Positions 1 to 64,000 of a stretch of 64,000 nucleotides of DNA are shown here, one piece after another (position 1 is the stretch's first letter; the number at the start of each line of letters is the position of its first letter). A model generated the notes under the pieces. That model saw nothing but the letters and a program-made list of their open reading frames with translations. It made no database searches and was not told the origin of the DNA. This DNA is from Candidatus Latescibacterota bacterium (lineage in GTDB: Bacteria; Krumholzibacteriota; Krumholzibacteriia; WVZY01): assembly GCA_011772205.1 (NCBI GenBank), contig WVZY01000071.1, positions 62,001 to 126,000 of the forward strand. Reading direction: 5' to 3'. Made by a program: the position numbers and the translations under genes.

Positions 1-441
1 TTTTTTGCTGATCAACGCGAGCATATTGGCTGCACGAACAGCATGTGGACAATTCGGGCAGGCAGAAGCGATGAAAACCAGAATATCAACGGGTCGTTTC
101 AGCTCGCGAAGACGTGACTTCAGATCTTCCGAAATATCAGCGCCGCTAGGTATCGTGCGAGCAAGCATTTCGAGGAATGGAGCGGCTTCCCGTCCTATGG
201 GCAGAGCCAAATAGTTGATGAGACCGCTCCCTGGAAATCGAAATGTCAAAGCCGGAACGCCGGGCAAATCCTCGCCGCTTCCCGTAACGAGTTTGATCAT
301 ATCCCCTCTCGATTTAGCGAGAGTATCAGCAATATCTTGGAGGGCTCGTGAAAACGCTGAATCTTCTTCGGAGGGATGGTGCGTAACTTCAAGGGGAAGT
401 GCGCGCTCTCTTATTCTACCAATTATTTCTTTGAGATCCAT
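1..441 (-). CDS. Thioredoxin/glutaredoxin-fold disulfide oxidoreductase, AhpF N-terminal/PDO-like (partial)
   Basis: The minus-strand frame is open from an ATG at 441 to the window edge (147 codons), so the 3' end of the gene is outside. The protein starts MDLKEIIGRIRER and reaches a CPNCPH redox motif near residue 133, followed by AVRAANMLA. A CPxCPH motif after a first, cysteine-free thioredoxin-like half (about residues 15-110, with LPGVPALTF) is the pattern of the tandem thioredoxin folds in AhpF N-terminal domains and archaeal-type protein disulfide oxidoreductases. Such proteins pass electrons from NAD(P)H reductases to peroxiredoxins or to protein disulfides. The missing C-terminal part decides whether it is a stand-alone PDO or a longer flavoprotein. 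It is separated from the upstream M16 operon by a hairpin terminator. Confidence 0.72.
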   Translation of the reverse strand, partial: MDLKEIIGRIRERALPLEVTHHPSEEDSAFSRALQDIADTLAKSRGDMIKLVTGSGEDLPGVPALTFRFPGSGLINYLALPIGREAAPFLEMLARTIPSGADISEDLKSRLRELKRPVDILVFIASACPNCPHAVRAANMLALISKK

Positions 442-589
442 GATATATCAAATGTATGCATCCAGAAGCGTTGAAACAAACGGGGTGGAAAATCAAGCAA
501 CATTTTATCAAGTTACGCTGATGATTCAATATTACCACGATTGAATTTCCACCACAACTTCATCATTTTTTAAATTGCCTTCATTCTAT

Positions 590-621
590 AAAAAGACCCC
601 CACAAAAGTGAGGGTCTTTTT
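590..621 (-). terminator. Rho-independent terminator of the M16 operon
   Basis: An inverted repeat pairs 590-603 with 608-621 with one mismatch around an AAAA loop (core AAAAAGACCC / GGGTCTTTTT). Read on the minus strand it ends in a T run and lies 26 bases after the stop codon at 647. The A/T tracts on both sides could let it work in both directions. Confidence 0.85.
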
Positions 622-646
622 CATGTCACATATTCCTAAGGTACCG

Positions 647-2155
647 TTACTTCACTTCCAACGTCATTGGATCGCGCAGAGGCAGGATTTTGATCTCACC
701 GAAATCGGAAAAACGCTCGTCGTGTTTATCCGATCCTTTCTGCACCGCTTCCGGGTCACCAATGACCAAAAACACCAGCTTATCAGGATGCAAGTATTTT
801 TGCGCAACAGCGAGGACATCATCCGGCGTTACAGCCTGTATGTTCTTCGTGTAGTCCTGCCAGTAATCATCCGGTCGACCGGTGTAGTCGTCACCCGCGA
901 ACGTGTTGACGATGTTGTTTTTGCTGCTGAATGGATTGACAACGTCGCTGATGAAACTGGCTTTGGAATTATCGACGATTTCCGCTTCGCATTTTTCGGT
1001 ACGGATGCGTTTGATCTCATCGACAATAAGCCTGGTGCCGAACGCCCCCGTGGCGTGCTTGGTTTGGAACCACGCCCGAAATGTGCCGGGATACAAGACA
1101 GGGCGCTCGAAGGCGCTGCCGGCGTTGTAAGCCAGGCCCTCATCGGAACGCACCCGACGCACGATCCGCGACGTAAACCCGCCGCCACCGAGAAGGTCGT
1201 TCATCACCATCAGAGCATACTGATCGGGGATGTCCCGCTTGACGCCGACATGTCCCACACGGATGCGCGACTGGTTGACGTCCTCTTTCTTGACCATGTA
1301 CACCCCGGGTTTCGGATCGGGAATCTGATCGGGAATTTTTGGGAGATTCAACTGCTGATCGGGCCAACCGCTCAGCATGTTGTTCAGCTTGGCCAGGATG
1401 TCCTTGGTCTTGAAATCCCCGGAAACGGCGAAAATGAAGTTTTTCGGGAAGAAGTACTTCTTATGGAAGGCGACTAAGTCTTCGCGGGTGATCGACTTGA
1501 CCGATTGCTCCGTGCTGCGGTATGGAATCGTGCACGGGTGATCGCCATACATCAAGAACTGCCACTCGCGGGACTCGATGGAGGAAGTAGAAGCATTGCG
1601 TTGTTCCATCTCCGAGAGCATATCCGTGCGGTAGCGATCGATGGCCTTCTTATCGAACACCGGAGTGCGAAGCACCTTCTTTAGCAACTCCAAACCCTCG
1701 TCTATGTCTTTCGACAGACAAAACAGACGCGCCGTACCTCGTGAACCGCGAATATTGATGGAAATTTCCCCGGCCAGAAATGCGAGCCGCTCGTCCAGTT
1801 CCTTCGCGGTCATCCCCTGGACGCCGCCGTTGCGCATCAGGTAGCCGGTCATATCAGCCAGTCCAGCCTTTTCCAGCGGTTCATACATCGAACCGGTGCG
1901 AATCAGGACTGTCAAATCAAACGTGGGAACTTCCGGATTCTCCGCCACGCAGGCTTTAGCACCGCATTTCAGTGTATGCCGGTACTTATCCGGTTTGGGC
2001 GGTTGGTATTTCAATTCCTTGAATTTCAATTTATCGGGATGATCGACGATTTGATCCGCCCGCACAACGGCGGCGGAAACCAGCACGGCAGCCAACGCAA
2101 GGATCGTCACCAACGCCACCGACCGGCCGAACAGCAAAATGGACAACCTTCTCAT
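647..2155 (-). CDS. M16 family peptidase-like subunit, catalytically inactive (secreted)
   Basis: 502 residues with an N-terminal hydrophobic signal segment (about residues 8-33). The two-domain M16 fold is visible, including the C-terminal Arg/Tyr element (VRRVRSDEGLAYNAGSAFE) that helps hold substrate in M16 enzymes. At the place of the HxxEH zinc motif it reads LADMTGYLM, so the zinc ligands are gone. It is therefore the non-catalytic partner, like the alpha subunit of mitochondrial processing peptidase. The catalytic partner lies 25 bases upstream in the same operon, and the two probably form an M16B heterodimer degrading peptides in the periplasm. The ATG is preceded by AAAGGAG. A terminator follows directly. 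Confidence 0.88.
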   Translation of the reverse strand: MRRLSILLFGRSVALVTILALAAVLVSAAVVRADQIVDHPDKLKFKELKYQPPKPDKYRHTLKCGAKACVAENPEVPTFDLTVLIRTGSMYEPLEKAGLADMTGYLMRNGGVQGMTAKELDERLAFLAGEISINIRGSRGTARLFCLSKDIDEGLELLKKVLRTPVFDKKAIDRYRTDMLSEMEQRNASTSSIESREWQFLMYGDHPCTIPYRSTEQSVKSITREDLVAFHKKYFFPKNFIFAVSGDFKTKDILAKLNNMLSGWPDQQLNLPKIPDQIPDPKPGVYMVKKEDVNQSRIRVGHVGVKRDIPDQYALMVMNDLLGGGGFTSRIVRRVRSDEGLAYNAGSAFERPVLYPGTFRAWFQTKHATGAFGTRLIVDEIKRIRTEKCEAEIVDNSKASFISDVVNPFSSKNNIVNTFAGDDYTGRPDDYWQDYTKNIQAVTPDDVLAVAQKYLHPDKLVFLVIGDPEAVQKGSDKHDERFSDFGEIKILPLRDPMTLEVK

Positions 2156-2180
2156 GTTCGTTTCTCCTTTGGTTTACGCC

Positions 2181-3971
2181 TTACTTTCCCTCGGCGGCCT
2201 TGAGCTCCTTGAGGCGTTCGTTCGCTAGTTTCAGCAGCTTTTCCATCCGAGCTTTCTGTTCGGGATCTTCAACCTGATCCATCCTCATGGAGAACATCCC
2301 GATCATCTGCTCCAGCTGGGCGGGATCGTTCATCGACTTGATCATTTGCACCGCCCGTGTGAACCGCGGATCCTCACCGCCTTCGGCTTCCCCTTCGGGC
2401 CCGGCTTTTGAGTTGACAATCATCACGTTCCGCTGATCGTTTGCGAAATACTTGTTGGCCACGCGTTGGACATCCTCGGCGGTCACCAGATCGCACATCT
2501 CCGGATTGTTGTTGGCCTCTGTCCAGTCGCCTCTTGCGGCATTCTGGCCAAGATAAAACAGGATGCCGATTCCCGACATGATGTCCATGAACCGGATTTT
2601 TTGCACGCGTAACTGGTTTTTAACTTTTTGTAATTCATCCTCTGGCACCGGATTATTCTTCAAATCTTCGATGACTTCATGCATCGCCTCTTCCAATTGT
2701 TCGGCCCGTACTCCCGAGATACCCTCAGCACTAATCTGGAATGCCCCTCCGTACTTCATCGACTCCTGATTCGCACGGACAGCCAGGCCGCTGCCGCCGA
2801 ACATGCGCCTGCGACCACCAGCAGAACTCTTGGCGATCCCCTTCTCCTCAACCAGTTTCTTGAATAAGCGTCCCGTCTTGCCACTCATGATCCCGGCCAG
2901 AACTTCCAGCGGGTAACTGTCCGGGTGTTTCCAGGCAACGGTGTGATACCAGATTTCGGCCTTCGGGTTGGTCTCCGCTTCGGCAACCAGCCTCTTTTCT
3001 CCGTGTTGTTTCTCTTCGAGGGTTGTGACGTCTGGGGGGCTCGTCGTGCCTCGCGGAATGCGCTCGAAGTACTCCTTGACCAGTTTGATCATTTTATCCG
3101 GCTCGAGATCGCCAACGAGGATCATGGTCAGATTGTTGGGCGCGTAATACGTGTCATAATACTGATTGGCCTGCTCACGAGTAATGCTTTCCAGATCGGA
3201 GGCCCACCCGATGACGTCCCAGTGATACGACGACGATTTCCAGAACATGGACCGGAAATCCTCCTCGATCAAACCGGTCGGCGTCGATTCCACACCCAGG
3301 CGGCGTTCCTCACGCACGACGTCCCGCTCAGAGTAGAATTCCCGAAATACGGGATTTCTGAAGCGGTCGGATTCCAGCCACATGAACAACTCAATTTTGT
3401 TCTTGGGCAGGCGGACGAAATATCCGGTAAAATCATCGGACGTGAAGGCATTCAGGAAAAATCCGCCATGCTTGCTGTACAGCTCATTGAGCTGATCCTT
3501 GATGATCAACTGGCGTTGTTCGTCGATGAGCTCGTCAAACACCGCGTCGAGTTCCCGGTAGCGCGGAGTCTTTGCTTCGGGGTCCAACATGTCCTCGATT
3601 TCCCCGCGGCGCAATTTTCCACGCATGACCTGCTCCTCAGCTCGCATCAATATCCTGATCGAGTCGAGCTGCGCCATGATCTCGCGATCTCTCTTGATGT
3701 CTTTGGTCCCGATCGTCTCGGTTCCTTTGAACATCATGTGCTCGAAGAGATGTGAAATACCGGTGATCCCGGTGGCTTCGTTGGCCGAACCGACACGGGC
3801 GAAAATCGCGGCCATGATTGTCGGGGCTTCATGCCGCTCCACCATCAACACCTGCATACCGTTGTCGAGCCAGTACTCTTTGGCATCGATGTTTTGTGCG
3901 GCCACCGGAACCACTGCGGTAAAAACCATCGCCGCACAGGCGACAGCCACACACATACTGCGTCTGTTCAT
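2181..3971 (-). CDS. M16 family zinc metallopeptidase, catalytic subunit (secreted)
   Basis: 596 residues with a signal peptide ending near AAQNIDA (residue 30). The inverted zinc motif is H74-L-F-E77-H78, and the distal glutamate lies in the SERDVVREERR stretch near residue 215. GGFFLNAFTSDDFT is the usual substrate-edge strand. Compared with typical M16B proteins there are roughly 60 extra, highly charged residues (about 92-160) between the zinc motif and that strand, likely a helical hairpin. The R/Y element of the second domain is around KLVEEKGIAKSS. Start chosen by AAAGGAG seven bases ahead. It is the first gene of a two-gene operon with the inactive subunit. The C-terminus is Glu/Lys-rich and predicted helical. 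Confidence 0.93.
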   Translation of the reverse strand: MNRRSMCVAVACAAMVFTAVVPVAAQNIDAKEYWLDNGMQVLMVERHEAPTIMAAIFARVGSANEATGITGISHLFEHMMFKGTETIGTKDIKRDREIMAQLDSIRILMRAEEQVMRGKLRRGEIEDMLDPEAKTPRYRELDAVFDELIDEQRQLIIKDQLNELYSKHGGFFLNAFTSDDFTGYFVRLPKNKIELFMWLESDRFRNPVFREFYSERDVVREERRLGVESTPTGLIEEDFRSMFWKSSSYHWDVIGWASDLESITREQANQYYDTYYAPNNLTMILVGDLEPDKMIKLVKEYFERIPRGTTSPPDVTTLEEKQHGEKRLVAEAETNPKAEIWYHTVAWKHPDSYPLEVLAGIMSGKTGRLFKKLVEEKGIAKSSAGGRRRMFGGSGLAVRANQESMKYGGAFQISAEGISGVRAEQLEEAMHEVIEDLKNNPVPEDELQKVKNQLRVQKIRFMDIMSGIGILFYLGQNAARGDWTEANNNPEMCDLVTAEDVQRVANKYFANDQRNVMIVNSKAGPEGEAEGGEDPRFTRAVQMIKSMNDPAQLEQMIGMFSMRMDQVEDPEQKARMEKLLKLANERLKELKAAEGK

Positions 3972-4050
3972 CAGCAGCTCCTTTTGAGTTTTAAATTTAA
4001 TGGATTACTCGTCCCCACCCGCTTTCCCTTGAGGATTTCATGAAAGCACC

Positions 4051-4079
4051 ATGTTAGTCTATTTTAGCGCGAAAATCAA
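4051..4079 (-). promoter_or_regulatory. Candidate sigma70-type promoter for the M16 operon
   Basis: On the minus strand TTGATT (4074-4079) and TAACAT (4051-4056) are separated by 17 bases, about 80 bases before the start codon at 3971. Each hexamer matches four of six consensus bases, so this is only a candidate. Confidence 0.35.
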
Positions 4080-4243
4080 GTCGCCCTGACGTGTTTTGCT
4101 GCGCAGCTTGGCCGATCCAGGCAGGGCATTTTCTAGCCACGACTGTGTCCACGCATTGGGAAAAGGTGGGAGCATTCAGCCTGCGATGAGTTTCCAACCG
4201 ATTTAATGATATATATCTGCAACGGCCAGGATTCGGCCGACCA

Positions 4244-6481
4244 TCATCGTAATCCTGCTTTTCTTAGCAATGCCTTGAATCCCGGCTCATCAGGAATACG
4301 ATAGCGATCGATTGGAATGACACTGCACCAGGGGAGAAAACTATCATGCTGTTCGCAAGCTTTTTCCAGCCAGTCCAACGCTTTATCTGCTTCACCGCGG
4401 GCAAGATGAATGTAGAAGAAGCCCAATGGCGGTATATACTCGTGTTTTGCCCTCCGCTTCAAACTCTCTAATAGCTTCTCGCCTCGAGCTTTATTCCCGG
4501 ATTCAAAGTAGCTCGTTGCGAGAATCATCTCCGGCCATGGAGTTCCGCTTCCAAGATCAACCGCTTTCTCGAATTGTGCAATCGCCTCTTCGGTCATCGA
4601 CTTCCCTTGATATGCCAAACCAAGATAATAGTTTGCCAAGTAAAAATTTGGATTCATAGTCAGGGTCATTTGCAGCTCCTTTATCGCAGTGTCATACTGA
4701 TTGCCCCAGATACACGCAAGGCCTACATGTGCGTTAACAAAGTCTGAAAGCGGATCCAGCACCTGTGCGCGTTTCGCCTCGATTATGGCTTCGCCGTGGC
4801 GCTCGGTTAAGGACAAAAACCAGGAATGGCTCATGTTAATAATCGCGGAGTTCGGGTTCAATTGCAGAGCTTGTTTCAATTCTCCTTCTGCCAGCTTCCA
4901 GTTCCAGTCGTAAAATGCATAAACGAGGCCCAGGGCTGCGTGGGCATCACCGAGCGTATCGTCTAACTCCAGAGCCTTTTTGACATATGCTTTTGCAGTA
5001 GGATAGGCTTTGTTTGGGGCAACGTTTCCCCAATAAGACATGGTATAGAAGACTTCAGCCAGCCCATAATATGCCAATGCGTAGTTTGGATCCTTATCCA
5101 GTGCTCGTTCAAAATACTCAATGGCTTCCCTAAATCTTTCAGCTGTGTACATTCGCGAGAAGTAGATACCTTTCAAATAAAGGTTATAAGCTTCCAGATT
5201 ATCTGTATAGCGTTTCAGAATCGCCGTCTTTTCTCCTCTCCAGAGCTTTACCTTCAGATTGTCTGCGATCGTCAGTGATATTTCCTCCTGGATGGCAAAG
5301 ATGTCCTCCATGTCACGGTCATATTTTTCGGACCACAGCTGATAACCATCTACCACGTTGACAAGCTGAGCGGTGATTCGCACTTTATCCCCTGCTTTCC
5401 GCACGCTGCCCTCCAGAACGTGTTCCACATTCAGTTTCTTGCCTATCTCACGTACATCCAAGCTCTTATCTTTGAACGAAAATGCGGATGTCCGAGCAAC
5501 GACATGCAAGTCTTGGAGATGAGTCAGCGCATTGATGAGTTCTTCCGCAATACCCTCGCAAAAGTACTCGTGATCTTTTTGCGGGCTCATATCTACGAAC
5601 GGTAGTACCGCGATAGAGGGTACAACCTTCGTTTTAGAATTCTGTCCCTTTAATACCCCAGATTCGAGCTCTTTACTGAGGGATCTCAACGCGATCAGGA
5701 TCTCAATTGAATTTTGGTAGCGCTCATTCAAATCTTTGGCGATGGCTTTACTTACGATCCTTTCCAGTGCCATGGGAACGCTTCCCCGTAGACCCGTTAC
5801 GGTTTCTGGCTCCTCATTGATGATGCGATAAACCACTGCCTGCTCATGCTCGCCTTTAAAAGGCAATTGCCCCGTTAACATCTCATACAACATAACGCCC
5901 AGCGCCCATATATCCGTCCGGCGATCTACTTCCACACCTTGCGCCTGCTCTGGTGACATGTATGCCACCGTGCCAACCGTCATCCCCGTTTTCGTAATCC
6001 TGATCTGTCCCGCGAGCTTTGCCAGGCCAAAGTCCAGGATCTTCACAACACCGTTTCGTGTGACCATAATGTTCGCGGGTTTGATATCGCGGTGAACCAT
6101 TCCCGCCGCATGCGCCTCTGAGAGACCCTCGGCCACTTGGATGATGATGTCGATCGCCTCCTGCACCGGTAGTGGTCCCTTGACGATCATCTCCTTGAGC
6201 ATCTCTCCCTCGTAACAATCCATGCTGATGAAAAGATGACCATCGCGTGTTTCGTCGATCTCGTGGATCGTGCAGATGTTGTGATGTTGGAGCGCCGAAG
6301 CGGTCTTGGCTTCGTTGACGAACCTTTTTTTCGCGCGGGGGTCGCGGGTGAGGTCAGGAGGAAGGAACTTGAGCGCAACGGTACGGTCGAGTTTTAGGTC
6401 GGTGGCCTTGTACACCACTCCCATCCCGCCCTCGCCGAGTTTTTCGAGGATCTTATAATGGGATATGGTCTGCCCGATCAT
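4244..6481 (-). CDS. Ser/Thr protein kinase with TolB-like domain and TPR repeats
   Basis: 745 residues from the ATG at 6481, chosen because AAAGGA sits five bases before it and because the related kinase at 61684 begins with the same MIG...SHYKILEKLG sequence; an upstream ATG at 6508 is less likely. The kinase domain (about 1-270) has the glycine loop GEGGMG (16-21), Lys38, HRDIKPANIM, DFGLAKL and the SPEQAQG activation-segment end. Residues about 300-430 form the FlgO/TolB N-terminal-like domain often found after such kinases and cyclases (SIAVLPFVDMSPQ, EGSVRKAGDKVRITAQL). The rest is a TPR array (ALAYYGLAEVFY, ANYYLGLAYQGK). No membrane helix is evident, so it is probably cytoplasmic. Substrates are unknown. 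Confidence 0.93.
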   Translation of the reverse strand: MIGQTISHYKILEKLGEGGMGVVYKATDLKLDRTVALKFLPPDLTRDPRAKKRFVNEAKTASALQHHNICTIHEIDETRDGHLFISMDCYEGEMLKEMIVKGPLPVQEAIDIIIQVAEGLSEAHAAGMVHRDIKPANIMVTRNGVVKILDFGLAKLAGQIRITKTGMTVGTVAYMSPEQAQGVEVDRRTDIWALGVMLYEMLTGQLPFKGEHEQAVVYRIINEEPETVTGLRGSVPMALERIVSKAIAKDLNERYQNSIEILIALRSLSKELESGVLKGQNSKTKVVPSIAVLPFVDMSPQKDHEYFCEGIAEELINALTHLQDLHVVARTSAFSFKDKSLDVREIGKKLNVEHVLEGSVRKAGDKVRITAQLVNVVDGYQLWSEKYDRDMEDIFAIQEEISLTIADNLKVKLWRGEKTAILKRYTDNLEAYNLYLKGIYFSRMYTAERFREAIEYFERALDKDPNYALAYYGLAEVFYTMSYWGNVAPNKAYPTAKAYVKKALELDDTLGDAHAALGLVYAFYDWNWKLAEGELKQALQLNPNSAIINMSHSWFLSLTERHGEAIIEAKRAQVLDPLSDFVNAHVGLACIWGNQYDTAIKELQMTLTMNPNFYLANYYLGLAYQGKSMTEEAIAQFEKAVDLGSGTPWPEMILATSYFESGNKARGEKLLESLKRRAKHEYIPPLGFFYIHLARGEADKALDWLEKACEQHDSFLPWCSVIPIDRYRIPDEPGFKALLRKAGLR

Positions 6482-6625
6482 CTTGTCCTTTCCGAGAGAT
6501 CGGTGCATCGCAAAGAGGAGTGCCAGCCGAGAGTGGTTCTTTGAACCTATTGATATTCTATCAGGAAGGAGGAGGCGATCAAAGCGTGCAATAAGTGACT
6601 TCGATGATTTTTTAATCAGGGACGC

Positions 6626-7051
6626 CTACTCTTCGTCATCGGGCCGTTGTGAGCGAATCCGCTTGACGGCGCCGCGAAGGCGCTTCTCTTCCAGACGACG
6701 TTCTTTCGACGCCGCGGTGGGCTTGGTTTTCCGGCGAGGTTTGGGCGTTTCAGCGGCCCTTCGGATCAGACGAGCGAGCCGGTCAACGGCGTCTTCCCGG
6801 TTTTGCTGCTGGGTTCGGTGGCGCCGCGCAGTGATCACCAGGATGCCGTCTTTTGTCATCCGCCTGCCGGCGAGCTGCTCTAATCGCTCCCGCACGTCGG
6901 CGGGAAGTGATGAGGACCGCCGAACATCGAAGCTGAGCTGTGCGGCTGTCGCTACTTTGTTGACGTGTTGGCCACCCGGTCCCGACGCGCGGATGAATTC
7001 GAAATGGACTTCATCCTCGCTGATCGCTATCTCGTCCGTAATGCGAATCAT
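6626..7051 (-). CDS. arfB: Alternative ribosome-rescue factor / peptidyl-tRNA hydrolase ArfB
   Basis: 141 residues. The GGQ motif (SGPGGQHVNKVATAAQL) near the N-terminus is the release-factor catalytic loop, and the length and Lys/Arg-rich C-terminal tail (KPRRKTKPTAASKERR) match ArfB/YaeJ. The family frees stalled ribosomes by inserting the basic tail into the empty mRNA channel and hydrolysing peptidyl-tRNA. It is monocistronic or weakly linked to the kinase gene 144 bases downstream. Confidence 0.93.
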   Translation of the reverse strand: MIRITDEIAISEDEVHFEFIRASGPGGQHVNKVATAAQLSFDVRRSSSLPADVRERLEQLAGRRMTKDGILVITARRHRTQQQNREDAVDRLARLIRRAAETPKPRRKTKPTAASKERRLEEKRLRGAVKRIRSQRPDDEE

Positions 7052-7258
7052 TATGACATCACTCGGCTGTTAACAACACTCTATCGATTCGACCACTTGA
7101 TTCGACAACGCTCACTCAACAATAAGATCGATCTCAACGGAATCAAGTCAGGAGTTCCCCTCAATTATATAACATGGATCCTTCGGATACTCATACACCG
7201 GAACAGTTATCATGTTCGAGCAGCCCATTGTCCGGACGGCTTTCGAGCCGGATGCTAT

Positions 7259-7789
7259 TCATGGGACGGGTACAAGCTTGTGCTCGCAGTGAGGGCATAC
7301 TTTCCATTCAGGGGCTACGGCTTTGCTGCATTCCGGGCATAGGAGCTCTCGACGGTGGCCGCAGTAGGGACAGACCTTATATTCGCTGCGAATGAGATTC
7401 CCGCATTTATCACAGGCGGTTCGGCCGTTCGACCTGACGACGAGGTAAAGGATGACTCCAAGGAAGAAGGGGACAAAAACAGCCACGGTCGCCCACATGT
7501 AGGGATCCATGCCGCGTTTCTTGGCATCCCGATAGACAAGGGAACCGACAGCGCCAACCCAGAGCAAAAAGAGAAGGATGGTCGGGGCTGCCATCGCGCC
7601 CATCCTCAGCCAGTTGGCGTGAGGGCCGAACGCCCATGGTTCATGGAGCCTGAAGCCGAGAAGATGAGGAATGGGCCTGAAGCCGCCAAAGACCATCCAC
7701 ATGAGCTGGCCGAGGAATGCGATGGAGAAAAGAAAGACCAATCCCCAGAAAACATATTTAAAACCCGAACTCTGTCTTACCTCCGACAT
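7259..7789 (-). CDS. Membrane protein with C-terminal double zinc ribbon
   Basis: 176 residues. There are three predicted membrane helices (about 10-32, 62-84 and 94-116), the last two resembling the PLDc_N-type hairpin (VYRDAKKRGMDPYMW). The C-terminal cytoplasmic tail has four CxxC pairs (CDKCG, CPYCG, CPECS, CPHCE), a double zinc ribbon. Function is unknown; such modules usually bind protein or nucleic acid. The start is supported by AAAAGGAG. It lies 20 bases downstream of the ECF sigma/anti-sigma-like pair and may be the third gene of that operon. Confidence 0.75.
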   Translation of the reverse strand: MSEVRQSSGFKYVFWGLVFLFSIAFLGQLMWMVFGGFRPIPHLLGFRLHEPWAFGPHANWLRMGAMAAPTILLFLLWVGAVGSLVYRDAKKRGMDPYMWATVAVFVPFFLGVILYLVVRSNGRTACDKCGNLIRSEYKVCPYCGHRRELLCPECSKAVAPEWKVCPHCEHKLVPVP

Positions 7790-7809
7790 GGCTGTCTCCT
7801 TTTCGTAAC

Positions 7810-8133
7810 TTACGCGATGAGTTGTTCGATCCTTCTAAAGAACCTGATAACCTGATCCCGGGCGGCCACGGTTGCGACGACCAAGCATCCCATATAGGCG
7901 AACAGGCCCACCGCTCCGGCGATCTTGGCTGCCAATTGGACTTCAGGTGAAGTCAGCAGAAACATGACTATCCCAACGGCCAGAAGCTGCGTACAGAAAC
8001 TGAGAAAAACAACCGCCTGCAGAAGCCGCCTTCCACGGATGGTCGCCTTGGTTCTCCTTACGAGTTTCTCGGATGGGACATATCTCTCACAGGCGATTTC
8101 GCGGATTATCGCATCCAGTTTTCTATCTTCCAT
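7810..8133 (-). CDS. Small two-helix membrane protein coupled to the ECF sigma factor (possible anti-sigma)
   Basis: 107 residues from an ATG at 8133 that overlaps the end of the sigma factor gene by 11 bases (its TAG is at 8123), a layout that implies translational coupling. A basic cytoplasmic N-terminus (EDRKLDAIIREIACERYVPSEKLVRRTK) precedes two membrane helices (about 32-56 and 65-90). No zinc anti-sigma HxxxCxxC motif is present. Assigning it as the anti-sigma factor rests on gene order only. Confidence 0.6.
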   Translation of the reverse strand: MEDRKLDAIIREIACERYVPSEKLVRRTKATIRGRRLLQAVVFLSFCTQLLAVGIVMFLLTSPEVQLAAKIAGAVGLFAYMGCLVVATVAARDQVIRFFRRIEQLIA

Positions 8134-8698
8134 GTCCTGCGTCCTCCATCGCCGCCCGCAACTTTTCGCGGCCGCCATGAAGCCGGGTCTTCACCGTTCC
8201 CTGTGGAATCCCCAACACTTCACCGATCTCTCCTATCGAGAGACCCTGGAAATAGTAGAGTAAGATCGGCAACCTGAAAGCATCCTCGAGCTTGTCGATC
8301 GCCTCTCTCACCGCCACCCTGCTCTCCTCGGAGATGACTTGCTGCTCGGGGCCTGGACCCGGTGCCTCCATGGCGGCAAGGTCGCCTTCGGAGTGCTCAC
8401 TGGTTCCGATCTGTCTCACCCGGCGCCACCACCTCTTGCGCCACCGGTATAGATCCCGGTAACGGTTCATGCAGATTGCGAAGAGCCAGGTCTTGAACCT
8501 GTATTCCGGAGTATAGCTATCGAGTCGCTTCATCACTCGAATCCAGGTGTCCTGGAACAGGTCATCGGCATCGGGGCCGCTACGCGTCAGTTTCATACAG
8601 AGGGAGTAAAGGTCGGTTTTGTAACGGTCTATCAGGATATCCATCAGGGACATCTGGCCGCTCTGGCACCGCTTTATGATTTCGCCGTCCTCTAGCAC
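8123..8698 (-). CDS. ECF-family RNA polymerase sigma factor
   Basis: 191 residues from a GTG start with GAGGGG eight bases before it. Region 2 is clear (DADDLFQDTWIRVMKRLDSY, then FKTWLFAICMNRYRDLYR, binding the -10 element), and region 4 has the helix-turn-helix GLSIGEIGEVLGIPQGTVKTRL for the -35 element. The linker (about 95-130) is acidic. It heads an operon with a small membrane protein and probably the zinc-ribbon membrane protein, so it may respond to an envelope signal. It probably drives its own transcription (see the site at 8721-8745). Confidence 0.93.
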   Translation of the reverse strand: MLEDGEIIKRCQSGQMSLMDILIDRYKTDLYSLCMKLTRSGPDADDLFQDTWIRVMKRLDSYTPEYRFKTWLFAICMNRYRDLYRWRKRWWRRVRQIGTSEHSEGDLAAMEAPGPGPEQQVISEESRVAVREAIDKLEDAFRLPILLYYFQGLSIGEIGEVLGIPQGTVKTRLHGGREKLRAAMEDAGHGR

Positions 8699-8720
8699 TA
8701 ATGCCCCCTCATAGGCTGGT

Positions 8721-8745
8721 TACGTCTGAGGTCTCCCCCGGTTCA
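8721..8745 (-). promoter_or_regulatory. Candidate autoregulatory ECF promoter
   Basis: On the minus strand TGAACC (8740-8745) is followed after 15 bases by CGTA (8721-8724), the AACC/CGT signature of ECF-type promoters, 23 bases before the sigma factor GTG. A second TGAACC lies at 8762-8767. The spacer is at the short end of the usual range. Confidence 0.4.
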
Positions 8746-8933
8746 CGATTTTTTCAAAGGTGGTTCAAGGATCAACGCCGGCAGGCACTGTGAGGACAGC
8801 CAAGGGAGTTGACGCGTTTATTGCCGCCGATGGCAAGTCGTGTTCATATCACCACCTCACGGCTGTGGAACATTATGAGGCAACGATAGCGTTGGAAATT
8901 CCCACCTGTTGACAGATTGCCGGGAGCAACCGG

Positions 8934-10631
8934 CTACCTCAGCATCTTGTGCTTTTTGGAGAAATATATCTTGCTGATTTTAACCAGCACCGGGCTCAAC
9001 AGGATGATCGCGATCAGGTTCGGCGCCGACATTAGGCCCAGTGCCAGGTCGCCATATGCCCAGACGGTTTCCAGCGCCGTTATCGCGCCGACATAAGTGA
9101 AGCAGCAATATAATGTTCTATACAGCATGACGTACCTGACGCCGAATAGATACTCAACGCACCGGTCGCCGTAGTACGACCACGATATGACAGTTGAGAG
9201 GGCAAACAGGAACACGGCGAATGTGACAATCAGATTGCCCCACGGAGCGACCGGGCTGAATCCCTCCTGGAACGCCCACGCTGTGAGGGCCGAGCTGCTG
9301 AGAAGCATCTTGCCACTTATTTCCAAGCCGAGCGACTCCCCTCCACCTCCCTTTACACTCGAGCCCTCGATAGTCATCGGTCCGCTGTAGGGCTTGCCGT
9401 CTTCGAGCAAAACCGGATCATCGATGAATCCATGGTTCACCTCGAAGAGAAGGCCTTCGGCCCTGCCGTCGACGACCGCCGCCGTCCCTTCGAACTCCTC
9501 CAGCTCCTCGACATTGGGGTCGTGCAGGTATGTGTCATCGATCTCGAAACCCGGATCGGCCATGATTGTGATCTTGTCCGGCTCGAGGAACATCTTGTCG
9601 TCTTTCTTCGCGTCCCAGACGCCGGCCAGTATGATCACAAGGCCGGTCATCGTGCACACGATGATCGTGTCCACCAGCGGTCCTACCATCGCAACGACAC
9701 CTTCGCGAACGGGTTCTTTGGTCTTTGCAGCTGCATGAGCGATGGGGGCGCTTCCCTGGCCGGCCTCGTTCGAGAAAAGAGCGCGCCGGATGCCCCACAT
9801 CATGGTGAAATGCCAGATTCCCAGTGCGGTGCCTCCCAGCTTCGCTTGCGGGCTGAACGCCTGTTCGAATATTTCCCTGAACACGCCCGGGAGACGCTCA
9901 ACATTGATGAACAGGATCACGAGAGCCGCGGTCACATATACGATGGTCATGAAGGGCATCAGCCGGCTCGACACAGCACCAATTCTTTTGATCCCTCCCA
10001 GGATTACCAGGGCGACAAGGGAGGCCAGCACCAGGCCAGAAATCCAATGCGGCACGCCGAAGTCATCAGCGGCGCTGATGGCGACGGTGTTCGCCTGGTT
10101 CATGTTGCCGCTTCCAAAGGAGCACACGATGGCGAGAAATGCGAACATCACGGCCATCCACTTCCACTTGCTTCCCAGCCCGCGCACGATATAGTACATG
10201 GGCCCGCCGGAGGCGTTGCCCTTTTCATCGAACGTGCGGTAGTGCATCGAAAGCGTGCACTCAGCGTACTTGAGTGCCATGCCGAATACGCCCGAGACCC
10301 ACAGCCAGAAGAGGATACCGGGACCTCCGTAGTGGATGCCTATGGCCACACCGCCAATGTTCCCGATTCCCACCGTGGCGGAAAGGGCCGTCGACAGCGC
10401 TTGGAAGTGGCTGATGTCACCTTCGTCGGCGGGATTGTCGTAGCGGCCGCGGATAATGTTGACGGCGTGTTTGAGCTGGCGGATCTGCACCCAGCCCATT
10501 CTGAATGTGGTGAAGATGCCGGCGGCGAGCAGGAGGGCGACAAGCCATGGGAACGCTTCCGGCGTTTCCCAAACGTATTGGCTGCCCTTGTCAACAAAGC
10601 CTTCGAAAGCGGATAGGATCGCGTCTCTCAT
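8934..10631 (-). CDS. Sodium:alanine/glycine symporter, AGCS (AlsT/DagA) family
   Basis: 565 residues, about 10-11 membrane helices. Family landmarks include ALSTALSATVGIGNIGGVAIGI (residues about 80-100), NASGGPMYYI, GSGNMNQANTV and FSNEAGQGSAPIAHAAAKT. AGCS proteins import small neutral amino acids with Na+. Unusually there is a hydrophilic insertion of roughly 100 residues (about 345-440, rich in Asp/Glu) between two helices, which explains the length above the usual 450-490. It starts 16 bases after the stop of the dehydratase-like gene and is probably in the same operon, suggesting amino-acid uptake for fermentation. Confidence 0.92.
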   Translation of the reverse strand: MRDAILSAFEGFVDKGSQYVWETPEAFPWLVALLLAAGIFTTFRMGWVQIRQLKHAVNIIRGRYDNPADEGDISHFQALSTALSATVGIGNIGGVAIGIHYGGPGILFWLWVSGVFGMALKYAECTLSMHYRTFDEKGNASGGPMYYIVRGLGSKWKWMAVMFAFLAIVCSFGSGNMNQANTVAISAADDFGVPHWISGLVLASLVALVILGGIKRIGAVSSRLMPFMTIVYVTAALVILFINVERLPGVFREIFEQAFSPQAKLGGTALGIWHFTMMWGIRRALFSNEAGQGSAPIAHAAAKTKEPVREGVVAMVGPLVDTIIVCTMTGLVIILAGVWDAKKDDKMFLEPDKITIMADPGFEIDDTYLHDPNVEELEEFEGTAAVVDGRAEGLLFEVNHGFIDDPVLLEDGKPYSGPMTIEGSSVKGGGGESLGLEISGKMLLSSSALTAWAFQEGFSPVAPWGNLIVTFAVFLFALSTVISWSYYGDRCVEYLFGVRYVMLYRTLYCCFTYVGAITALETVWAYGDLALGLMSAPNLIAIILLSPVLVKISKIYFSKKHKMLR

Positions 10632-10647
10632 TCAGTCCCCCATGTGG

Positions 10648-13074
10648 TTACGTTAAATTCAGCAGCATCGTTACAACGGATTTGTTGGCATCCCCGGTTC
10701 CTTCATAATTGACGCTCACGATGGGAATATCATAGTCATCTTTTACCTTATGTAAAATCGCTTCTGAGGCATTTCCGGGCATACACGAAAAAGGCTTGCA
10801 GTTTACTATCAAGTTTGCTTTGTCCCTTTTCGCAAATAACACAGCCCTTCCCACCGTTGGCAGCGTCTCATTGGGAACATCCTCATGCATGTATTTCATC
10901 GCTTCCATGTATATCTCTTTCATTGTTGGTTCCGCCCTATCGGTCAGAAAGCCATCGCTCAATTCGATCCATCTATGTTCTTCGTTCTGCAAAAATTCGA
11001 TCGTCGAACGCTGTCTTCGAATGCCCGATTCATTGAAAGGTTTTAGTTTATGAAGTACCTGGAAATCCTTGACGCTGTACCACAGCGTGAAATCCGCGTG
11101 GGGGACCAGCCAGGCTTCCCCTCCGCATCTTTCTATTACCTCTATCAGATTCTGATTTATGAAAGGAGAAGTGGTGACAAAATATTCGCCGACTATTCCA
11201 ACCAGCGGCCTCCGTTCATCGAGAACCTTTATATTTTTGAATTGCTCAATAGCTTCGATAAAAATCGGCTCCAAAGGCTCATTGTGCTCCAATGCCCTCA
11301 ACACTTTTTCTTTATATTCTGAAAATGTTTTCAACGAGCACCCTTTTTCCACTTCATATGGCCTGGTCTTGTACAGGCATTTCTTCAAAAGATCCAGGAT
11401 TACCATTCCCCGGTAAGCGAGTTTTTTGATTTCCGGATTAATGCTGTCTTTCGTATTGACACTGATTTGAACATTGACAAAATTTATCGTCTTATCTTTG
11501 AAGTCTTTGAGTATCATGTTGTACAGGTAGCTATACTGCCCCATGCGGCACGGCCCGGTCGAGTCCGCCATGGCAAAGTTGAACACCTTTTTATCGCTAT
11601 TATGGAGAACCTCCAGAAAATTGCTGACCATTTCCACGGCCGGGCTGCATTCCGAACCTCGCGTAAAGGCTCTCCCCAAGTTATACGTCTCCTCGGTAAC
11701 AGCAGGACAAATCTGAGCATTGAAGCCGTATCTTCTGAATACCGCTCCATAGGCTTCGACCATGTTATCCGGAGAAGACGGGATGTAGATCGGTTCATTT
11801 TTATCCACATCAAAAATATCTTTTATTACCATGTTTGCTTCGAATTTGGAACAGACCTTCACCGGATTATTCTTTATCGTGTCAAAAAACGCCTCCAGTC
11901 TTGTAATGTAACCGCCTTCGGAGTTATGCTCGTCGAACTCGAGAGTAAGCAGCGGTTTATCCTTTATGGAAGCTTCTATATAGGTGAGCACGTAGGAATC
12001 TGGTCCACATTTGAAGCTCGTAAAGCACACCGGGTACAAATTTGGATGCCGCCTGATGTACTCAATGGCATTTAGCATCCTCTGTCCGTACGACCAGTAC
12101 AGGTTCCAGTACGCTTCTCTTAGCTCTTCTCTGGTCTCTTTGTTATAGGGAATGAACTCCAAAGGAATCACCGGGTATCCGTATTCTGCAATTCTTTTTG
12201 GGAGATTCAAGTTGATGCCGTAGTCGTAGACGATATAGGGCCTGCCAATGATTACAATACAATCCCTTTTATTTCGATCCAGTTCCTTTAGAAACTCTTC
12301 ACCATATTGCTGGCATTTTTGCTCGAACTGCCTTTGGGCCGAAAACGCCTTGTCCCATGCGGTCACCAATTTAGAAGTCGAAACGCCCAGTTTCTCTCCA
12401 AAAGCATCCGAGAGCTCTTTTTCGACATTTTCCAGAGGCCAGTTGAAATTGATAGAAACATAAAACAATTTGTGCGCGTTGGGATGATTAAATAACGCCG
12501 CTTGCGAATAGTAAGGATTCTGAATCACCAACGGGCAGAACCAGCTCTTGGTAACTTCTTCGATCCGAAAAGTTTCCAGGTGCGACGGCATGAAAACAAA
12601 ATCGACAGAAGGATCATCCAGGAGATTCACCATGTGCCCTATTGAAATCCTTGCCGGATGGCAGAACTCCGCACCGGAGATCATGACACCCGAGGAGGAG
12701 ATACGCGAGTCGGTCGGTGGGGAGAGCTTGATGTTGAAACCCAGTTCATTGATAAACACGGCCCACAAAGGGAGATGCGTATAGGTTGTCAGCGCCGCTG
12801 GAATGCCAATTGTTTCGAGTGCCTTGTCTGCCGGTTTGACGTAGGATTGGAGCAGTTGGTCCCTGAGCTCCATCAATTGGAATTCCTTGCTCTCTTTCTT
12901 AACCTTGTCATCGGGATCCCTGCCGCACAAGTATCCCCAGCTGATGTCTTTTTCCTCATCATCGACGGCAGCGGAGGATATCGTGCAGTAGTTGGTGCAG
13001 TATTTGCAAGTCTCTTCAGAGAGCCTTACTTCTGCATCTATGAAATCGAAACCTCTGAACCTTGTTCTTTCCAT
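10648..13074 (-). CDS. 2-hydroxyacyl-CoA dehydratase-related protein (DUF2229/HgdB-like)
   Basis: 808 residues. An N-terminal CKYCTNYC motif (residues about 23-30) could bind an iron-sulfur cluster, followed by a DUF2229-like region and an HgdB/FldBC-like half (FTRGSECSPAVEMV, then a C-terminal NCKPFSCMPGNASEAI). In many anaerobes these domains are fused behind a double ASKHA activase in a single protein of about 1400 residues. Here the activase is the upstream gene, overlapping by 37 bases in another frame. The substrate is unknown; members of this large fused class are biochemically poorly described and need not be true 2-hydroxyglutaryl-CoA dehydratases. Confidence 0.82.
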   Translation of the reverse strand: MERTRFRGFDFIDAEVRLSEETCKYCTNYCTISSAAVDDEEKDISWGYLCGRDPDDKVKKESKEFQLMELRDQLLQSYVKPADKALETIGIPAALTTYTHLPLWAVFINELGFNIKLSPPTDSRISSSGVMISGAEFCHPARISIGHMVNLLDDPSVDFVFMPSHLETFRIEEVTKSWFCPLVIQNPYYSQAALFNHPNAHKLFYVSINFNWPLENVEKELSDAFGEKLGVSTSKLVTAWDKAFSAQRQFEQKCQQYGEEFLKELDRNKRDCIVIIGRPYIVYDYGINLNLPKRIAEYGYPVIPLEFIPYNKETREELREAYWNLYWSYGQRMLNAIEYIRRHPNLYPVCFTSFKCGPDSYVLTYIEASIKDKPLLTLEFDEHNSEGGYITRLEAFFDTIKNNPVKVCSKFEANMVIKDIFDVDKNEPIYIPSSPDNMVEAYGAVFRRYGFNAQICPAVTEETYNLGRAFTRGSECSPAVEMVSNFLEVLHNSDKKVFNFAMADSTGPCRMGQYSYLYNMILKDFKDKTINFVNVQISVNTKDSINPEIKKLAYRGMVILDLLKKCLYKTRPYEVEKGCSLKTFSEYKEKVLRALEHNEPLEPIFIEAIEQFKNIKVLDERRPLVGIVGEYFVTTSPFINQNLIEVIERCGGEAWLVPHADFTLWYSVKDFQVLHKLKPFNESGIRRQRSTIEFLQNEEHRWIELSDGFLTDRAEPTMKEIYMEAMKYMHEDVPNETLPTVGRAVLFAKRDKANLIVNCKPFSCMPGNASEAILHKVKDDYDIPIVSVNYEGTGDANKSVVTMLLNLT

Positions 13075-14837
13075 CGATCGAGCTTGTCTCCCTCTTTGTA
13101 CATCCTCAATAGTAACAATGCGACTCCATACGCTCCCATTACGTGAGAGAAAGGAGAAACTTTCACTTCCACGTCCAGTAATTGCTCGAATGCTGCTACT
13201 AATCCCACATTCTTCGCTGTCGCTCCAAGAAAGAATATCTTGTTCGGCTTCTTGTATTTATTACTAACGACCCTTGTAATATAATTTTGAGCGATCGAAT
13301 ACGTCGTAGCCGCAAGAACTTCTTCTCGAGAGTAATCCTTTTTCAGCAGAACCTGTATATCTTGCTCCATGAAAACGGTGCACCTGTCCGACGTGAACGG
13401 AGGAGCTATGCCCAACACCTTTTCTCCGACCTCTTCAACTGCAAAACCCAACCTGTTAGCCTGTTCCTCGATGAAAGAACCCGTTCCGGCAGCACAAACG
13501 TAATTCATGCTGGACTCGCGGATGAATCCGTTCACCGTGTACATATATTTGGAATCCTGCCCCCCGATTTCAAAAATAGTATCGATCTCGGGATCTATTT
13601 CCATAGCACCGGTGGTATGCGCCGTAATCTCATTGATAATCAAGTCCGCACCAACGACTCTGCCGATAATTTCACGGCCGGAACCCGTTGTTCCTGCTCC
13701 CAAAAAAGTGATATCGAAATCCTCCTTTTCCGCCCAGTCTCTTATTGCACGAAGCAATTTTTTTGTGGCATCAATGGGATTTCCCAATGTCTTTCGATAA
13801 ACGTCCAGCAACAATCTTTTATCTCTATCCATCAAAACAGCTTTTGTACTGGTGGAGCCGACGTCGATTCCGATAAATACATCCAGTTTTTTTCCATCAA
13901 TGGGCGCTATGTATCTTACTTCGGTATTGTTGGGATCACGATACGATTTGTGCGCTTCAAAAGTAACGATCTTGGATTTTTCCAGTACCATGGGACGCCT
14001 TTTTTGTTTTCCCCTCACGATGAATGTGGATTCGACATTCTTCAAATCGATTCTCTGAGATATCCTTTTCTTTTTTGCAAACTGCGCCGCGCCTATAGCG
14101 GAAGCCAAATGAGCATCAGAGAACGTCTGAATCTGTTCTCCATACTTCTCTTTCAACCAGTACATTATGTGTGGATTCAAAGAGACACCGCCGGTCAACG
14201 CTATCAAGCCTTCGAGTCTCTTCCCTTTCAAAAGAGTCGTCAAACAAGTCTGGACCATGCCTCGACACAGTCCAACCCACATCTCTTCTCTGGAATAGCC
14301 TTGATGTTGCCGATGTATCAAATCCGTTTTGGCAAAAACACTGCAGCGCGCAGCGATCTTTGGGGGAGATTCTATGATGGGGATGCTGGCTATTTCCTGA
14401 TATGTCAACTCCAATCTGCCTGCTTGTTCATCGAGGAATGAACCCGTTCCTGCGGCGCAAAGCGAGTTGCAATTGGTATATTTGAAGCTCCCTTCTTCGG
14501 TCAGTTCGATATAAGTAGCGGTATTGCCTCCAATATCAATTATGTTTTTCGCATTCGAGTATCTACTGCTTACGCATTCGATGATACTCTGAATCTGATT
14601 GATTGGCTTGATCGATAAAGTGGATTCCAGCAGCTCTACATTCGTACCTGTAACAGCAATGTTTCCGTCATGATTGCCGAGCTCCTTTTTCAACAGTTCT
14701 AACGGTTCACCGTAATGGGGCTGGAAATAAGTTTTCAGAATCCGTCCATTATCGTCCAGCGATACGATCTTCAGAAAAAGGGAACCCACATCGATGCCGG
14801 TGTACTCTGCTGCCATTTCTCGAATGTCTCTGTGCAT
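13038..14837 (-). CDS. BadF/BadG/BcrA/BcrD-type activase with two ASKHA domains
   Basis: 599 residues with two tandem ASKHA ATPase units. The first begins YTGIDVGSLFLKIVS, the second IGIDVGSTSTKAVLM near residue 322. Each has the CAAGTGSF cluster-ligand loop (about residues 127 and 439) that holds a shared [4Fe-4S] cluster in this family and a distal GG motif (ALTGGVSLN; the second reads FLGATAKNVG). Activases use ATP hydrolysis to push a low-potential electron onto the dehydratase. The partner gene overlaps its 3' end. An internal ATG at 14816 is an alternative start. The coding sequence is visibly AT-richer than the 16-23 kb region. Confidence 0.88.
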   Translation of the reverse strand: MHRDIREMAAEYTGIDVGSLFLKIVSLDDNGRILKTYFQPHYGEPLELLKKELGNHDGNIAVTGTNVELLESTLSIKPINQIQSIIECVSSRYSNAKNIIDIGGNTATYIELTEEGSFKYTNCNSLCAAGTGSFLDEQAGRLELTYQEIASIPIIESPPKIAARCSVFAKTDLIHRQHQGYSREEMWVGLCRGMVQTCLTTLLKGKRLEGLIALTGGVSLNPHIMYWLKEKYGEQIQTFSDAHLASAIGAAQFAKKKRISQRIDLKNVESTFIVRGKQKRRPMVLEKSKIVTFEAHKSYRDPNNTEVRYIAPIDGKKLDVFIGIDVGSTSTKAVLMDRDKRLLLDVYRKTLGNPIDATKKLLRAIRDWAEKEDFDITFLGAGTTGSGREIIGRVVGADLIINEITAHTTGAMEIDPEIDTIFEIGGQDSKYMYTVNGFIRESSMNYVCAAGTGSFIEEQANRLGFAVEEVGEKVLGIAPPFTSDRCTVFMEQDIQVLLKKDYSREEVLAATTYSIAQNYITRVVSNKYKKPNKIFFLGATAKNVGLVAAFEQLLDVEVKVSPFSHVMGAYGVALLLLRMYKEGDKLDRWKEQGSEVSIS

Positions 14838-15255
14838 TTCTTAGAATATAGTCCAACACTCAAAAAATTACTTATTGCTTTGATACAGATCTTCGCCAAG
14901 TGGGGTAGTTATTTGTACATCATTAGAAGTGCCGTTTATTCACTGTGGGCCATTTTAATAGATGCCGGGCCAAATATCTATAAAAATAACGATCACTCGA
15001 AACGCGTATCTTGAATCATAATGCTGGGGCAGTATCACGCAGTCAACCAGATGCATCCAACCAATGGAGGCGCGGACCAACTTGAAATCAGCAACACGTT
15101 CTCCCGACACATCCACGTCGATTTCCTATCCGATTGCTTCTTAGCGGGAGACCGCCCGGTGAAAGAATGTCCCAGCGGACAGATGATCGGCCAACGCTCG
15201 GGCGCCTCCCCGCGGAAAGCCGAATGGGCAAAATCAAAAAAATGAAAAAATAAAT
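14838..15255. other. Intergenic region, no gene recognised
   Basis: About 420 bases between the divergent activase and blaI-like genes. The first 60 bases are AT-rich and should hold the activase promoter (TATATT on the minus strand around 14845), but no convincing -35 is visible. A 74-codon frame at 15021-15245 has no recognisable sequence and no good ribosome binding site. Confidence 0.5.
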
Positions 15256-15285
15256 TTGACAGGGCCCGAAGCGCCTGTTAAATTA
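15256..15285 (+). promoter_or_regulatory. Sigma70-type promoter of the blaI/blaR1-like operon
   Basis: A perfect TTGACA (15256-15261) is followed after 18 bases by TAAATT (15280-15285), 93 bases before the ATG at 15378. The operator repeats start immediately downstream. Confidence 0.65.
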
Positions 15286-15287
15286 TA

Positions 15288-15311
15288 CACATGTTATAAA
15301 ATTCACATGTG
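15288..15311. promoter_or_regulatory. Probable BlaI-type operator (two CACATGT sites)
   Basis: CACATGT at 15288-15294 and the palindrome CACATGTG at 15304-15311 repeat with a 16-base period just after the -10. BlaI/MecI repressors bind paired ACA-TGT dyads in this position and block their own operon; the match of dyad type and place supports autoregulation by the next gene. Confidence 0.65.
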
Positions 15312-15377
15312 GGCAAATCCTCATGCTTCGATAAGACATCTACTCACAAGGGCTTATCAGAATCAAGGGAGGGATAG

Positions 15378-15770
15378 ATGACGGAAAAGCCAAAGATCAA
15401 CGAGTTGACCCGGAGAGAGCGGCAGATCATTGAGGTAATCTACCGGCTGGGCAGGGCTACTGCCGTCGAAGTTGTCGACAGCCTTCCGGGAAAGCCAAAC
15501 AACGCTACAATCCGAACGATACTCGGCGTCCTTGAGGAAAAAGGCTATCTGCGCCACGAAACGGTAAAAGGACGCTATATCTACTACCCAACCATACCGC
15601 TCTATCAAGCCAGGAGAACAGCCCTGAACCACGTTCTGGAAACGTTTTTCAAAGGTTCGGAGGCCAGTGCCGTTATCTCGATACTGAAGAAGTCCGACGC
15701 AAAGCTTACGAAAGAGGACGTGGAGATGATCCTTGAGCTCATCAATAAATCGAGAAAGGAGGGGAGGTAG
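15378..15770 (+). CDS. BlaI/MecI/CopY-family transcriptional repressor
   Basis: 130 residues. The winged-helix domain starts NELTRRERQIIEVIYRLGRA and includes the recognition-helix region NNATIRTILGVLEEKGYL; the C-terminal dimerisation helix has the usual LTKEDVEMILELI end. BlaI repressors are inactivated when the membrane peptidase BlaR1 is triggered. The M56 gene begins two bases after the stop, so the pair is one operon. Its likely targets are this operon's own operator and other sites not visible here. The ATG has GGGAGGGA just ahead. Confidence 0.92.
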   Translation: MTEKPKINELTRRERQIIEVIYRLGRATAVEVVDSLPGKPNNATIRTILGVLEEKGYLRHETVKGRYIYYPTIPLYQARRTALNHVLETFFKGSEASAVISILKKSDAKLTKEDVEMILELINKSRKEGR

Positions 15771-15772
15771 CG

Positions 15773-17359
15773 ATGATTCCTGTCATCAAAGCATGGTTGG
15801 TGGAAGCACCTTGGATGGAACTGTTGGAATTGCTCATTGATGTGATGCTCAAGGGTGCTGTTTTCTGCGCGGCAGCCGGCATTGCAACATTGTTTCTACG
15901 ACGTTCATCCGCCTTTATCCGCAACAAGGTATGGGTATTCGCGCTGGTTGGACTGATACTGTTGCCGGCATTCTCTCTTTTGTCACCCTGGTGGAACCTT
16001 CCGATCATTCCCTATCTGGGATCATGGGGTGCGGGCTCCCAGAGTCCGGAGTACGCGAAACCCGACCAGGGTATGTTCGTGGGGCCACCGTATGCCGCCT
16101 CGCCCGAAACACCGGAGGCCGCTGGCGGTTCAAGCGGTTCGATGCCGATTAGCATTCCTTGGTATGCCTGGGGCATTCTCGCATGGATAGCAGGTGGCGT
16201 TTTCTATCTGAGCTGGTGTTTGATCTCGCATGCAGGTGTGAGGTTTATCGTCAGAAAAGCTCATCCGGCGAAAAACGAATGGAACTTGCTACTCGGCAAT
16301 CTGGCCGAAGAGATCAATCTTCGGCGCAAGGTGAGATTGCTAGAATCTGAGCACGTCAAGGCGGCGATCACCGCCGGGATTTTGAATCCAGTAATCGTAC
16401 TCCCTTCCGATACCAAAGAATGGACGGAGAACCGACGCCGGCTGGTTCTGTCCCATGAGCTGGCCCACGTCAAGCGATGGGATACGTTGATCGAGACGTT
16501 TGCGCTCTTCGTTACCGTTGTTTACTGGTTCAATCCTCTCGTATGGCTTGCCGTGAAACAGCTCAGGATCGAAAGGGAGAGGGATTGCGACAACGCTGTT
16601 CTCGGAACCGGTGCCAAACCATCCGATTATGCCGAGCTTCTTATGAACATAGCAGCAGATTTAGGGGGCTCGGTAAGACCGGCATGGCAATTGTCGACGA
16701 TATCACAGAATTCAAACCTAAAGGACAGGCTCATGAGTATTTTAAATCAAAAAATCAATAGGAACAGGGGAAGCCGCCGTTCAGCAATTCTTGCTGGCGT
16801 ACTTGTTTTGATGTTGGTGCTTCCGATCTCTGCTTCGGGCCTATGGAATTCCCAGACGGAGGAGAAATCCCAAAAAGAGAAAAAGGCCAAGACAGAAGAA
16901 ATGAAGAAAAAAGAGATGCATGACAAGCAGAAGAAGATGTCAGGTCAAGACAAGCTCATGGAAAAGTGGAAGCAGATATGTACCCAGGACAATTCCGCTG
17001 CTTGTAAAGTTGGAATGGTGATCAAGAAAAAAGGTGCGGAAGCTGGAATCAAAGCATTTTACGAAATGAAAACAGCCGGCGACGATTATAGCTTCGATGA
17101 AAGTGAGTTCAACACGCTTGGGTATGTATTCCTCTACCATGAAAAAATCGACGAAGCGATCGCCGTTTTCGAACTCAACGTAAAGGAATATCCCCAATCG
17201 TGGAATGTGTACGACAGCCTCGGTGAAGCCTATATGGCCGCGAAGCGGTACGATGATGCCGTGAAGAACTACGAGACGGCATTGAAATTGAATCCGCAAA
17301 GCGAAAGCAGCAAAAAAGCTCTCGAAAAGCTCAAAATGGTGTACAAAAAGCAGAGCTAA
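15773..17359 (+). CDS. BlaR1-type M56 membrane zinc peptidase with TPR sensor tail
   Basis: 528 residues. Four to five membrane helices (about 17-43, 50-72, 128-155, 240-262, 338-358) enclose a cytoplasmic gluzincin domain with H228-E229-L-A-H232 and the downstream glutamate in RERDCDNAVLG. The extracellular C-terminus is not the penicillin-binding domain of classical BlaR1: after a Lys/Glu-rich coiled segment (about 365-410) there are two or three TPR motifs (WNVYDSLGEAYMAAKRYDDAVKNYE). It therefore probably senses a protein or peptide and not a beta-lactam, then cleaves the upstream BlaI-type repressor. Confidence 0.88.
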   Translation: MIPVIKAWLVEAPWMELLELLIDVMLKGAVFCAAAGIATLFLRRSSAFIRNKVWVFALVGLILLPAFSLLSPWWNLPIIPYLGSWGAGSQSPEYAKPDQGMFVGPPYAASPETPEAAGGSSGSMPISIPWYAWGILAWIAGGVFYLSWCLISHAGVRFIVRKAHPAKNEWNLLLGNLAEEINLRRKVRLLESEHVKAAITAGILNPVIVLPSDTKEWTENRRRLVLSHELAHVKRWDTLIETFALFVTVVYWFNPLVWLAVKQLRIERERDCDNAVLGTGAKPSDYAELLMNIAADLGGSVRPAWQLSTISQNSNLKDRLMSILNQKINRNRGSRRSAILAGVLVLMLVLPISASGLWNSQTEEKSQKEKKAKTEEMKKKEMHDKQKKMSGQDKLMEKWKQICTQDNSAACKVGMVIKKKGAEAGIKAFYEMKTAGDDYSFDESEFNTLGYVFLYHEKIDEAIAVFELNVKEYPQSWNVYDSLGEAYMAAKRYDDAVKNYETALKLNPQSESSKKALEKLKMVYKKQS

Positions 17360-17367
17360 AATTCTTG

Positions 17368-17451
17368 CCGGGCTGCATCCGGTGGATGAGTTCACAACTA
17401 TTTATGGGAAGAGGCCAAAAGAGGAGTTTCGAACCAACGGATGCAGCCCGG
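17368..17451. repeat. Long inverted repeat in the 17.36-17.66 kb intergenic region
   Basis: CCGGGCTGCATCCG at 17368-17381 is repeated exactly in inverted form at 17438-17451, with weaker pairing continuing inward (GTGGAT opposite GTTGGT). It could form an 84-base stem-loop shortly after the BlaR1-type stop. There is no T-run, so it is not a standard terminator; an mRNA-stabilising structure or a small mobile-element relic is possible. I see nothing else in the 300-base gap apart from GAGGGGGG before the next ATG. Confidence 0.6.
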
Positions 17452-17659
17452 TGCATTCGCGGTTGAAAATGGAGCTTATTTGTGAAGAATTGCGACTGCT
17501 CCAGCCTTCCCACGCAACCCATTTCCGGCGTAACCGTAGTATCTATCATAGCCCAGTAGTCACATTCTCTAGACCCCACCGACCTATTATCCGGAACTGC
17601 CGCGAGCCTTCGCAGGGAGCGCGCCGCGGCCTCCAGTCTTTTGAAAGAGGGGGGTACCT

Positions 17660-19624
17660 ATGATTAGACGCGCAGTTCTGTTCGTCGTGGGCGTCGGCCT
17701 GCTGTGCTGCGCCCTACCTGCCCTCGGTGGCGAGATCCACCGGGCAATTGAGGCGGGCGACGTGGCCCGCGTGAAGCAAATCCTGAAGAGCGACCCGAGA
17801 GCAGTCAACCACCAGGACAACAATCAGTTTCGCGACCTGCCCATTCACGTTGCCGCTGCGACCGGCAACATCGAGATCGCCCGGCTGCTGCTCGAAGCCG
17901 GTGCGGACATCGACGGCGGGGATAGCGACAACAGCACCGCTCTGGGTGTCGCAGCCATGCGGAAGCATGGAGAGATGGTGGCCTTCTTGATCGAACAGGG
18001 CGCCGACATCAATCGGCGCGACCGGAAGGCAGACTGTCCCTTGAGCTTCGCCGTTTATGGGCGGGATGAAGCCATCATCCAGCAGCTGTTGGATGCCGGC
18101 GCCGATTTGTATTTCCGAAATCCTAACGGAGAAACCCTCCTGCACATCTCCTGTCAGCGCGGCGTGCGCGGTCTCGTGGAGCACCTGCTGGACAACCATG
18201 CGGAAATCGATGCCCGATCGGCGAACGGCGGCACTCCGCTCGGCTACGCAGCCATGCAGGGCCACGCGGAAGTCGTCCAGCTCCTGCTTGATCGCGGCGC
18301 CAATCCGAATCCAGACCAGCCTGGGGAAGGATCACCCCTGATCTTCACCAACTGGCAGAACAAGACCGAGTGCGCCCGGATCCTGCTCGAGAACGGCGCC
18401 AAGGTAAACTACCCTGGTTACGGCGGCAACACCGCCCTGCTGTACGCTTCAGAGAACGGCTCGGCCGAGATGGTCCAGCTGCTGATCGAGCACGGCGCAG
18501 CGGTGGATCACGTGAACGAAGCCGGGGAAACTGCGCTGGTCAAGGCCTCAGCCGGCGGATACGCCGACCGAGCCAACGCGCTGTTGAAGGCGAATGCCGA
18601 TCCGAACCTGGGCACTGACGAGGGCGGGCGGACTGCTCTGCAGCTGGCCGCGCTGGGCGGTCACCTCGAAGCAGCGCGGCAGTTACTAGCCAGCGGCGCT
18701 GACATGAACGCGGCGACACCCGCCGGGGAAACCCCACTCCACCTCGCCCGGTATTACGGCCACGGGCAGCTTGCTGCGATGCTCGCCGATAAGGGTGCAA
18801 AGAGCAGTAGCCCGAAGCCTGCCGACCGCTCCCTGACTGCCCTCAGCAAGGTTGGCAAGAAGGAAGCCGTCGTTTGGTTCTTGGGTCATAGCGGCTGGGC
18901 CGTCAAGACACGGAATCACCTGTTGATCTTCGACTACTTCTCACAGGGCGAAAGCCCTGCCAGCTCAGGACTTTGCAACGGGCACATCAATCCCGACGAG
19001 ATCGCCGATCAGAAGGTGGCTGTCTTCGCCTCCCACAACCACGGTGACCATTTCGCGCCGGCCATTTTCGACTGGCGGGAGCAAGTGGCCGACATCACCT
19101 ACTTCCTCGGCCTCGAGCCAGAGAACGCGCCGCCCTATGAGCACATGCCGGAGCGGATGGAAAAATCTTACGGCGACTTGAAGGTTACGACGATCCATTC
19201 GACCGATGCCGGTGTTGGGATGGTGGTCGAAGTCGACGGGCTGACGATCTTCCATCCCGGCGACCACGCCAACGGCCGGATCGGCCTGATGGACGAGTTC
19301 ACCGACGAGATCGACTTCCTGGCCGAAAAGGGAATCCGGCCCGACATCTGTTTCATGGGGATCCGGGGCTGCAGCCTCGGCAGGCCGGAGGAAGTCAAAG
19401 AAGGAATCCACTATGCGCTCAAAACTCTCAAGCCGAGAGTGTTCATCCCGATGCACGCCGGCGCGGAGGGACACCTCTACAGGGAGTTCATCGAGGAGTG
19501 TAAGGGCCAGTTCCCTGCGATCCAGATGGTGGCCCCCGACAACCGAGGCGATCATTTCGTCTACGAGCAGGGAAAAATCAAGGATCCGAAGCCCATTGGA
19601 ACGCGCCAGGCGCGGGCTGACTGA
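17660..19624 (+). CDS. Secreted ankyrin-repeat protein fused to a UlaG-like metallo-beta-lactamase domain
   Basis: 654 residues with a signal peptide (VLFVVGVGLLCCALPALGG). Residues about 25-380 hold ten or more ankyrin repeats (for example GNIEIARLLLEAGADIDG and GHAEVVQLLLDRGANPNP). Residues about 395-640 are a metallo-beta-lactamase-fold hydrolase: VWFLGHSGWAVKTRNHLLIFD, the metal motif SHNHGDH, then FHPGDHANG and MHAGAEGH as later ligands. That order resembles the UlaG-like Zn hydrolase group. The ankyrin part probably binds a protein or glycan partner. I do not know of a characterised protein with this fusion. GAGGGGGG precedes the ATG and a strong terminator follows. Confidence 0.88.
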   Translation: MIRRAVLFVVGVGLLCCALPALGGEIHRAIEAGDVARVKQILKSDPRAVNHQDNNQFRDLPIHVAAATGNIEIARLLLEAGADIDGGDSDNSTALGVAAMRKHGEMVAFLIEQGADINRRDRKADCPLSFAVYGRDEAIIQQLLDAGADLYFRNPNGETLLHISCQRGVRGLVEHLLDNHAEIDARSANGGTPLGYAAMQGHAEVVQLLLDRGANPNPDQPGEGSPLIFTNWQNKTECARILLENGAKVNYPGYGGNTALLYASENGSAEMVQLLIEHGAAVDHVNEAGETALVKASAGGYADRANALLKANADPNLGTDEGGRTALQLAALGGHLEAARQLLASGADMNAATPAGETPLHLARYYGHGQLAAMLADKGAKSSSPKPADRSLTALSKVGKKEAVVWFLGHSGWAVKTRNHLLIFDYFSQGESPASSGLCNGHINPDEIADQKVAVFASHNHGDHFAPAIFDWREQVADITYFLGLEPENAPPYEHMPERMEKSYGDLKVTTIHSTDAGVGMVVEVDGLTIFHPGDHANGRIGLMDEFTDEIDFLAEKGIRPDICFMGIRGCSLGRPEEVKEGIHYALKTLKPRVFIPMHAGAEGHLYREFIEECKGQFPAIQMVAPDNRGDHFVYEQGKIKDPKPIGTRQARAD

Positions 19625-19704
19625 GTTGCCGAATGGGCGCTTGCCAGATCGAAGTCAGTGGAGTATAAAGAGCATTAGATCTTTTGGAAGATCTCCCGAA
19701 TAAG

Positions 19705-19744
19705 GAAACACCAGCGGCCTCCTCGAGGTCGCTGGTGTTTTTTC
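19705..19744 (+). terminator. Rho-independent terminator after the ankyrin/MBL gene
   Basis: AACACCAGCG pairs with CGCTGGTGTT, with a further CCT/AGG pairing and a short loop, followed by a run of T. It lies about 80 bases after the stop at 19624. I see no gene in the rest of the gap up to 19941. Confidence 0.92.
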
Positions 19745-19941
19745 GCATCTATCACCGGTGTTTTTCGTAATTATCTTTAGTCCATATGTATCGAACGCTA
19801 TAATCACTCGCGCTCGATCCCAGTGTTGAGGCCGATCGGCAGGCTCCAAGGAACGCTTTGTGAAACCGATCACTGAAATGTCGAGTTTGAATTAGCCTCA
19901 ATGAATTCATGAGAACCACGCAGAGAAAGACGGCATTCTGA

Positions 19942-20694
19942 ATGGCCCATAGCCCGCATCCGGTTTCGACGGCATTTTGGATCTACGTCATTCCCATGAT
20001 CAGCACGCGTGCCATGAGGATCGGCATCGTGCTCTTCGCGGGATTCGTTGCCTGCATCGCCGTCCTTTTCATGAGCGGATTCATCTCGCCAGGATTCGTG
20101 ACCGACGCATTGCAGGACCTGCGACACTTTCTCATTATGGTAGGGGTTCCGGTGGGGGCCGTGCTGCTCTCGGAAATACCGATCCGCGACGGAATCACGC
20201 ATCGGACACTGCTCTACCCGTTGCTCGGTCCCGTGCCACGCGTCATACAGGCAGTGGTGCGAGTTGTGGTTACCGGCGCCACCCTCGCTCTTGGCGCGGG
20301 TGCGTTGCTGCTTCTCATCCGGATCCTGCTCAAAGAAGGCTTCGGGTTCCTGCCGCGCGAACTCCTCTCGGTCACTCTCGGCGCGTTTGCGTACGTAGCG
20401 TTGTTTGGGGTGGTGCACCTTTATAATCGGCGCGGCCTCATTACCGGACTGGTCATCCTTTTCCTTTTCGACATACCGCTTGGCAAGGTCCCGTTCTCGT
20501 TGCGCAACATCTCACCGTCTTACCACATGGGCGTGATCGCCGAGCAGCAGGAAAGCTACCAGCTGCCAATCATGTTCGGAATGCCCGGAACTTCGGTGGC
20601 GATGTCGGCGCTGATTCTGCTCGGCATCGCCATCGTCTTCGGTGCGCTCATGGTCGCCGGATTCAAGCGGAAGCACCTGGGCGAGTTATGTTAA
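19942..20694 (+). CDS. ABC-2-like transporter permease
   Basis: 250 residues with six predicted membrane helices (about 29-52, 60-84, 95-122, 134-155, 160-180, 215-240). It lacks strong sequence motifs; the call rests on the helix pattern and on its place as first gene of a permease-ATPase-permease-ATPase operon (16 bases to the next start). The ribosome binding site is weak, so a later start near residue 20 (MISTRAMRIG) cannot be excluded. Exported substrate unknown. Confidence 0.7.
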   Translation: MAHSPHPVSTAFWIYVIPMISTRAMRIGIVLFAGFVACIAVLFMSGFISPGFVTDALQDLRHFLIMVGVPVGAVLLSEIPIRDGITHRTLLYPLLGPVPRVIQAVVRVVVTGATLALGAGALLLLIRILLKEGFGFLPRELLSVTLGAFAYVALFGVVHLYNRRGLITGLVILFLFDIPLGKVPFSLRNISPSYHMGVIAEQQESYQLPIMFGMPGTSVAMSALILLGIAIVFGALMVAGFKRKHLGELC

Positions 20695-20710
20695 TGCGGA
20701 ACTACGAATC

Positions 20711-21637
20711 ATGAACGAACCGTGGATCCAGCTCAAAAACGTGCATCTCTCACGCGGAGGACGCCCGGTTCTCAAAGGGGTCACGGCCGATCTCGCAGGG
20801 CGCGCCATCGGTTTGGTGGGCGCCAACGGGGCTGGGAAATCCACGCTCATCGGCGCGCTGCTTGGTGTGCTCAAGGCAGAATCCGGCATGATTCATGTGC
20901 TCGACCTCGACCTGCCCCGCAACGCCATGCAGGTCAGGTCGCGGGCCGGAGTCATGGCCGAGCAGGCCGGCGTTTTTCCCGGCGGCTCCGGTGTGGATGC
21001 CGTTGTCTTCGCCGCGATGCTCAACGGGCTGTCACGCCGCGAGTCTCTCCGCAAAGCGCACCGGGCGCTCGACGCCCTCGATGTGGGAGAAGAGCGCTAT
21101 CGTCCGGTGCGCGGATACTCCACTGGAATGCAGCAGCGGTGCAAACTGGCCATGAGCCTCGTGCACGATCCCGAGATCCTCATTCTGGACGAGCCTACCG
21201 TAGGACTCGATCCGCCCGGCCGCACCCAGCTTCTCAATCTCATTCGCGATCTCCGTGACGAGGGTCGGCGCATCCTGGTAAGCACGCACATCATGCATGA
21301 TGCAGACTTTCTCTGCGACGAACTTCTCCTGCTCGAGGCCGGCACGGTGGCTTTCTCAGGTCCGATCCGGGATTTGATCGATACCGGCGTCGGCGTGGTG
21401 GTGGCCGCCGGCGAGGGACTGGATGCGGCCTTCGCGGAAACTCTCGGGCAACGCGGGTACGACATTCGTGAGCAGGCCGATGAGCATATCACCTTCGAGC
21501 CAAACCAAGATGTCGAACTACGTGAATTCTGGCAGCTGGCCGCCGAGCGCGGAGCAGAAGTACGCGCGCTCGGACGGGATCTGCCGTCGTTGGAAAGCGC
21601 CGTGATACGAGCCATGGAGCACACGGATGAACAGTGA
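20711..21637 (+). CDS. ABC transporter ATP-binding protein
   Basis: 308 residues from the ATG at 20711. Walker A GANGAGKST (about 38-46), signature YSTGMQQR, Walker B ILILDEPTVGLDPP and the switch histidine in VSTHIM are all present, so it should be an active ATPase. The C-terminal 80 residues are an extension typical of CcmA/drug-efflux-type ABC-2 ATPases. It overlaps the next permease gene by 11 bases. Confidence 0.94.
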   Translation: MNEPWIQLKNVHLSRGGRPVLKGVTADLAGRAIGLVGANGAGKSTLIGALLGVLKAESGMIHVLDLDLPRNAMQVRSRAGVMAEQAGVFPGGSGVDAVVFAAMLNGLSRRESLRKAHRALDALDVGEERYRPVRGYSTGMQQRCKLAMSLVHDPEILILDEPTVGLDPPGRTQLLNLIRDLRDEGRRILVSTHIMHDADFLCDELLLLEAGTVAFSGPIRDLIDTGVGVVVAAGEGLDAAFAETLGQRGYDIREQADEHITFEPNQDVELREFWQLAAERGAEVRALGRDLPSLESAVIRAMEHTDEQ

Positions 21638-22418
21638 GTCGAGAACGCCGACATCGGCACAGGTTATCGCCGCCATCGCCAGGCGGGAAATCACTTTGGC
21701 AATGCGGCGCCGCCTGGTCAAACTGCTCTTTCTCGGCAACCTGCTTCCACCGCTGGTGATGGGAGTGATACTGGTCGTAAACACACTCGTGCGCGGTGCC
21801 GGCATTGAAAACCTGGAGTGGGATCCTCTAGCCCGGCTTCTTCAGATTCAGATTGCTCCCGTGCTGTTCCTCGCTCTGGGCATCGGCACTCCGCTCGTAG
21901 CCCGCGACCGGAGAGAGGACGTGTTATTCCTCTACGCCACGCGCCCCGTTACTCCCTGGTCCTACACAGCAGGCAAGATGCTCGCAGTCGCCGTCCCAGC
22001 ACTCGCGCTGCTCGTCATCCCCGCAATTCTCATAGCCATCCTGCGCATGGGTTTGAAGGCGGATTTCGGTTTGCTCGACTCGATCACCCTGATTACCAAG
22101 GTCGTGCTCGTGGCGGTGCTGGTGGCATGCGGGTATTCGGGAGTGTCGGTCGGTCCAAGCGCAGCGACCAAAAAAGCGCGCTGGGCGCTTCTGCTGGCCT
22201 TGATGTGCTTCGTCATTCCCAGCGTGGCGTCGGACATCATCTGGGGCCACCATGGTTACGCTCTGGATCCCGGGCAGGCCAGCGAAGACGTCATCAGTGC
22301 GCTCTTCGATAACGACAATGTCAGCCAAGGGGTAGTGGGCGCTTTTGCCCTCGTTGTCTGGGGCGTGCTGGGTTCGTTCGTAACAGCAACGCGGATCCGC
22401 CGGGAGATGATCCCATGA
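21627..22418 (+). CDS. ABC-2-type transporter permease
   Basis: 263 residues with about six membrane helices. The N-terminus (AAIARREITLAMRRRLVKLLFL) and PLVARDRREDVLFLYATRP match ABC-2-type permeases. It overlaps the upstream ATPase gene by 11 bases and the downstream ATPase gene by four (ATGA), indicating coupled translation. Confidence 0.85.
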   Translation: MNSESRTPTSAQVIAAIARREITLAMRRRLVKLLFLGNLLPPLVMGVILVVNTLVRGAGIENLEWDPLARLLQIQIAPVLFLALGIGTPLVARDRREDVLFLYATRPVTPWSYTAGKMLAVAVPALALLVIPAILIAILRMGLKADFGLLDSITLITKVVLVAVLVACGYSGVSVGPSAATKKARWALLLALMCFVIPSVASDIIWGHHGYALDPGQASEDVISALFDNDNVSQGVVGAFALVVWGVLGSFVTATRIRREMIP

Positions 22419-23413
22419 ACACGCCGAACACGAACTCCAATTCCGGGCAACTCGATCAAGCCGTCACCGGTGCAGACATGAAGGCCGCACTCGAGGGGGT
22501 CAGCGTTTTCTACGGCGAGGTAGTGGGGTTGAGCAGGGTCGACCTCGGCCTGCAATCGGGCATCACCGGGATGGTAGGCCCGAACGGAAGCGGTAAAACC
22601 ACGATGATGCGCGTGATGGTGGGCCTTATCTCTCCCGAGGAGGGGCGGGTCCGGGTCCTTGGCCGCTCGCCATTCCTCGATGCGCAAGTGCGCGCACGCA
22701 TTACCTTCGTTCCCGCCAGCGAAAATTTCTATCCCGGACTCAGCGGCCGCAAGAATCTCGAGGTGGCTTTCATGGCGCAGGGCCGCCACCGTCCGGAGGC
22801 CCGAGATCTGGCACAGAGCGCGCTGGAGCTGGTCGGCCTCGTGAAGGACGGTCGACGCCGGTACGGAACCTGGTCACGCGGCATGCGCCAGAGGCTCAAG
22901 CTGGGACTGGCCCTGGCTGGCGATTCGGACGTGGTGCTGCTGGATGAGCCCTTTCTTGGCGTGGATCCACCCAGCCGGCGCGCTTTGCGCGAGCATGTTC
23001 TGGCCCTGGGCAAGCAAGGCCGAACGGTGCTCGTTTCCTCCCACGTGCTGCACGAGGTCGAGGCACTGACCGACCTCGTGGGCATCCTCGCCCGCGGGCG
23101 ACTCCTCGGTTTTGGGAAGGTGCACACGCTTGTTCGAAAAATTCGTGATGATCACCCGCACCGCGTGGTGCTGCACGTCGATGATCCTCGGAAGTTGGGA
23201 CAAGCTCTGCTCGGTCTCTCGCACATTCAGGAGCTCAAGGTCGTGGGTTCGAAAGCATTGGAGTTTGTCACGGTCCGGCCCGAGTCCGCCTACCGAGAGC
23301 TGCCAGGCCTGGTCTTGAAGACGGGGGTTGTGGTGCGGCGCATCGAGTCGCTGGATCATTCCTTGGAAGCCGCTTTCGCTCACGTGACTGCGGCGGGAAG
23401 CCGTCGTCTTTGA
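22415..23413 (+). CDS. ABC transporter ATP-binding protein
   Basis: 332 residues. Walker A GPNGSGKTT (about 52-60), signature WSRGMRQR, Walker B VVLLDEPFLGVDPP and switch His in VSSHVLHEV are present. The ATPase core matches the ABC-2 exporter class and is followed by a C-terminal accessory domain (about 230-330). With the preceding permease it probably forms one exporter; the first permease/ATPase pair forms a second, or all four form one heteromeric complex. No substrate clue is present. Confidence 0.94.
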   Translation: MNTPNTNSNSGQLDQAVTGADMKAALEGVSVFYGEVVGLSRVDLGLQSGITGMVGPNGSGKTTMMRVMVGLISPEEGRVRVLGRSPFLDAQVRARITFVPASENFYPGLSGRKNLEVAFMAQGRHRPEARDLAQSALELVGLVKDGRRRYGTWSRGMRQRLKLGLALAGDSDVVLLDEPFLGVDPPSRRALREHVLALGKQGRTVLVSSHVLHEVEALTDLVGILARGRLLGFGKVHTLVRKIRDDHPHRVVLHVDDPRKLGQALLGLSHIQELKVVGSKALEFVTVRPESAYRELPGLVLKTGVVVRRIESLDHSLEAAFAHVTAAGSRRL

Positions 23414-23812
23414 TCGTAAAGTAAGCCTCAGCCAAAGAGCTCTCGAACACTGTTCAATTAATGAAATAATTCCCCAAACTGGCCATAGGTGGAAACCGCA
23501 TCAAAGGCCTCCGCTACCGCTTTTGGAGTAAAGTTCGAAACGTCCGTTTGGAGGTCGGAGTTCGATCTGACCCCCGATTTGAGGTCAAGAGCGTGCTGTT
23601 GTGGCACCGAATGAGGATTGAATTGATGCGCTGTGGCAAAAGAAGATGGCGGATTTGCGTCATCTCACCCCCTCTTTGATTACCGCAAGAGTTCCATCAA
23701 GCCCGCTTAAAATGTGGTATACTATAATAGAAAAGCTAAAAGGATGCGCGAGGCCGATACATGTGCCCAGTGGAGTGAAGGTGAGTGTCTAAGCTAGCGG
23801 AGGCCTTTGATC
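23414..23812. other. Intergenic region with one promoter-like -10
   Basis: About 400 bases with no recognisable gene. A perfect TATAAT at 23723-23728, about 85 bases before the next gene, is the best promoter candidate but has no clear -35. GGAGG at 23799-23803 is the ribosome binding site of the following gene. Confidence 0.4.
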
Positions 23813-25642
23813 ATGAAAAGAGTCATATGCCTTTTTGTTGCAGCCTGTTTCCTGGCAGCTGTCTGGGGGATGCCGACGGCAAAAATCAACCCGTTGAAAC
23901 AAAAGAGGTTGATATCTTTATCGGATGCAAAGACAAGGATTGCGCATGCAACCGCCTCAGATGATTCGTTCTTCAATGATCTTCATATCGGCGCTTCATG
24001 GTTTCCTTCCATCTCGAACAAAGGGTACGTGGGTTATTGGGATCTATCCGCCTATTATCCCGGCGGTGGGGACCAGACCAATCTTTGGCAGGCGGGAATG
24101 TGGGCAGGGGGATACGTGGAAGGCAGAAGTAGCCCCTGGCGCTATCTGGGCTCGGATGGGGGCAATTCCGACCCGGCTCAGTACGACGCCTTGGACGAGC
24201 AGGCGATCGTGGAGACCGAAGATGATTTGGGACTGCCGTACCCCTATCGCCGTTTGACGACACACGTGAACACCGCCTTTAAGCCGTATGTCGTCAGCCA
24301 GGGTGATACCGTGGACGGAGATTTGGGAATGGATGTCAAATACGAATGGCATCAGTGGGGAGTATCCGGCTGCGACCACTGGATTTTTCTTCAAGTGACG
24401 ATCGCTTTTTCCAAGTCGATCGACGACTTCTACTGGGGGTGGATGAGCGACTGCGATGTAGGGGATGTAAACGTCCCCGAGATGTATTTCGACGATTACG
24501 CCGGTTGGGACAACACCTATAAGTTCGCATACATGAGGGACTGGGACTACGATCCGCTGCCTGGCGATACCATCTGGCTCTCTCCCGATGCAATCGGACA
24601 ATGCCTTTTAGCAGCGCCGCCCATCAGCGGTCCGGTAAGCGCCCCTCCCAACAATACCCAGCGGTGGGTATCGAAGAACTACTGGGATTGGACTAACGAT
24701 GTATCTTCTTATCAAGACTGGTATGATCGCCTTTCGGGAGCATGGGAGAATCCTTTCCCTTCCGATTCCGCCTCTGACTATAGAATCTTGACCGGCGTCG
24801 GTCCGTACGATGTATCAGCCGGTGATACGGCGCATTTCTGGATGGCGTACGTCATCGGAGAGGGTTACAACGAAGATTCACACGCTATGTACGGCTTGGG
24901 TAACTTGGTCGATCATGTCCAGGATGCTCAGGCTTTTTTCGATGGTGGGATGGTGATACCGGCTTCGAGCATTCCGCCGCGGGCACCCGATTTGAATCCA
25001 GATCTGATTGCCGATGTTACTGACGATTCGCTAAGGGTTCATTGGGCGCCGTACAACAACATCGCCGGCGGCGCCACCGCTGATAGTTTCATTGTCCATA
25101 CGAGCACGATCAGCAAGTTGGGCTCGTGGGAGCGAGTCGCTGCCTTCGATAACTCCGTGACGGAAACACATCTCCCATTGATGCCCGGTTTCTGCATGTA
25201 CGTCTGGGTACAGGCATACGATACCGGTAACGGAGTGGGCAGCAATCCGTATGCCCTTTCCAGCCGACTGTATAAAAGAGACGCAAACGGCATTCTCAGG
25301 GCGAATGAAAATACCATCACGTGTGTATTCATGCCAGCCTCCGGAGTCACGCCAACGCCACAGGTGGCAAACAGGCTGTTCCAGAACTACCCAAACCCGT
25401 TCAACCCGCTGACAACCATCGTGTATTGGATCTCTTCTCCAGGAGTGGTCGATCTTCGAGTATTTGATGTAACAGGCCGCCTGGTGCAAGTTCTCGCAAA
25501 TGAGTCAAAGGCTGCCGGGGAACACCGTGTAACCTGGGATGGCCGGGACCTGAAAGGCCGAAGAGTTTCCTCCGGCACCTACTTCGTTCGGCTTGAAGCG
25601 GGTGGCCAGGTGAACACTGAGAAGATTGTCTTTCTCAAATAG
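23813..25642 (+). CDS. Secreted protein with FlgD-like/Por-type C-terminal sorting domain
   Basis: 609 residues from the ATG at 23813 (GGAGG eight bases ahead). A signal peptide (RVICLFVAACFLAAVWG) is followed by a Trp/Tyr/Asp-rich region (about 45-370) of unknown fold, a fibronectin-III-like stretch (about 390-500, LNPDLIADVTDDSLRVHWAP) and a C-terminal domain with FQNYPNPFNP, DLRVFDVTGRLVQVL and SSGTYFVRLEAGG. That last domain is the FlgD-Ig-like/T9SS type A sorting module common in FCB bacteria and marks a secreted or surface-attached protein. The function of the main body is unknown. Confidence 0.85.
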   Translation: MKRVICLFVAACFLAAVWGMPTAKINPLKQKRLISLSDAKTRIAHATASDDSFFNDLHIGASWFPSISNKGYVGYWDLSAYYPGGGDQTNLWQAGMWAGGYVEGRSSPWRYLGSDGGNSDPAQYDALDEQAIVETEDDLGLPYPYRRLTTHVNTAFKPYVVSQGDTVDGDLGMDVKYEWHQWGVSGCDHWIFLQVTIAFSKSIDDFYWGWMSDCDVGDVNVPEMYFDDYAGWDNTYKFAYMRDWDYDPLPGDTIWLSPDAIGQCLLAAPPISGPVSAPPNNTQRWVSKNYWDWTNDVSSYQDWYDRLSGAWENPFPSDSASDYRILTGVGPYDVSAGDTAHFWMAYVIGEGYNEDSHAMYGLGNLVDHVQDAQAFFDGGMVIPASSIPPRAPDLNPDLIADVTDDSLRVHWAPYNNIAGGATADSFIVHTSTISKLGSWERVAAFDNSVTETHLPLMPGFCMYVWVQAYDTGNGVGSNPYALSSRLYKRDANGILRANENTITCVFMPASGVTPTPQVANRLFQNYPNPFNPLTTIVYWISSPGVVDLRVFDVTGRLVQVLANESKAAGEHRVTWDGRDLKGRRVSSGTYFVRLEAGGQVNTEKIVFLK

Positions 25643-25675
25643 TCCGCGTCTCTTTTGAGTTATGGGTGTTTACAG

Positions 25676-26050
25676 CTATTGTATGTATCCCAACGATCTC
25701 AACTTTTGAAGGATTTTTTGCGTCTCTTTATCCGATAGCTGATCAACATTATCAGCCATAGCCGCGATATTTTCTTTCTTCCTGTTTTCATTCGCCGCTC
25801 TCATTTCAACAACTTATTATATTATACAACTCCTCTACTAATTCATGACAATGCGAGGCAAGATTATTGTTTTCCCGAGGATCATTCAGCAGATCGTAAA
25901 GCTCAGATCCGAAGCGATCATGGTCACGTTGTAGCTTTTTTGGCGGTCCTGTGTTGGCGACTTGCCTCCAGTTGATAGCGCCCGGCAGTACACCGTAGCG
26001 AACGCCAGAAAGAGCATGATGGAGAAAATCGCCATTGCCTTTTGTTTCAT
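25676..26050 (-). pseudogene. Sulfatase remnant with large internal deletion and frameshift
   Basis: On the minus strand the 5' part encodes a membrane-anchored sulfatase N-terminus (MKQKAMAIFSIMLFLAFATV ... TGGKSPTQD, then SYNVTMIASD), closely resembling the intact protein at 50185-51714 (TGSKAPTQD, KYNVVMIVSD). It then jumps, in another frame, to the C-terminal part: ELYDLLNDPRENNNLA, a stop, a further frameshift, and the tail ENRKKENIAAMADN ... LRSLGYIQ, matching ELYDIVADPQERINFA and LRSLGYIK of the intact gene. About 400 central residues are absent. Confidence 0.88.
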
Positions 26051-26375
26051 ATAACGATTCTTTCTGTGCTGGTCATGTTTCGGCTGGATAGATATCATCC
26101 TGGCCTTCAAACCAATGAAATGCAATGCTCTCGTCGTGAGAACGTGTGTTATCGATTACGGTACCAGGCCCGTTTAGCTCGCATGTCAAAAGGGCAACTT
26201 CACTGGATTAACACAATTCGAGTGGGATTGGAAGCGGCGGGAAGGAGTTTGCATTGAGCATTCCAGATAGGTATAATAAGGATTGAGATTCGCGGGGATC
26301 GTTCCCGATTGCGGATTCTGCCGTCTTATCTCAACCCCACCTCGCTTTACGCCAACCTTCCGGAGGGTTCTCAAC
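26051..26375. other. Intergenic region, nothing recognised
   Basis: About 325 bases between the sulfatase remnant and the M28 gene. There is no clear promoter pair; GGAGGG at 26362-26367 serves the ATG at 26376. Confidence 0.4.
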
Positions 26376-27950
26376 ATGCATCCTCCTCCACCAATGCCCG
26401 TCTCAGTGTTGTCTAAATTCTGCAACCTCCTGGCCCGGGTGAAATGTCTCGCTATCTCTATTCTGATAGCCGGATCCATCACCGGCCCGTCACTCGCCGT
26501 CGAGGATGCCGGTCCGCCGGCCTCCATCCAGTGGGAAACCCACCCTGCGCTGAAGCACTTCGCCGTGGCCGGGCAGGAACTCCCTTCCGAACTCTCCCTC
26601 GTGCGAACACGTGGCGAACTGCCCGAAGCAGCCGGGATTACCGTGCACGGCGTCCACAAGGGGGTGTTCCTGGTATCGGGAGATCCGATAGCAGTGACGG
26701 AGCTAGCGAAAAAAGGCTGTGCCGTCATTCCGCTAAAGGACCTGCCCGCTGTTTCCCGGTTCGCTTCCCGGCAATGGCAGTGGGTTGACACGCCCGATCC
26801 TGACATCGCGGCGATGGTCGCGCAGGTGGAATGGGCCGGGATCAGCAGCAAGATCCAGTGGCTGGTGGATTTCGGGACGCGTTACAGCTTGGAATTAAAC
26901 CACCCCGCCGTGGCCGATTCCATCTGCGGAGTCTTTGAGGGTTACGGACTGGTGCCAATCAAAAGCTCCTTCGAGTTTCGTGGGTGGACGCTGTGGAACG
27001 TAGAGGCGACCCAGATCGGCACCGTCTATCCCGATTCCTTCTTCATCATCTGCGGTCACTTCGATTCTCTTAGCGAGCGGCCCAGGCTCAGCGCACCCGG
27101 CGCGGACGACAACGGAACCGGCGTCGCAGCAGTTTTCACCGCCGCTGAGATCCTCACCCAGCACGATTTCGAATATTCGATCCGCTACATCTGTTTCTCC
27201 GGTGAAGAGCAGGGCCTCGTCGGAAGCCAAGCCTACGCCAGCTGGGCGGCGCAGAACAACATCGGCATCGTCGGGGTGCTCAACTTCGACATGATGGGAT
27301 ACTGGGAGCTCGGCGTGGAGAAGGACCTTGAGATCGAAACGAACTACGCTTCCCAGTGGCTGGCCGCGGCCATCGTCAATGCTGCGAATTTGTACGTCGG
27401 CGCGCCCTATGAACTGCACGTCGACGACGGCGCCTGGTGGGGCGATCACGCTTCTTTCTGGGACGAAGGGTTTGCCGCCGTGAATCACGAGGAGGCCTGG
27501 GACTGGGGTGATCCAGACTTCAATCCTTACTATCACACCACGAACGACCTGCTGGTCCATATCGATCCCGATTTCACGGTGGGAAACATCCAGATCGGAG
27601 TGGCGGCCCTTGCGACTTTGGCCGGTTTCGTTCCCGATGCCTCGGGAGTGGACGATTTGGTCACGCCGCCCGTGCTTGCCAAGTTGCTCAGTGCCTACCC
27701 CAACCCGTTCAACAGAGGCGTCAACTTCACGGTGGCGGGCGTGCCGGACCGGGACAGGATTACGGTGCTCATATACGGCGCCGATGGTCGCCGTGTAGGC
27801 GCAGTGCCGGTGGCTCTTCAGGACGGCAGGGGAACGGCTTTTTGGGACGCCACCGACGGAGCGGCCTTGGAGATCGCATCGGGAATTTACTTCCTAAAAT
27901 TAGAGGGGCTTCCAAGCGCTGCCCCCGTGAAAATCGTCTGCGTCAAGTAG
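26376..27950 (+). CDS. Secreted M28-family zinc aminopeptidase with C-terminal sorting domain
   Basis: 524 residues from the ATG at 26376 (GGAGGG ahead; a TTG at 26283 in frame is less likely). The signal segment is about 18-38. The M28 core (about 185-430) shows all co-catalytic zinc ligands in order: ICGHFDS, PGADDNGTG, SGEEQGLVGS, NFDMMGYW and YYHTTND. The end has AYPNPFNRG and ASGIYFLKLEG, a FlgD-like sorting domain, so it is probably exported to the cell surface or medium to degrade peptides. It lies between two gene remnants. Confidence 0.93.
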   Translation: MHPPPPMPVSVLSKFCNLLARVKCLAISILIAGSITGPSLAVEDAGPPASIQWETHPALKHFAVAGQELPSELSLVRTRGELPEAAGITVHGVHKGVFLVSGDPIAVTELAKKGCAVIPLKDLPAVSRFASRQWQWVDTPDPDIAAMVAQVEWAGISSKIQWLVDFGTRYSLELNHPAVADSICGVFEGYGLVPIKSSFEFRGWTLWNVEATQIGTVYPDSFFIICGHFDSLSERPRLSAPGADDNGTGVAAVFTAAEILTQHDFEYSIRYICFSGEEQGLVGSQAYASWAAQNNIGIVGVLNFDMMGYWELGVEKDLEIETNYASQWLAAAIVNAANLYVGAPYELHVDDGAWWGDHASFWDEGFAAVNHEEAWDWGDPDFNPYYHTTNDLLVHIDPDFTVGNIQIGVAALATLAGFVPDASGVDDLVTPPVLAKLLSAYPNPFNRGVNFTVAGVPDRDRITVLIYGADGRRVGAVPVALQDGRGTAFWDATDGAALEIASGIYFLKLEGLPSAAPVKIVCVK

Positions 27951-27983
27951 CCAAACTTGGTGGATCGGGTTTCGTTCGACACG

Positions 27984-28392
27984 ATGCATAGCTTTTCTGT
28001 CGGTGCCGCGTTCTTTTCTCTTCTCTACACAGGCACCGCGCTTTCCCGGACCCGGCACATCAGAGTCGACGGCTCCGTCGATGTCCCGACGATCCAGGCC
28101 GCCATCGATTCCGCGAATCCAGGTGACGAAATCCTCGTTGAGCCCGGTCGCTACACGTGGGCGAACCAGGGCGGGGCCGATCATGCGCTCCTCACATTTC
28201 TCCGCTGATCCGCTGTTCTGCGGAACACCGGGATCCGGGGACTACACGATTCGCGACGATTCGCCCTGCCTCCCGGGATTCCACCCCGGAGGTTTCAACT
28301 GCGGCGTGATCGGTGCAAGATCCGTTGGTTGCAGCAGCGTTCCGGTGAAACCCGTGACTTGGGGCGCCGTCAAGAAGCTGTACCTTCGCTAA
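27984..28392 (+). pseudogene. Beta-helix (pectin-lyase-like) secreted protein remnant
   Basis: From an ATG at 27984 one frame reads a signal-like segment and then HIRVDGSVDVPTIQAAIDSA NPGDEILVEPGRYTW, the usual start of a right-handed parallel beta-helix protein, and stops near 28208. The adjacent frame then carries the usual end of such proteins, SADPLFCG, YTIRDDSPCLPG, GVIGARSVGCS and TWGAVKKLYLR, ending at 28392. The repeat body is missing, so this is a fused start and end with a frame change. A short residual protein could still be made from the first frame. Confidence 0.82.
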
Positions 28393-28471
28393 CTGACCAG
28401 CGGGCGCACGATCGAACACGATCCCACACCTCAACCAGCAAGGTGTCCTCTCGGCTCATTCGGCACAGCAC

Positions 28472-30382
28472 TCATCGAATGCGATCGAATACTTTTTTCA
28501 CACTCGGGAACAAATCCATTTCTGTGTGAGGAAGGAACAAGGCACCCGTGAATTCATTCATGTATCTTGGCTCGGTGTTGAGCTCGATGTAGGTCGTTTG
28601 ATCGGCGATTTTATTGACAATGCTGTGATTTTTATCGGTTAAAAGCATCAGGTAAGCACCGAGAAGAGAGCTATTCCCGAGGTAGCTAAATTTAGCTCTT
28701 TCGATATCGGGCAGAAGGCCTATGCGGACTGAATTCTCGATATCAAGATGCTGGCCAAATCCTCCTGCTATGTATACAGAATCGATTTCATGGAATTTCA
28801 ATCCAGCGCTCTTCAAAAGCATAGAGCATGCAGAATAAATCGCTCCCTTGGTCCTGATGAGATTGGCAATGTCTTTCTCGGTAATGACGATATCGTTTCC
28901 CCAAAAGCTCTTAGGACCTTCAACGATGAGCAGGCCCTCTCCATTCTCGGTCTGGACAATCTTATTTCTGGCTGTTCTTTCAATGAATTTCCCGTTGCGG
29001 TCAACAAAACCGTGAACGAATAATTCTGCGAGAAGATCGACCAGCCCTGATCCGCACAATCCCTTTGGTTTTGCGTTATTGATGACCTCGTAACCGAACC
29101 GGCCTTTGTCATCTATTTTTATGGTCTCGATTGCACCCTCGGAGGCAGGCATCCCACATTTTATCCCGCTTCCCTCGAAGGCAGGGCCGGCGGAGCAAGC
29201 ACAGGTCATGAGCCACTCTTTGTTTCCCACGACCAATTCGCCGTTTGTACCGGCATCGAGAAAAAGAAAAACCTTCTCGGTATCGAGAAGTATGGGAGTG
29301 CACAGCAAACCTGATGTGATATCCCCGCCGACATAACTTCCCACCGCGGGAGTGCAGGATACTCGTGCTTCAGGATTCAAATCCAAACCCAAATCCTGAG
29401 ACCTAACGACGGGCGGCTGATTGATCGTTGGAACATACGGCTCTTCTCTGATATAGTTCGGATTCAGGTTCAGAAAGAGGTGAATCATAGTCGTATTTCC
29501 AGAAATCGCTGCATAATAGATATCCGCTGGGGGCACTCCAGCAGATTCACTTGCCTTCTTGATGAGAAGGTTGATAGTGCCGATAATAAGGTCATGAAGC
29601 TCCTCGAGTCGCCCGGGTTTCTGGGAGTAATTGATGCGGGATATAATATCTTCTCCGCATTTCATCTGCTGGTTATAGCTGGATGCCGTACCAAGGAATT
29701 TTCCTGTAGATAGATCAACCAGATGTAAGGCCACTGTTGAGGTGCCGATGTCACAGGCCAGGCCACATACGCTCTTTTTCTCGGATTGAGGGAAAATGTC
29801 AATGATGAACCTGCTCCCTCCCAGCCTGGCCAGGACGATGCTTATCTTTCCATGATCTTTGCGCACAGCATATGCCATTTTTTTCAATACAGAATATTCA
29901 CAAGATATGTTTCCCGAGGGCCAACTTTTTCCGAGCGCACGCTCGATCCTTTTTAAATCGCTGTAGTTGTCTTCAAGAGAAGGAGCTTCGACCTGCAAAT
30001 CGATCTTTTGTACGGGAGGATCGACCTCATAGATGCCTGAGATCAGATCTCTCCGCTCATCGAAAAACTCGTGATCAACGACGCTTCTTATGGAAAGCTC
30101 CTCGAAACGTGGGAGCACAACGGTAAGGTCATCCTCGACGAAAGTCTGGCAGGCCAGAGCATAGCCCTCGGACACAATCTCGTCGGACAGAGCGGCGGAT
30201 GGTTTGCTATGGTATCTTCCACTCGTGATTTGAACGACGCATTCCCCACACGTCCCTTCACCCCCACAGACCGCCGTTAAAGGAAGGTTGGCTGCATTGA
30301 TCGCATCTAAAAGATTCGTCCTGGGTTGAACTTCGATAATCGTATCAAAAGGAAGGATTGTAACCTTATGCTTTTTTTTCAT
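28472..30382 (-). CDS. acsV: Corrinoid activation/regeneration protein AcsV (RACo-like ASKHA ferredoxin)
   Basis: 636 residues. The N-terminal [2Fe-2S] ferredoxin domain (1-95) has CGGEGTCGEC and a later ALACQTFV cysteine. The remainder is the DUF4445/ASKHA ATPase of corrinoid activators (GLACDIGTSTVALHLVDLST, AISGNTTMIHLFL, DAGTNGELVVG, IAGGFGQHLDIE). RACo proteins reduce inactive Co(II) of the corrinoid iron-sulfur protein to Co(I) at the cost of ATP. The gene follows acsC by 30 bases as the last gene of the cluster, which fits the role. Confidence 0.9.
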   Translation of the reverse strand: MKKKHKVTILPFDTIIEVQPRTNLLDAINAANLPLTAVCGGEGTCGECVVQITSGRYHSKPSAALSDEIVSEGYALACQTFVEDDLTVVLPRFEELSIRSVVDHEFFDERRDLISGIYEVDPPVQKIDLQVEAPSLEDNYSDLKRIERALGKSWPSGNISCEYSVLKKMAYAVRKDHGKISIVLARLGGSRFIIDIFPQSEKKSVCGLACDIGTSTVALHLVDLSTGKFLGTASSYNQQMKCGEDIISRINYSQKPGRLEELHDLIIGTINLLIKKASESAGVPPADIYYAAISGNTTMIHLFLNLNPNYIREEPYVPTINQPPVVRSQDLGLDLNPEARVSCTPAVGSYVGGDITSGLLCTPILLDTEKVFLFLDAGTNGELVVGNKEWLMTCACSAGPAFEGSGIKCGMPASEGAIETIKIDDKGRFGYEVINNAKPKGLCGSGLVDLLAELFVHGFVDRNGKFIERTARNKIVQTENGEGLLIVEGPKSFWGNDIVITEKDIANLIRTKGAIYSACSMLLKSAGLKFHEIDSVYIAGGFGQHLDIENSVRIGLLPDIERAKFSYLGNSSLLGAYLMLLTDKNHSIVNKIADQTTYIELNTEPRYMNEFTGALFLPHTEMDLFPSVKKVFDRIR

Positions 30383-30412
30383 CAGAGGCTTTTATTCTTC
30401 AATACACTAGAT

Positions 30413-31750
30413 TCAGGTTAATTGAACGTTCTTCACGAAGGAAGGGATGTCTGAAGCTTCCTGGCAGCCTACGATTACTTCCCATCCTGGCAGATTTTCC
30501 TCCAGATCGCCGCTGATCATGGAAACGAACCCCGGTATCACGATTTTTCTCGTTTTGACCTGCTCTTCCAATTTGATGTCTTTGATGAATTTGGCGATCG
30601 TTTCACCGTTGAACTTGCCGGCGGCCCAGGCAGTGAGGACCGATTGCCCCTCCGCATCGGCGACGACAAGGTGGGCAGAGATCCCAGAATTTTCGATCTC
30701 GCCCGAAACCATGAAGTAAGATAAAGAAAAATTGGTCGTGATGAAGATGGGGGATTCAGGAGTTGGATCACCAACGGGATAGACCTTTGGATCGACCTGG
30801 ATTGGCTTTTGCGGATCCGTGAAGATATTCTGTCTGAGCGTGAACAAAGAATACAACAGGGCTTTATCATACTCGGGCAGTGCAATAATAGAAGCATACT
30901 TGCAGATCAGCGCCGATGCTCTTGCCAGTAAATCAAAGTTATTTTCAGCGCGCACATAGGAGAAAAGCGGATATCCGAAGGACTTGATATTTTTTTTCAA
31001 GGCGCTACGTCTCAGGATGGTGTTGTCCTGAATCTGGCGGCCCAGGTTATCTGATTCCAAGTTCAGAATCAGGCTATTCAAGCCAGCAGCCTTTGCTTTT
31101 TTCGCCTGTCCATCGATGTCATCGTAAGAATGCCCGGTCAGAATCAAGCTGCCATCAAAGGAAACCGCAAGCTCAATGTCTTTATCCGATAATTCTTTTT
31201 GCAGGAGGATTGCCGGGCGATCATCTTTGATAATTTCCAATCCTTCTCTCAGAGTCTTATCATCCCGGCAGTTGAGTATGATCCCCTTGGTTGAATGCTC
31301 TTTGGCAAGCTTTATCGCGGAGAGGCAATCTTCAGGATCGCTTGAATCGTGAGTTATCAAATAGAGATCGGCGGTCAATGTTTCACCGACTCTTTCAACT
31401 CCATAATTCTCGATTTCTTTGATTTTCTCGAGGAGCTTGTTCTTCCCTTCAGAAGTGCACAGTTCTATGGCGATCCCTGTCTGGTGGAAGAATGTCTTTT
31501 CGTGACGGAACATCACTGTCTCATTTCCTACCTCTGCAGTATTGCCACTACCTATCTTGACCAGCCGGATAGGAGGCTCGCTGGCGGCTCCAAGAGTGGT
31601 TTTGGCATCCTCGGAGGCGTATGGGCATTCGCTCAACTCGGCTTTCTTTTGCGCCAGCTTCATGGCAAAGGCCATACAGGTCGGAACTCCGCATTCTCCA
31701 CAGTTGGTTTTGGGCAGCAGCTTGAAAATATCCAGTCCAGAGAGCGCCAT
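30413..31750 (-). CDS. acsC: Corrinoid/iron-sulfur protein, large subunit (CFeSP gamma)
   Basis: 445 residues from the ATG at 31750, two bases after the acsD stop (a longer frame to 31912 overlaps acsD and is rejected); the length matches AcsC of acetogens. The N-terminal motif PKTNCGECGVPTCMAFAMK plus the later ECPY supplies the four cysteines of the low-potential [4Fe-4S] cluster. The middle is a TIM barrel and the C-terminus the B12-binding domain. With AcsD it carries the methyl group on cobalt from methyl-H4folate to acetyl-CoA synthase. Confidence 0.96.
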   Translation of the reverse strand: MALSGLDIFKLLPKTNCGECGVPTCMAFAMKLAQKKAELSECPYASEDAKTTLGAASEPPIRLVKIGSGNTAEVGNETVMFRHEKTFFHQTGIAIELCTSEGKNKLLEKIKEIENYGVERVGETLTADLYLITHDSSDPEDCLSAIKLAKEHSTKGIILNCRDDKTLREGLEIIKDDRPAILLQKELSDKDIELAVSFDGSLILTGHSYDDIDGQAKKAKAAGLNSLILNLESDNLGRQIQDNTILRRSALKKNIKSFGYPLFSYVRAENNFDLLARASALICKYASIIALPEYDKALLYSLFTLRQNIFTDPQKPIQVDPKVYPVGDPTPESPIFITTNFSLSYFMVSGEIENSGISAHLVVADAEGQSVLTAWAAGKFNGETIAKFIKDIKLEEQVKTRKIVIPGFVSMISGDLEENLPGWEVIVGCQEASDIPSFVKNVQLT

Positions 31751-31752
31751 GC

Positions 31753-32730
31753 TTAGTCTCCGTTTCTTGATCCATACATCTCTTTGATCTTTGCTTTGAT
31801 TGCCTCCACGGCCTTGGGATGATACATGATCAATAGTTCCGCACCTGATACCAGCAAACTCATTGCCGTTGCAATTTCCCAGTAAGCGCCCCGGATTTCC
31901 GTGCTTCCCCACTCAGGATAGTCGCTTTCCTCGGCTCTCGCTTCCTTGACCAAGGCGCTTTCATAGCCGGGATTGACGAGCATCGGAAAGGCCAGCATTT
32001 TATCGCCTGCGAGACCATCGATGCGAATCCTCTCCATGATCGAGTACGTGTATTCCAAACCATACCCCAGAGATCCGGTCAGTGGATCCATAACGATCCT
32101 CTCTGCGGGAAAGTCCATATCGGTCAAAAGGATGTTCAGCTGTTTAGCAAGGTTGACATCTATGGGAGATTGCGCCACAAGCGTGTGATTATACGCAATG
32201 CATGCTGCTGCGATGGTTTTGTAGTTGTCCGTCTCCACATAGTTGATCAAGCAATTTTCTCCTTCCGCGATCTCGCAGACTTTTTTCATGACTTGGTTTA
32301 TTTTTTCGAAGTGGCTGTGCCCGGTAACGATGATCGGTACGCTCACGCTCCCGAGCACTTGTTTCACGATCTCTGCCGCTTCTTCGGCGCTCTTATTTCC
32401 TTTTTCTGGATGTGTTCCTTCCAATCGTACGCTGATGAGCTCGGCGCCGTATTCCGAAACACATTTCTTTGCCATATCTCCGGGTTTGTCCAAAACCTCA
32501 CCGAAGTAATCTCTCAATGCATCAGGAAATTTAGGATGAGCTTTATCGAAAACCTCCATCGCCACTACCGGACGGTGTGAATGGTTTCCCTCAAAAAAAT
32601 GAAAGGGAAGGGCTGCGCTGCCTCCGATAGTAACCGTATGGGAACGTGTGCCTCCTTCGCGAGCGGTTGCGCCGAGAGTGACCTCCACGATTTTGCCGGT
32701 ATTGGTTTCTCTAGGAATCTCGAAAGTCAT
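31753..32730 (-). CDS. acsD: Corrinoid/iron-sulfur protein, small subunit (CFeSP delta)
   Basis: 325 residues, a TIM-barrel protein with typical family segments (GGSAALPFHFFEGNHSHRP near residue 32, VIVTGHSHFEKIN, and GSLGYGLEYTYSIMERIR). It forms a heterodimer with AcsC and helps cap the cobamide. The start has GAGGT seven bases ahead. It is the first gene after a candidate internal promoter. Confidence 0.96.
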   Translation of the reverse strand: MTFEIPRETNTGKIVEVTLGATAREGGTRSHTVTIGGSAALPFHFFEGNHSHRPVVAMEVFDKAHPKFPDALRDYFGEVLDKPGDMAKKCVSEYGAELISVRLEGTHPEKGNKSAEEAAEIVKQVLGSVSVPIIVTGHSHFEKINQVMKKVCEIAEGENCLINYVETDNYKTIAAACIAYNHTLVAQSPIDVNLAKQLNILLTDMDFPAERIVMDPLTGSLGYGLEYTYSIMERIRIDGLAGDKMLAFPMLVNPGYESALVKEARAEESDYPEWGSTEIRGAYWEIATAMSLLVSGAELLIMYHPKAVEAIKAKIKEMYGSRNGD

Positions 32731-32801
32731 TCGCTTACCTCACGATAGGACGATTTGCAAATGGGAGCATCCCGTTTTCGATGACGCTTATTTATAAAGG
32801 A

Positions 32802-32831
32802 AGAATAGCCTACCTAACCTTAATTCGTCAA
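32802..32831 (-). promoter_or_regulatory. Candidate internal promoter for acsD-acsC-acsV
   Basis: On the minus strand TTGACG (32826-32831) and TATTCT (32802-32807) are 18 bases apart, about 70 bases before the acsD ATG, in a 279-base gap. It would let the corrinoid protein genes be expressed apart from the upstream CODH/ACS genes. Confidence 0.5.
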
Positions 32832-33009
32832 AAAATTGCTACGAATTATCTCCTAAAGCGCTTTATTATTAACATAATTCGAGGCGTTTGGCGCGTCTCG
32901 TTCACCACTCGGCTCATGGTTCTCGCGCGCGTCTAAAGTTATAGCGCGCTGCGGAAATCGCCTCGGGGCAAACGGGACACGCCCAATGTACATTCTTGAC
33001 GGACCAAAG

Positions 33010-33774
33010 CTAATTCTCAGGATAAATCCCAATGTTCTTCAAAATCTCCCCAACAGCCCGATGTGCGGATGCATCCGCAGAGAGATGGTCGATTGATAGA
33101 CCTTTCTGGTCCAATTCGAGTATCCAGCTATCCTCAGGGATGCTGCTTATGAGCGTTAAACCTTCGTCCTGGATGGCTTCTACCACCGCTTCAGGAACCG
33201 GGCCCTGAACACGGTTCAAGACAAGATCTTTCTCGCCAACACGCGTGTCTAATTCCTTCAATAGCCTGCTGATCTTGCCTGCTGTACGAATCCCCCGTAC
33301 CGAAGGATCGGAGACTATCAGCAGATAATCGATGCTCTGATGGGTCCGGCGGCTCAAGTGTTCCATGCCCGCCTCATTATCGATGACAACATAGCCATAG
33401 TTGGCGCTCAGGGTAGCCAGGATGTCTCGAAGCAGGTTGTTGGCATAGCAGTAACAGCCCGGTCCCTCGGGCCGCCCCATGGCAATGAGGTCGAACGCTG
33501 AAGTCTCCACCAAGCTCGTTTGTATCTTGTACTCCAGGAATCTCTGTTTGGTCATTCCCCCGGGTAGATTATCAACGGAATCTCTCATTTCTTCCCGGAT
33601 CACACCGATCGTTTCCCTGAGTTCGACGCCGAGCAATTCGTTCAAGCTGACATTCGCATCGGCATCTACCGCCAATACGGAACCTTTGGAGTAATCACTC
33701 AGCTGTCGTACCATCAAGGCAGCCAAAGTCGTTTTGCCTGTTCCGCCTTTTCCCGAGATCGCTATGGTCTTCAT
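33010..33774 (-). CDS. cooC: CooC/AcsF-type nickel-insertion ATPase
   Basis: 254 residues. The deviant Walker A SGKGGTGKTT at the N-terminus, VLAVDADANVSLNELLG, the CYC motif (PGCYCYANNLLRD, about 112-126) that binds Ni/Zn at the dimer interface, and VVIDNEAGMEHLSRRT place it in the CooC family of MinD-like ATPases. It matures the nickel sites of CO dehydrogenase and/or acetyl-CoA synthase. It begins nine bases after the acsB stop. A second family member is at 39587-40375. Confidence 0.92.
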   Translation of the reverse strand: MKTIAISGKGGTGKTTLAALMVRQLSDYSKGSVLAVDADANVSLNELLGVELRETIGVIREEMRDSVDNLPGGMTKQRFLEYKIQTSLVETSAFDLIAMGRPEGPGCYCYANNLLRDILATLSANYGYVVIDNEAGMEHLSRRTHQSIDYLLIVSDPSVRGIRTAGKISRLLKELDTRVGEKDLVLNRVQGPVPEAVVEAIQDEGLTLISSIPEDSWILELDQKGLSIDHLSADASAHRAVGEILKNIGIYPEN

Positions 33775-33783
33775 GATTTATCT

Positions 33784-35988
33784 CTATAACAGTGAGGGCA
33801 TGGATAATGCTGGATGATTCTTTTTGGAGATGTACTCGAGAACTTCCTCTTCGGTAACGGAGACCGTCTCATCCGCAATCATGTCAACAAAGCCATGAAT
33901 CCCTTCCTCTTTTGCTCGAGCTTCTAAAACGGGCTTCATCTCTTCTTTGAGGGCTTTGTCCATCCAGACGATACGCTTGATCCCGCCCTCGGCACTGATG
34001 AATTTTTGACTGCCGATATAGTGCTTGCTGTGACCGACAAATCCAGGAGTCTGAACTCCGCCGCCAACCGTTCCTGCGAGGGTGGAGAATTTCATGCCCA
34101 CAGGTGTCATTCCTATGTAATCACGATAAACAATCATGATGCCGTTGGTCGAAGGTAAGATGCACGAGATGCACTCAAAACAACCGCAGGATGTCATGGG
34201 AAATTCAATGATACTGTAGGCGTTGAAGATCTCCAGTGTCTTGTGTGAGTTGTTGAAGACAAACTCATTGATGCCCTGCCATTGCCCCTTTACGTCATCA
34301 ATCTCCTTTGCTTTTTCAACAGGCTGGTTTGGCCCGGTCGGATCTATCTGGTGAGCAGCCTTGCCGTCCAACCAGTTATATGCCCCGCAAAGGCCCGAGC
34401 GTTCGGGAGTGATGATGCAAACATGGTTCGGGGCAAAGGACTGGCAAAGTGTGCAGGAATAAAACGTATCCACGGATTCATCCGTCATGCCGGCAATGCG
34501 CTCGTCGCGCATTTGGTAAACTTTTCGGGCTATACCGATGAGCTCTAGTACTTCCTTTTCCCGAGTATAAATCGTGAACTGGACTTTATCGAAAATCTTT
34601 CCGAATTCCCCGTGAAACTTGGCATGAAGGATGGAGCCGAAATGCTTGAATTTGAAGCCTTTTTCCTTGGCTTCTTTACTGATACGCACCCAGTTGATGT
34701 CTCGCTGTCCCATATGAAAAACACCATTGGCCGCGTTGATGAGATCGTGAATCTGCCGCTCCAAAATAGGCTCGAAATCAGGCTGCATTTCTCGGCCCGC
34801 TACTTCGACCCATATGCCCAGAGGAATTTTGCTGCCTTCCTCCACATCATCAATCTCCGGTCCGATGACTTCTATCTTTCCATCCTCAACCTCGTCCAAC
34901 TCTCTTGTCGTCAAGAACTCGAATCCAGGTTGCTCCTGGCCCGCGAGCTGCACATACATATCTTCCTTGCGTATTCTCTCTCCCTGAAATGCCGGTCCAT
35001 AAGGAACAGGAATCGGCACCTTGGTAATCGTAATTTTCAATCCTCTGACTTCGATCGCTTTGGAGACGATCTTGTCGAGAGGGACGGGCGAGACAACATG
35101 TTCATAGGTACAAATGCCCGTAGGCAGTATTTGATCGATATCCGTTTCAGAAATCGTGGGAAACCCGTAGTTTATGGCGCCTGCGGCTTGAGCATGCTTT
35201 TCATCATCAACGGGCCCCAGGGCGAGCACAAAGGCGAAGACTCTGTTTTTGTTGTAGCGCAAAACGCGCTGGTAATCTCCGGGCTGGGCCCCGCCAAAGG
35301 AGAGAGCAACTCTTGTGGCAAAACCGAGAGAGTGCACGGTGGCCGTCACGTCGTCTCCATAGGGGACGAGTCTTGTCTCCCAACCCATTTGAATGCCTTC
35401 TTCCTGGAGCTGTCGGGCCATGGATTTGCCATTCGTGGCTGCCGACATGAAGACATACAGATTCTTTTCTTGGAGTTCGCGCGCGATCCTCACTGCATCC
35501 TCATTCGTCGGACAGTACCCCACGCAAGCCGCAAATCCAGGTGCGGTGCCATCCACGAACTCAATCCCCCGCTCTCTCATTATAACGTCGTTCGCCGCTC
35601 CCAACCAGAGCATGTCGTCGTTTGGATTCGGCTCCGGCAAGTAAGGGAGGGGATTTTGCGTGTATTTGATGGCCTCGATGATTTCATCGGCAAATAATGT
35701 GGCCATGCCTGCATCGAGAGTATGGCCGAGGTATGGGACCCAGAGGCTTTCTTCGGGTAGTGGAGGGAGCAATTTTTGGGCTTCATGCAGCAGTTCTTTT
35801 AGACCTCCAACCGTCTCGATTTCCAATCCCAGCATGCCATGAGATATAGGGAAGTAGTAACCTGTGTTGGGAAATTCCACGCGAGTTTGTGGCCCTTTCT
35901 CTTCGAAGGCTTTTTTCAGCTCCCTCTCGGCGCGTGCCACAAGTTTATGTGCTCCGCGGATCGCCCGGGTTGCGATTAATTTGGACAT
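33784..35988 (-). CDS. acsB: Acetyl-CoA synthase (CODH/ACS complex, subunit alpha)
   Basis: 734 residues, the length of Moorella-type bacterial ACS, including the N-terminal domain that contacts CO dehydrogenase. The A-cluster ligands are complete: C-x2-C-x8-C-x9-C within CTLCQSFAPNHVC and SGLCGAYNW (about residues 509-531) for the [4Fe-4S] cluster plus the C-G-C motif in SCGCFECISC that binds the distal nickel. It condenses CO, a methyl group from CFeSP and CoA into acetyl-CoA. The neighbours cooC and cooS support this fully. Confidence 0.97.
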   Translation of the reverse strand: MSKLIATRAIRGAHKLVARAERELKKAFEEKGPQTRVEFPNTGYYFPISHGMLGLEIETVGGLKELLHEAQKLLPPLPEESLWVPYLGHTLDAGMATLFADEIIEAIKYTQNPLPYLPEPNPNDDMLWLGAANDVIMRERGIEFVDGTAPGFAACVGYCPTNEDAVRIARELQEKNLYVFMSAATNGKSMARQLQEEGIQMGWETRLVPYGDDVTATVHSLGFATRVALSFGGAQPGDYQRVLRYNKNRVFAFVLALGPVDDEKHAQAAGAINYGFPTISETDIDQILPTGICTYEHVVSPVPLDKIVSKAIEVRGLKITITKVPIPVPYGPAFQGERIRKEDMYVQLAGQEQPGFEFLTTRELDEVEDGKIEVIGPEIDDVEEGSKIPLGIWVEVAGREMQPDFEPILERQIHDLINAANGVFHMGQRDINWVRISKEAKEKGFKFKHFGSILHAKFHGEFGKIFDKVQFTIYTREKEVLELIGIARKVYQMRDERIAGMTDESVDTFYSCTLCQSFAPNHVCIITPERSGLCGAYNWLDGKAAHQIDPTGPNQPVEKAKEIDDVKGQWQGINEFVFNNSHKTLEIFNAYSIIEFPMTSCGCFECISCILPSTNGIMIVYRDYIGMTPVGMKFSTLAGTVGGGVQTPGFVGHSKHYIGSQKFISAEGGIKRIVWMDKALKEEMKPVLEARAKEEGIHGFVDMIADETVSVTEEEVLEYISKKNHPALSMPSLL

Positions 35989-36124
35989 CTTTTTTATCTC
36001 TCTCGCGGTACAACGAGCCTATTCTGCTTTTGGCTTATCGTGGCTCTTTTATTCCAGCTACTTCATCCAGAGCTCATTACAAAAAGCTCAGATCAAATGT
36101 GAAAAGGGCTGCCGGGGCAAAATT

Positions 36125-38077
36125 CTAGATTTCGAGTTCTCTTCTCATCTCCATGTCATATAGTACTCGCTCTTTGCCTTTTGCAATCCCCAGGTTCCGG
36201 CGTTTTTCATTGATATGATCTATGATGAGTGCAGCCATTTTAGAAGGATCTGGTTCCGTGGCCCACATTCCACCGAAGATTTTTTCGAACTCTTTGAAGA
36301 TATGATCAGAAAAAGTCTTGCTGCCGATGACAGGAAGGCCCACCCCGAATATGGTAAACACGCCCGATGCAACGAAGTAATGGCCGATAGAGATGGCTTT
36401 CTCACTCATCCACTCGGGCGCAGCCCCTGCCACGGGAAGCTCGCTGATATCCTTACCCAAGCCTCCCACTCTAACCATCTCGGACAGTGCAATCAGAATG
36501 CGGCTGTTATCCACACACGATCCCGAGTGGAGTACAGGTGGCATGCCCACGGCCTTACAAACTTCGGCCAAACCTCTGCCGGCATGTTTCTCAGCCGATT
36601 CCGGGATGAGGAATCCCGCCTTTGCACAGGCAATGGCAGAGCAACCTGTCTGGACGACCAAAATATTGTTACCGATGAGTTCCTCGACGAGGCTCACGTG
36701 ACTACGGTCATGGGTCACCTTAGGATTACAGCAGCCAACGATACCCGCAACGCCTTTAATCCTTCCGTTGATAACGTTGTCGTTGAGGGGAACGTAAGAC
36801 TCACGGAATCTGCCCCCAAGCATATAATTGATCGCTTCATGGCTGAACCCGGCGATGAGATCCATCTTTTCTTTGGGGATGTCTACGTTGTCCCTGTTGG
36901 GGAAGTTTTCGATGGCCTCCCTGATGATTTCTTTGGCCGTTTCCAAAGCATTTCTCTCGGAGAACTCATAATGTATGGCACCGACGATCTTCGCCTTGGA
37001 GGAGGTGCTCACGATTTTAGTGTGGTAATATTTGGAAATCTCCGGAAGTGAGGGCATGATACACTGGACATCCACGATCATCGCATCGACGGCACCCGTG
37101 CTGAGGGCCAGCTCCTGCTGCAGAATGTTGCCAGCGATTGGCAAGCCATGCCGCAAAAGAATCTCGTTGGCCGTGCAGCAGATCCCGGCCAGATTTATTC
37201 CCTTTGCCCCCTTTGACTTGGCAAGATCGAGCAAATCTTTGTCCCTGGAAGCGGCAACGAGCATTTCTGAGAGCACGGGCTCATGACCATGAACAATGAT
37301 ATTGACGTCCTCCTCGGAGAGCACGCCGAGATTCACCTGGCCCCTGAGAGGTGATGGGGTGCCAAACAGGATATCCTGAAGCTCGGTGGCGATCATAGAC
37401 CCCCCCCACCCATCAGCCAGGGCGGTTCTGGCCGCCTGCAGCATGATGTTTTGATGGTCGTGATCCACACCCATGTTGGTTCTGTGCATCGTCTCCACGA
37501 TTTCCCGGTCAATACCTCGAGGAGCGACGTTTAGCTTCCGCCAGAGTGCCTGTCTCGTTTCAGGAGCATTTTTTATGAAGTCCACTTCACCTACCTGCTG
37601 CCCAAAATTTTCAATGGATCTTTTGGCAACTTCGAAAGCAATGTCTTCCTTGGGCCGATCTTCTACATCTGCGCCCAAAACTCGTGCAACTTTCTTGAGC
37701 TTATTCGTATCCTTTATGGAATAGCCGGAATCGGAATCCTTTGCCGCGGACAACAACGTTTGGGCGACTTCGCGGCCGTGGTCGGAATGGGCGGCTGCTC
37801 CTGCTGCAATCATGCGAGCAAAATTCCTGGCAACGATCACCTCGGCCGTAGCACCACATACGCCTTTCTTAGGACCTTTGCCCTTGAAGCTGATGCGGCA
37901 TGGACCCATGTAACAAATGTGGCAGCACAGTCCTTGCTCTCCGTACCGGCAGTGTGGCGTCTGCCCATCGGAACGGTCCCAAATAGTTTCCACTCCTTCT
38001 CGACTGCTTTTCTTGAGCAGTTTTTTGACCGCTGGGTCCACGCTTTTTTCTTTGTTTTCTTTGCGTTCTTTGCCCAT
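36125..38077 (-). CDS. cooS: Ni-containing carbon monoxide dehydrogenase, catalytic subunit
   Basis: 650 residues (AcsA/CooS family). The N-terminal CRYGEQGLCCHICYMGPC holds the B- and D-cluster cysteines; C-cluster elements are seen in NIIVHGHEPVLSE, AGICCTANE, DVQCIMPS, GIVGCCNP, TGCSAIACAKAGF and SGSCVDNSR. It reduces CO2 to CO for acetyl-CoA synthase, or oxidises CO. It lies 136 bases upstream of acsB and 262 bases downstream of the methionine synthase-like gene. Confidence 0.97.
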   Translation of the reverse strand: MGKERKENKEKSVDPAVKKLLKKSSREGVETIWDRSDGQTPHCRYGEQGLCCHICYMGPCRISFKGKGPKKGVCGATAEVIVARNFARMIAAGAAAHSDHGREVAQTLLSAAKDSDSGYSIKDTNKLKKVARVLGADVEDRPKEDIAFEVAKRSIENFGQQVGEVDFIKNAPETRQALWRKLNVAPRGIDREIVETMHRTNMGVDHDHQNIMLQAARTALADGWGGSMIATELQDILFGTPSPLRGQVNLGVLSEEDVNIIVHGHEPVLSEMLVAASRDKDLLDLAKSKGAKGINLAGICCTANEILLRHGLPIAGNILQQELALSTGAVDAMIVDVQCIMPSLPEISKYYHTKIVSTSSKAKIVGAIHYEFSERNALETAKEIIREAIENFPNRDNVDIPKEKMDLIAGFSHEAINYMLGGRFRESYVPLNDNVINGRIKGVAGIVGCCNPKVTHDRSHVSLVEELIGNNILVVQTGCSAIACAKAGFLIPESAEKHAGRGLAEVCKAVGMPPVLHSGSCVDNSRILIALSEMVRVGGLGKDISELPVAGAAPEWMSEKAISIGHYFVASGVFTIFGVGLPVIGSKTFSDHIFKEFEKIFGGMWATEPDPSKMAALIIDHINEKRRNLGIAKGKERVLYDMEMRRELEI

Positions 38078-38339
38078 TTCTCAAAATTCCTTATAAACTC
38101 TCGACGCTTGTAGCTGCTTTCTCCTTCTCCTTCGCAACTTTGAGAATCAAAAGGCAATCCTCATGTGCAAAGGATCAACAGGCAAAATATTTGTTCTGCC
38201 GCCAAGACGACTTAGTATGATCAAAAAGTCTTCGAATAGATTATAACTATTTATCGAAACAATCTATGGCGAGGAAAAGTTCTCTCAGCGGAACTTTGCC
38301 CAGGAATCTGTGCCTGATACGAAAAATACAAACATTCTA

Positions 38340-39380
38340 CTAGCCGGAAAGTATGTTTTTCAGTTCTGCGAGAACGGAAAAAATCCTGTCGGATAATTCC
38401 ACTGAAAGAGTGCCGGTTCCACAGGATGGTGTGAGCAAGCACCTTTCCCAAAGCAGATTTCTATCGACTCCCTTATTCACCATGTTGCCGATCAATTCCT
38501 CGAGTTTTTGTGCAAGTGATTCTGGATCTTCTTCGTTGATTTTCCCAGATGTGGGAACAATTCCCCAAGCTATAGCACCTCCCTTATCCAGGAATTTTCT
38601 TATCTCTTCAGGATAATACCCGATTGTTTCACCGAATTCGTAAGCATCAAAGCTGATGACATCGACTCCCGCTTCGATCAAGATTGGCCATTCCGTGTTG
38701 CCGCAACAGTGCGATCCCACCAAGGCACCATCTTTGTGAATGGCTTCGACCACTTCATTTATATGGCTGATGACATCCCGGCGCTGGACGCTAACGTATG
38801 TGGATGAACCGAAGGCTGATAAAATTGGCTCATCGATGAAACATATTTGCCTGCAGCCCAGGGAATTGAATTTATCCAGGAGCCACCTGGCTTTCATTGT
38901 CATTCCTTTGACGACGACATCTCTAAAAACTTCGTTGTAATAGATAGACCGCTTATTTTCGTCGATTATTGCCAATCCGAACGTAACAGGACCCGTCACC
39001 TGGCTTTTGAAGAATTTCATTGATCCAGGTTTTTTAGCTGCGAGCTTTGCCCCCATTTCGTAAATGCCGCGACTGAAATGTGGGGATATTTTGAAGTACT
39101 CGAGATTCTCCGCCACGTAGTTTTCGTAAAATTTCTCCAGCTCGCTCGTGGAGTCTCCACTCGTGTCAAAATACATCCTTTGTTTGGACGCATCCAGGAC
39201 AGCGCAGGGCAGTCCCTCACTGTATTGGATCTCCATCTGCTCACGGAAATCGATTTGAGAAAGTTGTGGCCAGACAGGGATTTCCGGGATCGTATCCAGG
39301 ATGATGTCACAGGCTGAAGAGGCATCCTGGTGGGGGAAGCTCCCGATCGCGGTCGCCATACAATTGGGACTGAAAGTCAT
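38340..39380 (-). CDS. Core MetE-like, folate-independent methionine synthase (MesB-type candidate)
   Basis: 346 residues from the ATG at 39380. It corresponds to the C-terminal catalytic half of MetE alone (ATAIGSFPHQD at the start, VTGPVTFGL, CFIDEPILSAFGS). Zinc/homocysteine ligands are visible as H224-C-C226 (SHCCGN) and C320 (LTPSCGTGT). Core MetE proteins lack the folate-binding half and take methyl groups from corrinoids; the MesB family is known from bacteria with the Wood-Ljungdahl pathway. Its place between cooC2 and cooS suggests CFeSP as methyl donor, feeding homocysteine methylation. A methylcobamide:thiol methyltransferase for another thiol is the alternative. Confidence 0.78.
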   Translation of the reverse strand: MTFSPNCMATAIGSFPHQDASSACDIILDTIPEIPVWPQLSQIDFREQMEIQYSEGLPCAVLDASKQRMYFDTSGDSTSELEKFYENYVAENLEYFKISPHFSRGIYEMGAKLAAKKPGSMKFFKSQVTGPVTFGLAIIDENKRSIYYNEVFRDVVVKGMTMKARWLLDKFNSLGCRQICFIDEPILSAFGSSTYVSVQRRDVISHINEVVEAIHKDGALVGSHCCGNTEWPILIEAGVDVISFDAYEFGETIGYYPEEIRKFLDKGGAIAWGIVPTSGKINEEDPESLAQKLEELIGNMVNKGVDRNLLWERCLLTPSCGTGTLSVELSDRIFSVLAELKNILSG

Positions 39381-39586
39381 CTGACACTCACTCTCCGCGG
39401 GATATTGCAATCTATAATTTTATTATCTCTGTGTCCAAAATACAATATATATTTCGCGAATCCCTCGGTACGAGAAGCAGGAATAAACGATTCATTATAG
39501 GATACTGATACGTTTTCTGATTACGGGGGAAGGCCAGGAAAAAATTGAAAAAAGATTCGACTACTGATTTGCTTCAGTCTTCGGAC

Positions 39587-40375
39587 TCAAGAAACAAGAG
39601 CGTCCCCATGCTTCAATCTCTGAAAGATTTTTGCGAACTCAGCTTTCAGGTTCTCTTCCATCAGTTCAATCAGTGGCTGCTGTTCCATATCCGCCTCGAG
39701 AAAGACGGAATGATATGGAATCATTCCCAAGATAAATTCTTCCGGGAACTGAGCAGTGATCCAACTCTTTTGTTGTTCATTCTGGATTTTGTTACCGACG
39801 ATTCCGAAGGACTCAATTCCTATCTCACGGGCCAATTTCATGATGGTTTCAGCTGTGTTCACGCTTCTGAAGCTGGGCTCGACGACAATAATCATCCTGT
39901 CCACGGCTCCGGAGGTCGCTCTCCCAAGGTGTTCGATGCCGGCTTCCAAATCCACAATGACCACTTCTTCTCGCTCGAGAATGATTTCGTTGAGCAGGCT
40001 CTGAAGGAGAACGTTTTCCGGACAGGCACACCCGTTTCCTCCCTTTTGGACGGCGCCCAGCACCAATAATTTGATGTCCTTATAATTGATAGAGAACTTG
40101 TCGGGAATGTCGGAGACAGTGGGATTCAGCTTGAACAGCTGTCCAAACTGCCTCGGGCTCGCACCTGTTCTTTGTTTGATCAATTTACGCTGCTCTGAAA
40201 TGGGCTTGATCGATGCTGCTTGGGATTCCGGGATTCCGATGGCCGAAGCCAGGTTGGAATCTGGATCTGCATCCACGGCCAAGACCTTATACCCATCATT
40301 CATGAAATAATGGGCAAGGATTCCTGCCAGAGTTGTCTTTCCAGCACCTCCCTTTCCCGATATAGCTAGTTTCAT
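39587..40375 (-). CDS. Second CooC-type maturation ATPase
   Basis: 262 residues from the ATG at 40375. It has the deviant Walker A ISGKGGAGKTT, VLAVDADPDSNLASAIG, a CAC motif (NGCACPENVLL) equivalent to the CXC metal site of CooC, and VVIVDLEAGIEHLGRATSG. With the CooC at 33010 the cluster has two such ATPases, as in acetogens where CooC and AcsF differ in target (CO dehydrogenase C-cluster or ACS A-cluster). Which is which cannot be read from the sequence. It is the first gene of the CODH/ACS block. Confidence 0.9.
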   Translation of the reverse strand: MKLAISGKGGAGKTTLAGILAHYFMNDGYKVLAVDADPDSNLASAIGIPESQAASIKPISEQRKLIKQRTGASPRQFGQLFKLNPTVSDIPDKFSINYKDIKLLVLGAVQKGGNGCACPENVLLQSLLNEIILEREEVVIVDLEAGIEHLGRATSGAVDRMIIVVEPSFRSVNTAETIMKLAREIGIESFGIVGNKIQNEQQKSWITAQFPEEFILGMIPYHSVFLEADMEQQPLIELMEENLKAEFAKIFQRLKHGDALVS

Positions 40376-40828
40376 GGGATCATCCAACCTCTCGGATGGA
40401 TCGAAAGACACTGTTTCCAGAGTGCAATAAAACAATCATGAAAAGAGGCATTCTCCGTGAGAGTGAGAAATCGAGTCTTTCTGATCAAGGATTCAAGAGC
40501 TCCCCCCATTGTGGCCCAGGTGCGTTAGCCGAATCAAGGCCCGATGCTCGGCATCTGATAATAGGAGAGACTGCCGAGCTCATTCGCAGGTCAAGAAGGC
40601 CTCTCGGCTGTGTCGGAGTATCGGACCAGGCTTGTCATGAATCTGGCAGGAAAAGGCTCAACAAAGACTGAGTGCTTTCAGGCGGTCTCCAATTCGGCTT
40701 CGCTGAGCTTCTCCTGGAACAATTAATGGAAAATATCTTTCCGCCCCTGAAATGGATGTAATGCAAGCGTGGGCTCTTTGAAGAATCACGGGATCCAATC
40801 CGCTATGCAATAATGTTCGGATATCTTA
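40376..40828. other. Intergenic region upstream of the CODH/ACS block
   Basis: About 450 bases between divergent genes. It must hold the promoter for the minus-strand CODH/ACS genes but I see no convincing hexamer pair. I looked for a cobalamin riboswitch B12 box here and did not find one. A 91-codon plus-strand frame at 40396-40671 is not recognisable. Confidence 0.45.
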
Positions 40829-40857
40829 TTGAAATAATTTACTCTATATGGTATAAT
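40829..40857 (+). promoter_or_regulatory. Strong sigma70-type promoter for the CTERM-protein gene
   Basis: TTGAAA (40829-40834), 17 bases, then TATAAT (40852-40857) preceded by TGG (extended -10). It lies about 180 bases before the ATG at 41039, giving a long 5' leader. Confidence 0.75.
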
Positions 40858-41038
40858 CAATCTTTTTAAATATCACTTGAACTCGCGCATATAGCATGGG
40901 CGCCAAACCACCTACTTGCTGGAACCGGCGTGCTGAGGGAGAGCTAATAGATGAATGAGTTCCATGCATGCCGCCAACATCATACCCGTGCGCATTTCTG
41001 AGACTTCACCTGCGTTCCATCTCAAAGGAGGGTCTAAG

Positions 41039-42208
41039 ATGCGCAAAGCAATTTTTAAACTCGATCACGTGCGCAGCGCATCCGCTCTTTTCATTGGGCT
41101 CGGTCTTCTTTTTTGCTGCGTTTCTCAAGGCTTGGCCGGCGCCGACGTAAAAGATTCACCGCTCTTTGCAAGAGTTCTCGATTCCTCACTCGATGAACTC
41201 ACGCTGCCCTCCAACGCGTTCGCCCGCTGGAGTACCCGGGAGCTTGGCGAATCGTTCACGAATGCGCTGTTGGGCAGGCCGGCTTACGCACGTCAGCAAG
41301 CAGCAACCGTTTACGGTGAAAAGGCAACGCTTTGTTACAAAGATAACAGCCTCCCCGTCACCCACTGCGACCCGAACAGCGGAATGGGGCAGATATGTCA
41401 CTATACCGTACACTCGCAGTGGTATACTCAATGTAACAAGCCCGGCAACAGGACGGTGTGCATTGACGGCGGCACGCAATGCCCGGGAGACGGAGCATCC
41501 AATCAATGTTCGACGGCAATGTCCGGAATTATCACTGACTGCGAGCACGCAGGCCCCACCCTTTGCTACTTGCAAGGAACCGGATGCGAGGTCGGTGACA
41601 GGAACCGCTGCTATACAGTGGGTCCAGGTGATGAGGTAACGAGATGCCAATCCGGTCATGAATATGCAACGCTTTGCAATAAAGAAGTGACGGGTTGCTC
41701 ACGCACGGGTCATCGAGTTTGCCTGACTTTTGCAAGTAATACTAAAACTTATTGCGCAAGTGGGTCTCATGTCACCGTATGCCTTGGGGCAATAACAGAA
41801 TGCATCGACGACTTGATAAGGGAGGGATGCGATGGTTTCGCCTCATCCCTCAGGCAGACAATCACACCCCGCGGGAATAACATTCTCGTAGTCGCCAATA
41901 CTGGCGATCCATTTTGGGGGGATCCCGCGTTGGCCGATCTGGAATTCAATCCGCCTGGTCCTTCTGTTGCATATGCAGTGGTATACGATTCGACGGAAAC
42001 GCGGTTTTACATAGACTTCCCCGTTGAAGAGCATTACGACGTACTCCTACATAACGGTGTTGATCCTCCATTGCCAACAACAGGACTTCACGTAATGGAG
42101 TTTACGCCGATTCCCACCATCAGGACGGCGGGGATCATCCTATTGACGGGGCTCCTCTTTGGAGCGGGAATCATGATTCTCCTGAGACGCAGGCGGCAGG
42201 CTTCCTAG
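41039..42208 (+). CDS. Cysteine-rich secreted protein with IPTL-CTERM-like sorting signal
   Basis: 389 residues from an ATG with a perfect AAAGGAGGG six bases ahead. A signal peptide (about 14-34, SALFIGLGLLFCCVSQGLAG) is followed by about 70 ordinary residues and then a cysteine-dense region (about 100-265) built of short imperfect repeats of the type T-x-C ... C about every 18-22 residues (TLCYKDNSLPVTHC, TVCIDGGTQC, TLCYLQGTGC, TLCNKEVTGC, TVCLGAITEC). The C-terminus (358-389) reads IPTIRTAGIILL, a hydrophobic helix, then LLRRRR: the three-part IPTL/PEP-CTERM signal recognised by exosortases. The gene just downstream encodes an exosortase-like protein. Function unknown; probably an extracellular disulfide-rich protein. 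Confidence 0.85.
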   Translation: MRKAIFKLDHVRSASALFIGLGLLFCCVSQGLAGADVKDSPLFARVLDSSLDELTLPSNAFARWSTRELGESFTNALLGRPAYARQQAATVYGEKATLCYKDNSLPVTHCDPNSGMGQICHYTVHSQWYTQCNKPGNRTVCIDGGTQCPGDGASNQCSTAMSGIITDCEHAGPTLCYLQGTGCEVGDRNRCYTVGPGDEVTRCQSGHEYATLCNKEVTGCSRTGHRVCLTFASNTKTYCASGSHVTVCLGAITECIDDLIREGCDGFASSLRQTITPRGNNILVVANTGDPFWGDPALADLEFNPPGPSVAYAVVYDSTETRFYIDFPVEEHYDVLLHNGVDPPLPTTGLHVMEFTPIPTIRTAGIILLTGLLFGAGIMILLRRRRQAS

Positions 42209-42384
42209 CTGAGCTCCCCTGGTGAAAGACGTCTCTGTTTTCTGAAAATTTGCATGAAACGCTGACCTTCGGCAGCGTTCCGTAGGGCGGTTGAAGCTGA
42301 CGACCTCCGGTCCCAGCTCAACCTCCATGGATCGAGCATTTTGTCTTTCCCACGATTTCGCCTCAACCTTAGCTTGGAGTTTCA

Positions 42385-45036
42385 TTGCCAAACTCGGATT
42401 CTCGCCCCAATCGTGAATCTCATGAAGCAGTAACGAAAGGTTCGAAACACATTCGAACTGAAAAGACTTCACCTGAGGGTGGGTATCCACCACAAGCATC
42501 GTTTCTGTGGAATATCGTCCCCGCCACATTCGTCGGTTTGTTATTCCTGTGTGAATGCCAGGGCGTAGTGGATACTGGCTTTGCCCTGGTGCTGGCTTTT
42601 CTGCTCCTCGGCCTACCCCAGACCATCCGATTTATTAAACAGCCACCTCGAATACGCCTGCGTTCTCTCCTCTATTATATAGCAGCATGGGTGGTACTAT
42701 TCGCCAGCGCGCAAGTTCCGGCCTGGTGGCGGCCAGCTTTGGCGGCACTGTCTCTTCATAGCTGGTCGCAAGCCTTACAAAATCATGAAGAGCGGCGCGC
42801 CTTCCAATCCCTCATAGGAGGGACCGCGCTATTCGCCCTTATACTTCCCTCTTTTGCTGCGTTCCCGCCTTTATTGGCAATTCAGGAAGGTTGGGCTTCA
42901 TTCCTGTCAAAAATCTTAAGTGCGGTTTTCGGCAGGCCCCTTTCGGTTTCGGCGCCCGTTCTGGGTTTCGAGGCATGCCTGCTTTTTATTTGTATATTGA
43001 TCAATTCGGAATTCCTCCAAACAGGCCGTCGTGACCGTAGATGGCAGCGTATTGGCGGGGGAATGCTAATCGCCCATCTGGGGCCGATCGTTTGGGGCAC
43101 GTTGTTGATCTTTTTGCCAGGCTTTGACAGTCCCCTGCAAATCAGACCGGATCCAATTGCAGATCCCATGAAGCTATTATCCGATCTCACCCTAACGCAC
43201 CTCGTGATTTGGGGACCTTTCGTTGTTTCTGTACTGCTTGCGTTCTTGCTTCCTGCACGACTGCGGACAATCAGTATAGAAGGCCAGGACTCCCCAGATT
43301 TCCTTTTCCCGGCAAAGGTTCCCTGGACAAAGAAGCAGCTGTTATCAGCCGCCGTTGCAGTGCTGCTTCTCACCATCGCCGGAGGGTTGGCCCCCTGGTT
43401 GGAGCGTCCCGTTGAACGACGCGGTGCCACAGTAGTGCTGTATGAGAAAGGCTTCTTGAACTGGCTTCGCCCGAATTTCGAATTCTTTGGCCGCCGGAGT
43501 GCCGGCATGTTCGGACTGCTTCCGGATTTCATCGAATCGATCGGGCTTCGCGCGCAGCGCACTTCATCACTAACGCTGGCAACCCTGAGAGGCGCCTCAG
43601 TGCTTTTTATTGCAAACCCAGAGGGCCCGCTGCCGAAGTCGGAACAGGACGCCGTCTGGAAATTTGTGAGGGGAGGTGGGCATCTTATACTAGCCGGCGA
43701 TCACACCAGCTTACGAGGAGGCTGGGGTAATCCGCTGAATATTCTGCTGGAGCCGACGGACATTCGTTTTCGCACCGACTCAGCAAACTTTTTCACGGGC
43801 GGTTGGATCCACGGCTATCGCTTCCCGATGACGCCGTTGACGGCAGGTTTTCGTCCCGATCAGAATGAGCCCGCACTGGTAGTGGGAGCATCGCTGGAAA
43901 TCGGATCCAAGGCACGTCCCCTTGTTATTGGCCGATGGGGATATTCCGATGATCCTGCGCTGGCCGATAGCGCCAGTGGATTCTTGGGCGATCTCAAGTA
44001 CAGCCCAGGCGAGCATATTGGTGATCTTGTCCTGGTGGCAACCCAGCAGATGGGCCGCGGCCGGGTGACGGCTTTGGGGGATACTTCACCGTTTTTCAAC
44101 GGCATTCTCACAATAAGCTACTCGTTCGTTTCTCGGCTGTTTCTCTGGGCGGCTGCGCTGTCTCCCGATCCGCCATTTCGACTGTATTTAACGAACTGTG
44201 TGCTTGCACTGCTGCTGGGCTTAATACTGGCCCACGTATCCAGCCGGTTTTCGTCCGTTCTGATCGCAGGCGCCCTGGGTGCGACCATTCTGGGTTCTTG
44301 GGGTATCCACCAACAGGCCCAATGGTCCCCTCCATTTGAGTCCGGTCATATTGCCTTCTTGGATGCATCGCACCTGCCCCAGCATCAGCCGGGAATTTGG
44401 GAAGACCCGGGCATCATGGGCCTGCCGGTTAACATGATGCGATACGGTTACCAGACGTATTTCCTTGATCGCTTCGATAACAATCTTTTGAAGAAAGCCA
44501 AACTCCTGGCCTTGATAACGCCGCGCCGGGAGGTCACGGATCGGGAGACAGCGCAGCTCGCCGAATGGGTGCAAGCCGGCGGGACCCTATTGATTTCGAC
44601 CGGAGCAGAAGAAGAGGCCCCGATCCGCTCGCTGCTCCGGCACTTTGGATTGGCACTCCAGCCCATTCCGCTTGGAGGCCTCGATATCGAAAGCGAGTTT
44701 GGGCTGGTTCAAACGAAGGAAGCCTGGCCATTGGAGTTTGCGCCGGGTGATCGACAGCCAGGTCAAGCTCAGGTCATCTTGTCCTGGCGAGATTACCCAA
44801 TCGCAATGCGCCTTCACCAAGGGGACGGTCAGGTGATTGTCGTAGGGGACTCGAAGTTTTTCTGCAACTACAATCTCGAGCATGATAATCACGCGCATAT
44901 CTCCAACGTGAAGTTCCTGGGTTCTTTATTACCGCCCGTGGAGGATGTAGCCGACGAGGTAGAAAACTTCATGAAAGGTCAGGAGCTCGGTGGCGAAAAC
45001 GAAGAGGGTTCCGATACCAAGAAGCCTGAACCATGA
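42385..45036 (+). CDS. Exosortase-like membrane protein fused to two amidotransferase-like (DUF4350-type) domains
   Basis: 883 residues from a TTG with GGAG five bases ahead; no ATG occurs early in the frame. Residues 1-310 have eight predicted membrane helices. The loop before helix 6 reads FGRPLSVSAPVLGFEAC with C198, and LTHLVIWGPFVVSVLLAFLL before helix 8 gives H272; these sit where exosortases have the catalytic Cys (xEACSG) and His (Hxxx-G). The conserved Arg of helix 7 is not seen (AHLGPIVWG). After helix 9 come two Rossmann-like class I glutamine-amidotransferase/DUF4350-type domains (about 345-615 with VLFIANPEGPL and GGGHLILAGDHT; about 660-860 with GGTLLISTG) split by two helices (about 620-655). 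Probably acts on the upstream CTERM protein. The exosortase assignment is inferred by eye. Confidence 0.6.
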   Translation: MPNSDSRPNRESHEAVTKGSKHIRTEKTSPEGGYPPQASFLWNIVPATFVGLLFLCECQGVVDTGFALVLAFLLLGLPQTIRFIKQPPRIRLRSLLYYIAAWVVLFASAQVPAWWRPALAALSLHSWSQALQNHEERRAFQSLIGGTALFALILPSFAAFPPLLAIQEGWASFLSKILSAVFGRPLSVSAPVLGFEACLLFICILINSEFLQTGRRDRRWQRIGGGMLIAHLGPIVWGTLLIFLPGFDSPLQIRPDPIADPMKLLSDLTLTHLVIWGPFVVSVLLAFLLPARLRTISIEGQDSPDFLFPAKVPWTKKQLLSAAVAVLLLTIAGGLAPWLERPVERRGATVVLYEKGFLNWLRPNFEFFGRRSAGMFGLLPDFIESIGLRAQRTSSLTLATLRGASVLFIANPEGPLPKSEQDAVWKFVRGGGHLILAGDHTSLRGGWGNPLNILLEPTDIRFRTDSANFFTGGWIHGYRFPMTPLTAGFRPDQNEPALVVGASLEIGSKARPLVIGRWGYSDDPALADSASGFLGDLKYSPGEHIGDLVLVATQQMGRGRVTALGDTSPFFNGILTISYSFVSRLFLWAAALSPDPPFRLYLTNCVLALLLGLILAHVSSRFSSVLIAGALGATILGSWGIHQQAQWSPPFESGHIAFLDASHLPQHQPGIWEDPGIMGLPVNMMRYGYQTYFLDRFDNNLLKKAKLLALITPRREVTDRETAQLAEWVQAGGTLLISTGAEEEAPIRSLLRHFGLALQPIPLGGLDIESEFGLVQTKEAWPLEFAPGDRQPGQAQVILSWRDYPIAMRLHQGDGQVIVVGDSKFFCNYNLEHDNHAHISNVKFLGSLLPPVEDVADEVENFMKGQELGGENEEGSDTKKPEP

Positions 45037-47669
45037 ACGGATTCGAAATAAAAAAAGCTGAGTGGACTGCCGCATTGGCCGCCCCGCTTGTGGCCGGTGC
45101 CGTGCTCGAACTCATAGGGGGGACATGGCTCATGCGGCCGGTTCTGAGCGCAGTCCTCGCCGCTACCGCCGTTCTAGTGATCGGTCTCGGTGGAGCCTCT
45201 GAACCGCAACGAACCAGAAGCCATCTGACAATAGAAATCGGCGCGCTCCTCCTTGCAGGGCTATTGGCACCCAGCCCTTGGCGTTATGTGCTGCTTGCCG
45301 CCGCGCTCATGAGCCTCTTGGCCGGAGCTGGACTCGGCACGTCGAGACGGATAACGGAAACCGGCAAGCGTCTGGCTTGGGGACTGCGAACGGTTGTTAT
45401 ATCGGCGATCCCCGTTGTAGCGATCGTCATCTGCTTTTCAACATTGGCCCTTACTATTCAAACGCTACCGGGTATCGCTTCCCCCCTCTCCGCCATTCTC
45501 CGTCTTTTGCACATAGATGCCGCGGCTTTTGGGAATTCCGTGGCCGCCGTGACGTTGCACGGAACTCCATCGATCCCTATGACATGGTCAAACCTGGGCA
45601 TTTTTGCATGGGTTACATTCTTGGCAGCTTATCTGGCCATCAGATCGGCAAACGGTCAGAGACTCGCCTGGGCGGAGGTTTGGCAAATCACGCTGATTAT
45701 GTTTATCACATGGATACTGCAGGTAATCGTCATCTTCACAGCAGTGTTCCATTACGAAATGTTTTTGCTCTTCGATTTGAAAGAATGGCCTCAAGGTTGG
45801 CTTTCCAGTCCTCTGCTGCAGCTCCTCATAATGGCAGTCGTCGCGTCTCCATTGCTGGCCACCCGCATGATAAAAACGGTCAACAGATCTCCCCAGTCTC
45901 CTCCTCTTCGCAGATGGATTTACCCGTCTATCGCTTTGCTTGCACTTCTGGCCGGTTTTTTCCTGGTTTTCTCGGAACCAGGTAAGCAAAAACCCGGGCG
46001 AATCCTAGTTGACGAAGGGCACAGCCGGTGGGAACCGGTCGAACCCCGCTACGATACCGACTGGTACGGCTTCGATTCTGGATACAACTACGCGGTGATG
46101 ACCGATTTTCTTCGGCATCATTATGAACTCGCTGTTCATCGGGATGTTCTCGATGAGGAATCGCTCAAGGGCGTAGATGTTTTGATCATAAAAGTTCCGA
46201 CACACAGCCACACGCCGGAAGAGCGAAAGGCCGTTCTCGACTTCGTACGGAGAGGTGGAGGGCTCTTTCTCATCGGTGAACACACGAATGTGTGGGGATC
46301 TGGATTTTACCTCAACAAATTGGCGCATCCTCTCGGCTTCGAGTTTCGATACGACGTCGTCTTCGATTTGGAGAGAAAGTTCGAGCAGATTTACACGGCA
46401 CCGGCTCTGGGCAAGCACCCCATTCTTGAACACATCAATCAATTTCTCTTTGCCGTATCATGCTCCATCAAACCTCGATCCTTCTCTGTCCGCCCCGTGA
46501 TGTCAGCCGGAGGACTCTGGAGCCTCGATATCGATTACGCTGTTAGCAATTTTTACCCCTCGCCACATCTGGCACGCAATGCTGTTGTAGGACAACATGC
46601 GCAATTTATCGCCCGCCATTTTGGAAAGGGGCGCGTGGCCGGCTTTACAGACAGCACGGTGTGGTCCACGTTTTCAGCCATGCTCCCAGGCAAGCCGGAG
46701 CTTCTGATGGGTACTATCGAATGGTTGAATAGGCGCAACCGCTTTCCCGATACATACCCTTTTGGACGAGTGCTCTTTACTCTGATGGGGATGGCGGTCA
46801 TAGCGGCAATATGGAGGTGGCCCAAATCGGCTGGCATCATCTTGTCTATTTCCACAGCCGGGATCCTTGCTGGTGCCAGGCTTGGGGATACCGCCGGCCG
46901 TGGCTTGTATCAACTTCCGCACTCGAAACCAGGTTTTAGCCAGATATGTTTTATCGAGGATGCCAGCACTTATGATCTTGCTTCTTGGGGCCACGTGAGC
47001 GTTTTCGACCGTAGTTATTCCATCTTCTACCAATGGGTGAACCGCGTCGGTCTTTTTCCCAAGGTCATAACGGAAGAATCCCCGCTCCCAAATTCAACTC
47101 GTGCAATCATTCGCATTGTGGGGACAAGCCCGCCTGGGCCTCTCACTGCTTCGAACATTGCTGGCGCCCTGGAACTCGGCAAACCAGTTTTTCTGTTGGT
47201 GCGTGCTGATGCTGACTCCGGCTTTGTACCTTTGCTCGCCAATTACGGTATCCGTCTTGTACCTGGTGAAACGCGTGAAACACCAACGTTGCGCGTTCCA
47301 AATACTTCCATAGAATGGCCATCGCCATGGCGCATCGATCACGAGATTCAAGGGGGGAGGCCGTTGCTTGTTGGCGCGCAGGACGAGGTCATCCTGTGTG
47401 TTTCCAAACAGGCGCCGCTTCATATTCTTCTAGGCGCGGAGCGTTTTAGCGATGCGTGGATGGGGGAGGATCAAGGGCGCACTCCCGACCTTGATTTGCG
47501 CCGCCATTATGAGTTGGAGTTTTCCCTTCTACGCGGCTTGACGACAGGGCGGCTACAAGAAGAACTGAAGGAAGGAGCGACACGTCCTGTTGCCGTGCGC
47601 AGTAGCCGGCAAGTCAATGGCGAACAACCTTTGGTCGATCGGCCCGCCGGTAGACATCATGAGAAATGA
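45033..47669 (+). CDS. Paralogue of the preceding exosortase-like/amidotransferase-like fusion, catalytic Cys absent
   Basis: 878 residues, start overlapping the previous stop by four bases (ATGA), so translation is coupled. It has the same layout: eight N-terminal helices, a ninth (about 292-313), a soluble amidotransferase/DUF4350-like domain (about 325-590, RRGGGLFLIGEHTNVWG), two helices (about 575-610) and a second soluble domain (about 640-840). In the exosortase-like loop (FGNSVAAVTLHGTPSIPMTW followed by SNLG) the Cys position is W185, and the later His and Arg positions are also replaced. It probably serves as a non-catalytic partner in a heterodimer with the preceding protein. Weakly conserved between the two, so the duplication is old. 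Confidence 0.6.
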   Translation: MNGFEIKKAEWTAALAAPLVAGAVLELIGGTWLMRPVLSAVLAATAVLVIGLGGASEPQRTRSHLTIEIGALLLAGLLAPSPWRYVLLAAALMSLLAGAGLGTSRRITETGKRLAWGLRTVVISAIPVVAIVICFSTLALTIQTLPGIASPLSAILRLLHIDAAAFGNSVAAVTLHGTPSIPMTWSNLGIFAWVTFLAAYLAIRSANGQRLAWAEVWQITLIMFITWILQVIVIFTAVFHYEMFLLFDLKEWPQGWLSSPLLQLLIMAVVASPLLATRMIKTVNRSPQSPPLRRWIYPSIALLALLAGFFLVFSEPGKQKPGRILVDEGHSRWEPVEPRYDTDWYGFDSGYNYAVMTDFLRHHYELAVHRDVLDEESLKGVDVLIIKVPTHSHTPEERKAVLDFVRRGGGLFLIGEHTNVWGSGFYLNKLAHPLGFEFRYDVVFDLERKFEQIYTAPALGKHPILEHINQFLFAVSCSIKPRSFSVRPVMSAGGLWSLDIDYAVSNFYPSPHLARNAVVGQHAQFIARHFGKGRVAGFTDSTVWSTFSAMLPGKPELLMGTIEWLNRRNRFPDTYPFGRVLFTLMGMAVIAAIWRWPKSAGIILSISTAGILAGARLGDTAGRGLYQLPHSKPGFSQICFIEDASTYDLASWGHVSVFDRSYSIFYQWVNRVGLFPKVITEESPLPNSTRAIIRIVGTSPPGPLTASNIAGALELGKPVFLLVRADADSGFVPLLANYGIRLVPGETRETPTLRVPNTSIEWPSPWRIDHEIQGGRPLLVGAQDEVILCVSKQAPLHILLGAERFSDAWMGEDQGRTPDLDLRRHYELEFSLLRGLTTGRLQEELKEGATRPVAVRSSRQVNGEQPLVDRPAGRHHEK

Positions 47670-47696
47670 ACTCCCTGAAAGAGCGAATGCTCACTG

Positions 47697-48734
47697 TTAT
47701 TCGTAGCAATTCTTGCAGTAGTCGGGCAGATCGTGTTTCCTGATCCTCTCGCGAAAATCCCGGTATACCCTCGAATTCCAAATTTCGATAAAATCGTTCT
47801 CGAAAACGTTGCCCATCTTGACCGTTTCGGAATCCGCGAGAATGCAGCACGGGACGACATCCCCGTTCGCGGCGATATATGCGCTCGTCCAGGGCCAAGC
47901 GCACTTGCGCTTTCGGGAATAGCGATCATGATACGTGACAGTAACCGCTAAGCCGCATTCCGCCGCAGCCTGTTTGGCTTCTTCGATTGATTTGCCAAAG
48001 CGCTCGGAGACTGTTTCCACCTTGATCGAATCCGTGAATGATTCCATCGACTTCTTGCCCCAATTACTGAGGAATGTTTGTACCGTGAGCTGGTCGAGTC
48101 CGAGCTGCTTTGCGAGACGAACGATGGCGGGCAGCTCATGAACATTATCCCTCGTCACCACCGTCCAGCCGACAATCTCGGGCTGCTTTTTACCGACTCT
48201 CGTACGGATCAGGCGCTCGATATTCTCGAGGACTTTCGAAAACCTACCTCCGACACGAATTTTCTCGAAGACTTCCGGTGTCGCCCCGTCGATGCTAAAG
48301 GCGATCTGCGTGTTGCTCAATCGAACCAGTCGATCCGCGATCTTCTGGGTGCATATGCTCCCGTTCGTAAAAAAACTCATCGCGGCACCGCGCTTCTCCC
48401 CCGCCTCGAGCATCGCAAAGAGGTTGCTGTTGAGGAGGGGCTCCCCCATGCCCTGGAGTTTAACTCTAACGAGATTGGGAAACTGGTCGAGGATCCTCGC
48501 GAAGCCCTTCTCGTCCAAGTAAAAGCTCGGTTTCGACCAGTGAGTGACCTGGCAGTGAGGACATTCAAAATTGCAGGTGTTATTGGGCTCGATGTCGATC
48601 GCCACCGGAAGGAATGGCACCTTCTTCCATTTGAAGCGTGAAGCGAGCTTGATCCCTATATAGTTCAGGACTTTCCGGAAATCCCAGAGCCTCGCACCCA
48701 GTGCGCCGATTTTGATGTCTGTGATGCCTGCCAC
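47697..48734 (-). CDS. Radical SAM protein with SPASM domain
   Basis: 345 residues from a GTG at 48734 (GGAG nine bases ahead; a TTG at 48755 is the alternative). The radical SAM cluster motif is CNFECPHC after IDIEPNNT (about residue 55), followed by a GMGEPLLN motif that binds the SAM amino group. The C-terminal SPASM region (CAWPWTSAYIAANGDVVPCC ... LPDYCKNCYE) supplies cysteines for auxiliary clusters. Such proteins modify peptides, sugars or alcohols. No precursor peptide is visible next to it; the neighbours are a glycosyltransferase and a sulfatase-fold protein, so a cell-envelope or polysaccharide role is possible. Confidence 0.88.
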   Translation of the reverse strand: MAGITDIKIGALGARLWDFRKVLNYIGIKLASRFKWKKVPFLPVAIDIEPNNTCNFECPHCQVTHWSKPSFYLDEKGFARILDQFPNLVRVKLQGMGEPLLNSNLFAMLEAGEKRGAAMSFFTNGSICTQKIADRLVRLSNTQIAFSIDGATPEVFEKIRVGGRFSKVLENIERLIRTRVGKKQPEIVGWTVVTRDNVHELPAIVRLAKQLGLDQLTVQTFLSNWGKKSMESFTDSIKVETVSERFGKSIEEAKQAAAECGLAVTVTYHDRYSRKRKCAWPWTSAYIAANGDVVPCCILADSETVKMGNVFENDFIEIWNSRVYRDFRERIRKHDLPDYCKNCYE

Positions 48735-48818
48735 TTGCTTATACTCCGTTTTCAACTCTCAGATGACCCACGCCCTCCAGCCTCGAGGCAGCTACCCTTT
48801 CGAGTGGGCCTCCGGCTC

Positions 48819-50033
48819 TCAGGTTGAAGCGGTTATTTTTTTGAGCATCGTATCCAGACGCGCGGGATAACTTTCCATCGAAATATTTTCCTCGGCCCAG
48901 AGGCGCGCATTATTTCCGATTCGGCGTGCTTCATCACTATCTTCGAGTAATTTGACTATCGCTTCGGCCATCTCATTGGTCGATTCCGCTTCGAGGTAGT
49001 CCCTGCTCGCCTTCAGCCCCATCCCGGAAACACCTATCGACGTGCTCACGACCGGTGTCCCCATGGCGGCAGCTTCCATCATCCGTATCCTGACTCCACC
49101 GCAGAATCTGAGCGGAAGAACCATCACCGAGCATTTGCCGATGTAAGGCCGGATATCTTCGACTCCGCCGACGAAGGCGACGTTCACTCCAGCCGCAGCG
49201 CGCAAACTTTTATCCACACCGTGACCGACAACCTCGAAATGCGCTGCAGGATTTTTTGCGAGGACTATAGGAAATACTTCCTTCATGAAGAACCGTAATG
49301 CGTCTCTATTGAAATCAGAGTAGAACATGCCGATAAAGAGAATCCTGTTCCGTTCACGCTCGAAAGCCCCGGAATTGAACGAAGAAAGATCGAGCGCCAG
49401 AGGAAGCGGATACACGGTTAATCCCGCAGTGGCCGGAAGACGGCCAAGCACATCCGCATCGGAAGGCGTGACGGTGAGAATCGTTTCATAGCGCTCGTAC
49501 GCCATTTTTTCGATCCGTTCCAGTGTCTTCAACCGAATCGCGGCCCAGAAGCGGGCGAACCCGCTCATCGCCTGCAGCCTTCCGGGATTGACAATAAAAT
49601 CGAGATCGTGCGTGATGAGAACGAGCTTCGAGTGCTCGATGTAATCGGGTAATCTGTAGAGGTGCCAATAGGACGCGAGGATGAGGTCCGCTTTCTCCTC
49701 CTTAGCTGTATCCGCTACGAGCTGCAGAAACCTTTTGGGTGCAGCGTATCCAACCTGTGCAGGAACGCCAGCGAACAGAGCAGTGGAGATATTTCTCACT
49801 TTGTAATAGATGCGGTGAAAGGCGCTTTGCCGGTGCGGCGCTAAAATGGCGCGAACGCCGATTCGCGGCTTTTCGATTTCGCGCAGGCGTTCGAGCTCGC
49901 CTTTGCTCAGCGCAGCTGTGACGAGAACCACGTCGTGGTTATCAGCGAGTCCATCGAGGAGGTTCAGAATGAGCCGGTCCGTGCCCCTCGTCACGGGCCA
50001 GGGAGCGTAGGGAATTGCGACGATGATTTTCAT
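48819..50033 (-). CDS. Glycosyltransferase, GT4-like (GT-B fold)
   Basis: 404 residues. The N-terminal Rossmann half begins IIVAIPYAPWPVTRGTDRLI; the C-terminal half has RILFIGMFYSDFNRDALRFF, the nucleotide-sugar contact region VEDIRPYIGKCSVMVLPLRF and MEAAAMGTPVVSTSIGVSGM with the E-x7-E-type motif of GT4 enzymes. It probably transfers a sugar during polysaccharide or glycolipid synthesis at the cytoplasmic side. It lies about 85 bases upstream of the radical SAM gene on the same strand. Confidence 0.88.
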   Translation of the reverse strand: MKIIVAIPYAPWPVTRGTDRLILNLLDGLADNHDVVLVTAALSKGELERLREIEKPRIGVRAILAPHRQSAFHRIYYKVRNISTALFAGVPAQVGYAAPKRFLQLVADTAKEEKADLILASYWHLYRLPDYIEHSKLVLITHDLDFIVNPGRLQAMSGFARFWAAIRLKTLERIEKMAYERYETILTVTPSDADVLGRLPATAGLTVYPLPLALDLSSFNSGAFERERNRILFIGMFYSDFNRDALRFFMKEVFPIVLAKNPAAHFEVVGHGVDKSLRAAAGVNVAFVGGVEDIRPYIGKCSVMVLPLRFCGGVRIRMMEAAAMGTPVVSTSIGVSGMGLKASRDYLEAESTNEMAEAIVKLLEDSDEARRIGNNARLWAEENISMESYPARLDTMLKKITAST

Positions 50034-50184
50034 TTCTAATTAGCTTTACCCTCTATTATCTCCGTGTAAAAATAAGGGTCCGAATTCGTTTGCACTTGCT
50101 TTTTCTAGTCCATTGAAAAATGCCGGTTCAAAAGATAGACAATGCCGTGGTAGGGCTTGAAACACCTCGGCGGGGGCGACGATG

Positions 50185-51714
50185 CTACTTTATGTACCCC
50201 AATGATCTCAATTTTTCGACTACTTCCCGTTTTTCTTCATCCGACATCAGATCCAAATTATCCCCAAGCGCCATTAAATTCTGTTTCCGCCTATGCTTAT
50301 TCTCGTTTCTCATTTTCAATATCTTATCATACATAGATTCCACGAGTTGAGGAATACGAGTAGCAAAATTGATTCTTTCCTGTGGATCAGCAACAATATC
50401 ATAGAGTTCAAACTTGCTGCCTTTTGAGCAAATCAACTTATAGTTATTTTCAACCAATGCATCTATCTGATCGTGTTCTTGAACATCATCGAAGTATAAA
50501 AACTCGCTCTCTTCGACATTCTCGAAGATCAATGGTCTATAACTGTCTCCTTGCATGTTATCTTTGTACTTCACACCAAGCAAATCTTTTAATGTTGGCA
50601 TTAAACCGAGGAGAGAGACGTAATCCTTTATCCTTTTACCTTTAGGAAGCTCCGGACCGGCTATTATGAGGGGCACCCTTATTAGTCCTTCATAGTAGTG
50701 ACAATTAAGCCCGTGCCCTCCATGTTCGAAAAGGCCATGTTCGCCGAATTGCTCGCCATGGTCCGAAGTAAAAACGATGTACGTGTTGTCCAAGAGATTT
50801 TTGTGTTTCAGAATCTGGAGGATAAACCCAACCCTCTCGTCCACGGATTCTACTTCCGCAAAATATAGATCCCTGATATATATCTGTTCCACCATGGAAC
50901 ATTTTTTTCTGTCATATTTTGTTTTCGAATAATAACTCCTGGGTACAGGAAGCTTGGATTCATCCACATCAATTCGCGAAGCAAATTTCTCAACAGGATC
51001 ATATGGAGAATGAGGATCGAGGATCCAATGGAGTGTGAAAAAACTCTCCCCGGGACGTATATTCAATAAATGTTCAAGAACGCAAAAAGAATACCGGTAT
51101 GCCTCTGATTCTCGCCATGAATCATATAGTCCGCCTCTCGTAAGATTGTTAATACTATCAGCCATTTGTTTTGAATGTTTGAATTGCGGGATTGAGTCAA
51201 ATCCTTGCAGGTTGTTGTGCATCAGAGCACTAATATTTTCAATCACCATTCCTGCAACATAATCTAACTGTTTCAGAGACTCGACGAATAGAAACTCGCT
51301 ATGTGGCACATAAATCTGAGGTATGAAAATATATTCTGATTTTTGCGCAATAGGGTGTTTTTTAAATCTCCCCTCTATCGAATATTCATACGAAGTTGCA
51401 TAATTGCCGGTAAACATGCTAACAGCAGACGGTGATGTCCAGGGAGAGGTGCTGTAGGCGTTCTCGAAAAGGATTCCATTTTTAGCCAACCAATTAATAT
51501 AAGGCGTCTCGGCGACACCACCATAACATCCCAAAACATCCTGGCGGAGAGCATCGGAGACGATCATTACCACATTATATTTTTTTGGGGGATCTTGAGT
51601 GGGCGCCTTACTTCCGGTTGAGAAAATCAGATAGTAGGCAACAGCAACCAGTAAAATGAATACTGATGAAAACAAAACCAGCGTCCTCAATGTCATATTC
51701 TTGTAACCATTCAT
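50185..51714 (-). CDS. Membrane-anchored sulfatase-fold protein (alkaline phosphatase superfamily)
   Basis: 509 residues. An N-terminal anchor (about 8-32) is followed by the sulfatase fold: metal-binding VMIVSDALRQD (D54), the nucleophile loop and FTSDHGEQFGEHG. At the place of the C/S-x-P-x-R formylglycine motif it reads T93-S-P-S-A97, so the modified Cys/Ser and the Arg are absent. A Thr nucleophile is typical of phospho-transferring relatives (phosphoethanolamine or glycerolphosphate transferases), so it may be a phosphotransferase/phosphodiesterase and not a sulfatase. The C-terminal tail LRSLGYIK is a common end in this family. A decayed relative is at 25676-26050. Confidence 0.85.
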   Translation of the reverse strand: MNGYKNMTLRTLVLFSSVFILLVAVAYYLIFSTGSKAPTQDPPKKYNVVMIVSDALRQDVLGCYGGVAETPYINWLAKNGILFENAYSTSPWTSPSAVSMFTGNYATSYEYSIEGRFKKHPIAQKSEYIFIPQIYVPHSEFLFVESLKQLDYVAGMVIENISALMHNNLQGFDSIPQFKHSKQMADSINNLTRGGLYDSWRESEAYRYSFCVLEHLLNIRPGESFFTLHWILDPHSPYDPVEKFASRIDVDESKLPVPRSYYSKTKYDRKKCSMVEQIYIRDLYFAEVESVDERVGFILQILKHKNLLDNTYIVFTSDHGEQFGEHGLFEHGGHGLNCHYYEGLIRVPLIIAGPELPKGKRIKDYVSLLGLMPTLKDLLGVKYKDNMQGDSYRPLIFENVEESEFLYFDDVQEHDQIDALVENNYKLICSKGSKFELYDIVADPQERINFATRIPQLVESMYDKILKMRNENKHRRKQNLMALGDNLDLMSDEEKREVVEKLRSLGYIK

Positions 51715-52304
51715 ATCAATTGGAGAAAATGATCATAGCGCAAATAAGTTACCTTTTTATAGTACTTTGTCGCAACATCAGAAGTCACGCGAGAAATCCT
51801 CCGAGCGATGGGTTAATACGCGGTGCGCGTTGGAGTTTGCATGGGCAGTAAAAAGACTGGCACTCGCTCACAATCCCTATCATAGTCGCCACCTGTTTTG
51901 ATGATTTGCTAAGACATAGCATTATAATAAGTTATATAACTGCGATAGGCCTTCGAAGGGCTGCCCAAAACATAATAATTGCTGCAGAAGAGTGAGTGCA
52001 AAGATATGCTAGACGCTCAAGACGAGAAAGTATCGCTCGAGGACAGGTTGGTACAAACATCCGGAATGACACTCCTCGCCCGCAATGATGATATTCCCAG
52101 CCGTCTCGGCCGACTTACCTTGCCATCAAGGGAACTGCGAGTGCCAGTAAAGCGCGGCAGGACCTCGCATGATTCAACCAACAAAAACCGGGTCCTATCC
52201 ATTTTGCTTTTCTAATTGAAGCGATGCCAGTATAATCGAGAACGCCAGGACATTATCGATCGACGGCAACAGTATGACGGATCGTGAGGACCAAAGGAGT
52301 GATT
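51715..52304. other. Intergenic region, nothing firmly recognised
   Basis: About 590 bases between divergent genes. There are AT-rich stretches at 51740-51770 and 51905-51945 and a perfect TATAAT at 52231-52236 about 70 bases before the cysteine hydrolase ATG, without a good -35. A 78-codon frame at 51979-52215 shows no family features and is not called. Confidence 0.4.
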
Positions 52305-52895
52305 ATGAAACGCACGTGTTTTTGGATCGCGTTTGCCCTGTGTGTTCTTAACGCATCGGCTTACGCCAAGGAATCAAAAGAGCAAACTGGAAAAGAGATG
52401 AAACCAGCGTTGCTGGTCATTGACATCCAAAACGAGTATTTGCCCTACATGGCGGAAAAGGAGAAGGACATCGCGCTACGAGTAATCAATGGCGCAATAG
52501 TATTATTTCGCGAAAATGGTTTTCCTATCATTCGGGTATATCACACCGATCCCCAATACGGGCCCAAGCCCGATACGGAAGCTTTCGAGTTTCCTTCCTC
52601 CATCTTTATCGAAGACACCGATCCGAAAATCATCAAGAACTATCCGAGCGCTTTCACAAAAACCGATCTCGAGAAAACCCTCGATGATTTGGAATGCAAC
52701 ACCCTTTTCCTTTGTGGTTTGAGCGCCGTTGGGTGCGTGCTGGCCACGTACCATGGCGCCGTGGATCGCGATTTCAAAGTTTTTATGATAAAAGATGGAT
52801 TGATGAGTCACAATTCAACTTACACGGATGTCATTGAAGATATTAGTAACACTATAAACTACACCACACTCAAATTTATGCTCGAGTACCGTTGA
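52305..52895 (+). CDS. Secreted isochorismatase-like cysteine hydrolase
   Basis: 196 residues from an ATG with AAAGGAG five bases ahead. It has a signal peptide (CFWIAFALCVLNASAYA), unusual for this normally cytoplasmic family. The Asp-Lys-Cys triad is visible: Asp in LLVIDIQNEY, Lys in SAFTKTDLEKTL and Cys in LSAVGCVLATYHGA. Family members hydrolyse amides such as nicotinamide, N-carbamoylsarcosine or ureidoacrylate. It is followed after 44 bases by a secreted creatininase-like gene, which suggests a joint amidase pathway outside the cytoplasm. Confidence 0.88.
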   Translation: MKRTCFWIAFALCVLNASAYAKESKEQTGKEMKPALLVIDIQNEYLPYMAEKEKDIALRVINGAIVLFRENGFPIIRVYHTDPQYGPKPDTEAFEFPSSIFIEDTDPKIIKNYPSAFTKTDLEKTLDDLECNTLFLCGLSAVGCVLATYHGAVDRDFKVFMIKDGLMSHNSTYTDVIEDISNTINYTTLKFMLEYR

Positions 52896-52939
52896 ACTCT
52901 CTTCCGAGTTTTGAACGAAACCCAAAAAGGAGGTTTAGC

Positions 52940-53794
52940 ATGCGTAGATGGAATTCCGCAGTAATCGCCGTTTTAGCACTGTCGGTAGCTATCCCGGCGT
53001 TCTCGCAGAAGAAAGTCAAAGATTTGAAGTTTCATCACATGCAAGACTACTGCTGGATGCGGCTGGCCGAGATCGTGCCCGAGGTCACGGACCGCGCTAT
53101 CCTGCCTATCGGTACAGTGGAATCCCATGGAGCTTGCCCGATCGGTTCGGACAACATCATACCCCAAAATCTCTCCGAGATTATATGGGACGAAATCAAC
53201 GCTCTCATCGCTCCTCCGATCAACCACGGTTTCACCGGTTCTTCCATTTCCCAGTTTCCCGGCTCCATCACCGTCAGGGAGGAGATTTTCGAGGAGTACA
53301 TATACGATGTCCTCAAGAATCTCGTCCGTTCAGGCTTCAATAATATTCTCATAATAAACGGTCACGGCGGCAACACCGAACCTGCGAAACGTGCATTCAC
53401 CCGTCTCCACCGCGAAACCGGCGCCCACTTCATGATCGTCGATTGGTGGGAAATCGCCTGGAATCTCGCAGAAGAGATTTACGGTCAGAAGCCCATCCAG
53501 TCCGGCCACGGTGATCTGGAGGAGTCGGCTCTCGTCTTGTCCTACAACCCGGATCTTGTCGACAAGGAAATGTACCAAAAGCTGGGCAAACAAAACGTCG
53601 GGCGTCACGGAGCGGAAAAGGGATACTCCATGATGCCCGCCTGGGCCACGACGCGCTATCCTGAGGACGGCGCGGGCCACCTCGACTTCGATTCAGAAAA
53701 GGCCAAGGAATATACGCAAAAAAAAGCCAAGCACATCGCTGAAACTTTCAACGAAGCCGTGAGGCGATGGGAAATGATGGAGGGGTGGAAGTAG
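52940..53794 (+). CDS. Secreted creatininase-family amidohydrolase
   Basis: 284 residues from an ATG with AAAAAGGAGG ahead, and a signal peptide (SAVIAVLALSVAIPAFS). Metal-site motifs of the creatininase family are present: LPIGTVESHGACPIGSDN (Glu, His, Asp), INGHGGNTEP, and SGHGDLEESALVL in place of HAGExETS. The family opens cyclic or peptide-like amide bonds (creatinine, formamidopyrimidine, the mycofactocin precursor). Here both it and the upstream cysteine hydrolase carry signal peptides. Confidence 0.9.
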   Translation: MRRWNSAVIAVLALSVAIPAFSQKKVKDLKFHHMQDYCWMRLAEIVPEVTDRAILPIGTVESHGACPIGSDNIIPQNLSEIIWDEINALIAPPINHGFTGSSISQFPGSITVREEIFEEYIYDVLKNLVRSGFNNILIINGHGGNTEPAKRAFTRLHRETGAHFMIVDWWEIAWNLAEEIYGQKPIQSGHGDLEESALVLSYNPDLVDKEMYQKLGKQNVGRHGAEKGYSMMPAWATTRYPEDGAGHLDFDSEKAKEYTQKKAKHIAETFNEAVRRWEMMEGWK

Positions 53795-53914
53795 TGTTGG
53801 ACTCAAACATTCAGAATGATGAACGCGTCTTTTTTCGTTCACATTCCTATGTGGCCCGAACCGAGGAGCACTCTGGAAAGAACATCTAAGTATGGAAGAA
53901 ACCGGTTGGTCTTC

Positions 53915-54991
53915 CTAATCGATTTTCGACAACAAAACCGGCTCTTCGGGTGCGCTTACGTCGTATATTCCTATATCCTTAAATCCCATTACGAACAGGA
54001 TGTCCTCGGACCAAATAAAATCCTTTGTCGGCCATTCAGACCATGCTTTCAAAGAGGCAGGATCGTCGGGCTCCCCGACATCGAACAGCTCGAATCCGTT
54101 TTGTCCCTTGCTTACGTACAAGAGAGGATTGTTGATCGTAAGTCCGTAGGGAGTGTTGATTGGCTCTTCGCTGATAACTATAGGATCTTCAGGATTTCTT
54201 ATACTTATCGATAATAGAACGTCCCTCGATTCACCACACGTGTTTCCCCCTCTTAGAGTGACAAAAGCCAGTGTATCCGAAACAACCACTGGATCACAGC
54301 CCCGAAAATGTTCGATACGGCCGATTTCTACTGGAACCTTGGGATCGCTTCTGTCGAATATGTACATCCCTCTGGTGCCGCCAACGAACAGGTAGTCTTC
54401 CGTTGGATACAAGGTCTCGACTTCCCAGCCGATGCCTCTCCGCGAAAGGTCAATTGGATCGTCCGGTTTCGATATGTCCATAGTGACGATCGATGAATAT
54501 TCGAGGTAATACAAGAACGAGTCGATCACAGCGAATGTCGCGTACGAACTCCCTACGCTGCCGTTCGGGCTCAGTATTGCGTGAAGGGACCGGTCACATG
54601 CGCAACCCCATCCGCGATCATGATCTTCTGGCATTCCGCCACAGAATGGCCCGCCTCGTTGGATGACCTTGACCACCTCGTAGGAATCCCCCTCTACCCG
54701 AATCGCCAGCAACGATTCCCAGTCATTGGCATACAGGATATCACCCCGAACAGCCGTGCCTCTGTTGCCCGATAATGGAATATGGAGCGTAAATTCCGGA
54801 GCGGCTGGATTCTTGATGTTGTACACATGAATTCCGCTGGAATGGTCCGAAACAAACAACAACGTGTCTTGCAGAGTCATATTGATGGGCTTGGTCAACC
54901 CTGGGGACGTAATCGTCCAGGGCACCCGCCAACCTACGGAAAAAACAACCAGCACCAGCGCTGACACCAGATAGGCCTTGAACCTTTTCAT
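53915..54991 (-). CDS. LVIVD-repeat (beta-propeller-like) surface protein
   Basis: 358 residues from the ATG at 54991 (a GTG nine bases upstream is possible). An N-terminal hydrophobic segment (about 5-22) is followed by repeated units of the LVIVD type: DTLLFVSDHSSGIHVYNIKN, DYLFVGGTRGMYIFDRSDPK, DILFVMGFKDIGIYDVSAPE. Such repeats build beta-propellers in secreted proteins of FCB and related bacteria. Function unknown. A short hairpin (GGAAGA/TCTTCC, 53894-53915) overlaps its stop codon region. Confidence 0.8.
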   Translation of the reverse strand: MKRFKAYLVSALVLVVFSVGWRVPWTITSPGLTKPINMTLQDTLLFVSDHSSGIHVYNIKNPAAPEFTLHIPLSGNRGTAVRGDILYANDWESLLAIRVEGDSYEVVKVIQRGGPFCGGMPEDHDRGWGCACDRSLHAILSPNGSVGSSYATFAVIDSFLYYLEYSSIVTMDISKPDDPIDLSRRGIGWEVETLYPTEDYLFVGGTRGMYIFDRSDPKVPVEIGRIEHFRGCDPVVVSDTLAFVTLRGGNTCGESRDVLLSISIRNPEDPIVISEEPINTPYGLTINNPLLYVSKGQNGFELFDVGEPDDPASLKAWSEWPTKDFIWSEDILFVMGFKDIGIYDVSAPEEPVLLSKID

Positions 54992-55164
54992 TGTGGTCAC
55001 CCCCCGGGTACAAGAGTGTTGCGTTGACCAAATCAGAAGGCTTTAGAACTCGTTTTTGAAAAAACGCTCTGGTGGCAGTGATGCCTGGCATTCCCTCCCG
55101 GGGAGCTATGTGTGGGATAATCAGGGGGGACGCCGGGTTCGCAGTGCGGCCCGATGTCATCCTT

Positions 55165-55193
55165 ATTATACACCGTCGGAGCCTGGATAGCAA
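55165..55193 (-). promoter_or_regulatory. Candidate promoter for the LVIVD-repeat gene
   Basis: On the minus strand TTGCTA (55188-55193) and a perfect TATAAT (55165-55170) are 17 bases apart, about 175 bases before the start codon. Confidence 0.5.
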
Positions 55194-55195
55194 GT

Positions 55196-55255
55196 GCTGA
55201 CCTGATCCCGACTGGCCTAACCCTGACTGGCCCAACCCTGACTGGCCTGACCCTG
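55196..55255. repeat. 15-base tandem repeat, four units
   Basis: Three near-identical units ACTGGCC(T/C)(A/G)ACCCTG at 55211-55255 are preceded by a weaker fourth (55196-55210). Differences are single bases. The array lies in the gap between two minus-strand genes, directly upstream of the LVIVD promoter candidate. It keeps one plus-strand frame open, but no gene is visible there. Confidence 0.85.
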
Positions 55256-55272
55256 CGAAAATACGGCGTTGC

Positions 55273-56808
55273 TCATTCGACGATATTGAAAACCGCTTCC
55301 CTGGCGACCTCAGCAGCGGCGACGTGGTCTATGATTTTGACTTGAAAGGTAAACTCACCCTCCCGGAGATTTTCCGCCTCAACAATGATATGAACGACAT
55401 CGTATGGCCCATGGCCGGCGACACGGAAGCTCGATGAAACATCCGGCGTAGACTTTCTTTCACTCCTCGAGAGCCAGAAACTCAATTCCTTCGGAGAATT
55501 TCGGATAATTCGATATTCCACTATATATGATGATAGGCCTTGAGCGTTCACGCCAAGATTATAGACTTCGCAGTAAACAGGTATCGATCCCGTCCTAAGG
55601 TACCGACGAATTGGATGCGGGATAACTTCCAGCGCGCCCCGATTAAAAGGCGAAATCCGCGTGGCCGGAGAAATTTTGCCCGCAAAAAGAATATCACTGA
55701 TTGCCAACTTGGAATCGAAATCCTCGCAGACGATATCCTTTTTGTATGAAGCAATCCTGCCTGTGTTTCCCTCTTCGAGAGTCACTGCCATATGATAGAA
55801 GCCCGGAGGTAACGTAACAACGAGCTGTGTTAGCATCAATCTCATCGAATCGACAGCGGCTTCTGCCACCGGCAATGAGATCCTTTGATTTCTGCGAGCG
55901 ACTTCATCGCGGCGATTGTCCCAGAATACGGCTTCTGCATGATATTCACTGCTTTTTCCCCGGTTCGTTCGGGCGCTCACATTTGCCTCGAATTCAACGT
56001 TCACATCAACGCGATCGATTCCTCGGCCACCGCGAAAATTGTCGACACTGAAGAAAAAGGGCAACCGGTGGTTGTCGAAATCATATCGATATGTGGACGG
56101 CGTTTTCTGGATGGATTCGTAGAACTTTCCTTGCTTTTCTTGATATTCATCATACGCTGATTCGAAGGCAATCAGGGGCGTTGGATCGGGTATCTCCATC
56201 CATTTACCCATAGGTGCATCGATGTCATCCTTTATTTTTTTCATTCGAATACCGGATGGACCCTTCACGCGTTCCAAGTAATACGTATACTCTCCATTCG
56301 AAAATGCATCCTCGAATAAAACAGCCATATCATGCAGACTATAGTACCAATACTCGCCCGCGCGGCTCAGACCCACTTGGGTGACCTTGGAAGGAATGAT
56401 TTGCCGGACATCAGGGGGGCCGTAGCGGATGTAGACCTCCCCGCGTTGATCCCACATCGGCCATTTCGGTATATAGAACGCCGACTCGGCATAGGCCACA
56501 CGGCGGCTGTGCTCGATTTGAATTTCATTCTCGGATGTAGTGAAGATTGGATCCTTCAGGTCCCAGTAATCATTGATCCAGCGACGCTGTTGGAAGTCAT
56601 ATGGAAGGGTGAGAAATTCTTTAAGTTCGGCGGGAGTCAAGACACAGCGTAGCGCTTCAACTTCGCGGCGCATTTCCGGCGGCATCTGCTCGAGAAGGAA
56701 TTCTACATACTTCGGATCCAGCCTTTGCTCTCTAGCAATAGAGACCAAAGATAGGGTGAGCCCTGCGGCAATCAGCAAGCACAGTTTCGCTAGAGCCTTT
56801 CTTTTCAT
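55273..56808 (-). CDS. GWxTD-domain protein (secreted)
   Basis: 511 residues from the ATG at 56808 (AGGTGA ahead; a GTG at 56817 is possible). It has a signal peptide (LCLLIAAGLTLSLVS). The GWxTD domain (about 60-190) shows YDFQQRRWINDYWDLKDPIF and GEVYIRYGPPDVRQ, with the GW-T-D core altered to a WINDYWDLKD form. The C-terminal half is beta-rich (about 260-505, LPPGFYHMAVTLEEGNTG). The domain is a marker of FCB-group and Acidobacteria secreted proteins of unknown function. It is followed by the repeat array and the LVIVD gene. Confidence 0.82.
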   Translation of the reverse strand: MKRKALAKLCLLIAAGLTLSLVSIAREQRLDPKYVEFLLEQMPPEMRREVEALRCVLTPAELKEFLTLPYDFQQRRWINDYWDLKDPIFTTSENEIQIEHSRRVAYAESAFYIPKWPMWDQRGEVYIRYGPPDVRQIIPSKVTQVGLSRAGEYWYYSLHDMAVLFEDAFSNGEYTYYLERVKGPSGIRMKKIKDDIDAPMGKWMEIPDPTPLIAFESAYDEYQEKQGKFYESIQKTPSTYRYDFDNHRLPFFFSVDNFRGGRGIDRVDVNVEFEANVSARTNRGKSSEYHAEAVFWDNRRDEVARRNQRISLPVAEAAVDSMRLMLTQLVVTLPPGFYHMAVTLEEGNTGRIASYKKDIVCEDFDSKLAISDILFAGKISPATRISPFNRGALEVIPHPIRRYLRTGSIPVYCEVYNLGVNAQGLSSYIVEYRIIRNSPKELSFWLSRSERKSTPDVSSSFRVAGHGPYDVVHIIVEAENLREGEFTFQVKIIDHVAAAEVAREAVFNIVE

Positions 56809-56916
56809 GATTCTCACCTATCTCGAGCTCGATATGCCACCATCGACTTAAATAGGCCGAATGAAAAAAAGGCCGCACAATATGAGATTTGTGTCCGATT
56901 TTTCTTTTATGCTATC

Positions 56917-56945
56917 AGAATATCACAATCTTCGCATATTTTCAA
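56917..56945 (-). promoter_or_regulatory. Promoter for the GWxTD gene
   Basis: On the minus strand TTGAAA (56940-56945), 17 bases, then TATTCT (56917-56922), with TGA before the -10 (extended -10). It lies about 110 bases before the ATG. Confidence 0.6.
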
Positions 56946-57105
56946 TCAAAGCAGAAAAAGCGAATGGCTCGAACCGAAGCTCTCGATAGAGAGATCCACA
57001 TTCTCAGCGAGATATGAGAAAATAGCAGAGCCGATCATCGTCTGTATGCAAAAGAACTCGAAGGCACAATAGCTTACAGGATTTGCAAAAGGAGGTTCGT
57101 GTGGC

Positions 57106-58329
57106 ATGAAAAGCGATCCGCTCACATCCCGGAGGGATTTTCTACGAATGGGAACAACCGCTCTTGCCGGAGCCGCATTCATTTCTTCCGGTGCCTGTTC
57201 TCCCCAACCGAAGGAAGCGTCGCAAAAGGCTAGGAAGCTCATCTACCGCGCACTCGGGCGGACAGGCCTGAGGCTCCCCATCGTGAGCATGGGATCAGTT
57301 TACGCCATCAACCTGGTTCGAACAGCGCTCGACAAGGGGATCGTCTACATCCACACCTCCAGCGGTTATTCCGAAAGGAATCACGAGCGCCTGCTGGGCG
57401 AAGTGTTCCTGGGTCGCCCCCGAGATTCTTTTGTGATCGCAACCAGCCCCGACCTGCCCTATACGCCCATGAAAGGGAGTGACCGCTCATCGGATATCGG
57501 TAAAGATGTCGATCCCGCACAAATCTTGGAATCCATCGAAGGAAGCTTGCGGCGCCTCAGACTCGATTATGTCGACATCTACTACCTTGGCTCGATCGGC
57601 AACCGGGAAGTCACGCTGCACGAACCCTACATGAAGGCATATGAAAAACTAAAGAAGGACGGGAAAACGCGTTTCGTAGGCGTTGTGACACACGAAAATG
57701 AGCCGGCGGTAATCCGTGCCGCTGCCGAGAGCGGATTCTGGGACGTGGTTCTCACCGCCTATAACTTCAGGCAATCTCATCGCGAGGAGGTCCGGGCCGC
57801 CATTCGCCGGGCGGCCCAGGCGGGGCTCGGAGTAGTCGCCATGAAGACACAGGCCGGGGTTTACTGGGACAGGACTCGAACCAAGAAGATCAACATGAAA
57901 GCCGCCCTCAAATGGGTGCTCCGGGACAAAAATGTCCACACGTCTATTCCGGCGTTCTCTAATTACAAAGAGATGGAGGAAGACCTCTCTATAATGGAGG
58001 ACCTGACCCTGACGCCGAAGGAAAAGCGGGACCTCGAGCTGGGAGATGAGCTGGGCCTTTCAGGTTGTTACTGCCAACAATGCGGGCGCTGCCTGGCGCA
58101 GTGTCCGGCAGGTATGGATATCCCCACCCTCATGCGAAGCTACATGTATGCCTTCGGCCATCAACAACCGAAGAAGGCCAGAGATACGCTGCGATCCTGG
58201 ACATCCACGGAGATCGCCTGCACGACTTGCGGCAAGTGTGACGTCGACTGTTCTCTTGGTTTCGATGTGAGATCCAGGGCGCTGGACATCGCGCGCATCC
58301 TGGAAGTCCCCGAGGAATTCCTGGAGTAA
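57106..58329 (+). CDS. Tat-exported aldo/keto-reductase-fold protein with two [4Fe-4S] clusters
   Basis: 407 residues. The N-terminus SRRDFLRMGTTALAGAAF is a twin-arginine signal, ending in a possible lipobox (SSGAC), so the protein is exported folded and perhaps lipid-anchored. Residues about 45-310 have the AKR barrel. The usual catalytic tetrad is largely lost: IHTSSGYSERN in place of DTAxxYG (Asp to His), IATSPD in place of xATK (Lys to Ser) and YYLGSIG at the His strand. The C-terminus (about 320-385) has CYCQQCGRCLAQCPAG and CTTCGKCDVDCS, a ferredoxin-type domain with two clusters. It may be an electron-transfer protein and not a carbonyl reductase. AAAAGGAGG precedes the start. Confidence 0.85.
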   Translation: MKSDPLTSRRDFLRMGTTALAGAAFISSGACSPQPKEASQKARKLIYRALGRTGLRLPIVSMGSVYAINLVRTALDKGIVYIHTSSGYSERNHERLLGEVFLGRPRDSFVIATSPDLPYTPMKGSDRSSDIGKDVDPAQILESIEGSLRRLRLDYVDIYYLGSIGNREVTLHEPYMKAYEKLKKDGKTRFVGVVTHENEPAVIRAAAESGFWDVVLTAYNFRQSHREEVRAAIRRAAQAGLGVVAMKTQAGVYWDRTRTKKINMKAALKWVLRDKNVHTSIPAFSNYKEMEEDLSIMEDLTLTPKEKRDLELGDELGLSGCYCQQCGRCLAQCPAGMDIPTLMRSYMYAFGHQQPKKARDTLRSWTSTEIACTTCGKCDVDCSLGFDVRSRALDIARILEVPEEFLE

Positions 58330-58404
58330 GCCCTCATTGATCTAGCCGGTATATTTAAAAGGCACAGCCGGCGGAATCGGAACATGCCTTCACCCGGATA
58401 TTCC

Positions 58405-59877
58405 TCACTCGGAATACCACTCAATGATTTTGATCATTGCCTCTTCACACACTTTGCAGAACCGTTTCTGGGCCTTTGTGAACATGATGCAGTCCACCAT
58501 CGGCCTGTAGAGCCCCTTGATTGCGTAGCCGGCGCCTTCGAAAACGCCGACCTGGCCCGCATGCTTGCTGGCTTTCAGGTACTCGTGGGCATTCAGAGCA
58601 TGCTCGCGGTCGCGACGATTGTACTCCTCTTCCGCGGCCGTCACTTCCTCCTCGGGTGCGCCCTCTCGTCGTAGCTTCGCGATCCGGTCGTTCAATTTTC
58701 CGCGCAATCTCTGCCACGCCAGAGACATCGTGTCGTAATCGGCCTTCTCCCAGGGGGTGGGCACTTCGATATCCTCCGTGAGGAGATGCTTCCACTTAAC
58801 ATTCTCCACATCCAGTGCTGCGGTGATGTTCGGCTCGGCGGGCTCGTAGCCGGGTGGGTAGAAGTCCTCGTACGCTACGACCGAGGTGTAGTATTCATCG
58901 GCCAAGCCGAAGAACGAGTGACCGAACTCGTGTACCATGAGGTATTCGCTCCACTGATTATCAGCGGTAAATGTGCAGTAGAAATTATAGATGCCGCCCC
59001 CGCCGTAGCGGTGGTGGTTGATCATTATATAGAGTGCGTCGTAGGGGACGTGCCGGGCGATGTCGCGAAGTGCTTTGTTGTCTTCCGTGAGAATGTAACG
59101 CTCGGATCCCATCGAATTGAACGTTGCGCTGACTGCGCTGCTGCGGAATGATCCGTGGCGCGGCTCATCGATACCGCTCTGCTGCGACGGCTTGAAGACG
59201 CCATATACATTGAAATGCTCCCTGTGCGATTTACACGGATCCTCTGTGAAGAATACCTTCGTGAATCGTTTCAGATCGCTACGGAATTTCGGCTCCTCAT
59301 CTGCTGTGTAGCCTTCGGCAATGATCGCGATGTCCGCCTTCACGTGCGGATCACCATTGAAGAGACTCTCGATCACCTTGACCGATGCATCAGCCGCTTC
59401 ATCACGAATGATCATTACGTCTTCCGGATCGATCTCCGCACGGAACACTTCCTCTAAGTGTCCCTCCTTCTGACGTTTTTCGAGCGCGAAGATGACTTTC
59501 GCCTTCGGGCTTGGGATGATCGCTGATTCGTGAAACGTCTTGATCACCCCATCGCGTCCCTTCGCACTGGTCTGGTACTCCTTGAAGTAGCTGTCGAATC
59601 CCCGCGAATAGATCAGCTCGCCGGAATCGGCATCATAGATCTTGTGGTAGTAAGCGCCGTAGTTCAACTGATCGACGAAATTCTCGAGACTCCCCGCCCA
59701 TGTACCGTACTCATAGACCCGGTCGATCGATACAATTTCGGTGTTTGCGTCGCCGGTGTGGTGATAGTCGATGCGCATCGTCCTGTCGACGAAATAGTCA
59801 TCGAAAGCGGCGTGGGCCGTGCCTACTACTACAGCGAGTCCGATTACCAGGGCACCGATGACAACACGAATTTTCAT
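58405..59877 (-). CDS. Secreted M64 (IgA-peptidase-like) zinc metallopeptidase
   Basis: 490 residues from the ATG at 59877 (AAGGAG seven bases ahead). The signal peptide is VVIGALVIGLAVVVGTAHA. The N-terminal part (about 25-170) is the peptidase M64 N-terminal domain; the catalytic domain (about 190-400) has VHEFGHSFFGLADEYY, an HExxHxxGxxD metzincin-like zinc site, with DADSG and YITEDNKA-type segments typical of the family. The C-terminus is helical and charged with three Cys (CIMF, CKVCEEA). It is expected to degrade extracellular protein. Confidence 0.92.
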   Translation of the reverse strand: MKIRVVIGALVIGLAVVVGTAHAAFDDYFVDRTMRIDYHHTGDANTEIVSIDRVYEYGTWAGSLENFVDQLNYGAYYHKIYDADSGELIYSRGFDSYFKEYQTSAKGRDGVIKTFHESAIIPSPKAKVIFALEKRQKEGHLEEVFRAEIDPEDVMIIRDEAADASVKVIESLFNGDPHVKADIAIIAEGYTADEEPKFRSDLKRFTKVFFTEDPCKSHREHFNVYGVFKPSQQSGIDEPRHGSFRSSAVSATFNSMGSERYILTEDNKALRDIARHVPYDALYIMINHHRYGGGGIYNFYCTFTADNQWSEYLMVHEFGHSFFGLADEYYTSVVAYEDFYPPGYEPAEPNITAALDVENVKWKHLLTEDIEVPTPWEKADYDTMSLAWQRLRGKLNDRIAKLRREGAPEEEVTAAEEEYNRRDREHALNAHEYLKASKHAGQVGVFEGAGYAIKGLYRPMVDCIMFTKAQKRFCKVCEEAMIKIIEWYSE

Positions 59878-60060
59878 GTTCACACTCCTTGTCTTCATCA
59901 ACTCTCCGGGTTCAAAATGGTAACGAGCTCTGACGGGCAGTATAACAGAAAGCCACGGGAAGGTTCTACGTTACTTCCTGGTGCGTGAGGCGTCTTAGAT
60001 TGCCAAGGTTATCATATTTGCTGGAGAGTGCAAGCCACTCCTAAGAAGCTTTTGATAAGG

Positions 60061-60642
60061 TAAAAACTCTCCAAGGTGGTGACGTTCAATCTGGACGAAT
60101 ATGTGGGGCTGTCCCCTTCTCACGAGCAGAGCTATAACTACTTTATGTGGAAGAATCTCTTCGAGCACATCAACATAGATCCCCGGTACGTCCACATCCC
60201 CATGGGGACGGCCGAGGACATGGAAGCGCATTGCAGCTGGTACGAACAACAAATCGCTTTCTATGATGGTATTGATATCCAGATTCTCGGGATCGGTGTC
60301 AACGGCCACATCGCCTTTAACGAGCCCGGGTCATCTCTTGGCTCCAGAACGAGGATCAAGACGCTCAAAAAAGCAACCATCCTTGACAGCGCACGCTTTT
60401 TCCAGCGCAAGGAAGAGGTCCCCCGGTTCGCGATCACTATGGGAGTCGGCACAATCATGGAGGCGAAGCGAATTCTACTCCTCGCAAGTGGAGAAGCTAA
60501 AGCGGACCCAATCAAAGCTACCGTTGAAGGTCCCGTCACCGCCCGCTACCCGGCGACCATTGTCCAAATGCACCGGTTCGCAACGATCCTTATCGATCGA
60601 GCGGCTGCGTCAAAGTTGGAGGGGGATTACTCCGGTTTTTGA
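60061..60642 (+). pseudogene. nagB: Glucosamine-6-phosphate deaminase (nagB), 5'-truncated
   Basis: The frame from 60064 reads KLSKVVTFNLDEYVGL and continues to a normal NagB end at 60642. It keeps the active-site Asp (NLDEY), GVNGHIAFNEPGSS with His and Glu, and RTRIKTL. The first 65-70 residues of a normal protein of 240-265, including the phosphate-binding ATGGTP loop, are missing, and TAA stands at 60061. The preceding bases contain faint fragments in other frames (PKKL, EAFDKV) that may be eroded coding sequence. No ribosome binding site precedes the GTG at 60076. It should not be functional. Confidence 0.8.
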
Positions 60643-60798
60643 TGGGCGGCACGCCGGTGGATCGATGCTGTCCAAGTGCGCGGTTGGCCCTGCGCCCTAT
60701 GATACCCAGGTCACAGGATCTTCCCCTTAGAATAATGTGAAACTATAACTTCCATATCTCCGTATACATTCGTAACGACGAGACGCAAGGAGGTCAAA

Positions 60799-61422
60799 AT
60801 GAAGGACGGAAGTGCGCACGATCCCGGGCGTCGTTTCTTTCTCACAACAGTGGCACCAGCTTGCGCGCTGGCTTGCTTCGGAGCAAAGGATCTGTTTGCC
60901 TTGACTCAATCCGACGCAAAACAGACCGCTCAGCAGGCGCCCCACAAGTTCGATAGCGATCTAGAAAGAAAACTCACGCTCCGACAACATTTCGACAACC
61001 GATTCCGGGAATACATACAACTCGCCAAGGCTCTGGAGGCTGAATGGGGAAAGGATCGGACGACTGAATTTCTCAAGAAAACTACGACGAAGAAGTTGAC
61101 CGATTATGGTAAACGCCAAGCCAGTCAGGTCTCCGACAACAGCTTCGAAACATATGTCAGCCAGTTCCGATCCGGCTTCGATAAGGTGCTAACACTGGAA
61201 ATCGTTGAGGATACAAACACCGCTTTTGAGCTCAAAGTCACCGAATGCATCTGGGCTGATACGTTCCTCCGCGCCGACGTCGGGCACATCGGTTATTGTT
61301 CGGTCTGCTGGGGCGACTACGCGTGGGCCGAGTCGTTCAATAATAAGATCCAACTGGTCCGCGACAAGACTCTGATGGAGGGTCACGATTGCTGCAATCA
61401 TAGATACATTTGGAAGGGATAG
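60799..61422 (+). CDS. Tat-exported L-2-amino-thiazoline-4-carboxylic acid hydrolase-like protein
   Basis: 207 residues with a perfect AAGGAGGTC before the ATG. The N-terminus GRRFFLTTVAPACALACFG looks like a twin-arginine signal. The C-terminal half has the conserved segment of the ATC-hydrolase-like family: ECIWADTFLRADVGHIGYCS, VCWGDYAWAESFN and GHDCCNHRYIW. The named activity (opening the thiazoline ring on the way to L-cysteine) is proven for very few members, so the substrate is unknown. The conserved Cys/His set may bind metal. Confidence 0.72.
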   Translation: MKDGSAHDPGRRFFLTTVAPACALACFGAKDLFALTQSDAKQTAQQAPHKFDSDLERKLTLRQHFDNRFREYIQLAKALEAEWGKDRTTEFLKKTTTKKLTDYGKRQASQVSDNSFETYVSQFRSGFDKVLTLEIVEDTNTAFELKVTECIWADTFLRADVGHIGYCSVCWGDYAWAESFNNKIQLVRDKTLMEGHDCCNHRYIWKG

Positions 61423-61683
61423 TCGTACAACGTTTCCACCCCAACAGGTCTTGACCCTTTCACTATCCTTCTGGTAAAACTGTAACCGTGGCGAAGAAAG
61501 CGCCTGTTCCCATCGATCGAATATATCGCTGCGGTGTCAATATAGGTGCCATTCTGGTGTCTTCATTCGGCGTTTTTTACCGATGAGGACATGTCATGAG
61601 ATGCCCCTCTCTTCCGCGAGTCAAGACACCCCCAGGATCACACATGGACATCGCGCCTCCCCCAGCAACCCGGGAGTAGAACG

Positions 61684-64000
61684 ATGATCGGCCGCACTGT
61701 TTCCCACTACAAGATCCTCGAGAAGCTGGGCCAGGGAGGCATGGGTGACGTGTACCGGGCACGGGATACTGCACTGGACCGTGATGTTGCACTCAAGTTC
61801 CTGCCATCCGATCTTACACGCGATCCAGCAGCCAAGGCTCGATTCATCCGCGAGGCACAAGCAGCCTCTGCACTCGATCATCCCAATGTCTCTACGATCC
61901 ACGAAATCGACGAGACGGAAGACGGGCAGCTTTTTATCGCCATGTCCTGCTACGAAGGTGAATCCCTGAGAGAGAGGATCTCCCGTGGCCCCTTACCCCT
62001 GATCGATGCTGTCAACATTGCCGTCCAGACCGCGCAAGGACTCTCAGCCGCTCACCAGAAGGACATCGTCCATAGAGATATCAAAACTGCGAACGTCTTT
62101 CTCACATCCAGCGGTCTCGTGAAGATTCTGGATTTCGGTTTGGCAAAGCTGTCAGGAGTAACGCAGCTGACACGACCTGAAACAACTTTGGGCACGATTT
62201 CATACATGTCCCCGGAGCAGGCTCGTGGAGCTGAGGTCGACCGCCGATCCGACGTATGATCATTGGGCGTTGTTCTCTATGAAATGGTGACGGGCCGGCT
62301 GCCGTTCAAGGGAGAGTTCCCGCAGGCGATGGTCTATTCCATCCTCAACGAAACTCCGGAGCCGGTAACCGGATTGCGATCGGGTGTTCCGCTGGAACTG
62401 GAGAGAATCGTCAATAAGTGCCTCGCGAAAGCCGCGGCCGAACGGTATCAGCACCTCGAGGATCTCATCGTCGATATCAATCGTCTGAAGCCATCACTGC
62501 TCGACGAACCGGGTCTGAAACCGGCAGAAGCGTTGGGCAAAGCCAGGAATGTGCGTCGTTCGCTGCCGTTTTTAGCGGCCGGACTAGGGTGGCTGGCAGC
62601 CGCCGTTTTTCTCGGTTTGTTTCTGTTCCAGCCTCCCGAGCAGCATCCCCCCGTGCGGCTGCAGACGATCACATACTCCGGACGAGACTGGGCACCATCA
62701 TCTTCCCCGGCGGGGGATATGATTGCGTTTGCATCCGATCGCGACGGGGTGTCCCGAATCTGGTTGAAACAGGTAGTCGGCGGCAGCGAAGCACCCATTA
62801 CGAAAGGACCCGATGACCTCCCTCGCTTCTCACCTGACGGATCTCAAATTCTCTTCGTACGTGAATGGGGCGGCACCAGGGATCTCTACCGTACATCGGT
62901 AGTCGGTGCCCAGCCGCGCCGGATCCTGGAGGATGTACTGGAGGCCGACTGGTCGCCCGACGGAACCCAGGTGGCTTTTATTAGAACTAAACCCGTGGGC
63001 GAGGAAAACCTAGAGATCATCGGCGTGGCAGACGTTCAGACGGGCGTTGAACGCGTCCTAACCGAGGTTGAGAATCGCTTGTGTTACGGCGTCCGATGGT
63101 CACCAGATGGCCGACGAATTGCCGTGAGCGAGACAAATCAATCGCCCGCGACCACCGGATTCGCTTATGTCAACTTGATCAACGCCACATCAGGCGAATT
63201 CACACGCATGGCTCTTACAAACTTGGTGGGGCCTTATACGGCGGTTGAATGGGGCCGGGCCGGCCGAACGATCCTGGCCGGTCAGGCTGCAGCTGTTCTT
63301 ACCCAATTTGGGGATTTCCCCGCGCAGATTATGGAGTACAATCTCGAATCGGAAACCCGGCGCCCATTATTCTGGTCACCTGTCAAGTTGCCGTTTGGCG
63401 GGCGGTGTTATTCAACGATTGCTGTTCTAGGTTCTGACCAAATCGTCATCGACCAACATATCGCCCAGTCAGCGTTATTCGAAGTTCCATGGACGGGAAC
63501 GAGCGACACTGAGCCGGGAAGAATGCTCACGCGCGGATTGGGACGAGATCGCCAGCCCGCTTTCTCGCCGGACGGGGATCGTGTCATCTTCTCGTCCAAT
63601 CGAAGCGGGAACACGGATCTGTGGACCGTCGACCGGCATACGGGAGCAGTCCGCCAACTAACGGATGATCCTGCCATTGACTTCGATCCGGCATTCACTC
63701 CCGACGGTGAGCGCGTTCTGTGGACCTCCGACCGCAGTGGCAATCCGGAAATCTGGATGGCTGCCGCCGATGGGAGCCGGGCGCGGCAGGTCACACGCGA
63801 CGGCGTGGATGCAGAGAATCCTACCATGACGGTCGATGGGGTATGGATCGTATACGGCAGTTTTAACGATGAAAAACTCGGCATCTGGAAAATCCGTCGC
63901 GACGGTTCGGACGCGACGCCCCTCGCGGCAGGTTCTTATGCTCTCCCCGATGTTTCGCCTGACGGTCGTTACGCTTTATTTTTACGCGTTCACGGGATTG
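61684..64000 (+). pseudogene. Ser/Thr kinase with PD40/TolB-like propeller, interrupted by an in-frame TGA (partial)
   Basis: From the ATG at 61684 (GGGAG ahead) a kinase domain reads GQGGMG, VALKFL, HRDIKTANVFL, DFGLAKL and SPEQARG, then hits TGA at 62257-62259. The same frame continues without any other stop to the window end: SLGVVLYEMVTGRLPF (kinase subdomain XI), a membrane helix (about residues 297-318), and repeated PD40 propeller motifs (RFSPDGSQILFV, WSPDGTQVAFI, FSPDGDRVIFSS, SPDGRYALF). In the kinase at 4244-6481 the TGA codon position is the Trp of DIWALG, so this is Trp to stop. The first 191 residues alone would be an incomplete kinase. Either a recent nonsense mutation, a sequence error or readthrough. 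Confidence 0.88.

Follow-up and report, generated by a model that had tools for sequence, protein, structure and literature searches.

In exosortases, a catalytic Cys precedes helix 6, a His precedes helix 8 and helix 7 contains an Arg; exosortase H pairs with IPTLxxWG tails. We know of no enzyme activity for any GIFT domain. These domains have been proposed to bind sugars and are found in the oligosaccharyltransferase subunit Wbp1 (PMC7226087), and the archaeal DUF4350 families have been predicted to be part of a secretion or membrane-remodelling complex (PMC5898192). In dedicated one-substrate sorting systems, a rhombosortase gene, for example, lies beside a single GlyGly-CTERM gene (PMC3237569).

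In the stretch of DNA analyzed here (64,000 nucleotides; "the window"), a gene for a Cys-rich exported protein is followed by two genes, encoding the paralogous membrane proteins A and B, which overlap by 4 bases (ATGA; Table 1). As in one-substrate sorting, a membrane-protein gene adjoins that of one exported partner; unlike in rhombosortase-type sorting, the partners of A-B share no C-terminal signal, and their common element, if any, lies directly after the signal peptide. The locus also resembles those of exosortases and archaeosortases (PF09721, TIGR04178; exosortase H, TIGR04177) in having a multi-helix protein near a CTERM-type protein, and B possibly shares with these enzymes a remote similarity of the membrane region and the helix-7 Arg. 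However, A and B lack the conserved catalytic Cys and His, have large GIFT domains added and represent two coupled paralogues, while their partners are mostly tail-less and the genome has an exosortase H of its own. The GIFT proteins GldG (TIGR03521), IFT52, Wbp1/OST48 and DUF4350 (PF14258) are similar to A and B in soluble-domain fold, in Pfam matches and in the outward placement of a domain on membrane helices. A and B differ from these in that each has two GIFT domains behind a nine-helix region, in that they occur as paired paralogues, and in their conserved GDHT/GDTS and Cys477 features and their linkage to Thr-Cys repeat proteins. No paper describing the A-B/repeat-protein module was found in the literature, and A-B appears to be an as yet undescribed system for handling of the repeat protein.

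Table 1. Positions of the genes, domains and motifs of the locus within the window
Feature	Position	Strand	Basis or remark
Cys-rich exported protein, partner of A-B	40955..42208	+	ORF, 417 aa, 21 Cys
SPLFARVLDSSLDELT, motif after the signal peptide, fits SPLFxxSLxxaxxRLEG of partners from other phyla	41156..41203	+	Alignments
Thr-x-Cys region, 19 Cys	41333..41830	+	Thr at -2 for 14/19
IPTL-CTERM-like tail (IPTIRTAG, helix, RRRR)	42110..42205	+	Pfam IPTL-CTERM match below cut-off
Protein A, 883 aa: nine membrane helices, GIFT, two helices, second GIFT/DUF4350	42385..45036	+	
Nine-helix membrane region of A; C198 at 42976-42978, H272 at 43198-43200	42517..43404	+	Hydropathy, alignment
First GIFT domain of A; H440 (43702-43704) of GDHT motif	43417..44154	+	Foldseek, conservation
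Second GIFT/DUF4350 domain of A	44347..44934	+	Pfam DUF4350, E 5e-23 for whole protein
Protein B, 878 aa, paralogue of A	45033..47669	+	ORF, AlphaFold, Foldseek
Membrane region of B; Trp227 at 45711-45713	45054..45971	+	Alignment
First GIFT domain of B; H417 at 46281-46283, C477 at 46461-46463	45990..46742	+	Foldseek, conservation
Second GIFT/DUF4350-like domain of B	46941..47582	+	Model secondary structure; Pfam match in L029 homologue

The three proteins of the window

Alignment-averaged hydropathy showed, for both A and B, nine helices followed by a soluble domain and then by a further two helices with a second soluble domain; by the positive-inside trend, the N terminus is inside and both soluble domains are outside. 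The outline of the AlphaFold models agrees with this topology, at modest confidence (pLDDT 69 and 59 for A and B, respectively). These data, together with the gene overlap, confirm an initial sequence-only reading of the locus, which had described two coupled membrane proteins of about 880 residues with the same topology. B also gave weak matches to carboxylesterases and to a viroporin model from coronaviruses, which we ascribe to chance. PHROGs and PADLOC gave no result for the locus.

For the Cys-rich ORF, the likely true start is position 41039, an in-frame Met that opens the signal peptide (the start chosen in the sequence-only reading, which is plausible). The phasing of Thr at position -2 of 14 of the 19 Cys was matched in 0 of 20,000 shuffles and comparable Cys-repeat ORFs were scarce in background DNA (2 in 240 kb); the Cys-rich protein is thus not a chance feature. 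Its reported end was also found in the ORF, the C-terminus of which consists of IPTIRTAGIILL, a hydrophobic helix and RRRRQAS.

Distribution of A-B and of the adjoining repeat proteins

While a single-sequence scan of genome contigs gave no homologues, an alignment-based scan succeeded; the named records with A-B are metagenome-assembled genomes (MAGs), and phylum labels were taken from these records. Wherever the contig permits, A and B are adjacent, with genes that overlap (often by 4 bases) or abut. An exported protein with Cys repeats adjoins A-B in 21 of the 25 assessable loci (i.e., in the window and 20 others, where the protein is homologous or analogous to that of the window), and the linkage between the membrane pair and an exported Cys-rich neighbour, first proposed from the window, was thus borne out in many phyla. 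The loci with such a partner are labelled as Krumholzibacteriota and relatives, Acidobacteriota, KSB1, Eisenbacteria, Bacteroidetes, Actinomycetota and Planctomycetota. At the background rate of 2 per 240 kb, approx. 3 Cys-repeat ORFs would be expected across all A-B loci (Poisson P ~2e-10, with a Cys-repeat filter that was partly hand-tuned).

In almost all Cys-repeat partners, a Thr or Ser occupies a fixed place beside each Cys, and this phasing is fixed across unrelated repeat types (TC, TxC and CS); in one partner (L186), the Thr is distant from the Cys. Alignments also showed that the motif SPLFxxSLxxaxxRLEG, following the signal peptide, is common to many partners. The module thereby exposes a family of exported proteins with Thr/Ser-Cys repeats for which neither Pfam nor NCBIfam has a model. 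A GH-repeat ORF at locus L154 was rejected as a candidate, as it lies on the strand opposite to a TxCP repeat gene.

We also considered that A-B might have a role of its own and that repeat proteins might merely be common in such genomes. Gene order and spacing do vary among loci, and partner types differ: an RHS protein takes the place of the Cys repeat at three loci (two in G782 and one in G872), and the G626 locus, which is without a Cys repeat, has only a TPR protein that carries the leader motif. On the other hand, the 21 of 25 loci contrast with the approx. 3 ORFs expected over all loci. Moreover, A-B was present in 1 of 82, 3 of 396 and 16 of 392 genomes, and this sporadic distribution argues against a housekeeping role. 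Overall, we consider an incidental neighbourhood quite improbable. Separately, a radical SAM gene lies downstream in the window; the other loci read contain no such gene.

The CTERM-like tail and the relationship to exosortases

In the tail of the window protein, the IPT motif, helix and RRRR are present and an Ala stands in place of the Trp of IPTLxxWG. The Pfam IPTL-CTERM model matched this tail in the right place with scores (11.5 bits; 15.9 bits in the genome search) below the cut-off of 20.8. Away from the locus, the genome encodes an exosortase H (TIGR04177; 97.4 bits, cut-off 86), and other IPTL-CTERM proteins of the same genome have a tail of the same kind. The tail of the window protein is probably a substrate signal of this exosortase H; in this species, it would represent a separate add-on, processed by the enzyme encoded elsewhere. 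The case also illustrates how a genuine CTERM tail beside a multi-helix protein can mislead, as the likely enzyme for the tail is encoded elsewhere.

The sequence-only reading had proposed A as a candidate dedicated exosortase, with C198 (in FEAC) and H272 (in THLVIWG) at the catalytic places, which may process the neighbouring protein at its CTERM tail. The eight or nine N-terminal helices of A and the genuine CTERM-like tail encoded by the adjoining gene would fit such a role, as would the hydrophobic tail and basic end that are also found on the L155 partners and on two RHS partners. Both residues are indeed present in A, but neither is conserved among the 24 A homologues; the C198 column contains Cys in 2 and the H272 column is mixed, with His in 6 and mainly N, S or D in the others. 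No exosortase model matched A or B (Pfam, E<=1; NCBIfam, E<=5), and profile similarity of A to exosortases was no better than for controls, an apparent global match being an end-gap artefact. The membrane region of A also shows no prominent conserved Arg. Furthermore, most partners are without a sorting tail (a CTERM-like tail occurs on Cys-repeat partners in only 2 of ~20 loci), and homologous fusions are thus regularly found with no CTERM-type protein nearby; the genome already has exosortase H with other IPTL-CTERM proteins, and exosortase was undetected in 18 of the 30 genomes that carry A-B. We rejected A as an exosortase on the basis of the non-conserved C198 and H272 and the empty family-model searches, and processing of the neighbour by A appears very improbable.

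A different possibility is descent of the B membrane region (and, by paralogy, of the A membrane region) from an exosortase; having lost the Cys and His and kept the Arg, it would now serve as a scaffold for substrate recognition or transport. When compared to a set of 43 exosortase sequences, the B profile gave a collinear alignment that beat 60 of 60 block-shuffled controls, both locally and globally; the AlphaFold model of B shows an amphipathic helix and beta-strands ahead of helix 6, and the helix-7 Arg of B, found in 27 of 28 homologues, aligns with the exosortase Arg, although the window protein itself has Trp at residue 227. However, the hhalign probability was just 8-16 percent and, as compared to 21 natural membrane decoys, B was barely or not distinct (P = 0.04, local; P = 0.79, global). 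In the aligned TWEKLG segment of B, Cys occurs merely in isolated single sequences among 28. A sequence search of a copy of the PDB found no exosortase chain. Overall, these comparisons give a weak hint that B (but not A) may have a membrane region distantly related to exosortases, with altered catalytic residues, and we regard descent with conversion to a scaffold as possible but doubtful; such descent can hold together with a dedicated A-B complex.

GIFT domains and putative function of A-B

By profile and fold, the soluble domains of A and B belong to the GIFT-domain superfamily. In addition to DUF4350, A matched IFT52_GIFT (27.9 bits, cut-off 27.2), while the GIFT/DUF4350 scores of B were below the cut-offs for the window protein and above them for its L029 homologue. 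Foldseek matched the soluble domains of both proteins to the IFT52 GIFT domain (TM-score ~0.55-0.64 by target length). The sequence-only reading of these domains as amidotransferase-like was therefore supported, in the form of a GIFT fold. Class I glutamine amidotransferases have a similar fold (Foldseek search for B), but A has no conserved Cys and, judging from the position of the motif, A and B appear to have the strand-end GDHT where the class I Cys sits. The Cys-His-Glu of class I enzymes was not found in A or B; C477 is the only Cys conserved in B, and it occupies a different place in the domain.

The polar invariants of A and B are located in the soluble domains, with none in the membrane part. 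H440 of A is invariant (24 of 24 homologues), as is H417 of B (28 of 28), and C477 of B is conserved in 26 of 27; D327, D382, K387, D441 and D540 in the first GIFT domain of B are almost invariant too.

A-B could also be a GldF/GldG-like component for secretion or membrane remodelling, which would move the repeat protein instead of modifying it. Matches to GldG/ABC_transp_aux and DUF4350 are consistent with this, as is the complex predicted for the archaeal DUF4350 families (PMC5898192), and TolC, HlyD and MacB-type permease genes lie downstream of A-B at L026, with similar ones at L030. Such transport genes were found at these two loci only, however, and GldG model scores of the homologues (16-26 bits) compare with a cut-off near 390. 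Moreover, no ATPase or ABC-2 gene lies immediately beside A-B in the window, and the membrane region of A and B is not ABC-2-like by Pfam. We consider a transport role unlikely.

The conserved module, found in many phyla, ties the GIFT domain (known also from the intraflagellar transport and the oligosaccharyltransferase of eukaryotes) to one obvious candidate substrate class, and GIFT function thus becomes testable in bacteria. As the best reading, we estimate an approximately even chance that A-B forms a dedicated membrane complex of two subunits whose GIFT domains modify or assemble the adjoining repeat protein. We infer that A and B would be produced by translational coupling as subunits of a single complex in the inner membrane, displaying their four GIFT domains on the outer face of the membrane, and that the repeat protein would be secreted by way of its signal peptide. 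The GIFT domains may then act on, or hold, the Thr/Ser-Cys array of the partner. The likeliest activity would be modification of the repeat array (e.g., with a saccharide or another group attached close to the Thr/Ser-Cys units) or its assembly (e.g., guided folding into a disulfide-laddered fibre). The proposed sugar binding of GIFT domains and their presence in Wbp1 speak for this reading; against it, no enzyme activity of a GIFT domain is known to us, no conserved donor-making genes were found at the A-B loci, and the RHS and TPR loci and the L186 partner depart from the pattern. A more specific version, in which an extracytoplasmic system with an inactivated-exosortase membrane region recognizes the motif after the signal peptide and adds a repeated modification or cross-link at the Thr/Ser-Cys units from an active site in the GIFT domains, seems unlikely as a whole. 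For the dedicated complex, the almost invariant H417 and C477 of B would be the best candidates for working residues.

The paired membrane proteins and their distribution

Averaged over homologues, hydropathy assigned the same arrangement to the two large membrane proteins, A and B, in which nine helices at the N terminus lead into a soluble domain, followed by two more helices and another soluble domain, with both soluble domains placed outside the membrane; AlphaFold models matched this topology in outline (pLDDT 69 and 59). The soluble domains are GIFT domains according to Pfam (matches to DUF4350, ABC_transp_aux and IFT52_GIFT) and Foldseek (IFT52 GIFT domain and glycosidases of the beta-galactosidase type, as well as glutamine amidotransferases for B). 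No family was matched by the membrane regions of either protein. A and B are paralogues of each other and were adjacent at every locus where the contig permits.

Coordinates of the genes studied (G000, the window's own genome; L001 and L002, loci outside the window)
Feature	Position	Remarks
Cys-rich exported protein	40955-42208	likely start 41039; same strand as A and B
Gene A	42385-45036	3' of the Cys-rich gene, same strand
Gene B	45033-47669	same strand as A; overlaps A by ATGA
Exosortase H	G000:C64:171100-171516 (L002)	outside window
EpsH-type exosortase	G000:C11:17330-18085 (L001)	outside window

B homologues were sporadic across phyla: within the phylum of the window they occurred in 8 of 80 genomes (E 1e-10; part of these matches are to A or to distant relatives), and in 1/82, 3/396, 16/392 and 1/346 genomes in the phyla of the KSB1, Blastocatellia, Planctomycetota and FK_Sedi genomes, respectively. 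Records with homologues, all named ones being MAGs, were labelled Planctomycetota, Blastocatellia, KSB1, Latescibacterota, Krumholzibacteriota, Eisenbacteria, Bacteroidetes, Desulfobacterales and Actinomycetota, as submitted, and some labels are probably wrong.

Related DUF4350-like domains carrying a DH motif also occur in other exported proteins (regions L009-L014), one of them apparently fused to a metallophosphoesterase. Convergent with B, the window encodes a radical SAM/SPASM protein, a glycosyltransferase with below-cut-off similarity to TIGR03087, and a protein of the sulfatase family (47697-51714, minus strand). A further minus-strand cluster (28472-40435), apparently belonging to the acetyl-CoA pathway, encodes among others CbiA/ParA-like ATPases and, at 36125-38077, a member of the Prismane/CO dehydrogenase family.

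A Cys-repeat partner and the possible role of the pair

An exported Cys-repeat protein adjoins A-B in 21 of 25 judgeable loci, as selected by a partly hand-tuned filter; excluded from this count were loci at contig edges (G102, G103, G464, G621, G936), at a scaffold gap (G005) or with the pair and Cys protein on different contigs (G039). As background DNA contained 2 such ORFs in 240 kb, about 3 would be expected over all A-B loci together. The partner gene precedes A in the window and its relatives, in Eisenbacteria and at most of the Planctomycetota loci; it follows B in L025, L030, L094, L098, L165 and L166, and lies nearby on the opposite strand in L154. At three loci (two in genome G782, one in G872) an RHS protein of approx. 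2,100 residues takes its place, and the G626 locus has only a TPR protein, with the leader motif found in many partners directly after the signal peptide (S-P-[LAI]-[FY]-x3-L, then L-E-G).

Although partner repeats vary in length and sequence, nearly all place a Thr or Ser next to Cys at an offset that stays fixed: TC, with Thr at -1, for 57 of 66 Cys in L155, TxC in L159 (59/62), L154 (38/41) and the window (14/19), and CS in L182 (26/31). The window's TxC count was reached by none of 20,000 shuffles. In one partner, L186, Thr lies farther from Cys.

The strongest conservation in A (H440 with D439, N452, D465, D566, T567, N572) and B (D327, D382, K387, H417, D441, C477, D540) falls outside the membrane. 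GIFT domains, found also in the oligosaccharyltransferase subunit Wbp1, are proposed sugar binders (PMC7226087), and archaeal DUF4350 proteins are predicted members of a secretion or membrane-remodelling complex (PMC5898192). We infer that A and B are the two subunits of a putative complex that would act at the outer side of the membrane, where it may modify the exported Thr/Ser-Cys array or assemble it.

Where the gene just before A encodes an RHS-type protein of approx. 2,100 residues, in three Planctomycetota loci (L183, L184, L185), two of the proteins terminate in a hydrophobic helix with basic residues. In an Actinomycetota-labelled MAG, a 654-residue protein directly after B (L098, 603-2567, minus strand) comprises the leader motif, a long TC-repeat array and then regions that, by eye, resemble PPC and cell-wall-binding repeats. 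A PD40 protein, TolC, HlyD and a MacB-type permease are encoded near the Cys-repeat protein in L026 (798-8742; families tested) and L030 (11014-15549; assigned by position and similarity).

Relationship to exosortases

The sequence-only reading had proposed A as an exosortase acting on the IPTL-CTERM-like tail of its neighbour. The residues it set at the catalytic positions, C198 and H272, are present in A; among 24 aligned A proteins, Cys occupies the first column in two and the second mixes N, H, S, D and others, and no exosortase model matches, which argues against this assignment. Two exosortases are encoded elsewhere in the genome, i.e., an EpsH-type enzyme, whose gene adjoins that of a choice-of-anchor N PEP-CTERM protein, and an exosortase H over the NCBIfam cut-off. 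Elsewhere in the genome, no fewer than five proteins bear IPTL-CTERM tails that exceed the Pfam cut-off; the window tail comes eighth, with Ala at a position that is Trp in most of the others. Given this enzyme and these tails, the window tail would be best explained by exosortase H. Of 30 genomes that encode the pair, 18 had no detectable exosortase; among these 18 are a 4.3-Mb genome in a single contig (91 percent complete) and a Blastocatellia MAG of 5.2 Mb that carries A-B at two loci.

For B, profile alignment of 28 membrane regions with 43 exosortases, collinear across most of its length, beat 60 of 60 block-shuffled controls, both locally and globally. In a related test, the conserved B Arg (lost in the window's B) aligned with the exosortase Arg, and the beta-hairpin before helix 6, seen in the AlphaFold model, with the exosortase hairpin; unlike exosortases, B keeps neither the catalytic Cys nor the catalytic His position. 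Because the signal was weak or absent when set against 21 unrelated membrane proteins, we offer a remote relationship of the B membrane region to exosortases as a hypothesis.

Long ORFs in L175 and L174 (571 and 600 aa) were matched by an exosortase model and, by eye, have C-terminal ends resembling CAAX-protease (CPBP) type membrane proteins; they are possibly exosortase-CPBP fusions.
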